NCBI GenBank assembly: GCA_028698105.1
Contig: JAQVEB010000006.1
Location: 1 to 32,126 of the forward strand
Length of the DNA stretch: 32,126 nt
Direction of reading: 5' to 3'
From: Petrimonas sp.
Lineage (GTDB): Bacteria; Bacteroidota; Bacteroidia; Bacteroidales; Dysgonomonadaceae
The number at the start of each line of letters is the position of its first letter. The first letter of the stretch is position 1. The notes beneath the pieces are model-generated. The model saw only the letters and a program-made list of their open reading frames with translations, was not told the origin of the DNA and did no database searches. Of this stretch, positions 1 to 32,126 are shown one piece after another. The position numbers and the translations under genes were made by a program.

Positions 1-527
1 AAGTAAAAGCGGCAACCGGTATCGAAGATGCGGCAGCAGCCGTAGCATGGGTGTTCAATAACATCGGAACCTACGGAGGCGATTCAACAAAGATATTCGT
101 TTCAGGCCATTCTGCTGGCGGCCATCTGGCGCTGATGGTCGGTCTGGACAAGCATTACCTCGCCGCGCGCGGCATTGATGCCAACCGCATCGCCGGGCTT
201 ATTCCCCTGAGCGGGCATACCATCACGCATTTCACCATCCGGCAGGAGCGCGGCATAAAAGACACACAACCGCAAGTGGATGAACTGGCACCGCTGTGGC
301 ACGTGCGCGCCGACGCTCCCCCACTCTTGCTGATCACCGGCGACCGCGAACTGGAAATGCTGGGCCGATACGAAGAAAACGCTTATCTGGCCCGCATGAT
401 GAAAATTGCCGGACACAAACGAACGCGCCTTCTTGAGTTGCAGGGTTACGGCCACAGCATGACCTATCCGGCGTTTCCGCTGGTTGTGGAGGAAGTGAAA
501 CGAATCGTGAAGGACAATGATAAATGA
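1..527 (+). CDS. Alpha/beta hydrolase (esterase/lipase-like), C-terminal part
   Basis: The reading frame is open from base 3 to the stop at 525-527, so the N-terminal half lies outside the window. The nucleophile elbow GHSAGGHLA is visible with Ser at 111-113. The later segment LLITGDRE supplies a likely acid Asp and GYGHSM the catalytic His, giving the Ser-Asp-His order of the alpha/beta hydrolase fold. The HSAGG form is typical of carboxylesterase/lipase (BD-FAE-like) members that act on small esters or acyl-sugars. No signal peptide can be judged. The substrate is unknown. A GTG at 51 is an internal codon rather than a start, because the conserved fold continues upstream. Confidence 0.85.
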   Translation, partial: VKAATGIEDAAAAVAWVFNNIGTYGGDSTKIFVSGHSAGGHLALMVGLDKHYLAARGIDANRIAGLIPLSGHTITHFTIRQERGIKDTQPQVDELAPLWHVRADAPPLLLITGDRELEMLGRYEENAYLARMMKIAGHKRTRLLELQGYGHSMTYPAFPLVVEEVKRIVKDNDK

Positions 528-540
528 GATCGTATCAAAA

Positions 541-682
541 GAAAAATAAAGTTTCTAACAACTTACAATTTGACGCTCTTTGTCCCAAAGGGACTGAATA
601 CGAATAACCCCGTACGGAGTGCGGGGAACTTGTAACCACGCTACTCCCAGCCCCGAAGTGGGCTGAATATTTATTACAATAA
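541..682. repeat. Palindromic intergenic repeat block
   Basis: The gap between the hydrolase and the HSDR_N gene holds three small inverted repeats and no credible gene: GTCCC-AAA-GGGAC (582-594), CCCCGTAC/GTGCGGGG (608-626) and CAGCCC/GGGCTG (648-665). Serial short GC-rich palindromes in otherwise AT-rich sequence are the look of REP-like dispersed elements in Bacteroidota. Whether this block recurs in the genome cannot be tested here. Confidence 0.5.
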
Positions 683-1741
683 TCACTCATAAGTTTTTAG
701 CATCTCACATATCTCTTTTTCGTATGTGTAAATATCATCCAATGATGATAATAAATGTTTTGTTTCTTTTTTGTTTTGATCTAAGGTTGCCAAATATTTG
801 TTTGTTCCGTTCAGATACAATCGGCAAATAGGTTTTCTATTACTATCGTCTAACAAAATATTGAAATAACTTTGTGTGTCTCTTTCAAATATTCTGTTCA
901 TGTCAATTACTTTTCGTAAAATTGACTTAACAATATAAAAAGCTTCCTTCTCTTCTTCTGTAGTTTCGATTTTAGCTGTTTCCTGAATTTCCTCGGCTCC
1001 AAGAGTCTCTTCTTGAGTCTGTTCCGATTTTTCTTTATCTATGGCGGTTTTAAATCTTTCAGTAATTATATCACTCACAACCTGCTTGAAAGTTCTTTTG
1101 GTTAAATCCGTAAATTGTTCAATGATTTTTGCAGTAACCAAACCCTCATATACTTGTTTTGCAAACATCCTAACCAATGGTTCACTTGGATTTTCCATTT
1201 CAGATAGAATTATATCACGCAAACCCTTCATATATTTCAACTCACTGGCAGCATTAACAATTGTTTCTACATCAAAATAAGATTTATGAAACTGTTTTAG
1301 TTCTTCAATTTCGTTAGGTTTAATATCCTCTATATTTAATTCCAAAAAAGGCTTTTCGTCCATCTTATTTTCATGTTCCAAATCTGTATAAAATTTGTAC
1401 ACAAGACCATTTGTCAGAACTCCAAATTTCGCCGTAGAAACGTGAAAATAACGCAACAATTGATTATCATATAACGTTAGAGCTTGAGACCAATGCTTAC
1501 ATTCAATTAAAATAATTGGCTTTCCGTCTTTTTGAATGGCATAATCTATTTTCTCACCTTTTTTGGTACCTATATCACAAGTGAATTCAGGTATTACCTC
1601 AAACGGATTAAAAACATCATAACCTAATGCTTGTATAAATGGTAAGATTAAAGAATTCTTTACAGATTCTTCAGTTTGCAAACTTTGTTTTAACTTGGTT
1701 GCACGTTCAGATAATTGCTTAATGCTGTCCTTGAAATCCAT
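683..1741 (-). CDS. Solitary type I restriction HSDR_N-like nuclease-fold protein
   Basis: About 352 residues starting at the ATG at 1741-1739 (MDFKDSIKQL). An in-frame ATG at 1801 would add a 20-residue AT-rich leader with no family resemblance. The N-terminal ~170 residues match the HSDR_N_2 pattern of type I restriction R subunits and stand-alone relatives: ALGYDVFNPFEV, then IDYAI, then PIILIECKHW. The last two give the D...ExK core of a PD-(D/E)xK nuclease fold. The middle is helical, followed by an acidic Glu/Thr/Lys linker and a C-terminal domain ending LKTYE. No helicase motor and no HsdM or HsdS neighbour is present, so it is not a complete restriction system. The gene is much more AT-rich than its neighbours, which suggests transfer. 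A DNA-cleavage or defence role is inference. Confidence 0.75.
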   Translation of the reverse strand: MDFKDSIKQLSERATKLKQSLQTEESVKNSLILPFIQALGYDVFNPFEVIPEFTCDIGTKKGEKIDYAIQKDGKPIILIECKHWSQALTLYDNQLLRYFHVSTAKFGVLTNGLVYKFYTDLEHENKMDEKPFLELNIEDIKPNEIEELKQFHKSYFDVETIVNAASELKYMKGLRDIILSEMENPSEPLVRMFAKQVYEGLVTAKIIEQFTDLTKRTFKQVVSDIITERFKTAIDKEKSEQTQEETLGAEEIQETAKIETTEEEKEAFYIVKSILRKVIDMNRIFERDTQSYFNILLDDSNRKPICRLYLNGTNKYLATLDQNKKETKHLLSSLDDIYTYEKEICEMLKTYE

Positions 1742-1932
1742 GGAATAAGTTCTATGTGTATTAATAAATAATATGAGTTCAAAATTATACATTTTTTTCA
1801 AAAGAAAAAAAATATCTGAATAAAAAGCCTAAAAAAAATAAAAAACGATTAATCACATACTTAAAGCGTCCAAATAAAATATATCAACTAAATTATTTTC
1901 TTTAAATACCTCAATCTTTTGATTTCATTTAC

Positions 1933-1940
1933 TATCTTTG
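1933..1940 (+). promoter_or_regulatory. Putative Bacteroidota -7 box for the NfeD/flotillin pair
   Basis: TATCTTTG fits the TAnnTTTG -7 element and lies 20 bases before the ATG at 1961. A TTTG occurs at 1918-1921 but is too close to act as the usual -33 element, so only half of the promoter is convincing. Confidence 0.5.
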
Positions 1941-1960
1941 GAAAGTTAAATTTTAACACT

Positions 1961-2533
1961 ATGGATGCATTACAAAACCTGGAACCCTTGTTGAGAACCT
2001 TTTGGTATATCGCCATTCCCGTTAGTTTGATTTTTATCATTCAGGCCATCATGACCTTTATCGGTGGCAACTCCATGGATGGCGTGGACGCCGATTTCGA
2101 TGGTGATTTCAGCGATACCGATGCGCCGTTTCAATTGTTTTCGCTGCGCAATCTCATCAATTTTCTACTCGGTTTCAGTTGGTCGGGAATTGTGTTTTAT
2201 CCGCTTATTTCCAACAAAATTTTGTTGATTTTTGTAGCTACACTGGTCGGCATTATTTTTGTGGCGCTGTTTTTCTTCATCATAAAGCAATTTATGCGAC
2301 TGGCCGAAAACGATTCGTTTAAAATGGAAGAAACGCTGAATAAAACGGCGGAAGTGTATCTTACCATTCCGCCTCAACGGTCGGGCAAAGGAAAAATTCT
2401 GATCAGTGTGAGGGGTTCTGTGCGTGAACTGGATGCGATTACCGACGGAGACGCTTTCATCGCCATTGTTCCTGATCATCATACTGGCGGTAGTTATTTT
2501 TGTTACTATTCTGGCGCTGGCATCGCGTTTTAA
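1961..2533 (+). CDS. NfeD-like membrane protein, C-terminus apparently truncated
   Basis: 190 residues from the ATG at 1961 (MDALQNLEPL); an upstream in-frame start at 1919 precedes the likely transcription start. Three hydrophobic segments are visible (around residues 12-32, 65-85 and 88-112) with an acidic loop GVDADFDGDFSDTD between the first two. A soluble OB-like part follows (KMEETLNKTAEVYLTIP, GKGKILISVRGSVRELDAITDG). NfeD proteins pair with SPFH/flotillin proteins, and that is the next gene. From residue 166 the frame runs into DNA that encodes the flotillin membrane segment in another frame, so the last ~25 residues are not NfeD-like. The OB fold therefore probably lacks its final strands. 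Function may be impaired. Confidence 0.75.
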   Translation: MDALQNLEPLLRTFWYIAIPVSLIFIIQAIMTFIGGNSMDGVDADFDGDFSDTDAPFQLFSLRNLINFLLGFSWSGIVFYPLISNKILLIFVATLVGIIFVALFFFIIKQFMRLAENDSFKMEETLNKTAEVYLTIPPQRSGKGKILISVRGSVRELDAITDGDAFIAIVPDHHTGGSYFCYYSGAGIAF

Positions 2534-3926
2534 AAGATGTCCTTCCGATAAAATTCTGGTGGTTTACGGAAAAACAGGCGGCTCCTCGGCTCGTTGTATT
2601 CATGGCGGAGGCGCTTTTGTGTGGCCGGTAATTCAGGACTACGCTTACCTCGATCTGAAGCCATTGTCCATCGAGGCCAACCTCACCAACGCGCTCAGCC
2701 GTCAGAATATTCGCGTGGATGTACCCTCACGGTTTACCATTGCCATTTCGTCCGAACCCGATCTGATGAACACGGCCGCCGAAAGGTTGTTGGGGCTTAC
2801 ACCCGATAAAATAAAAGAACTGGCTTCCGACATTCTCTTCGGACAACTGCGTTTGGTGATCGCCACCATGACGATCGAAGAAATCAACTCCGACCGCGAT
2901 AAATTCCTTGAAGCCATCTCCAAAACAGTGGATTCGGAATTGAAGAAAGTCGGTCTGAAATTGATCAACGTGAACGTTACCGATATCAAAGACGAGTCGG
3001 GATACATTGAAGCGTTGGGAAAAGAAGCCGCAGCAAAGGCCATAAACGAAGCCAAAATCAGCGTGGCACAACAAGAAAAGATCGGTGAGACCGGTAAAGC
3101 TGAGGCCGATAAAGACCGCGAGGTAAATATTGCATCGGCTAAGAAAGACGAATTGATCGGAAAGGCCGAAGCCGATAAACTAACGCGTATCAAAACATCC
3201 GAAGCAAACTCCATAGCCGTTCAGGGTGAAAATACGGCAAAAATTACCATCGCCCAATCCGATGCGGCACGTCGCGAAAAAGAAGCCGAGGCTGCGCGTC
3301 TGGCTATCGCGGCCGAGAAAGTGCAACAGGCAAAAGCGCTGGAAGAAGCTTATGTGGCTGAAAAGTTGGCCGAAAATGCCCGCGCCGAACGCGAACGTTC
3401 TACCGAAACCGCCAACATTGTGGTTCCGGCCGAGATCGCCAAACAAAAAGCCATTATTGACGCACAAGCCGTGGCCGAACGCACTCGCGTTCAAGCTAAA
3501 GGCGATGCCGATGCCATCTTCGCCAAAATGGACGCCGAAGCGCGCGGTTTGTTCGAGATTCTGAGCAAGCAGGCGCAAGGGTACAAAGATGTGGTTTCGG
3601 CCGCCGGCGGCGATCCCGATAAAGCGTATCAGTTGCTGATGATCGAGAAATTACCGGAACTCATCAGAACACAGGTTGAAGCGGTTAAAAACCTGAAAAT
3701 TGATAAAGTTACCGTTTGGGATTCGGGAAATAATGCAGATGGTAAAGGCTCTACCGCGAACTTTCTTTCGGGGTTAATGCGAACCATTCCACCATTGGAC
3801 GACTTGTTCAATATGGCGGGAATGCAGTTGCCCAATTACCTGAAAGGCAAAGAAACAACAGAAACTATTCCTATTGAAAAGGAATCTCCGGTAAACGCGC
3901 CCAAAAAGAATACGATTGAAAAATAA
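2433..3926 (+). CDS. Flotillin-like SPFH-domain membrane protein
   Basis: About 497 residues. Domains in order: an N-terminal transmembrane segment (PLFLIIILAVVIFVTILALA), an SPFH/prohibitin-type domain beginning KRCPSDKILVVYGKTGG and including GGGAFVWPV and AAERLLGLTP, then a long Ala/Glu/Lys-rich coiled coil with repeated EAEAAR/KAEADK-type segments, and a conserved flotillin tail (GGDPDKAYQLLMIEKLPELI). Flotillins organise membrane microdomains and are often encoded with NfeD partners. The start is uncertain: possible codons are GTG 2424 and ATG 2433, both inside the nfeD-like frame and without a clear ribosome site. The gene overlaps the preceding gene by about 100 bases in a different frame, which is unusual and may reflect a deletion that removed its own start. 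Confidence 0.85.
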   Translation: MRLPTETLSSPLFLIIILAVVIFVTILALASRFKRCPSDKILVVYGKTGGSSARCIHGGGAFVWPVIQDYAYLDLKPLSIEANLTNALSRQNIRVDVPSRFTIAISSEPDLMNTAAERLLGLTPDKIKELASDILFGQLRLVIATMTIEEINSDRDKFLEAISKTVDSELKKVGLKLINVNVTDIKDESGYIEALGKEAAAKAINEAKISVAQQEKIGETGKAEADKDREVNIASAKKDELIGKAEADKLTRIKTSEANSIAVQGENTAKITIAQSDAARREKEAEAARLAIAAEKVQQAKALEEAYVAEKLAENARAERERSTETANIVVPAEIAKQKAIIDAQAVAERTRVQAKGDADAIFAKMDAEARGLFEILSKQAQGYKDVVSAAGGDPDKAYQLLMIEKLPELIRTQVEAVKNLKIDKVTVWDSGNNADGKGSTANFLSGLMRTIPPLDDLFNMAGMQLPNYLKGKETTETIPIEKESPVNAPKKNTIEK

Positions 3927-4057
3927 ACAATAAAAGAGGCAGTATCAAAAGAGCAAGAACAGTTTCATCTTGTCACGTCCCCACCCAAAATTGGGCATAA
4001 AGAGGAAATGACATGAATAATAATTTAATATGATTATCCGTATAATGTCCTACATCA

Positions 4058-4190
4058 ATTGCCACGTCCCTTTAGGGCGTGGTTTTTGAGATACAGAGCA
4101 GATAGGCTTTAGCCGAAATTTATACTATTATTGGGCTAAAGCCCGTAATTCTTAGACATCATTATCCCACGACTTAAAAGTCGTGGCAAT
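4058..4190. repeat. Nested palindromic element with 9-bp terminal inverted repeats
   Basis: The block is bounded by ATTGCCACG (4058-4066) and its exact reverse complement CGTGGCAAT (4182-4190). Inside are CCACGTCCC/GGGCGTGG (4062-4082), GGCTTTAGCC (4105-4114), GGGCTAAAGCCC (4133-4144) and CCACGACTT/AAGTCGTGG (4167-4186). No coding frame is credible. The structure fits a REP/MITE-like non-autonomous element. The rest of the 3927-4410 gap is AT-rich and shows nothing I can name. Confidence 0.6.
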
Positions 4191-4410
4191 GGATAAAGCC
4201 GTTAGAACACTTCGCGGATAATGTGAAAAATTGATGGTTAACCTTATCATTTTTCCCAAAAAACCTGCTCTAAAACATAAAATATTATCTGTTAATTTAC
4301 TTGCAAATGACGTTTTTAACATATATATTTGCGCATAAGCGATCTTTAGATGCCCGGAACCGGGCTGCAAACGCGGATTAACGTAGGGCATGCGGCAGAA
4401 GAAAGGAGAA

Positions 4411-4664
4411 AAACAGTGCGGCCGCATCCGTAAAACCCCGAAATTAAGCCACAGCATTGCAGCATGTTTTCGGGAAATAACGAAACCTTCCCGCAGGCTG
4501 GCGGCACACTTTTGGGGCGCCCCGAAATGTTCCCGCACGCGTGCGGGGAACCATCGGGAATGTACGAAAGACAGCCGCACGATTGCGGCACGATATCGGG
4601 AAGTTACAATGCAGTCTGCGGTCATGCGGCGCCTCTTCGGGGCAACCCGAAAGCATCCCGCAGC
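4411..4664. repeat. Tandem array of ~42-bp palindromic units
   Basis: Degenerate units carry a core like CCGCAC-n-TGCGG followed by TCGGGAA and ACGAAA. The core start recurs at 4449, 4491, 4533, 4575, 4616 and 4658, so the spacing is 42, 42, 42, 41 and 42 bases; a less regular unit precedes them. Because 42 is a multiple of three and each unit is palindromic, both strands read as Cys/Gly/Pro-rich 14-residue repeats (for example FPHACGEPSG). The array ends just upstream of the DUF6261 gene. I treat it as non-coding repeat DNA, though a repeat-peptide gene cannot be fully excluded. Confidence 0.65.
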
Positions 4665-4676
4665 ATCGCACTAAAG

Positions 4677-4694
4677 AAAGAGCTGATGCTCTTT
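4677..4694. terminator. Hairpin at the end of the 42-bp array
   Basis: AAAGAGC-TGAT-GCTCTTT is a perfect 7-bp stem with a 4-base loop. The following ATTGTTACC is not a clear U tract, so it is a weak terminator candidate or simply the boundary of the repeat array. Confidence 0.35.
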
Positions 4695-4747
4695 ATTGTT
4701 ACCGGCAATGCTGCCGCTGAATAAATTTTTAACTAAATTGGAATACA

Positions 4748-5497
4748 ATGGAACAGATTCAACGATTTGACCTCTCACGCTACCGTGACAAAGAACATGC
4801 ACAATTTCACGACTTGGTGAAAAAATATATAGAGGAAGAAACTGCCGAAAAACTGGGTATTATCAAAATCTACCCTGCCTATGTGAAAGCGCTACAAACC
4901 GAAATCAACACCATTAACGTGGAATCGGGCAGCCGCCTGACCTCAGGCATCGCTGCCGCCGATGAGTATCGCGACGAGATTTACAGCGCTTTCATTAACG
5001 ATCTTAATGCCAAGATCAATTGGTTTGACCCCGATGTGCGCGCCGCCGCCGATAACATCCGGCGCATCGTAGATCAGGTGGGATACGTGAGCCGCGATCC
5101 CTATCCGGAGGAAAGTAAAGCCCTTACCAGCCTCGTAGATCAACTTATAACCAATTATGCCGGTGACCTTGCCGTTACCGAACAAACAACGCTGGTTACC
5201 AAATTAAAAGAAGCCAACGACGATTTCATCACCCGATTCGGTTCGCGCAACGACGAGCAGGCCTCCCGCGGTAGCGGCAACGTTTCCAAAACCCGCGGAG
5301 CAGTTGATGAAGCTTACAAAAAAATTGTAACCGCCATAAACGGCCTTTCGCTGGTGGGCGATGCGGAAGTGTACCAAAACATCATTGGGAAGATAAATGA
5401 ATTGATCAGCTATTACAAAAACATGCTGGCCATACGCAAAGCAAAAGACGGTAAGGGAAGCAGCGAACCCGATATTCCGTTGCCGCCGGGCGCTTAA
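4748..5497 (+). CDS. DUF6261 family protein
   Basis: 249 residues, no signal peptide, almost entirely helical. The opening IQRFDLSRYRDKEHAQFHDLV and later ADEYRDEIYSAF and FDPDVRAAADNIRRIVDQVG match the pattern I know from the Bacteroidota-restricted DUF6261 family, which has no assigned function. Length is normal for the family. The C-terminus is a short proline-rich tail (PDIPLPPGA). It starts with ATG just after a 42-bp palindrome array and ends before a strong hairpin terminator, so it is probably transcribed alone. A structural or coiled-coil interaction role is only a guess from composition. Confidence 0.8.
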   Translation: MEQIQRFDLSRYRDKEHAQFHDLVKKYIEEETAEKLGIIKIYPAYVKALQTEINTINVESGSRLTSGIAAADEYRDEIYSAFINDLNAKINWFDPDVRAAADNIRRIVDQVGYVSRDPYPEESKALTSLVDQLITNYAGDLAVTEQTTLVTKLKEANDDFITRFGSRNDEQASRGSGNVSKTRGAVDEAYKKIVTAINGLSLVGDAEVYQNIIGKINELISYYKNMLAIRKAKDGKGSSEPDIPLPPGA

Positions 5498-5528
5498 GGA
5501 AAGAAGATTGGAATTTTCTGTTATTAAA

Positions 5529-5560
5529 GGGTGCGGGTTTTACGATCCGCATCCGTTTTT
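5529..5560 (+). terminator. Rho-independent terminator after the DUF6261 gene
   Basis: GGGTGCGG (5529-5536) pairs with CCGCATCC (5547-5554) with one G-U pair across a 10-base loop, followed by G and five T. Confidence 0.7.
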
Positions 5561-5618
5561 AGTTCCTCCCCTTTGCCGTAAACCGCGGCATCGGTCGGCA
5601 AACCTGTTATAAACCCAA

Positions 5619-6605
5619 ATGAAAATAATTGATATATTGGCGCGATGGTTTCGCCCGTCAGAGCGCAACGATTTCTGGAAACAGAAAGACGAGCCCGAAG
5701 AAGACAAGTTTAACCGGATGCTCGTGGCTGAAGCATCGGGTGAAATTTTCCCTTTCGAGATAAGGTCGTTTAACAAAAAAGGATTCAACATACGCGTTGA
5801 AAAAATTTCCGGTTTCGTATCGTATGGCCACATGGCATGGTCGTACCCCAATATGGAGTGGTGGCACAACGCTGCGCCCTATCTGGTGATGCACTCTTTC
5901 CACGGCTCGGTATATGAAGCCTTTCCGCAACGGAATTTCGTTCTTGTGGACGCAGTGGTGAACAGAGCCTGTGTGCCCGACCTGAAACCGGGCAGCATAT
6001 ACAAGGGGATCATCCTGCAAACATCATCTAAAGGCGTGCACGTAGAGCTGGGGCTTCATTTCGGATGGAAATGCGGATCAGTGCACGGTTTTATTCCGGC
6101 GGAAAACCTGAAAGGAAAAGCTACCATTGCCAACATGAAAGCCGGGCAAGTGCGTTTTCTGGCGTTTTCAGAAAAGAAACAGACCCTTGAATTTCGAGAA
6201 ACTGCCGCGGAAGTCGTTCCCGTTGCCGTTGACGGTATTCGTAATACCACGGACAGCACGCAATATGTCTCGCCAAGATGTTTCAACAGGCGCAAACCAC
6301 GTGAGGAAGCCGAACCCGATCTGTCGCAGGAAGAGCGGGAGCAACTTGCCGCCCTCGTAAACACGGTTGTAGATATAACCGTCATTGCCGATGAATACAA
6401 CGGCAAAGCTTACCTGCTGCAAGACAAGTACCGGTGTTCGCTGGAGATAACCGAAAGTATCTATGGCAAAAAAATAGATACCGTGAGGCTTTATCTCCGG
6501 AAAATGAGGCCGGGAGAACACCTCGCGTGCGAAGTGCTTGCGGTGTCGGCAAAAAAGTCAAAGCCTTCCCTTAAATTATCAGAAGAGGTTTTATCGAAAT
6601 TGTAA
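5619..6605 (+). CDS. Hypothetical protein with S1-like OB-fold segments
   Basis: 328 residues from ATG 5619; no signal peptide or membrane segment. The central segment LKPGSIYKGIILQTSSKGVHVEL followed by GSVHGFIPAENL has the spacing of an S1/OB RNA-binding strand set (entry GxxxxGxI, exit GFIP). An earlier segment (IFPFEIRSFNKKGFNIRVE, then GFVSYGHMAW) looks like a degenerate copy, and the C-terminal third (VVDITVIADEYNGKAYLL and following) may be a third one. A charged linker with RRKPREEAEPD separates the parts. This suggests a cytoplasmic RNA- or nucleic-acid-binding protein. I do not recognise a named family. The gene stands alone, with the DUF6261 terminator upstream and a new promoter downstream. 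Confidence 0.6.
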   Translation: MKIIDILARWFRPSERNDFWKQKDEPEEDKFNRMLVAEASGEIFPFEIRSFNKKGFNIRVEKISGFVSYGHMAWSYPNMEWWHNAAPYLVMHSFHGSVYEAFPQRNFVLVDAVVNRACVPDLKPGSIYKGIILQTSSKGVHVELGLHFGWKCGSVHGFIPAENLKGKATIANMKAGQVRFLAFSEKKQTLEFRETAAEVVPVAVDGIRNTTDSTQYVSPRCFNRRKPREEAEPDLSQEEREQLAALVNTVVDITVIADEYNGKAYLLQDKYRCSLEITESIYGKKIDTVRLYLRKMRPGEHLACEVLAVSAKKSKPSLKLSEEVLSKL

Positions 6606-6694
6606 AGGAGTTTTTTTACGGCATAGGCGCTCGCAATTACGGTCGGTTTGTAATCAATTTTATCAATACTATTTAAACTTATTCTAAATAATCG

Positions 6695-6702
6695 TATCTT
6701 TG
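6695..6702 (+). promoter_or_regulatory. Putative -7 box of the His-rich peptide/TonB receptor genes
   Basis: TATCTTTG matches TAnnTTTG and ends only 8 bases before the ATG at 6711. If used, transcription would begin almost at the start codon, giving a nearly leaderless mRNA. No good TTTG -33 element is seen at the usual distance. Confidence 0.5.
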
Positions 6703-6710
6703 CCATCGCA

Positions 6711-7085
6711 ATGAGACAAAGGGTTAGAATACTATCGGGATATTTTCTGTTAATGCTTTTTGCAAGCTATTACGGAAGTATTTCTTTATTTACTCACACT
6801 CATACCGTTAACGGCGAACGCGTAATACACTCGCATCTGCATTTTCCGGTTCACGACGGAAACAAAGCCGATCATCAACACAACACGTCGTCGTTTAATC
6901 TTATTCATGTTCTGTCTCATTTCTTTTCTCTCGGCTTGCATTTCGATGTTTCCGTTGATGCATTTAACCGTTACATCTGCATTTCACGATACCCAAAAGC
7001 ACAACATATCGCGCAAAAAAACATTTTCATTCACTCTAACGGATTACGCGCTCCACCTTTCAATTCTACGTTTTATTCTTTTTAA
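6711..7085 (+). CDS. Small exported histidine-rich protein
   Basis: 124 residues. An N-terminal hydrophobic segment (ILSGYFLLMLFASYYGSIS) acts as signal peptide or anchor. It is followed at once by a His cluster (FTHTHTVNGERVIHSHLHFP, then HDGNKADHQH) and further His residues (LIHVLSHFFSLGLHFD). Such clusters bind zinc, copper or nickel. The next gene on the same strand is a TonB-dependent receptor whose mature N-terminus also starts His-rich (QNRHQHRNRQ), so a shared role in transition-metal capture is likely. No catalytic motif is visible. I do not recognise a named family. Metal identity is not decidable from the sequence. Confidence 0.65.
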   Translation: MRQRVRILSGYFLLMLFASYYGSISLFTHTHTVNGERVIHSHLHFPVHDGNKADHQHNTSSFNLIHVLSHFFSLGLHFDVSVDAFNRYICISRYPKAQHIAQKNIFIHSNGLRAPPFNSTFYSF

Positions 7086-7258
7086 GCGGATTTTTTCGCA
7101 CATAATTCACAGAGACTACCAGAAGTGAAAAACTGTTATCGTATCACTATTTGCTCGTTCGCGAAGTGAATATGGTTTTCACGTTGCTATAACAATTTAA
7201 AGCGATAGTCTTGCTTTTGATGCACTCTCATTAATCGTATAATTGACAACAAATAAAA

Positions 7259-9577
7259 ATGAAAAAAATTATTATAGTGCTGTGCATCTTGTTCAGCATA
7301 ACAACCGCTGTATTTCCACAACAAAACAGACATCAGCATCGTAATCGACAAAGAAGTAGCGATGCCAATATTATTGGACACGTGCTCAATAAATCCACAA
7401 AGGAACATATTCCCTTTGTAACTGTATCTTTAAAAGGAACCCACTTCGGCACTTCAACCGACGCATCGGGACATTATTACCTAAAAAACCTGCCCGAAGG
7501 AAATTTCACGCTAATGGTCTCCGGTATAGGATATAAGCCGGTAGAAAAATCTGTTACTTTACAGGAGAGTGAAACCATTGAAGTAAATTTCGAAGTAGAT
7601 GACGACGAGATAATACTTGAAACGGTAGTTGTATCTGCCAACCGCACAGAAACTAAACGCAGAGAAGCGCCCACGGTAGTAAACGTTATCACTCCGTTGC
7701 TTATGGAAAACACCAATTCCGTAACGCTGGCGCAGGGATTGAACTTTCAGCCGGGATTACGTGTAGAAAGCAACTGTCAGAATTGCGGATTTCAGCAGGT
7801 TCGCATCAACGGACTAGACGGTCCATATTCACAAATCCTTATTGACAGCCGTCCTATCTTTAGCGCATTGGCCGGCGTGTACGGCATCGAGCAGATTCCC
7901 GCCAATATGATTGAGCGTGTTGAAGTTGTACGCGGCGGCGGATCGGCTTTGTTCGGCTCTAACGCTATAGCGGGGACTATAAATATCATAACAAAAGAGC
8001 CCAAAGCCAACTCATTATCTATTAACAATGTTACAAATATTATCAACGGAAAATCACCGGACAACAACCTCTCCTTTCACACCTCACTGGTAAACGGCAA
8101 TTTAAAAACGGGCATGATGATCTTCGGCTCCTCACGCCAGCGCGCTGCGCTGGATTACGACGGCGACGGATTTACCGAAATTGGCAAATTGAATAGCAGC
8201 AATATCGGGCTTCGCGGGTTTTATAATTTCAACAACTATCATAAACTCAAAGCCGAATATCATTTTATCAACGAATTCCGTCGTGGCGGTAATCTGCTCC
8301 ATAAACCACCACACGAAACCGATATCACCGAACAAGCGGAACATAACATTCACTCCGCAAACATAAACTATAACGTGTTGTCGCGCGATTACAAACACAA
8401 GGTAAACCTGTATCTCTCAGGGCAATTTATAGACAGACAAAGTTACTACGGCGCGCAGAAAGACCCGAATGCTTACGGAACAACAAACGATAAAAGCATG
8501 ATGGGCGGCATGCAATACAACTACAGTGCGGATCGTTTTCTGTTTATGCCTTCAATAATCACCGCTGGATTGGAAATGAATTATAACGTAATGCACGACC
8601 AAATGCTCGGATATAACCGCATTCTGGATCAATCGGTGAATATACAGAGTGTTTTTGCCCAGAACGAATGGAAAAACGAGCAATGGAGTATCTTACTAGG
8701 CGCCCGCTTAGATAAGCACAACCTGATACAGGATGCTATTTTTAGTCCGAGGATAAACGTGCGTTATACTCCTAACCCGTTTATCGTGTTTCGCGGCGGA
8801 TATTCCACTGGTTTTCGGGCTCCGCAGGCTTTCGATGAAGACTTGCACATTACCGCCGTAGGCGGAGAGGTATGCATCATTCAGCTCTCTCCTGATCTCA
8901 AACCCGAGCGGTCACAAACTTTCAGTATATCGGCCGATATCTACAGAACATTCGGCGTTGTGCAAGCCAACCTGCTGATCGAAGGGTTTTATACGCACCT
9001 AAAAGACGTGTTTCTGCTGGAAGAGATCGGAAGAGATGAGCAAGGAAATTTATTACAGGAAAGGAGAAACGGATCAGGGGCAGTGGTTAAAGGCCTAAAC
9101 ATGGAAGGAAAAATAGCTCCAAGCCGTAAATTTCAACTTCAGTTGGGCGCAACAGTTCAAGAGAGTTTGTATGACGAAGCTGAATCGTGGAGCAACAATC
9201 CCGATGTGGTACCGAAACGAAATATGTTTCGCACACCAGATGTTTATGGCTACCTTACTGCCAATATATTACCGGTTGAAACGTTCAACATTTCAGTTTC
9301 AGGCGTATATACAGGACCTATGTGGGTACAACACTTTGCCGGGTATGTGCCGGAAGATGTCGCGGTGCGAACACCGGATTTTTTCGACCTTACTGTTAAA
9401 GTAGCAAAAGATTTTCGCTTAACGACTAGCACTTTTGTGCAACTTAACGCAGGTATACAGAACCTTTTCAATAGCTTTCAGCAGGATTTTGATCAGGGAG
9501 CGCTTCGCGACGCCGGCTACATGTACGGCCCGTCTTTACCGCGCACGTTCTTTACCGGGTTAAAATTCACAATATAG
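7259..9577 (+). CDS. TonB-dependent outer-membrane receptor, probably metal or metallophore uptake
   Basis: 772 residues. A signal peptide (MKKIIIVLCILFSITTAVFPQ) is followed by a short His/Arg-rich stretch, then a carboxypeptidase-regulatory-like domain (residues ~37-115, IIGHVLNKSTKEHIPFVTVSLKG written here in part), a plug domain from ~120 (VVVSANRTETKRREAPTVV, IERVEVVRGGGSALFGSNAI) and a 22-strand type barrel ending in the aromatic-rich FFTGLKFTI. The plug carries a two-Cys loop, SNCQNCGFQQVRINGLDG. The preceding His-rich gene suggests zinc, copper or a related metal rather than glycan import, and no SusD partner follows. Terminal residues and length are normal, so the receptor looks intact. 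It is followed by a terminator. Confidence 0.88.
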   Translation: MKKIIIVLCILFSITTAVFPQQNRHQHRNRQRSSDANIIGHVLNKSTKEHIPFVTVSLKGTHFGTSTDASGHYYLKNLPEGNFTLMVSGIGYKPVEKSVTLQESETIEVNFEVDDDEIILETVVVSANRTETKRREAPTVVNVITPLLMENTNSVTLAQGLNFQPGLRVESNCQNCGFQQVRINGLDGPYSQILIDSRPIFSALAGVYGIEQIPANMIERVEVVRGGGSALFGSNAIAGTINIITKEPKANSLSINNVTNIINGKSPDNNLSFHTSLVNGNLKTGMMIFGSSRQRAALDYDGDGFTEIGKLNSSNIGLRGFYNFNNYHKLKAEYHFINEFRRGGNLLHKPPHETDITEQAEHNIHSANINYNVLSRDYKHKVNLYLSGQFIDRQSYYGAQKDPNAYGTTNDKSMMGGMQYNYSADRFLFMPSIITAGLEMNYNVMHDQMLGYNRILDQSVNIQSVFAQNEWKNEQWSILLGARLDKHNLIQDAIFSPRINVRYTPNPFIVFRGGYSTGFRAPQAFDEDLHITAVGGEVCIIQLSPDLKPERSQTFSISADIYRTFGVVQANLLIEGFYTHLKDVFLLEEIGRDEQGNLLQERRNGSGAVVKGLNMEGKIAPSRKFQLQLGATVQESLYDEAESWSNNPDVVPKRNMFRTPDVYGYLTANILPVETFNISVSGVYTGPMWVQHFAGYVPEDVAVRTPDFFDLTVKVAKDFRLTTSTFVQLNAGIQNLFNSFQQDFDQGALRDAGYMYGPSLPRTFFTGLKFTI

Positions 9578-9588
9578 GAAAAGCTTTC

Positions 9589-9621
9589 GGCGCAAATTTT
9601 CGGGTTTGCGCCGTTTTGTTT
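9589..9621 (+). terminator. Terminator of the TonB receptor gene
   Basis: GGCGCAAA (9589-9596) and TTTGCGCC (9605-9612) form a perfect 8-bp stem with an 8-base loop, followed by GTTTTGTTT. The T-rich tail also contains the -33 box of the next promoter. Confidence 0.8.
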
Positions 9622-9645
9622 ACATGGAAATAATGCCTACCTTTG
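9615..9645 (+). promoter_or_regulatory. Bacteroidota housekeeping promoter of the FemX-like gene
   Basis: TTTG at 9615-9618 and TACCTTTG at 9638-9645 are separated by 19 bases, the classical -33/-7 arrangement. The start codon follows 22 bases later. Confidence 0.75.
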
Positions 9646-9667
9646 CACCCGTAAAATAAAAATAATC

Positions 9668-10789
9668 ATGCTGTTAGATATTCGGAAAAAAGACACGGAC
9701 GAACTGAACAAAACGCCCATTCTGCAACAGACGGCATTTTGGTCGGAAGTAAAGAACAAGCTGGGCGCCGAAACGCTTGCTGTCGGGTTTAAATCGAGGG
9801 AGTCGGATATTTTTCATTCCAGGAGCGATAAATTGCTGGTTTCAGACCTGCTGATCGTCCTGCAACAAATCGACAGGAATCATTCTGTGGCTTATGTGCC
9901 TTACGGCCCTGAACTGGAACCTTCCGATGAGTTTCAAAGCCTTTTTCTGGAAGAATTATCGGAGAGCATTCGCCCGTATTTACCGAATAACTGCATCCTC
10001 ATTCGCTATGATCTTTGTTGGGAATCATACTGGACAAAAGAAGCCGATAATTTTGATGAAAACGGCTTATGGAAAGGCGAACCGGAATTACGCACACAAG
10101 AATTCCGGTTCAATTTCAATACGGAAAACTGGAATTTCAAAAAAGCGCTTTCCAACATACTTCCGGCAAGTACCGTTTATCTGAACCTAAGACAAGACGA
10201 AGAAAGCATCCTGCAACGCATGAAACCGAAAACCCGCTACAACATCCGTCTGGCACAACGTCGCGGCGCAACCGTAAAATCGGCAGGGATGGAGGAAATT
10301 TCCACGTGGTATGAACTCTACAAAGAGACGGCGGCACGAAACGGTATCCTGCTAAACGATATAAAATACTTTGAAGCCGTGCTTTCGGCAAAAGCCGATA
10401 ATACACGTTCACCGGCGCGTGTGCGTCTTTTGATTGCGGAATATAACCAAAAACCGCTCGCAGCCATGTTTCTGGTAATTTCGGGAAACAGGGGTTCGTA
10501 TTTGTATGGCGCCTCTTCGTCGGAAAACCGGAACCTGATGGCTGCATACGCGTTGCAGTGGGAAGCCATCCGGCTATCGAAAGCCGCAGGCTGCACCCAG
10601 TATGATATGTTCGGCATATCGCCCACGCCCGATCCCGAACACCCGATGTACGGGTTGTATAAATTCAAATCGGGTTTCGGCGGCGAAATCTATCACAGCC
10701 TCGGTTGCTGGGATTATCCGCTAGACGAGGAAAAATACACCCTCTTTCGTGCATCGGAAATGCATAGCCAGGGGTATCACGTAAATTAG
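9668..10789 (+). CDS. FemAB/FemX-like peptidoglycan bridge aminoacyltransferase
   Basis: 373 residues, cytoplasmic. The family transfers amino acids from aminoacyl-tRNA to the lipid-linked peptidoglycan stem peptide. Visible marks are QQTAFWSEVK near the N-terminus, VAYVPYGPEL, the conserved MKPKTRYNIRLAQRRG of the second GNAT-like half, and the C-terminal run GSYLYGASSSENRNLMAAYALQWEAI, of which the YGASS and NRNLMA parts are typical, ending KFKSGFGGE. Both GNAT-like halves are present and the length is normal. It has its own promoter. The stop codon overlaps that of the convergent fimbrillin-like gene by three bases. The amino acid transferred cannot be read from sequence. Confidence 0.85.
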   Translation: MLLDIRKKDTDELNKTPILQQTAFWSEVKNKLGAETLAVGFKSRESDIFHSRSDKLLVSDLLIVLQQIDRNHSVAYVPYGPELEPSDEFQSLFLEELSESIRPYLPNNCILIRYDLCWESYWTKEADNFDENGLWKGEPELRTQEFRFNFNTENWNFKKALSNILPASTVYLNLRQDEESILQRMKPKTRYNIRLAQRRGATVKSAGMEEISTWYELYKETAARNGILLNDIKYFEAVLSAKADNTRSPARVRLLIAEYNQKPLAAMFLVISGNRGSYLYGASSSENRNLMAAYALQWEAIRLSKAAGCTQYDMFGISPTPDPEHPMYGLYKFKSGFGGEIYHSLGCWDYPLDEEKYTLFRASEMHSQGYHVN

Positions 10790-12057
10790 GGAATGGTATC
10801 TCCGTTAATTACTGCTCCATCAGCCGCCTTCATTCCGGCAATGTATTGATAAGTTGCCAAATCTCCTCGTACCAGAACTTCTCTGCCCAAATTTTCAGGA
10901 TGATCCAGCAGATTGAGTGTATCTCTGATTTGGGTAGCAGACAATTGTACAGGAAACGTTTTGGTTGAATCGGTCTCTGTGCTAACTGTTGCTAAAGCAA
11001 TGTTGGTGGTGCTCGTCACATCATCTACACTTGTGGTAAATGATTTATAGGAAGTCGTTTTATAGTAACCCACAATAAACCCTCTTACCCATCTATCCAT
11101 CAACCCCTGATTGGCAATTGCCTCCTCAATAGTAAACGGATCATCGAGTGTTCCGCCGGTTACAGGCGCCGTTCCGACGCTTCCGATGATCACATTTTCC
11201 GACGGGCCGGTAACCCAATCGGTGATGGTTGCGTTGGAAACCGACAGTGCTTGCGATGAAAGCGTAACGTTATACGTGTATTGCGTTGCTTTTTCGAAAG
11301 AAGTGATATTTACCCCTTGAGTCAACGGGAATTCGTAAGAATTGGATCCAAAAGCGATAATAAGCGATTTACCCGTGAAATCGGCCATCGGCAATAGAAT
11401 AGCCTGAGCAGTGCGTCCGTCGGAACTCATATTGAATGCGACATTACCCGTGGTAGCGGGCGCCGAAAGCGTTCCGTCGGCTAATGAAAATGTTGCGGAG
11501 GTTCCCACACCGGTCATCGTTACGGTTAAACCGCTTAAATCAGACGTTGCATCTTCGGGCATAATTAGCACGTTTATCTTCGATAATTGGTGAACGAAAG
11601 TCAGCCCAACATCCGGATTTTGAGAATTTAGCCCCGCGGCATTGTTTGAATACAACAAGTCAATAGCCGGCAGGCTGCTTTGATCGGAAACATTTACCGG
11701 ATACGTTAAGTCCGTGATTGTTGTTTGATGTGGATAATACGCGATGAAATCCACATCAGTGCCGTCGAGCGGAAAGCTGATAGCTCCATCGGCCGTAGCA
11801 GACTGAAAAGCGGACGTTCCGTCGGTAATATATTTCGAATTTTCAGCCAAAGCTGGTACAGACAAACCCTCTCCACTGATTTTCATATAAATTCCGATGG
11901 CATCATTCGCTTCCCATGAGGCATTTGTGGCGCGGGTTTTCAGCCCATCAATGGAAGCATTCACATCAATATACTGCCTAAAATGTGCAGGATATTCCTG
12001 ATAACAGGATACAAGCATAAGGGATATTATGCCAAAAATAAAAAAATTCGTTTTCAT
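10786..12057 (-). CDS. Fimbrillin-family lipoprotein with C-terminal DUF6359-like domain
   Basis: About 423 residues from the ATG at 12057-12055 (MKTNFFIFGIISLMLVSC). An in-frame ATG at 12129 is rejected because it would put 24 residues before the signal peptide. The lipobox LVSC places the lipidated Cys near residue 18. The next part has the fimbrillin/Mfa-like layout: ATNASWEANDAIGIYM, DFIAYYPH, LTFVHQLSKINVLI and ITDWVTG. The C-terminal ~120 residues (GTLDDPFTIEEAIANQG, GFIVGYY) resemble the OB-like DUF6359 domain. It is likely a cell-surface pilus or adhesin component anchored in the outer membrane. No other pilus genes are near. It is convergent with the FemX-like gene and divergent from the ECF sigma gene. 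Confidence 0.8.
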   Translation of the reverse strand: MKTNFFIFGIISLMLVSCYQEYPAHFRQYIDVNASIDGLKTRATNASWEANDAIGIYMKISGEGLSVPALAENSKYITDGTSAFQSATADGAISFPLDGTDVDFIAYYPHQTTITDLTYPVNVSDQSSLPAIDLLYSNNAAGLNSQNPDVGLTFVHQLSKINVLIMPEDATSDLSGLTVTMTGVGTSATFSLADGTLSAPATTGNVAFNMSSDGRTAQAILLPMADFTGKSLIIAFGSNSYEFPLTQGVNITSFEKATQYTYNVTLSSQALSVSNATITDWVTGPSENVIIGSVGTAPVTGGTLDDPFTIEEAIANQGLMDRWVRGFIVGYYKTTSYKSFTTSVDDVTSTTNIALATVSTETDSTKTFPVQLSATQIRDTLNLLDHPENLGREVLVRGDLATYQYIAGMKAADGAVINGDTIP

Positions 12058-12234
12058 AGCTGGTTGGTTTAAATCAGTAGCGCTAAAAAAATACCTGCCT
12101 GAGACGGCAGTCGAAAGAGAAACTAACACATCATGATATCGGTTGTTCGATAGAACATTATCTTTTGCAAAAATAAAAAAACTTTTTTTAGTTCCAAATT
12201 TTTTAACGAAATTGCAATGTTAAATTATCACCAA

Positions 12235-12264
12235 CCGTAGGAAAAACCGGTCTTCGTTGTCTAA
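12235..12264 (+). promoter_or_regulatory. Putative ECF-type promoter of the first sigma gene
   Basis: CCGTAGGAAA (12235-12244), 14 bases, GTCTAA (12259-12264). The same two blocks with the same spacing recur at 12822-12851. The layout resembles the GGAA...TCTRA promoters used by RpoE-like sigma factors, so autoregulation is likely. Confidence 0.65.
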
Positions 12265-12288
12265 ACAAACGAAAAAGAACTGCTGCAC

Positions 12289-12834
12289 ATGTCGGACGAG
12301 CAACTCATACAAGAAATAATTTCAGGTAACACCATTGTCTTTAAAGAACTTATGGAGAAATACCAGGGTATGGTGTTCCGAACGACGTTGGGTTTTGTGC
12401 ACTCCAAAGCAGATGCGGAAGACATCACACAGGAAGTTTTCATTAAAATATATCAATCGTTGCCCGATTTCAAGGGCGAAGCCCAATTTGTTACATGGCT
12501 GTACCGGATTACCGTAAACGCGAGTATCAATTTTGTGAATCGAAAAAAGAAGAACCGAGTGGTGGAATCGTTGGAAAACATCTTTCACAAACAGAGTGAG
12601 GAAAAGACGCCGTTGGAACGATTGGAACAATCGGAACGGGACAAGCGGATAAAAAACGCCATCAATTCCCTGCCCGATTCGCAACGAACGGCTTTCATCC
12701 TGAGTAAATACGAAGAATTACCGCAGAAAGAAATTGCCGCCGTCATGAAAAAATCGGAAGGCGCTGTGGAACAACTTTTACAACGTGCAAAAAGCACTCT
12801 GCAAAAAAAATTGGAATACGACCGTAGGAAATAA
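12289..12834 (+). CDS. ECF (RpoE-like) RNA polymerase sigma factor
   Basis: 181 residues. Region 2 is clear: ELMEKYQGMVFRTTLGFV and ADAEDITQEVFIKIYQSL, then FVTWLYRITVNASINFVNRKK. Region 4 follows (LPDSQRTAFILSKYEELPQKEIA, shown here as its key run, then SEGAVEQLLQRAK), the helix-turn-helix that reads the -35 box. An acidic/charged linker joins them. It directs transcription of an envelope-stress type regulon. The next gene is a small single-pass membrane protein, the usual place for its anti-sigma factor. Candidate self-type promoters lie before this gene and at its 3' end. Confidence 0.92.
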   Translation: MSDEQLIQEIISGNTIVFKELMEKYQGMVFRTTLGFVHSKADAEDITQEVFIKIYQSLPDFKGEAQFVTWLYRITVNASINFVNRKKKNRVVESLENIFHKQSEEKTPLERLEQSERDKRIKNAINSLPDSQRTAFILSKYEELPQKEIAAVMKKSEGAVEQLLQRAKSTLQKKLEYDRRK

Positions 12835-12851
12835 TCAATACAAATGTCTAA
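12822..12851 (+). promoter_or_regulatory. Second copy of the putative ECF promoter, before the anti-sigma gene
   Basis: CCGTAGGAAA (12822-12831), 14 bases, GTCTAA (12846-12851). The -35 part overlaps the last codons of the sigma gene and the -10 part ends 19 bases before the ATG at 12871. It would let the sigma factor boost its antagonist and the periplasmic genes independently. Confidence 0.65.
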
Positions 12852-12870
12852 CCTATAAAACGAACAAAAA

Positions 12871-13164
12871 ATGAAAACGGAACAGTACATAGACGATTTC
12901 ATCAAACGCGAAAAGCAAACGGAACATAATCCGTTCCTGAGTACGCGGGTGATGGCCGAAATCGAAAAAAGGCAACAACCGGAGCGTCGCAGAACGCCCG
13001 TTTGGCAAACTGTGGTTGTGGCTGCCAGCCTTGCTGCCGTTGCATTTTTAGGCGTAAGCATCGGTAACAGTTACCAGAAAAGCGTTTCTCACGAGTTTAC
13101 GATGAACATAAACGACAGTCAGATCGAGAATTTAGGCTATTATAATTTCGACGATTATGAATAA
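12871..13164 (+). CDS. Small membrane protein, probable anti-sigma factor
   Basis: 97 residues. The N-terminal ~45 residues are charged and helical (YIDDFIKREKQTEHNPFLSTRVMAEIEK) and would lie in the cytoplasm; a single hydrophobic segment follows (TVVVAASLAAVAFLGVSIG, residues ~47-65), with a short ~30-residue periplasmic tail rich in acidic residues. This topology and its position right after an ECF sigma gene fit a minimal anti-sigma factor. I see no ZAS zinc motif (no HxxxCxxC), so the contact mode would differ from that class. Its stop overlaps the next start by 8 bases (ATGAATAA), showing translational coupling to the Spy-like gene. Confidence 0.65.
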   Translation: MKTEQYIDDFIKREKQTEHNPFLSTRVMAEIEKRQQPERRRTPVWQTVVVAASLAAVAFLGVSIGNSYQKSVSHEFTMNINDSQIENLGYYNFDDYE

Positions 13165-13732
13165 GACGAATAAAATAATGATGTGGGTAATTGCACTGCT
13201 TGTGGTGCTGAACCTGACGACCATCGGAACTATCGTCTATCACAATCAGCAGGAAAAAGACGATAACACAGCAATTGTTATTGACGAAGGCCAGCCCCCG
13301 CTCACCGGAAGGTATTTTCGGCAAACGCTGGGATTCGACAATGATCAGATGGATGTTTTTCGCGCAGCGAACCGGGAATTTCAACCCCGTGCCAACCTGC
13401 TGATTTACGAAATGGATTCGCTGAAAAACGAAATGTTCATGGAGTTGAACAAACCGAAACCCGACGAAACAAAATTAAATGCGTTATCGGATCACATCGG
13501 AAACCATCACGCAGAACTGAAAAAGCTTACAAACGATTTCTACCTGAAGATAAAATCGGCGTGCAACGACGCGCAGTGCGCTCAATTAGAAAGAGCATTC
13601 CTACCGTTGTATCGCGATGAAACGGTGAATGCCCGTCGCGGATACGGATACGGATATAACCGAACCGACAGTCTCGGTATGGGACGCGGATACCGGCATC
13701 GCTACGGACGCGATTGGAACGAAACCAGATAA
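13157..13732 (+). CDS. Spy/CpxP-like periplasmic metal-sensor or chaperone protein
   Basis: 191 residues. An N-terminal membrane anchor (MMWVIALLVVLNLTTIGTIVY) precedes a periplasmic helical domain: YFRQTLGFDNDQMDVFRAANREF (key part FRQTLGF...Q), a long helix with MDSLKNEMFMELN, DHIGNHHAELKKLTNDFY, and FLPLYRDE. This is the layout of the CpxP/Spy and heavy-metal resistance (CnrX-like) superfamily. The tail is Gly/Tyr/Arg-rich (RRGYGYGYNR). There are two Cys in SACNDAQCAQ and a His pair that could ligate metal. It is coupled to the preceding anti-sigma candidate and may feed an envelope or metal signal to it. Confidence 0.75.
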   Translation: MNKTNKIMMWVIALLVVLNLTTIGTIVYHNQQEKDDNTAIVIDEGQPPLTGRYFRQTLGFDNDQMDVFRAANREFQPRANLLIYEMDSLKNEMFMELNKPKPDETKLNALSDHIGNHHAELKKLTNDFYLKIKSACNDAQCAQLERAFLPLYRDETVNARRGYGYGYNRTDSLGMGRGYRHRYGRDWNETR

Positions 13733-13762
13733 ATTAAATAAACAATTAAAAATAAGATTATT

Positions 13763-14326
13763 ATGAAAACAAAAGTATTTATCACTGCAATGGCGCTGGT
13801 TGCCACCATAGGATTAGCAACCGCCCAAAATCAAAATCAGGCAGCAAAGGAAACGGCGAAAACCGCTCAAACCGGACCTGCATTTGTGGACAAAAACAAC
13901 AACGGCGTTTGCGATAATTTCGAGAACGGAACACCCGGAAATCCGAATGCCAACGGCAAACAACGACTGCTCGACGGTAGCGGCCGCGGACAAGGCAAAG
14001 GCCAGGGATTACGCAACGGCAGAGGACAAGGACGCTTCTTTGTGGATGCCGATAAAGATGGCGTGTGCGACAATTTCGAAAACGGAACTCCCCGTGGAGG
14101 ACGCGGACAAGCCTATGGCAACGGACTGCGTAACGGCAGAGGTGGTGGAGCGAATTTCGTAGATGCCGACAAAGACGGCATTTGTGACAACTTCGAAAAC
14201 GGAACACCGCGCCAGGGACGCGGTACAGGGAAAGGCACCGGCCTTCGGAATGGAAAAGGCAGTGCGGTAAATTTTGTGGACGCCAATAAAAACGGTATTT
14301 GCGACCGTAGGGAAACCACAAAATAA
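13763..14326 (+). CDS. Secreted protein with four EF-hand-like Ca-binding loops
   Basis: 187 residues. A signal peptide (MKTKVFITAMALVATIGLATA) is followed by four 12-residue loops that keep the EF-hand ligand positions 1, 3, 5, 9 and 12: DKNNNGVCDNFE (43-54), DADKDGVCDNFE (95-106), DADKDGICDNFE (134-145) and DANKNGICDRRE (173-184). Position 6 is Gly in all. Three are followed by NGTP. Each loop carries a Cys at position 8, unusual for EF hands. Linkers are Gly/Arg-rich (GRGQGKGQGLRNGRGQGR). Helices flanking classical EF hands are not obvious, so the loops may be dockerin- or thrombospondin-like. It follows the Spy-like gene by 30 bases and ends at a strong terminator. Metal binding is inferred. 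Confidence 0.75.
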   Translation: MKTKVFITAMALVATIGLATAQNQNQAAKETAKTAQTGPAFVDKNNNGVCDNFENGTPGNPNANGKQRLLDGSGRGQGKGQGLRNGRGQGRFFVDADKDGVCDNFENGTPRGGRGQAYGNGLRNGRGGGANFVDADKDGICDNFENGTPRQGRGTGKGTGLRNGKGSAVNFVDANKNGICDRRETTK

Positions 14327-14342
14327 CCACGCACCAACCACA

Positions 14343-14371
14343 AAAAAATGGGGATTCGCTCCCCATTTTTT
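14343..14371 (+). terminator. Strong terminator after the EF-hand-repeat gene
   Basis: AAAAAATGGGGA (14343-14354) and TCCCCATTTTTT (14360-14371) form a perfect 12-bp stem with a 5-base loop TTCGC, ending in a T run. It separates the sigma/Spy/EF-hand unit from the DUF2202 genes. Confidence 0.85.
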
Positions 14372-14424
14372 CTTACAAAACGCTTATCTCATTAACTTAA
14401 TCACAGTAAACCAACTTTTTCATT

Positions 14425-15117
14425 ATGAAAACTTATCAAAAAATTTCCGTCATGGCATTTCTTGCAATTTTGCTTTTCGGTTGTGAAGCGAACAGCGTAA
14501 ATTCACCGGAAGAAAATGCCGAACAAGCCGCATTGATAAACGCAGTTTCAACTACGCGACTTGATGCAACACTGGCTGCAACCACCGATTCGCTTTGTTT
14601 GTTGACAAATACGCAACTCGCGCCACTCACCGAAAGTGAAATAAACAGCATCCTGTACATGCGCGAAGAAGAAAAATTAGCCAATAATGTGTATGTGTAT
14701 TTTAACGAAAAATTCGCCAGACCCGTGTTCAGCAACATCTCCAAAAGCGAGATAGCACACGGAAAAGCTATCGCCTGGCTTATTAATCTCTACAAAATTG
14801 AGACTCCCGCCGAAACGGTACCGGGGGTATTTAACATCGAAGAATTGCAAAATTTATACACAAAGCTTACAACCGAAGCCCTTACAGTTGTAGATGCTTA
14901 CAAAGCCGGCGCTTTTATCGAAGAACACGATATTATTGATCTTCAAAGAGAAATAGCCGAAACAGAAAACCCGTTTATCAAAAGAATTTACGGTAATCTA
15001 CTCCGTGCTTCACAGTTTCATTTGAAAGCCTTTGTCGCAAATCTCAAATTCAACGGTATTGCATATCAACCTCAATTATTGAGCAACGATGATTTCAACG
15101 CTATCATAAACACATAA
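14425..15117 (+). CDS. DUF2202 ferritin-like lipoprotein (copy 1)
   Basis: 230 residues. The signal sequence MKTYQKISVMAFLAILLFGC contains a lipobox (LFGC), so it is probably a lipoprotein. After a ~45-residue linker the DUF2202 core begins: SEINSILYMREEEKLANNVY, SEIAHGKAIAWL, FIEEHDIIDLQ and ASQFHLKAFVANL. These Glu/His positions resemble the diiron ligands of the ferritin-like four-helix bundle. At the last motif it has Gln (ASQFHL) where copy 2 has Glu (ASENHL), so one metal ligand may be altered. The neighbour is a paralogue. A role in periplasmic iron/oxygen handling is inferred from the fold; the family has no established function that I know. Confidence 0.82.
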   Translation: MKTYQKISVMAFLAILLFGCEANSVNSPEENAEQAALINAVSTTRLDATLAATTDSLCLLTNTQLAPLTESEINSILYMREEEKLANNVYVYFNEKFARPVFSNISKSEIAHGKAIAWLINLYKIETPAETVPGVFNIEELQNLYTKLTTEALTVVDAYKAGAFIEEHDIIDLQREIAETENPFIKRIYGNLLRASQFHLKAFVANLKFNGIAYQPQLLSNDDFNAIINT

Positions 15118-15121
15118 AAAA

Positions 15122-15730
15122 ATGAAAACAAAATATTTATTCATTCTGATCGCAGCCGGGGCAATACTTTTGTTGCCCCAGGCTGCCGATGGGGCTAAAA
15201 CCACACAGAATAAGACGATGGGAATGCCGGCTTCAACGCAAAATCTGACAAAGGCCGACATCCAAAGCATTGAGTACATGCGAGAAGAAGAAAAACTTGC
15301 CCACGACGTTTATACGTTTTACGCCCGGCAGTATAGCATCCCTATCTTCCGAAATATTTCGCGTAGCGAAACGGTGCACCAGAACGCCATGATGTGGCTT
15401 GTGGATACGTATGGGTTAAAAGACCTCGCGAAAGCGGAAGGCGTGTTTACCAATCGTGAGTTACAGAAAATGTACACCGAGCTCACCAAAGGCACAACGC
15501 TCATCGAGGCGCTGCAAGCCGGAGCGTTGATCGAAGAACAGGATATCGAAGACCTGCAATCGCACTTGCAGAAAACCGACAATCCCGATATCCAACGGAT
15601 TTATTCCAACCTCTTGCGCGCTTCGGAGAACCATTTGCGGGCGTTTGTACGAAATTTATCGCGCAGAGGCATTGATTATCAACCAAAAGTATTAAATTTG
15701 TCACAGTTCTCCGATATCGTACAACCGTAA
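15122..15730 (+). CDS. DUF2202 ferritin-like protein (copy 2)
   Basis: 202 residues. The signal peptide MKTKYLFILIAAGAILLLPQ lacks a lipobox Cys, so this copy is likely soluble in the periplasm, unlike copy 1. The core motifs are SIEYMREEEKLAHDVYTFYA, SETVHQNAMMWLVD, LIEEQDIEDLQ and ASENHLRAFVRNL, which contain the expected Glu/His pairs of a ferritin-like metal site. It starts 4 bases after copy 1 stops, so the two are co-translated. Only 34 bases separate its stop from the PqqD-like gene, so the ferritin-like pair may share a transcript with the following modification cluster. Confidence 0.85.
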   Translation: MKTKYLFILIAAGAILLLPQAADGAKTTQNKTMGMPASTQNLTKADIQSIEYMREEEKLAHDVYTFYARQYSIPIFRNISRSETVHQNAMMWLVDTYGLKDLAKAEGVFTNRELQKMYTELTKGTTLIEALQAGALIEEQDIEDLQSHLQKTDNPDIQRIYSNLLRASENHLRAFVRNLSRRGIDYQPKVLNLSQFSDIVQP

Positions 15731-15764
15731 CATAGGAAATAACCCATTAACAGATATACGTCCT

Positions 15765-16010
15765 ATGAACATTAGAAAAAACATAGCCATCAGCGAAAAC
15801 GGATTTATCTTTAATCCACTTACGGGCGACAGTTTCAGTGTAAACCAAACCGGCGTTTTCGTTCTTCAACAATTAAAAAACGGTGAAAGTAACGAAACCG
15901 TTTTGAAAGCACTTCAGGATGAATACGAACTCGATGCCCACACGGCCGAGAAAGACCTCAACGATTTTCTGGATATGTTAAAAAGCTACCAACTATCCGA
16001 AAATGAATAA
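15765..16010 (+). CDS. PqqD-family (RiPP recognition element-like) small protein
   Basis: 81 residues. The sequence reads like PqqD: strands ISENGFIFNPLTGDSFSVNQTG, here the FNPLTGDSFSVNQTG part being the most typical, then helix VFVLQQLKNGESNETVLKALQ, and a winged helix with ELDAHTAEKDLNDFLDMLKSY. PqqD and its relatives (the RRE fold) bind leader peptides and present them to modifying enzymes; stand-alone PqqD-like proteins of this kind occur next to kinases, nucleotidyltransferases or ligases. Its last codons overlap the ATP-grasp start by 8 bases (ATGAATAA), so the two are translationally coupled. No radical SAM gene is nearby, so PQQ synthesis is excluded. Confidence 0.8.
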   Translation: MNIRKNIAISENGFIFNPLTGDSFSVNQTGVFVLQQLKNGESNETVLKALQDEYELDAHTAEKDLNDFLDMLKSYQLSENE

Positions 16011-17058
16011 GCGAAAAATTACCGTAGCGGTCACTGGGCTCAACAACATTGACAGCCCCGGGCCGGGAATTCCCGTTATTCGTGCATTGAAAGACAGTTC
16101 GGCGTTCGATGTGCGCATTGTCGGCTTATCGTACGAAACGCTGGAACCGGGAATTTATATGCACGAATTGGTGGACAAAGTCTATCAGCTGCCTTTGCCC
16201 ACCGCGGGCTCAGCCATGCTCAAAGAGCGGCTGCAATACATCGTGAGCCAGGAAAAAATTGACGTGCTCATCCCGAATTTTGATGCCGAATTGCACAATT
16301 TCATCAAAATTCAACACGAATTAAAATCGGAGCTTGGGATAGCCACTTTCCTGCCATCGCATGAGCAATTTGAAGAGCGCCACAAATCGGAACTGAATAA
16401 ATTCGGCGAAAAATACGATATAAAAGTACCGGAAAGCCATATCATTAATCAGGTTTCGGAAATTAAAAAGCTGGAAGATGACCTCGATTATCCCATGGTG
16501 ATCAAAGGGCGATACTACGACGCCTACATTGCTTCGAACTACGAGCAGGCCAGCTCTTATTTTTACAAAATCGTCGCCAAATGGGGATATCCCATTATCG
16601 TCCAGGAGTTTGTAACCGGAACGGAAGTAAACGTTACCGCCATCGGCGACGGAAAAGGCCGATGCATCGGCGCGGTGACGATGCGAAAATTGTACATCAC
16701 GGACAAGGGAAAAGCATGGTCGGGCGTTTCGTTGGAAGACGATAAACTCATGGAGATTTCTCGTCGCGTAATTGAGAACAGCCGATGGAAAGGCGGTTGC
16801 GAACTGGAGTTTATTAAAACAAAAAAAGACGAATATTATCTGCTGGAAATGAATCCCCGTTTTCCCGCCTGGATGTACCTTGCCATCGGTTGCGGCCAAA
16901 ATCACGCCGAAGCTTTGGTGAAAATGGCGTTGGGCGAAGACGTAAAGCCGTTTGCCGAATACAAAAGCGGCAAAATGTTTATCCGCTACGCGTACGATAT
17001 GATCGTGGATATATCGGAATTTCAGCAGATTTCCACAACCGGGGAATATGCTCGATAA
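16003..17058 (+). CDS. ATP-grasp ligase (carbamoyl-phosphate-synthase-like)
   Basis: 351 residues, cytoplasmic. The N-terminal part is a pre-ATP-grasp Rossmann domain (KITVAVTGLNNIDSPGPGIP). The ATP-grasp part shows MVIKGRYYDA (Lys168 as nucleotide-binding Lys), IIVQEFVTGTEVNVTAIGDG with the hinge Glu202, and LLEMNPRFPAWMYLA with the Mg-binding Glu282 and Asn284. Such enzymes activate a carboxylate as acyl phosphate and couple it to an amine or thiol. Substrates cannot be read directly. Coupling to a PqqD-like protein and a following PLP decarboxylase suggests that an amino acid is loaded onto a carrier or peptide. It differs from the graspetide MvdD-type ligases and I see no graspetide core peptide. 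Confidence 0.85.
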   Translation: MNKRKITVAVTGLNNIDSPGPGIPVIRALKDSSAFDVRIVGLSYETLEPGIYMHELVDKVYQLPLPTAGSAMLKERLQYIVSQEKIDVLIPNFDAELHNFIKIQHELKSELGIATFLPSHEQFEERHKSELNKFGEKYDIKVPESHIINQVSEIKKLEDDLDYPMVIKGRYYDAYIASNYEQASSYFYKIVAKWGYPIIVQEFVTGTEVNVTAIGDGKGRCIGAVTMRKLYITDKGKAWSGVSLEDDKLMEISRRVIENSRWKGGCELEFIKTKKDEYYLLEMNPRFPAWMYLAIGCGQNHAEALVKMALGEDVKPFAEYKSGKMFIRYAYDMIVDISEFQQISTTGEYAR

Positions 17059-17133
17059 CCGTCTGAAATATGCGTCAGACGGACTTCAAGCCGTCGGACG
17101 CTCATAATAACTAAATAAATCCCCCTACAGGGG
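17059..17133 (+). promoter_or_regulatory. Alternative hairpins between ATP-grasp and decarboxylase genes
   Basis: CCGTCTGA (17059-17066) pairs with TCAGACGG (17075-17082). The same right arm extended to 17074-17082 can instead pair with CCGTCGGAC (17091-17099) with one mismatch, so the two stems exclude each other. A third stem, CCCC-TACA-GGGG (17122-17133), ends 11 bases before the next ATG. This could tune expression inside the operon, or be a repeat insertion. Confidence 0.4.
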
Positions 17134-17144
17134 TCAAAGGCAAT

Positions 17145-18500
17145 ATGAAACCAACCTACGAACGTCCTGTGATTCAGAAACTGAACACAGGCCTGATGAA
17201 TAAATTCGGCAGCAGAACCGAATACATACCTGTGAAACAAATTGATGGCGTGGCAGTTGCCGGGTTAATGGATGAATACGGCTCGCCGCTCTTCGTAATC
17301 AGCGAAAAAACCATCCGCCAAACCTATCAAAAAGCACAAAAAGCCTTTAAAATGCGCTATCCGAAAGTGCAATTCGCCTGGAGCTACAAAACCAACTATC
17401 TGGATGCCGTTTGCAACGTTTTCCATCAGGAAGGAAGCTGGGCGGAAGTCGTATCGGGTTTTGAATACCAAAAAGCCCTTCGCAACGGCGTTCCGGGCAA
17501 TCTGATCATTTTCAACGGCCCTGATAAATCGGCCGATGACCTGAAAATAGCCGTGGAAAACCGTTCGCTCATCCACATTGATCATTTCGACGAGCTCTAT
17601 TCGCTTATCGAGATTTTGGAAGGAACTTCCCAAAAAGCGCGTGTTGCCATTCGCGTAAATATGGACACCGGCGTTTATCCGCAGTGGGACAGGTTCGGCT
17701 TCAACTACGAAAGCGGGCAGGCGTGGAATGCGATCATGAAGATCATTACGCAGCCAAACCTTCAGTTGGAAGGATTACACACCCACATCGGCACCTACAT
17801 GCTCACCGCCAACGCTTATGCCGTTGCGGCGCGCAAACTGTGCGAACTGGCGCAAAATACGGCAAACAAAACCGGCGTAAAGATAAAATACATTGATATG
17901 GGTGGCGGATTCTGTTCGTCCAACACACTCAAAGGTTCGTATCTGCAAGGTGCTGATGTTATTCCTACGTTCGACGATTATGCCGAAGCCATCACCGGAA
18001 CCATTTTGCAATTCGGCTTTAAACCCGATGAATTGCCCTTGCTGATCCTCGAAACCGGACGCGCATTGATTGACGAAGCGGGTTATCTGCTCGGTTCCGT
18101 GCTTGCAACCAAACGCCTGGCCGACGGCCGTCGGGCTACCGTGCTCGATATCGGGGTAAATATCATGTTCACATCGTTTTGGTACAATCACAAAGTATCG
18201 CCAGCGCAGGATTTCACACAGCATGCCGAAGAAATGGCGCTGTACGGGCCGCTTTGCATGAACATTGACTGCCTGCGCGAAAGCGTTAGCTTACCGCTGT
18301 TAAAAAAGGACGACCGCGTGGTGGTGCACGAAGTGGGCGCTTACAACATGACACAATGGATGCAATTCATTACGCTACGTCCCAATGTGGTCATGATTGA
18401 TACCACGGGGAAAGTGCATCTTATTCGCAAAAGCGAAACCGTGGAATCCATTGTACAACAGGAGGTTACACCGGAACATCTGAAAGGGTTTAAACTTTGA
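17145..18500 (+). CDS. Fold-type III PLP decarboxylase (LysA/BtrK-like) with N-terminal extension
   Basis: 451 residues. Residues ~33-451 follow the diaminopimelate/ornithine decarboxylase plan: IDGVAVAGLMDEYGSPLFV, FAWSYKTNY with the PLP Lys82, HTHIGTYM (His214), DMGGGFCS, LETGRALIDEAG, YGPLCMNID with the partner-subunit Cys371 and Asp375, and HEVGAYNMTQW. Ordinary LysA proteins begin near IDG; here about 32 residues precede it (MKPTYERPVIQKLNTGLMNK...), with Tyr5-x-x-Pro8-x-Ile10, similar to leader motifs bound by RRE proteins. The neighbouring ligase and PqqD-like gene recall the butirosin pathway, where an ATP-grasp enzyme loads glutamate on a carrier and a relative of LysA decarboxylates it. 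Free amino acid decarboxylation is the alternative. Residue numbers were counted by hand. Confidence 0.85.
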   Translation: MKPTYERPVIQKLNTGLMNKFGSRTEYIPVKQIDGVAVAGLMDEYGSPLFVISEKTIRQTYQKAQKAFKMRYPKVQFAWSYKTNYLDAVCNVFHQEGSWAEVVSGFEYQKALRNGVPGNLIIFNGPDKSADDLKIAVENRSLIHIDHFDELYSLIEILEGTSQKARVAIRVNMDTGVYPQWDRFGFNYESGQAWNAIMKIITQPNLQLEGLHTHIGTYMLTANAYAVAARKLCELAQNTANKTGVKIKYIDMGGGFCSSNTLKGSYLQGADVIPTFDDYAEAITGTILQFGFKPDELPLLILETGRALIDEAGYLLGSVLATKRLADGRRATVLDIGVNIMFTSFWYNHKVSPAQDFTQHAEEMALYGPLCMNIDCLRESVSLPLLKKDDRVVVHEVGAYNMTQWMQFITLRPNVVMIDTTGKVHLIRKSETVESIVQQEVTPEHLKGFKL

Positions 18501-18600
18501 AAATAGCAACGCAATTTACCGACATCAGGGCAGCGTTGAATAATGCAACGCAAAGTCCTGTTCCGTATGTCTTTGTTCTTTGTCCCGAAATCATAAACAA

Positions 18601-20772
18601 ATGAAACAAAGCCTCAAATCATACGCGTTGATGTATCTCGATGGCACGCTGAACAGCTATGCCATGATATTTTTTTCGCAAAGCAGGTGGTTAGCGATCA
18701 TCTTGCTGGTGCTTAGCATGCTGGACATCCGGCTGGGATTGGGCGGACTTTCGGCTGTGGTTCTGACGAACATCATCGCGCACGGGCTCGGATTTTCGAA
18801 GAAAAGGATCAAGAGCGGATTGTACGGATTTAACGCCGTTTTTGTCGGGTTGAGTCTGGTTTACAAATTTTACGTGAACGGCTCGTTCATTATTCTTTTT
18901 GTTTTATCGGTTATTCTGGTATTCATGTTCACGGTATGGCTCGAATCGGTTTTTGCGAAGCACGATATTCCCGTGCTTACTCTGCCGTTTGTTTTCACGT
19001 TGTTCATCGTTGATCTTTCGGTAAAATCGTTCACGAACATTGAGTACATTATTCCGTTCGACCGTTTCACCATCGTGTTGGCCGGGCAAATGAAAGTACC
19101 GTGGTACACTTTCGTCCACTCACTCGATAATGCGCACTTGCCGCCCATGTTGTTTTATTATTTTAAAACATTGGCATCCATTTTCTTTACCGACAGCGTG
19201 TTAGTCGGCATCATCATAGCCGTTGCATTGCTTTTTCACTCACGCATCAAATCCACGGTAGCATTTTTTGGATTTTTCTTTGCATTTATCATCAGTAAAT
19301 TGCTTGGCGTGGATATCGCAGAACTCACGCAGGATCTGGCTGGCGTTAACTACATTTTCTGGGGAATGGCAATCGGAAGCTTCTTTATCATCCCCAACAT
19401 CTACAGCTACATACTGGTCATTGGCCTCACGCCCGCCCTGTTTCTGTTTTATGCCAGCGTGGAGAGTTTGATATCGGATACCGGGCTATCTTCTTACACA
19501 TTATCATTCAGTCTTTTATCCATTCTCGTACTGTTCATCCTCAAACAACGCAGCTTTAGCCGGTTCTTTATTTTCCCGTATATTCAATATTATAATCCCG
19601 AGAAAACGGTATATAAAAACGTGAATTACATGCAGCGTTTCGAACAAAACATGCTGTTTAAAATGCAATTGCCTTTTTTGGGAGAATGGCGTGTAACGCA
19701 GGGTTACAACGGTACAATAACCCACCTAGGCGCATGGGGAAAAGCGTTGGATTTTATGATCACGGACGAAGAAGGAAAAACGTGTTTCGGCCGGTGTGCG
19801 CAGAAAGAAGATTTTTACTGTTACAACAAACCGGTGTTGGCTCCGGCCGACGGTTATGTGTACATGATCAGCAACATTACCGAAGACAATGAAATAAATA
19901 ATGTAAACACGAAAAAGAATTGGGGTAATACGATCATTATCAATCATTTGAACGGGTTATACTCGCAGCTGAGCCACCTTAAAAAAGACAGTTTTAACGT
20001 GAGCATCGGCGATTACGTAACAAAAGGAACCGTACTTGCCGTATGCGGCAATTCGGGACGTTCGCCGGAGCCGCACCTCCATTTTCAGGTGCAGTTGTCG
20101 CCCGAAATCGGGTCGGCAACACATGCGTACCCCATGGGCTATTTCTTTGAAAAAACAGCCGGTAAACCGCTCTTGCACATCGGCGAGGTCCCGAAACAGG
20201 ACACTACGATCTTCAACGTAGTTCCTTCGTTGCTGGCGCAAGATGCTTTCGAAGGCAAACCGGGCCGGTTGCTGAAAGTTACCTACGACAACGAAAATTA
20301 TCCCTGGACAATTGCTACCGACGAATACAACAAAACCTATATCCGTTGCGAAAAATCGAAAGCCGTGGCGTACGTGGAAAACGATGGCACCATGTTCTAT
20401 TTTACCGATTTTGAAGGAAGAAAATCATCGCCGTTGTATTTGTTTTACCGTAGTTGCTTTAAATTATTGCTGTCCAACGAAAAAGAGATCTCCGTTACCG
20501 ATAAAATACCGCTTACCAAGGAACACCCCTTCGGAACGCGTTGGTTTCAGGATTTTTTGGCGCCTTTTGTTATTTTCACAACCATAAATTACCGTTCGCA
20601 ATTAACGGAATCGGATCATATTTTTTATCCTGAAAAAATTGTATATCAAAGCATTATAGACGCTAAGTCGTTCAATATAAAAATGCCGGTGAATGAATCA
20701 ACTATCACGGTAATAAAAAACAGAATGGAAATTAACACTAAAAAACATGTCTTATGTATCGAATGGGTATAA
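18601..20772 (+). CDS. Urea-transporter-like membrane protein fused to an M23 peptidase domain
   Basis: 723 residues from ATG 18601 (MKQSLKSYALMYLDGTLNSY); a TTG at 18580 would add seven residues. Residues ~1-320 are ~10 hydrophobic segments with urea-transporter marks: LDGTLNSYAMIFFSQSRWLA and the GLYGFNAVFVGL signature. The soluble part from ~360 is a LytM/M23 domain: WRVTQGYNGTITHLGAWGKA, LDF (zinc His and Asp), APADGYVYMISN, WGNTIIINHLNGLYSQLSHL and PHLHFQV with the HxH pair. Zinc ligands appear complete, though the first HxGxD motif is stretched by an insertion. A C-terminal ~200-residue region is of unknown type. It may join small-amide transport to cell-wall peptide cleavage or binding. 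The end overlaps the next gene by 19 bases. Confidence 0.85.
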   Translation: MKQSLKSYALMYLDGTLNSYAMIFFSQSRWLAIILLVLSMLDIRLGLGGLSAVVLTNIIAHGLGFSKKRIKSGLYGFNAVFVGLSLVYKFYVNGSFIILFVLSVILVFMFTVWLESVFAKHDIPVLTLPFVFTLFIVDLSVKSFTNIEYIIPFDRFTIVLAGQMKVPWYTFVHSLDNAHLPPMLFYYFKTLASIFFTDSVLVGIIIAVALLFHSRIKSTVAFFGFFFAFIISKLLGVDIAELTQDLAGVNYIFWGMAIGSFFIIPNIYSYILVIGLTPALFLFYASVESLISDTGLSSYTLSFSLLSILVLFILKQRSFSRFFIFPYIQYYNPEKTVYKNVNYMQRFEQNMLFKMQLPFLGEWRVTQGYNGTITHLGAWGKALDFMITDEEGKTCFGRCAQKEDFYCYNKPVLAPADGYVYMISNITEDNEINNVNTKKNWGNTIIINHLNGLYSQLSHLKKDSFNVSIGDYVTKGTVLAVCGNSGRSPEPHLHFQVQLSPEIGSATHAYPMGYFFEKTAGKPLLHIGEVPKQDTTIFNVVPSLLAQDAFEGKPGRLLKVTYDNENYPWTIATDEYNKTYIRCEKSKAVAYVENDGTMFYFTDFEGRKSSPLYLFYRSCFKLLLSNEKEISVTDKIPLTKEHPFGTRWFQDFLAPFVIFTTINYRSQLTESDHIFYPEKIVYQSIIDAKSFNIKMPVNESTITVIKNRMEINTKKHVLCIEWV

Positions 20773-22139
20773 CATTCGCAACGGTAATGATGATGTGGAC
20801 GTTTGCGCTACAGGCGCAACAAAGCCCGGAAGCAACCCGCATTGACAGCATTACCTATCAGCAATACCTGCAAAAGGATTATAAAAATCTGATTGAGACC
20901 AGCAAACAGGCGCAGGCGCAAAACATTGATTTTTATTATCTGAATTACCGCACCGCTATTGCTTATTATGAACTGAAAAATTATGCCAAAGCGGCGGAAT
21001 TTTACAAAAAAACGCTTGCAGAAACTTCCACCGAGCCGGCTCTGTTGGAAAGCCTGTATTACGCCTACCTGCTGAGCGGCCAGAAAAACAATGCCGATAT
21101 ACTTGCCAAATCGCTCGCGCCACACACGCAGGCCGCTATCGGATATTCGCCTTCGGCGATGGATTTTATTGCGCTCTCAGGCGGTTATCTTACGAACGAC
21201 AACAAACCCGATCTGCGTTCAAATTTTGTGGGCTACGATTCGCTGAACCAGTTTCAGGATATGGTATTCACTACGCTGGGCGTTGGGTTTAAACTCTCCG
21301 ACAAGGCCAAGCTAAAACTCGGATATCAACTGTATAACACCAAGTTTCAGCGGTCAAACAGCACGGGATTGGTAAAAGAAGAGAGATTGTCTCAACATCA
21401 ATTGATCGCCGGATTTGATTTTTTCTCGGATAATAACGTTACCTGGGGATTTGCCGGCGCGTATTACAACATCGAAAAGATTGATAAAGCGATCCCGTAC
21501 ACTACGACCGCTGTTGCATCTGCCACTATGGGAACGCGTGCCGGCGGATACGGCCCGGGTGGAGGAGGCGGGGGCCCTGGCGGAGGCGGTTTTTATTATC
21601 CTTCCATATATTACACCGCATCAACCGGAAACACGATTTCGGCTTTCTCCATGCTGGCATTTCTTAACAAACGCTCTGCGTACACCTTGCCCGAAATTGC
21701 CGTGGCTTATTCCAATTTCGGCGGCGGACATCAGTATCAGGCAAAAGGATCGCTCACTTATTATCCGCTGGGAAACCTCGATTTTTACGGAACAACCGCT
21801 CTTGCAGCCATCTACAACCAAAACGCCTGGACAGGCACACAAGTTGTTTTTTCTCAAAATTTGGGTGTAAAATTAGCCAAATCGCTGTGGCTGGATGGGG
21901 CGTTCAGCATCGGGAATCATCAAAATTACATTACCGGGCACTCATTTTTAGTTTACGACACGTACGATCCCGTTAAAGCCCTTGCGGGTGCTTCCCTCTC
22001 CTATTTTATCAAAAAAACCATGTTATCGGCCGGATATCAATGGCAACAAAGGGAAGGATACGCCTATTCGTCAACCAATTACACAACATACAAATATAAT
22101 AATCATCTTTTAAATCTCGCGTTACAATGGAACTTTTAA
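20754..22139 (+). CDS. TPR-like repeat plus outer-membrane beta-barrel protein
   Basis: 461 residues. Start ATG 20754, or 20763; either leaves a signal peptide ending FALQAQQ. Residues ~25-125 hold TPR-like helices (YLNYRTAIAYYELKNYAKAAEFYKKTL, key run AIAYYELKNYAKAAEFY, and ALLESLYYAYLLSGQKNNA). From ~145 the sequence alternates in beta-strand fashion (LGVGFKLSDKAKLKLGYQLY, GWQW-type pairs) and ends LNLALQWNF, the aromatic C-terminus of outer-membrane barrels. One loop contains a glycine run, GPGGGGGGPGGGG. It is overlapped on both sides (19 bases with the transporter/M23 gene, 13 bases with the next TPR gene), so all three are made together. It may link the periplasm to the surface. Confidence 0.75.
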   Translation: MYRMGITFATVMMMWTFALQAQQSPEATRIDSITYQQYLQKDYKNLIETSKQAQAQNIDFYYLNYRTAIAYYELKNYAKAAEFYKKTLAETSTEPALLESLYYAYLLSGQKNNADILAKSLAPHTQAAIGYSPSAMDFIALSGGYLTNDNKPDLRSNFVGYDSLNQFQDMVFTTLGVGFKLSDKAKLKLGYQLYNTKFQRSNSTGLVKEERLSQHQLIAGFDFFSDNNVTWGFAGAYYNIEKIDKAIPYTTTAVASATMGTRAGGYGPGGGGGGPGGGGFYYPSIYYTASTGNTISAFSMLAFLNKRSAYTLPEIAVAYSNFGGGHQYQAKGSLTYYPLGNLDFYGTTALAAIYNQNAWTGTQVVFSQNLGVKLAKSLWLDGAFSIGNHQNYITGHSFLVYDTYDPVKALAGASLSYFIKKTMLSAGYQWQQREGYAYSSTNYTTYKYNNHLLNLALQWNF

Positions 22140-22741
22140 TTAAAAAAACGGTACTCACCTTTCTGCTGGCGGCGGGCTTAATTACCGCATCGGCACAGGT
22201 GAATCCTTCGCAGGTTTTTGCAAACAGTTATCAGTACGAGTCGTCAGGCGATTACCAGAAAGCCATCAGCGAATTAAACAGCCTGAATGGATTCGATTAT
22301 CATAAATTTCTGAGAATGGGTTGGTTGTATTATCTTTCCAAAGATTACGAAAGCAGCAAGAAATTTTACCAAAAAGCGGTGGACATAGCTCCTAAAGCGG
22401 TTGAAGCGCTGCTCGGCCTGTGCTATCCGCTGGAAGCGCAGAAAAAAACCGATGAATTGGAAGCGGTTTACAAAAAAATTCTTTTGCTGGACAAGGTGAA
22501 TTCGCGGGTAAATTACGCGCTGGGAAACATTTATTATTATCGGAAAAACTTTATGGAAGCCGAGAAATATTTCGATTTGGTGCAGCAGATGTATCCGTTC
22601 GATCACTACTCCACGCTGATGAGCGCCTGGACAAAATATTTCCTCGGGAAAAAGAACGATGCGCAACGGCTTTTCAACACGGTTCTCATTATCTCGCCAA
22701 CGGATCAATCGGCAAAGGATGGGTTGAATTTGGTGAAATAA
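22127..22741 (+). CDS. Exported TPR-repeat protein
   Basis: 204 residues. Signal peptide MELLIKKTVLTFLLAAGLITASAQ is followed by four or five TPR units: SYQYESSGDYQKAISELNSL, MGWLYYLSKDYESSKKFYQK, LLGLCYPLEAQKKTDELEAV, YALGNIYYYRKNFMEAEKYF and SAWTKYFLGKKNDAQRLFNT. TPR arrays mediate protein contacts. The gene starts inside the end of the barrel gene, so it probably forms a complex with that barrel-TPR protein and the M23 fusion. It is the last gene of the run that starts with the PqqD-like gene. No enzymatic motif is seen. Confidence 0.8.
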   Translation: MELLIKKTVLTFLLAAGLITASAQVNPSQVFANSYQYESSGDYQKAISELNSLNGFDYHKFLRMGWLYYLSKDYESSKKFYQKAVDIAPKAVEALLGLCYPLEAQKKTDELEAVYKKILLLDKVNSRVNYALGNIYYYRKNFMEAEKYFDLVQQMYPFDHYSTLMSAWTKYFLGKKNDAQRLFNTVLIISPTDQSAKDGLNLVK

Positions 22742-22956
22742 GCGCTTTATTTATATTGTTTATTATAAAACCGGGCACTAACGTTTCTTGCGGCATTGCC
22801 CATTCCTTATTCAGCGAAAAAATAGCTGAGCACGGTGCCACTTAAAATGCCGGTTTATTTATCGTCAAAAAAGTTGAAATAAACTCATGGGTATCTTCCT
22901 GAAATGCCTGATTTTTCATAATTTTCGGGAATTTATTAAGAATAATAATAAAAATT

Positions 22957-22981
22957 GTAGGGTATTTGCTTATTCATTCGG
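22957..22981 (+). promoter_or_regulatory. Putative ECF promoter of the second sigma gene
   Basis: GTAGGGTATT (22957-22966), ten bases, TTCGG (22977-22981), followed by ATA. The identical blocks and spacing recur at 24820-24844 in front of the secreted Gln-rich protein gene. The preceding 22742-22956 holds no gene that I can support. Confidence 0.6.
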
Positions 22982-23009
22982 ATACTAACAAAGTTAAGTA
23001 CATTGTATT

Positions 23010-23492
23010 TTGACAAAAGAGGATTTTAAATATTTGTTCGATACCTACTTCGATTCGGTACGGGGTTACCTGTATTATAGAGGTGCGGGGCCGGATGATG
23101 CTTCAGACATAGCACAGGAGGTTTTTATGCGGCTTTGGGAGAAACAATTCGAGGTAGATAAAACAACAGCAAAACGTCTCCTCTATAAAATTGCCGGTGA
23201 CATGTTTGTTAGTAAATATAGACGTGATGTATTGGAAATGAACTATATAGCTTCAATCCGTTATTACGGTAACGAGCCTTCGACAGAAGATATATTGAGT
23301 CACAAAGAGTTACTTGAAAAGTATAAAATCGCACTTAACAGTTTGAACGAAAAGCAACGAGCCGTATTTCTAATGTCGAGGATTGAGGGCTTGAAATACT
23401 GGGAAATTGCCGAACGTCTGGGCTTAAGTGTGAAAGCTGTAGAAAAACGAATGAGTGCAGCATTACAATTTTTGAAAAAATCATTATTATAA
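23010..23492 (+). CDS. ECF RNA polymerase sigma factor (FecI-like Bacteroidota type)
   Basis: 160 residues starting at TTG 23010 (reads MTKEDFKYLFDTYFDSVRGY, the normal family opening); no ATG lies at that point, so the weak start seems real and may limit output. Region 2: DDASDIAQEVFMRLWEKQ. Region 4: LNEKQRAVFLMSRIEGLKYW followed by EIAERLGLSVKAVEKRMSAA, the helix-turn-helix. The next gene, 9 bases on, is a FecR-type anti-sigma factor, so this is a transmembrane signalling pair. No TonB receptor with a signalling domain follows; the output seems to be the secreted protein downstream. Confidence 0.9.
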   Translation: MTKEDFKYLFDTYFDSVRGYLYYRGAGPDDASDIAQEVFMRLWEKQFEVDKTTAKRLLYKIAGDMFVSKYRRDVLEMNYIASIRYYGNEPSTEDILSHKELLEKYKIALNSLNEKQRAVFLMSRIEGLKYWEIAERLGLSVKAVEKRMSAALQFLKKSLL

Positions 23493-23501
23493 CCAAACCC
23501 T

Positions 23502-24758
23502 ATGATTATTAAACATACATATTCCGAAAAAGAAAATATCGTATTTTCGAAGGAAGTAGAAGATATCATTTCCAACACCCGACCTCAATGGATCAGGTCC
23601 AAAGAGGATATTTGGATGGAAATGGAAGCAAAACTGGATGCTAACCCAACCGGGAAGAAAGTTCAGCCCGTCCGGTATTTCCAACTGTTGAAATACGCGG
23701 CAGTAGCCTCGATCGCTTTATTGGTTTCATTTGCTGTTACAGCAACATTATATACAAAGAATGTGAAAACCGTGATAGCTGAAAAGAGTTTTCTTTTGCC
23801 GGACAATTCCAAGGTGGTGTTGCACGCCAATTCGTCGCTGAGCTACAAACCTTTGCTGTGGAAGTTCAGCCGGACAACAAAGCTAAACGGCGAAGCTTAT
23901 TTTGAAGTGGAAAGCGGAAGTAGGTTCGAAGTTGTTTCTGAAAAGGCCAAAACGGTGGTTTTAGGAACACGATTTTTGGTAACGGCTCGCGAAAATGAAT
24001 ACCAGGTGAATTGCGAACATGGAAAAGTGATGCTTGTGGAGTTTGCCGAAAAAAACGAAGTTGTGATAACGACCGGTCAGAAAGCAAGGCTGAAGGCGGA
24101 TAAACAGTTCGAAATTATTTCTCAGCATCACAACAATCCTACTGAGGTAACTCCGGAAGTAACTGTAGCCGTAGAAGAAAAAGATATGAACATCACGGAA
24201 GAAAAACCTGCCGTCATTCCAAAAGACGAAATGAAACCCGAACCGGAAAGGCAGAGAACGATGAGTCAGGAGAAAATTCAGTTGCAGGAGCCAACTCCGT
24301 TAAAAGTAGAACCGAATTTGTCGAATGAGCTAAAGGAAAATCATTTAAACGAAATTAAAAACTTACTAGACGAAGCGGAGACAAAACTGCAAACCGAAAA
24401 TCAGGAACGCACGAATCTTCAAAATCGCCAGGGGGAAACAGCAGACAATAATGCGGAACCGGCTAAAAACCGATTCAGAAACTCACTGACCCAAAAGCAA
24501 CTCGACATTCTGGAAGACAAAACGTTGAGCAGAACTGAAAGACAGAAAGCGTTCATTAAATCCCTTACAAACGAACAAAGACAATTGCTCAGGGATCAAA
24601 ACACTGAAATAGAATTCGGCAAAGATGTTCACAAAGACGGAATAAAAGAGAACGTGAAAGATGAACAACGGAATCGTAAAAACCAGTTGTCCAACACTCC
24701 GGTTGAAAAAGAAGGTGGCGGAATGAGAAGAGAAGGCGGAAAACAATCTCCAAGATAA
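23502..24758 (+). CDS. FecR-type anti-sigma factor with unusual C-terminal tail
   Basis: 418 residues. The N-terminal ~60 residues are cytoplasmic; one membrane segment lies at ~63-86 (LLKYAAVASIALLVSFAVTA); the FecR domain spans ~97-200 (FLLPDNSKVVLHANSSLSY, LNGEAYFEVES, FEVVSEKAKTVVLGTRF). Past it comes a long, charged Glu/Pro/Lys linker, a helical stretch, and a segment at 325-364 (FRNSLTQKQLDILEDKTLSR...) that closely resembles residues 108-147 of the secreted protein encoded next. The tail ends Gly/Arg-rich. FecR proteins hold the cognate sigma factor at the membrane until a periplasmic signal arrives. The extra tail makes it ~80-100 residues longer than usual and may sense or imitate that secreted protein. 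Confidence 0.85.
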   Translation: MIIKHTYSEKENIVFSKEVEDIISNTRPQWIRSKEDIWMEMEAKLDANPTGKKVQPVRYFQLLKYAAVASIALLVSFAVTATLYTKNVKTVIAEKSFLLPDNSKVVLHANSSLSYKPLLWKFSRTTKLNGEAYFEVESGSRFEVVSEKAKTVVLGTRFLVTARENEYQVNCEHGKVMLVEFAEKNEVVITTGQKARLKADKQFEIISQHHNNPTEVTPEVTVAVEEKDMNITEEKPAVIPKDEMKPEPERQRTMSQEKIQLQEPTPLKVEPNLSNELKENHLNEIKNLLDEAETKLQTENQERTNLQNRQGETADNNAEPAKNRFRNSLTQKQLDILEDKTLSRTERQKAFIKSLTNEQRQLLRDQNTEIEFGKDVHKDGIKENVKDEQRNRKNQLSNTPVEKEGGGMRREGGKQSPR

Positions 24759-24819
24759 ACCGCTGGAACCGCCTTTCAAAGTAAAAAAAGTATTTAATTG
24801 AAAAAATCTCAATAAAAAA

Positions 24820-24844
24820 GTAGGGTATTACAAGACTTGTTCGG
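24820..24844 (+). promoter_or_regulatory. Second copy of the GTAGGGTATT-N10-TTCGG promoter
   Basis: GTAGGGTATT (24820-24829), ten bases, TTCGG (24840-24844) and then TTATC. It lies 47 bases before the ATG of the secreted Gln-rich gene and points to control by the sigma factor encoded at 23010. Confidence 0.6.
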
Positions 24845-24891
24845 TTATCTTATACAAAACGGAAACGAATTAATTATTAAAAACAAGAATT

Positions 24892-25533
24892 ATGAAAACA
24901 AAATCAATCTTCGGAGTTTTATTTGTAGCTTTTCTTTTTTTAGCCGCAAATACATTTGCTCAAACCACACCTATAAGAGCAAAAGACCAAACCAAAATTG
25001 AAAAAAAGGATCAATTGAAAGATCAGACCAAAGATCAAACTAAAGATCAACTGAAAGATCAGTTGAAAGACCATACAAGAGACCGCATTCACGATCCGCT
25101 TGAAGATGCTGACCAATTGCAACAGAGGGATCGGGATCGGTTACATTCAGCAACAGGGAATCAGGTAAATGCTGATATTCAGAGCATGGTAAATCAGAGA
25201 AATCGCGAACAATTCAAGAACTCTCTTACCCCCGAACAAATTGAATTGCTTCAAAACCAAACGATGACCAGAGCTGAAAAAAGAGAAGCCTTTATGAATT
25301 CTCTGTCGGAAGAACAACGCAATATGCTGAAATTGCAGTATAGAGATCAAAACCGGTTGAACAAAGGAGTTGCAACGCAAACCAAAGAACAGGTTAAGGA
25401 ACAACAACGCAACCAAATCAGAGAACACCAGAATATATCTACCGGCAGCCAGCAACAGCAAATGCAGCAACAAATGCAGCAGCTTGGCGAAGGTGGTGGA
25501 AAAGGTGGCGGCATGAAAGGTGGCGGCAAATAA
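24892..25533 (+). CDS. Secreted Lys/Asp/Gln-rich low-complexity protein
   Basis: 213 residues. Signal peptide MKTKSIFGVLFVAFLFLAANTFA, then a tetrapeptide repeat of the KDQL/KDQT type (residues ~39-60), a helical charged part, a conserved-looking segment at 108-147 (FKNSLTPEQIELLQNQTMTR...) shared with the FecR-like anti-sigma, a Gln-rich stretch (QQQQMQQQMQQ) and a Gly/Lys tail GGGKGGGMKGGGK. No enzyme motif. The shared segment has an SLTPEQ...SLSEEQR helix-helix pattern reminiscent of Spy-like proteins but I cannot assign it. It has a putative ECF promoter and ends at a perfect terminator, so it is probably a single-gene target of the preceding sigma factor. Confidence 0.8.
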   Translation: MKTKSIFGVLFVAFLFLAANTFAQTTPIRAKDQTKIEKKDQLKDQTKDQTKDQLKDQLKDHTRDRIHDPLEDADQLQQRDRDRLHSATGNQVNADIQSMVNQRNREQFKNSLTPEQIELLQNQTMTRAEKREAFMNSLSEEQRNMLKLQYRDQNRLNKGVATQTKEQVKEQQRNQIREHQNISTGSQQQQMQQQMQQLGEGGGKGGGMKGGGK

Positions 25534-25556
25534 ACCTTAATTATGAAAATTAAATT

Positions 25557-25594
25557 ACTTTTGAAAGAGCTCACGCTCTTTCAAAAGTTTTTAT
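25557..25594 (+). terminator. Perfect 14-bp terminator after the secreted Gln-rich gene
   Basis: ACTTTTGAAAGAGC (25557-25570) and GCTCTTTCAAAAGT (25575-25588) pair completely across a 4-base loop TCAC, followed by a T run. Confidence 0.85.
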
Positions 25595-25706
25595 TAAAGG
25601 TATTGGAATAACTGCCATACCGGAATAATTTTGAAACAGGGGATTAATTAAAACGCGTGTTCTCTCGTACGTTCGAATGAGCTATGTGACCATAATGTAA
25701 AAATCA

Positions 25707-26537
25707 ATGAATAAACATATGAAAAAAGCATTCTTTATATTGTTCCTTCTATACGGTATTTCAGCCGCCGCTCAAACCGATAGAATTGACTCATTACTAA
25801 ATGATTTGATATTTAGTGATGAAACTTTATTGTCTGAAATAATTAGTGAAAAGAAAGACTTTTTGTACGCAGGCCTTAATTACAATAATAAAACGTTCTT
25901 TGCAGGCAGAGAAATCGGTACCGACTTAGCGAATGTAAGTGGTCACGTTTATTATTTCAGCAAATACGGACTCTTTGCAGGAGCATCCGGAATATGGTAC
26001 GACCAGCTTTCGCCCGGCTACACCACAACAATGCTGACGCTTGGATACGGCCTTTACCTGGATAAAAGCAAGCACTTCAGAGCCAGCGGTTCATACAGCC
26101 GTCTCATTTACAATTCCGACACCACAGCCATTTATCCCTATGAAAACAATGCCAACTTAACGCTTTCGTACCGAAAAGACTGGTATGGAGCACGTATCTC
26201 CAACAATTTGCTTTTCGGGAGTCAGACATTCTATACGCTCAGTCCGAGCGTTTTTGCCGGTTTTTATTTTTTAGATTTTGGGAAAAACAACCGTTTTTAT
26301 TTCGGCCCTGAAATTTCGGGCTATTTTGCCAAAGAAACCATAAACCTTGCAACCACTCCCGAGGAAGTATTCGGCTTGTTAAACGTCCAGCTGTTTCTCC
26401 CCTTGAGTGTAAATTTGGGCAATTTTGAGCTGCAATTTGGATATTCGCTCAATTTCCCGTTTACGAAAGATAGCGCTGCCGATTATAAAGTAAGTTCAGG
26501 GTTTTCCGTGTCGGCATTTTACTTAATACCTTTGTAG
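25707..26537 (+). CDS. Outer-membrane beta-barrel protein of unknown function
   Basis: 276 residues; start ATG 25707, with an in-frame ATG at 25719 (MKKAFFILFLLYGISAAAQT) that is an equally good signal-peptide start. After a short linker with DSLLNDLIFSDETLLSEII come alternating strands (FLYAGLNYNNKTFFAGR, YGLFAGASGIWYDQL, LTLSYRKDWYGARISNN, FYFGPEISGYFAKE and LQFGYSLNFPF), about ten in all, with the C-terminal aromatic/hydrophobic end SAFYLIPL. This is the look of a small barrel. No conserved domain is recognised. It follows the sigma/anti-sigma/secreted-protein set but has a terminator before it, so it may be independent. It ends at a strong terminator. Confidence 0.7.
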   Translation: MNKHMKKAFFILFLLYGISAAAQTDRIDSLLNDLIFSDETLLSEIISEKKDFLYAGLNYNNKTFFAGREIGTDLANVSGHVYYFSKYGLFAGASGIWYDQLSPGYTTTMLTLGYGLYLDKSKHFRASGSYSRLIYNSDTTAIYPYENNANLTLSYRKDWYGARISNNLLFGSQTFYTLSPSVFAGFYFLDFGKNNRFYFGPEISGYFAKETINLATTPEEVFGLLNVQLFLPLSVNLGNFELQFGYSLNFPFTKDSAADYKVSSGFSVSAFYLIPL

Positions 26538-26558
26538 AAATTTAAAGATCAACTGTAT

Positions 26559-26599
26559 AAAAAATCCGCCAAGCGATGAAGCGTTTGGCGGATTTTTTT
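26559..26599 (+). terminator. Terminator after the beta-barrel gene
   Basis: AAAAAATCCGCCAAGCG (26559-26575) and CGTTTGGCGGATTTTTT (26582-26598) pair with one G-U pair across a 6-base loop. The A and T runs make it usable in both directions. Confidence 0.85.
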
Positions 26600-26627
26600 A
26601 TTGGGAGACGATGGCTGTGCCTTCGTT

Positions 26628-26769
26628 CACGAAGTTACAAACTTCGTGTCCCGCTTGTGCTCGCGCGCTTTTGCAAAGCGTGTGTTACGAAGTAAACTCT
26701 TGCCTGCGGCACACACCGATTACCGCTCGAACCTGTGCGCTCGTTATGACGAGAAATCCGCGTAAGCGG
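26628..26769. repeat. Cluster of four short hairpins
   Basis: CACGAAGTT-ACA-AACTTCGTG (26628-26648), CGCTTT-TGC-AAAGCG (26666-26680), CTCGT-TATG-ACGAG (26740-26753) and CCGC-GTAA-GCGG (26758-26769) follow each other. The stretch is GC-rich compared with what follows and looks like dispersed palindromic repeat DNA. The open frame through it is not credible as a gene. Confidence 0.5.
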
Positions 26770-26790
26770 GAAGGGTGTGATGAACGTTTA

Positions 26791-26994
26791 CTATTTTAAA
26801 AAATAAATTGCTATCAACGCACCTATTGTGCTGACAATTATTGATGCCTGCCAAAAGTATATTCTCCCTCCTCCTAATTTTCACGTCTTTTTGCCAAATT
26901 CCTCTTTGTAATACACGTTGAGCGTTTTATAAAAAAGAAAATTTATGATCAAAAAAATTGCAGTTGCTATTGTTATTAACCAAATCTTGTCCAT
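26791..26994 (-). pseudogene. Small two-TM membrane protein gene with an internal TGA
   Basis: Reading from the ATG at 26994-26992 gives 37 residues (MDKIWLITIATAIFLIINFL, then YKTLNVYYKEEFGKKT), a TGA at 26883-26881, and then, in the same frame, 29 more sensible residues (KLGGGRIYFWQAS...IGALIAIYFLK) to a TAG at 26793-26791. Both halves contain a plausible membrane helix and the join is polar, as in one small two-helix protein. A single base change (TGG Trp to TGA) would explain it. The alternative is a real 37-residue one-helix protein. Confidence 0.55.
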
Positions 26995-27158
26995 TTACCA
27001 AATTTTTGTAGTTTACATTTACAAATCGTTGCCAACATCTTCATTTATGCGATTTAATAATCAACCAAATTAATGGGCATTTACAAATGTTTTTCCCGTT
27101 CACAAAAATAGTCATTTTTTTGATTATCCGCAATACGTCTTAATAACCCTGCTTTTAG

Positions 27159-27307
27159 AGGCTGTGTAAAAATGAAAATTAGGTGTCTTTTTGTCACTCT
27201 GAACGCAGCTTTGCGGAGTGAAGAGTTTATAATTTATGACAAATAAAGATTCCTCCTATCGTCGGAATGACAAAATGATACTGTTGCGATGTTTCTTACA
27301 CAGCCTG
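27159..27307. mobile_element. MITE-like element, 149 bp
   Basis: AGGCTGTGTAA (27159-27169) is exactly inverted as TTACACAGCCT (27297-27307); extending inward, 13 of 14 bases match (AGGCTGTGTAAAAA against AGGCTGTGTAAGAA). Inside, GTCACTCTGAACG and CGTCGGAATGAC form a second, imperfect inverted pair. No coding capacity. Ends starting near GGCTGTGTAA are familiar from insertion sequences in Bacteroidota, so this may be a non-autonomous derivative. I see no clean target-site duplication. The rest of 26995-27158 is AT-rich with nothing to name. Confidence 0.6.
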
Positions 27308-27402
27308 TTTAAAGCGGAGAACCCAGCAAACATGAACACCGGCTTTAGCCATGACTACTGAAAATTCTCAGCCTCGAAACATTGCGGATAAACTTTACGT
27401 CT

Positions 27403-27433
27403 TTGCCAAATAAAGCATTTTCACTATCTTTGT
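27403..27433 (+). promoter_or_regulatory. Housekeeping promoter of ffh
   Basis: TTTG (27403-27406), 19 bases, TATCTTTG (27426-27433). This matches the -33/-7 pattern of the major Bacteroidota sigma factor, 29 bases before the ffh ATG. Confidence 0.8.
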
Positions 27434-27462
27434 AGCCCAATAAAAATATAGGATAAATTACG

Positions 27463-28788
27463 ATGTTTGAAAATTTAAGTGACAGGCTCGAAAGGTCGTT
27501 CAAGATACTGAAAGGTGAAGGAAGAATCACCGAAATTAACGTTGCTTCTACGCTAAAAGAAGTGCGCCGCGCGTTGCTCGATGCCGACGTGAACTATAAA
27601 ACTGCCAAAGATTTCACCGAAACCGTCAAGGAGAAAGCGATGGGGCAAGACGTGCTTACCGCCGTGAAACCCGACCAGTTGATGGTTAAGATCGTCCACG
27701 ACGAGTTGGCAACCCTCATGGGCGGTACCGCCACCGATATTAACATCAAGGGCAATCCGGCGATTATTCTGATGTCGGGGTTACAAGGTTCGGGTAAAAC
27801 TACGTTTTCAGGAAAGCTGGCGAACATGCTCAAATCCAAGCGCGGCAAAAATCCGTTGTTGGTTGCCGGCGACGTATATCGTCCTGCGGCCATTGAGCAG
27901 TTGAAAGTGCTGGGCGAGCAAATCGGCGTGCCGGTGTATTCGGAAGAAGAGAACAAAAATCCGGTCAAGATCGCGCAAAACGCCATTCAATACGCCCGTC
28001 AGCACGGTAAAGACCTCGTGATCATTGACACGGCAGGACGTCTGGCCATTGACGAGCAGATGATGAACGAGATCACCGCCATCAAGAATGCCGTAAATCC
28101 GCAGGAAATCCTTTTCGTTGTGGATGCCATGACCGGACAGGATGCGGTGAACACCGCAAAAGAATTTAACGACAGGCTCGATTTCAACGGCGTCGTGCTT
28201 ACCAAGCTGGACGGCGATACCCGCGGCGGAGCCGCGCTTTCCATTCGCTCGGTTGTGAACAAACCTATTAAGTTTGTGGGAACGGGCGAAAAGCTGGATG
28301 CGATTGATGTTTTCCATCCCGAACGTATGGCCGACCGTATTCTCGGCATGGGCGACATTGTTTCGCTGGTTGAGAAAGCGCAGGAACAATACGACGAAGA
28401 GGAAGCCCGTCGCCTACAGAAAAAGATCGCCAAAAATCAATTCGATTTCAACGATTTCATTTCCCAAATCCAGCAAATCAAAAAAATGGGTAACCTCAAG
28501 GATTTGGCATCCATGATACCCGGTGTTGGAAAACAGATCAAAGATCTGGATATTGACGACGATGCTTTCAGAGGCATCGAAGCCATCATCCGCTCAATGA
28601 CGCCGAAAGAACGCACCAATCCCGAGATACTGAACGGCAGCCGCCGCGCACGCATCGCTTTGGGAAGCGGAACCAGTGTTCAGGAAGTGAACAAACTGCT
28701 CAAACAGTTCGACGAGACCCGCAAAATGATGCGTATGATGACTACCGGCGGCGGAAAAGCGATGATGAAAAATATGAGAAGAAGATAG
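27463..28788 (+). CDS. ffh: Signal recognition particle GTPase Ffh (SRP54)
   Basis: 441 residues, normal length. The N domain begins [18 protein letters not shown]. The G domain shows the P-loop [15 protein letters not shown], the [14 protein letters not shown] insert-box motif, [10 protein letters not shown] and [14 protein letters not shown]. The Met-rich M domain (residues ~300-441) includes [24 protein letters not shown] and a Met/Arg-rich end ([20 protein letters not shown]). With 4.5S RNA it targets nascent membrane and exported proteins to FtsY. It has a canonical promoter. folD follows after a hairpin, and the two may be co-transcribed. Confidence 0.98.
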
Positions 28789-28800
28789 TTGCGGGTTGTA

Positions 28801-28821
28801 GAGACGCAATGCTTGCGTCTC
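28801..28821. repeat. GAGACGCAA hairpin between ffh and folD
   Basis: GAGACGCAA-TGC-TTGCGTCTC is a perfect 9-bp inverted repeat, followed by AAATAAAAAAT rather than a T run. I recognise this kind of sequence as a short dispersed palindrome seen in several bacteria. It ends 17 bases before the folD ATG and could affect its expression. Confidence 0.5.
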
Positions 28822-28838
28822 AAATAAAAAATATAATT

Positions 28839-29720
28839 ATGCAGTTAATCGACGGAAAGGCCGTAGCCGCCCAAATAAAAAAAGAAATCGCGGAAGAAGT
28901 TACGCAACTTAGAGCCAACGGCGGAAAAACGCCACATTTGGCCGCCGTTCTCGTGGGACACGACGGAGGCAGCGAAACCTACGTGGCCAACAAGGTAAAA
29001 GCGTGCGAAGAAGTGGGTTTTAAATCCACGCTCATCCGTTATGAAGACGATGTTACGGAAGAGGAACTGCTCGCTTGCGTAGATCGGTTGAACAACGATG
29101 CCGATATTGACGGTTTCATCGTGCAACTGCCGTTGCCCAAACACATTTCGGAAGACAAAATCACCGAAGCCATCAATTACCGCAAAGATGTTGACGGCTT
29201 TCATCCCGTGAACGTAGGCCGCATGTCGCTCGGCATGCCGTGTTTTTTGTCGGCTACGCCGTCGGGAATCGTGGAATTGTTGAAACGATACGAAATTGAA
29301 ACCCGTGGCAAGCATTGTGTTGTGCTGGGGCGGAGCAATATCGTAGGTAAACCTGTGGCGCAGCTCATGTTACAAAAAGCCTATCCCGGCGATTGCACCG
29401 TAACCGTTTGCCACAGCCGCACAAAAAACATCAAAGATATGTGTCTGCAAGCCGATATTATCATCGCTGCGCTGGGCGTTCCCGAATTTTTGAAAGGCGA
29501 TATGGTAAAAGAAGGCGCTGTGGTTATTGACGTGGGCACAACACGTGTGCCGAGCGACAAAACCAAATCGGGGTTCAAATTGAAAGGCGATGTGGCATTC
29601 GACGAGGTTGCGCCCAAATGTTCGTACATCACTCCCGTTCCCGGAGGCGTTGGCCCAATGACCATTGTTTCATTGATGAAAAACACCTTATTGGCCGGGA
29701 AGAAACTGATATACAAATAA
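28839..29720 (+). CDS. folD: Methylenetetrahydrofolate dehydrogenase/cyclohydrolase FolD
   Basis: 293 residues from ATG 28839 ([17 protein letters not shown]); the upstream ATG at 28809 lies in a hairpin and adds ten non-family residues. Motifs: [20 protein letters not shown] with the catalytic Tyr and Lys, [24 protein letters not shown], the NADP-binding GRSNIVGKP, and [10 protein letters not shown] near the end. The enzyme interconverts 5,10-methylene-, methenyl- and 10-formyl-THF in one-carbon metabolism. Length and motifs are complete. It sits downstream of ffh in the same direction. Confidence 0.97.
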
Positions 29721-29791
29721 CGGGGGCGAAAGAACTTTCGGGAACAGTTATTTGTTAATACATCGGAAAATTAATTTTATACCCTTAACTG

Positions 29792-30316
29792 ATGAAATAT
29801 TTTTTTGTGCCGCTGGTAAGCATCTCATTGCTTGCGATGGCATGCACCAACAACAAAAGCGGGAATAGCGCAGCTCGAACCGACTCGGTGGCAACACTTG
29901 TTCCGGCAACGGAAAAACTTTGTTTTTTAGGAACGGCAGACCGGGATTCCGTGAGACTGGAACTGAAACGCACCGGCAGTGATTTCAACGGATTTCTGTT
30001 TTACGACCGTTATGAGAGCGATAGTTCCATCGGAGAATACAACGGCAAGGTTTCGGGCGATACGCTGAAAGGTGTATTCAATTTTATGTCGGAAGGAATG
30101 ATATCCAACGTGGATAAATACTTTCTGATGAAAGACGGAAACTTGTTGGAAGGAATCGGCCCGCTCACCGAAAAAGATTCCATTTCGCTGGTTTTTACCG
30201 ATACGGCTCGGGTGAAGTTCGGCGAAAGTTATATCCTCCAACCGGCAACTTGCGCGGATGAATTTATTTCCCGCCAAAACAGGGAGTTCTACTATAAGCT
30301 GAAAACAAACAAATAA
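29792..30316 (+). CDS. Small lipoprotein of unknown function (copy 1)
   Basis: 174 residues. Signal peptide with lipobox (MKYFFVPLVSISLLAMAC). The rest forms a small beta-rich domain: DSVRLELKRTGSDFNGFLFY, YNGKVSGDTLKGVFNFMSEG, SNVDKYFLMKDGNLLEGIG. These lines match copy 2 position by position, so the pair arose by tandem duplication. There is no known domain that I recognise; the alternating pattern with GDTLKG repeats suggests a lipocalin-like or barrel-like fold. The final ~25 residues differ from copy 2. There is a small hairpin (29727-29740) before the gene but no recognised promoter. Confidence 0.75.
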   Translation: MKYFFVPLVSISLLAMACTNNKSGNSAARTDSVATLVPATEKLCFLGTADRDSVRLELKRTGSDFNGFLFYDRYESDSSIGEYNGKVSGDTLKGVFNFMSEGMISNVDKYFLMKDGNLLEGIGPLTEKDSISLVFTDTARVKFGESYILQPATCADEFISRQNREFYYKLKTNK

Positions 30317-30360
30317 CCAACTTTAGCTCATTTTTTATACCCACTTCATTTCCTTATCTT

Positions 30361-30873
30361 ATGAAACAATTATTTTTCGCACTTGCGCTTGTGATGGCAG
30401 TTTCGTGTACCTCTAAAAAAGGAGGCGAAACATCCCAAACGGTTGATTCCACGGCGCTTACAACTCCGAAAACGGAGTATCTGTCTTACGTAGGTTCAAT
30501 AAAACGAGACACCGTTAAACTGGAACTGGAACGCACCGGCGATAATTTTAAGGGCTTTTTGTTCTATAAGCTACGCAACGCCGAAAACTCGCAGGGCGAA
30601 TACAAAGGCACTATTTCGGGCGATACGCTGAAAGGCGTTTACCGGTTCATGTCCAAAGGATTTGTTTCCAACATTGACAAATACTTTCTGTTGAAGAACA
30701 ATAAACTGCTGGAAGGCTCCGGCGCGTTTATGATGGTTGACGACACAACACTGACGTTCAGAGAGAACGAACGCGTTATCTTCGGCGACAGTTACGTTCT
30801 TTCTCCGGTTGAGTACTCTCCCACCCTCATCCCGCAAACAGAAAAGGACGTTTATTACGGACAGAATCAGTAA
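30361..30873 (+). CDS. Small lipoprotein of unknown function (copy 2)
   Basis: 170 residues. Signal peptide with lipobox (MKQLFFALALVMAVSC). The domain is a close paralogue of copy 1: DTVKLELERTGDNFKGFLFY, YKGTISGDTLKGVYRFMSKG, SNIDKYFLLKNNKLLEGSG. It ends YYGQNQ where copy 1 ends YYKLKTNK. The gap to copy 1 is 44 bases, so the two are likely co-transcribed. A bidirectional terminator follows. Anchoring in the outer or inner membrane cannot be decided from the residues after the Cys. Function is unknown. Confidence 0.78.
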   Translation: MKQLFFALALVMAVSCTSKKGGETSQTVDSTALTTPKTEYLSYVGSIKRDTVKLELERTGDNFKGFLFYKLRNAENSQGEYKGTISGDTLKGVYRFMSKGFVSNIDKYFLLKNNKLLEGSGAFMMVDDTTLTFRENERVIFGDSYVLSPVEYSPTLIPQTEKDVYYGQNQ

Positions 30874-30875
30874 TA

Positions 30876-30895
30876 AAAAAATCCCGGGATTTTTT
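30876..30895. terminator. Bidirectional terminator between convergent genes
   Basis: AAAAAATCCCGGGATTTTTT is a perfect palindrome between the second lipoprotein gene and the minus-strand GH20-like gene, with A and T runs on both sides. Confidence 0.75.
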
Positions 30896-30915
30896 ATTTG
30901 TTTTTCGGCCATTCG

Positions 30916-31995
30916 CTACCAAACCTTCACCAATTCCTTGAATGTTTGAACGGAAGGATCGTTTTTGCCTTTTTCTGTAGTATTGTTCATCCCGTCTATA
31001 AACGTGCGTGCATCGCTCCAGAAGGTATGCATGATGCCTGCATATCGCGGCCGCATTTCGTCCGAAGCGTTTTCACGCAGCATCTTCATCATCGCAGCCT
31101 CCTTTACGGCAACATCGGGTATTCTCCAGGGACAAATAATCACATCGAAACCTTTGGCAGCAAAAAGCACTGGTGTTGGATGCGGTTTTTCGTAATGCCA
31201 GTCGTTGATCACCACGTCTTTGGGAATAAGATCAATAGCCCGGTGTGTATTGTTGTAACTGCCTTCCCACAAACCGATACCGGTTGTTTTTCCATCAATC
31301 AGCCGGTCGCCCCAAATCCATAGCTCCTTGCCGTTATCGGCTAAATGGTTGCGAATTTTCGTTACTTCGCCCGCGAACAGAACAGCAGGGTCTTCACCTT
31401 TGCACCGGGGACAATCGGGATGCGCAATGTAGAACACTTCGTCCATTCCCGCGTGAAACGCATCCGATTCAAACGCCTGCACAATTTCATCCACTACCTC
31501 GAATACAACATCGTGCACTTCTGGATGCTGCGGACAGTAACTTTTACAGTACAATCCGTCGGCATTCGGCCATTTATAATCTTTCGGCAGTTTAATGGAC
31601 GGGGTCTCATCGAATTGCGGATAAACTTCCAACAACTTGCCTGTCTGGCTTGCCCACGATTGATGCCCTAATAAATTCACCTGCGGGATCACCCTAATAT
31701 TGTGCCGCTTGCAAGCGGCCACAATTTTTTTCACATCGGCTTCCGATAACGGGTTATCGGCTCTCAGCTCGGGATGCGATTTGTATTCGTAGCGGTAATC
31801 AATGCGCAGCACCAACGTGTTCACGCTGTCGGGCGCTAGTTTTTCGTCAATCAGTTTCACAAATGCGGGAACATCGTCCTTAGCCGGTGCACCTAAGCAT
31901 AATCCCCTTACGGTGAGAGGTCTTTCGGCATAAATCACCAGTGAAACAAACAGAAGACAACAGAGTAAAAAAAATGATTTTGTTTTCATTTGCAT
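30916..31995 (-). CDS. Family 20-like glycoside hydrolase (beta-N-acetylhexosaminidase-like)
   Basis: About 359 residues; start ATG at 31995 or at 31989 (MKTKSFFLLCCLLFVSLVIY, a signal peptide ending near YAERP). It reads as a TIM barrel: VNTLVLRIDYRYEYKSHPEL, NIRVIPQVNLLGHQSW, the catalytic-type FHAGMDEVFYI with the Asp-Glu pair of GH20 enzymes, LWIWGDRLIDG, and MHTFWSDARTFIDG. It lacks the separate N-terminal domain of classical GH20 enzymes, so it is the short single-domain form. Four Cys (CPQHPEV, CPRCKGE and others) could bind metal or form disulfides. Predicted periplasmic or exported. Substrate is probably an N-acetylhexosaminide, by family. The 5' flank to the window end (31996-32126) shows no feature I can name. 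Confidence 0.82.
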   Translation of the reverse strand: MQMKTKSFFLLCCLLFVSLVIYAERPLTVRGLCLGAPAKDDVPAFVKLIDEKLAPDSVNTLVLRIDYRYEYKSHPELRADNPLSEADVKKIVAACKRHNIRVIPQVNLLGHQSWASQTGKLLEVYPQFDETPSIKLPKDYKWPNADGLYCKSYCPQHPEVHDVVFEVVDEIVQAFESDAFHAGMDEVFYIAHPDCPRCKGEDPAVLFAGEVTKIRNHLADNGKELWIWGDRLIDGKTTGIGLWEGSYNNTHRAIDLIPKDVVINDWHYEKPHPTPVLFAAKGFDVIICPWRIPDVAVKEAAMMKMLRENASDEMRPRYAGIMHTFWSDARTFIDGMNNTTEKGKNDPSVQTFKELVKVW

Positions 31996-32126
31996 TGTAA
32001 GAAACTGTTTTGAATTTTACGAATCTTGTTTTTTAACTATTTTTCTGATTCTTTCAGACTGTTTTTTGCCCTTTTTTGCGTCTTTGAATTTTCCTTTCTT
32101 CCAAATAGCCCGCTATTTGATTCGTA

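Follow-up and report, generated by a model that had tools for sequence, protein, structure and literature searches.

A phylum-wide six-gene operon of Bacteroidota encoding a PqqD-like protein, an ATP-grasp ligase, a PLP decarboxylase, a urea-channel-fold–M23 fusion and two TPR proteins

We analyzed a 32,126-nucleotide stretch of DNA from Petrimonas sp. (hereafter, the window), in which six plus-strand open reading frames, A to F, run in one direction between positions 15765 and 22741 (Table 1). The positions of these frames confirm the overlaps given in a preliminary description of this DNA, at 8 bases for A/B, 19 for D/E, and 13 for E/F, while B/C and C/D are separated by gaps of 86 and 79 bases. 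For D, the TTG at 18580 is a less likely start than an ATG lying downstream, at about 18601. Most loci across the phylum have similar junctions (about -8 for A/B, about -16 for D/E, and -13 for E/F), and this recurrence of gene order and short overlaps indicates that the arrangement did not arise by chance. Because six further plus-strand genes lead directly into A with gaps of <100 bases, the left boundary originally drawn for the operon was probably too narrow.

Table 1. Genes of the six-gene operon (A–F) and of the run leading into it
Feature	Position	Strand	Basis
ECF sigma factor, probable regulator of the run	12289..12834	+	Sequence; homologues precede the operon in about 20 relatives
Anti-sigma-like membrane protein	12871..13164	+	Weak NCBIfam anti-sigma match (1.6e-4); position kept in 14 loci
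Metal_resist (CnrR/Spy-like) sensor	13157..13732	+	Pfam PF13801, 30.4 bits (cut-off 29.2); 17 loci
Exported repeat protein with FVDxNxNGICDxxE EF-hand-like loops	13763..14326	+	Sequence; weak EF-hand match; homologues in 10 loci
DUF2202 (ferritin-like) exported protein 1	14425-15117	+	Pfam DUF2202, 1.4e-38
DUF2202 (ferritin-like) exported protein 2	15122-15730	+	Pfam DUF2202, 4.7e-43
A: PqqD-like (RRE fold) protein, 81 aa	15765..16010	+	Pfam PqqD
B: ATP-grasp ligase, 351 aa	16003..17058	+	Pfam ATPgrasp_Ter, CPSase_L_D2; AlphaFold; Foldseek
C: alanine-racemase-fold PLP decarboxylase, 451 aa	17145..18500	+	Pfam PF02784/PF00278 (Orn/DAP/Arg decarboxylase N and C domains)
D: urea-transporter-fold channel, M23 and C-terminal beta domain	18580..20772	+	Pfam PF03253, PF01551; model; Foldseek
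E: signal peptide, TPR and outer-membrane beta-barrel, ending ...LQWNF	20754..22139	+	Weak TPR match; C-terminal barrel signal
F: exported periplasmic TPR protein, 204 aa	22127..22741	+	TPR families; signal peptide in sequence

The preliminary description had staked its case for a new system on the six families being conserved together outside close strains, and we found them together far beyond such strains. A and B occur in all 61 database loci and C in 59 of them, with D, E, and F following in an order that is nearly always kept; these loci come from a search with short exact peptides, which is biased towards close relatives. (One locus carries a Melainabacteria label, perhaps through mis-binning.) Among 396 Bacteroidota genomes drawn, C was present in 34 (about 9%, or one in twelve), and the full-length D fusion was present, adjoining C, in the identical 34 and absent from the remaining 362. 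Evolutionary distances were also correlated for all pairs of the six proteins (r 0.72–0.88, against shuffle maxima of ≤0.24). The TPR and outer-membrane-barrel genes are always present, and in other classes they are rearranged and persist even as split genes, with the barrel of E related to a stand-alone barrel protein there. The six genes are thus a real, obligately linked unit that extends across the phylum. A role in anti-phage defence was considered and set aside, as none of the six proteins matched a family in PADLOC. In literature largely outside subscription journals, we found no description of the six-gene set, nor anything on a urea transporter with peptidase M23 or on PqqD with an ATP-grasp enzyme and a decarboxylase.

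C contains both Pfam domains of its superfamily, and its PLP lysine (K82) and catalytic C371 are invariant. Its best NCBIfam match is lysA (7.6e-66), which would fit a reading of C as nothing more than the organism's diaminopimelate decarboxylase, set among unrelated genes. However, the score of 222.3 bits falls below the TIGR01048 cut-off of 297.9, and the substrate residues differ. We take the determinants of LysA to be an acidic residue after the catalytic cysteine (CES) and the arginine of LIRPxLY, which binds the second carboxylate; in C, these motifs are replaced by C371-M372-N373 (CMN) and FTSFWY (T343/W346/Y347), invariant or nearly so in 50 relatives, leaving a pocket without the determinants of LysA or of basic-amino-acid enzymes. 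Moreover, the genome encodes a standard LysA at another site (contig C178), with the motifs GPICESSD and LIRPALY. Judging from these residues, C is not the lysine enzyme. The other outcome that the preliminary description had named as fatal, a decarboxylase acting normally on free diaminopimelate, does not hold as far as sequence can show, because C is not LysA-like and a standard LysA is present. With the obligate linkage of C to the operon also against it, the LysA reading is already contradicted, and we give it almost no weight.

The best solved relative of C, N-citrylornithine decarboxylase (7kh2, 6.2e-55), acts on a conjugate. C shares with FslC/FigC (rhizoferrin) and SbnH a Cys-Met motif in place of the acidic residue after the catalytic cysteine, and its specificity helix retains Thr and Tyr. 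FslC, SbnH, and AcsE decarboxylate acyl-amino acid intermediates, and C could do likewise in making a metal-binding small molecule, whether a siderophore, a metallophore, or a detoxifying ligand. The genes upstream of the operon also fit this reading, as they include the Metal_resist/ECF sigma cassette and the ferritin-like DUF2202 genes, the latter found upstream in three Chitinophagales-type loci as well. Yet C scores only 216.9 bits against the FslC/FigC model NF041039 (cut-off 500), and the citrate-contacting H357, R387, and N389 of FigC are replaced by I374, Q404, and M406, which are invariant or nearly so. The pocket as a whole is invariant in 50 relatives and unlike that of LysA or FslC. 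The partner of C is an ATP-grasp enzyme rather than an NIS synthetase, and neither an NIS synthetase nor a conserved TonB receptor occurs at the loci; in addition, UT-type channels are not, to our knowledge, metallophore exporters. An AraC regulator was likewise rejected as a metal sensor, since the CxxC motif of its HMA-like N-terminus is gone in most relatives. We therefore regard a metal-binding product as quite improbable. Across loci, the upstream genes encode sigma, anti-sigma, and Metal_resist proteins, AraC regulators, or two-component systems, and these suggest that the operon is induced by metal or envelope stress.

The AlphaFold model of B (pLDDT 88.7) found biotin carboxylase, carbamoyl phosphate synthase, L-amino-acid ligases, and PylC as its top Foldseek matches (2pn1, RizA 4wd3, 3vot, and PylC 4ffl), so that by predicted fold B is of the carbamoyl-phosphate-synthase/biotin-carboxylase/PylC/L-amino-acid-ligase type. 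This fold class rules out a graspetide macrocyclase of the RimK/MvdD kind. Homologues of B and C are fused in a distant Streptomyces plasmid protein, and this fusion, along with the invariant non-LysA pocket of C, supports the earlier proposal that ligation would be followed by decarboxylation. An ATP-grasp ligase acting before an alanine-racemase-fold decarboxylase is also the arrangement of butirosin biosynthesis (BtrJ, BtrI, and BtrK), although BtrK (2j66) is only a distant relative of C (3.8e-27). Unlike the butirosin genes, the operon includes a transport module and no acyl carrier protein, nor was a carrier-like gene found among its conserved neighbours.

A is the sole PqqD-family match in the genome (PF05402, 48.6 bits against a cut-off of 23.4, E 1.1e-12). 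Its hairpin, GFIFNPxTGDSFSxN, is strictly conserved, while its C-terminus varies in sequence and length in 58 relatives. A LysW-type amino-group carrier is unlikely because of this variable C-terminus, which lacks the conserved Glu used as the ligation site, and the suggestion that A replaces an acyl carrier was not borne out, as only the peptide-binding fold is kept. The conserved fold would instead suit a RiPP pathway, in which A would bind the leader of a precursor from another site in the genome, with B and C modifying the peptide and a cytoplasmic, catalytically complete M23 domain cutting off the leader as D exports the product, in the manner of bacteriocin exporters with a peptidase domain. 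Indeed, a small PqqD-fold protein beside an ATP-grasp enzyme is seen in graspetide and other RRE-dependent pathways (PqqD, lasso B1). However, those pathways have no decarboxylase of the C type, and B differs in type from the RimK-like graspetide ligases. Few alanine-racemase-fold decarboxylases are known to take a whole peptide as substrate. That of MccE is a peptidyl nucleotide (PMC7857480). In a comparison of small open reading frames near the operon across loci, only close-relative or antisense clusters emerged, with none conserved across divergent loci. Given also the exported relatives of the M23 domain described below, we consider a RiPP pathway unlikely.

D combines a urea-transporter (UT) fold at about residues 13–322 with an M23 domain at about 365–510 and a C-terminal beta domain. 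Both Pfam matches are clear (PF03253, 152.9 bits against a cut-off of 25, 1.4e-44; PF01551, 6.8e-16), and the model (pLDDT 90.1) matched 3k3g/3k3f in its UT part and LytM domains in its M23 part. D shares the membrane fold of SLC14 transporters such as DvUT and UT-B (3k3g, TM-score 0.79 by target length) and the signature motifs of both halves, whereas its score against the urea transporter model TIGR03441 is 98.5 bits, below the 274.6 cut-off. Unlike SLC14 proteins, D is always M23-fused and always in the operon among the genomes drawn, and no link to urea is known. The transporter part is best described as a urea-channel fold, with urea conduction only putative. The zinc ligands and catalytic His of the M23 domain are complete, with H382, D391, H466, H499, and H501 invariant in 43 relatives.

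The preliminary description assigned the product to the envelope on the strength of the last three genes. This stands for E and F, which are exported, but is less certain for D. Both termini of known UT structures are cytoplasmic and positive charges flank the UT part, so by homology the M23 domain would face the cytoplasm, as in the RiPP reading, though those of its relatives that stand alone are exported, either as lipoproteins or as secreted proteins. These relatives, along with the envelope proteins E and F and a surface protein that bears a T9SS sorting tail and is linked to the operon in 10 loci of another class, fit a further reading, in which the product would become linked to surface proteins, LPS, or peptidoglycan, with a periplasmic M23 domain acting on peptidoglycan. 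Against this stand the UT homology and the absence of the T9SS-tail protein from most Bacteroidia loci, and we think such envelope modification rather improbable. A C414-C489 disulfide was considered as a marker of topology (both Cys in 38 of the 43 relatives, one only in four), but was uninformative, as most of the exported stand-alone M23 relatives shown also have only one Cys. A split between the UT and M23 parts in one genome looks like a linker frameshift and does not settle the topology.

Relatives of E have signal peptides and C-terminal WxF-type ends. A TPR protein with a TPR/outer-membrane barrel as the final conduit would resemble the polymer exporters BcsC, PgaA, and AlgK-AlgE. Compared with these systems, the barrel protein is much shorter, TPR and barrel can be separate genes, and the operon has no synthase.

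Taken together, we favor the reading that the operon is a self-contained system for biosynthesis and export of a small amide or peptide-linked amine, at somewhat under even odds (roughly 0.45). Its gene content, gene order, obligate co-occurrence, folds, M23 residues, and a pocket in C unlike LysA or FslC are established. From these we infer the order of reactions, the role of A, the direction of transport, the side of the M23 domain, and the product. B would activate a carboxylate and join an amino acid or short peptide to it, with A presenting the substrate to B and/or C, and C would then strip the alpha-carboxyl from the conjugate rather than from a free amino acid. D may let the product pass the inner membrane by way of its urea-channel fold, with M23 adding a zinc peptidase step, after which F and E would carry the product across the outer membrane or fix it there. 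However, since the pores of urea channels admit small neutral molecules, it is not obvious that D would export an amine conjugate, and it could equally well import a small amide or urea. A cytoplasmic M23 domain would also be separated from the periplasm, which counts against this reading, as does the lack of a precursor for A near the operon. In a bolder and unlikely form of the proposal, the RRE-guided ligase and dedicated decarboxylase would assemble a peptidyl amine attached to a carrier peptide, and the channel–peptidase fusion would release this amine and export it to the TPR/barrel conduit, making this a new class of natural-product system. D would then be a channel-type counterpart of ABC exporters with a peptidase domain.

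The combination of an invariant pocket in C, co-inheritance of six proteins, and occurrence in about 9% of the genomes drawn makes it probable that the operon produces one specific, useful, and undescribed compound. Nothing known of either family explains why a urea-channel fold should be obligately fused to a zinc peptidase. Cultured hosts in which the operon could be tested include Petrimonas, Algoriphagus, Mucilaginibacter, Hymenobacter, and Flavihumibacter.

The six genes of the operon (A to F, table) are inherited as one unit. When we used B as the query against a species-level genome collection, 61 loci were recovered, labelled Petrimonas, Proteiniphilum, Chitinophagales, Sphingobacteriales, Algoriphagus, Hymenobacter, Mucilaginibacter, a Flavobacteriales bin and an Ignavibacteria bin. 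A and B were present in all 61 loci and C in 59; of the other two, L072 stops within B, and L069, where B is truncated and the genes after it are unrelated, appears to be a broken copy or an assembly fault. D was found with both domains in 47 loci, and nearly all others reached a contig end before D. E and F came after D in unchanged order in most loci, while four (L032, L039, L044 and L046) had an F-like TPR gene upstream of A instead, with inconsistent detection of E. Spacing was also kept among loci (A/B about -8, D/E about -16, E/F -13). An independent sample of 396 genomes, drawn evenly over the Bacteroidota, contained C (E below 1e-100) in 34 genomes, 28 of them outside the class of the window. 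The full-length D profile matched exactly the same 34 genomes, with D adjoining C; its remaining matches, in 13 further genomes, covered the M23 portion only. Pairwise distances among the six proteins were correlated (r 0.72-0.88; shuffles <=0.24). The shared loci, the coinciding genome sets of C and D and the correlated distances together indicate joint inheritance. In L051, L052 and L078, an initiation-factor-2B-like gene (sugar-phosphate isomerase type) is inserted between C and D, and one single-contig genome has a split UT-M23 gene with an apparent frameshift in the linker.

Coordinates of the operon and of other features discussed
Feature	Position	Strand
A, PqqD-like	15765-16010	+
B, ATP-grasp	16003-17058	+
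C, PLP decarboxylase	17145-18500	+
D, urea transporter (UT)-M23 fusion	18580-20772	+
E, TPR and barrel	20754-22139	+
F, TPR	22127-22741	+
Cassette abutting A: ECF sigma, anti-sigma-like, Metal_resist, EF-hand-like repeat, two DUF2202	12289-15730	+
EF-hand-like repeat protein of the cassette (exported, loop repeats)	13763-14326	
TonB-dependent receptor	7259-9577	
FemAB-family gene	9668-10789	
Second ECF sigma	23010	
FecR-like gene	23502-24758	
Next exported gene	24892-25533	
Streptomyces zaomyceticus fusion	L100:5998-8274	
Split UT-M23 gene	L080:10944-13198	
Surface protein with type IX tail (example; nine other loci)	L087:6917-7762	

The six reading frames, their order and the three overlaps in the preliminary description agree with the sequence of the window, as does the six-gene run; its stated left limit is probably too narrow, since same-strand genes continue directly upstream. 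Pfam assigned PqqD to A, ATP-grasp to B, both decarboxylase domains to C, TPR to E and F, and Peptidase_M23 plus a urea transporter (PF03253) to D, giving a family to what had been called only a transporter.

The model of B (pLDDT 88.7) matched biotin carboxylase, CPS, the L-amino-acid ligases RizA and 3vot, and PylC, so B is predicted to be a carboxylate-amine ligase of the CPS/PylC/L-amino-acid-ligase type. On these matches, B is not a RimK-type graspetide enzyme. C scored below the curated cut-offs for both LysA (diaminopimelate [DAP] decarboxylase; 222 < 298) and FslC (217 < 500), and its closest solved structure is the N-citrylornithine decarboxylase 7kh2. The pocket of such an enzyme, FigC, comprises T327, T330, Y331, M355, H357, R387 and N389, whereas in DAP decarboxylase their place is taken by R343 together with an acidic residue next to the catalytic Cys (PMC7857480). 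The aligned counterparts in C are T343, W346, Y347, M372, I374, Q404 and M406, invariant in 50 relatives except M406 (49/50). Because this invariant pocket resembles neither enzyme, DAP, a free basic amino acid or a citryl conjugate is an unlikely substrate, and the C family would keep one substrate, the same throughout the phylum. An ordinary LysA, bearing GPICESSD and LIRPALY, lies elsewhere in the genome, as does a third family member with a distinct sequence (contig C330). Consecutive ligation and decarboxylation is supported by a 758-aa Streptomyces zaomyceticus plasmid protein in which a B relative (29% identity, 2e-33) is fused to a decarboxylase sharing the Cys-Met motif. This distant relative neighbours a 195-aa uncharacterised protein and a fatty acid desaturase.

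A is the sole PqqD-family match in this genome. Its hairpin, GFIFNPxTGDSFSxN, is retained in relatives, but the variable C-terminus leaves the earlier idea of an acyl-carrier replacement without a conserved attachment site. Comparison across divergent loci revealed no small ORF conserved alongside the operon, so a RiPP precursor, if any, would be unlinked.

The model of D (pLDDT 90) combines a urea-transporter fold (3k3g) with a LytM/M23 domain. Zinc and catalytic residues of the latter are invariant among relatives. Both termini of known UT structures are cytoplasmic. Together with positive flanks in D (mean Lys+Arg vs Asp+Glu 2.3/0.8 at the N-terminus and 2.9/0.7 past the last helix), this topology would put M23 on the cytoplasmic side. 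However, the best-matching stand-alone M23 proteins bear signal peptides or lipoprotein signals. E and F are exported, and the C-terminal end of E resembles an outer-membrane barrel. Other classes carry a TPR gene and a separate barrel in place of E; one stand-alone barrel family is related to the E barrel (profile comparison, probability 95%), and a third has the FLVYNxxD motif in common. The system therefore regularly includes a TPR protein together with an outer-membrane barrel.

The best-supported reading of the observed gene set, linkage, folds and C pocket, for which we infer the reactions, transport direction and product, is that B would ligate, A would present the substrate and C would decarboxylate the conjugate. 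D and then the TPR/barrel pair would give membrane passage, and the target of M23 would be the product, its leader or the wall. This chemistry resembles the side-chain logic of butirosin and of NIS siderophores, but the operon is a member of neither system. Every domain family is already known; in line with the preliminary description, we found no described system with the same gene set in the open-access literature searched.

A sigma cassette lies upstream of the operon in about 20 loci. The cassette of the window recurs in this position in the Chitinophagales-type L063, L067 and L072. Ten loci have an AraC regulator (N-terminus HMA-like by eye, CxxC mostly lost), others a two-component pair, and ten of another class a linked surface protein that combines an FG-GAP-like region with a type IX secretion tail. 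Together, these suggest that the operon may be induced by envelope or metal stress. Upstream of A, the Metal_resist protein matched PF13801 above cut-off, and the exported EF-hand-like repeat protein, in which Gly/Arg-rich linkers alternate with four FVDxxxxGxCDxxE loops, is possibly a secreted calcium-binding protein. Further upstream, the FemAB-family gene adjoins the TonB-dependent receptor. Downstream of the second ECF sigma, the FecR-like and next exported products both have Gln/Lys-rich repeats and a common C-terminal motif, NSLTxxQxxxLxxxTxxRxExxxAFxxSLxxEQRxxL.
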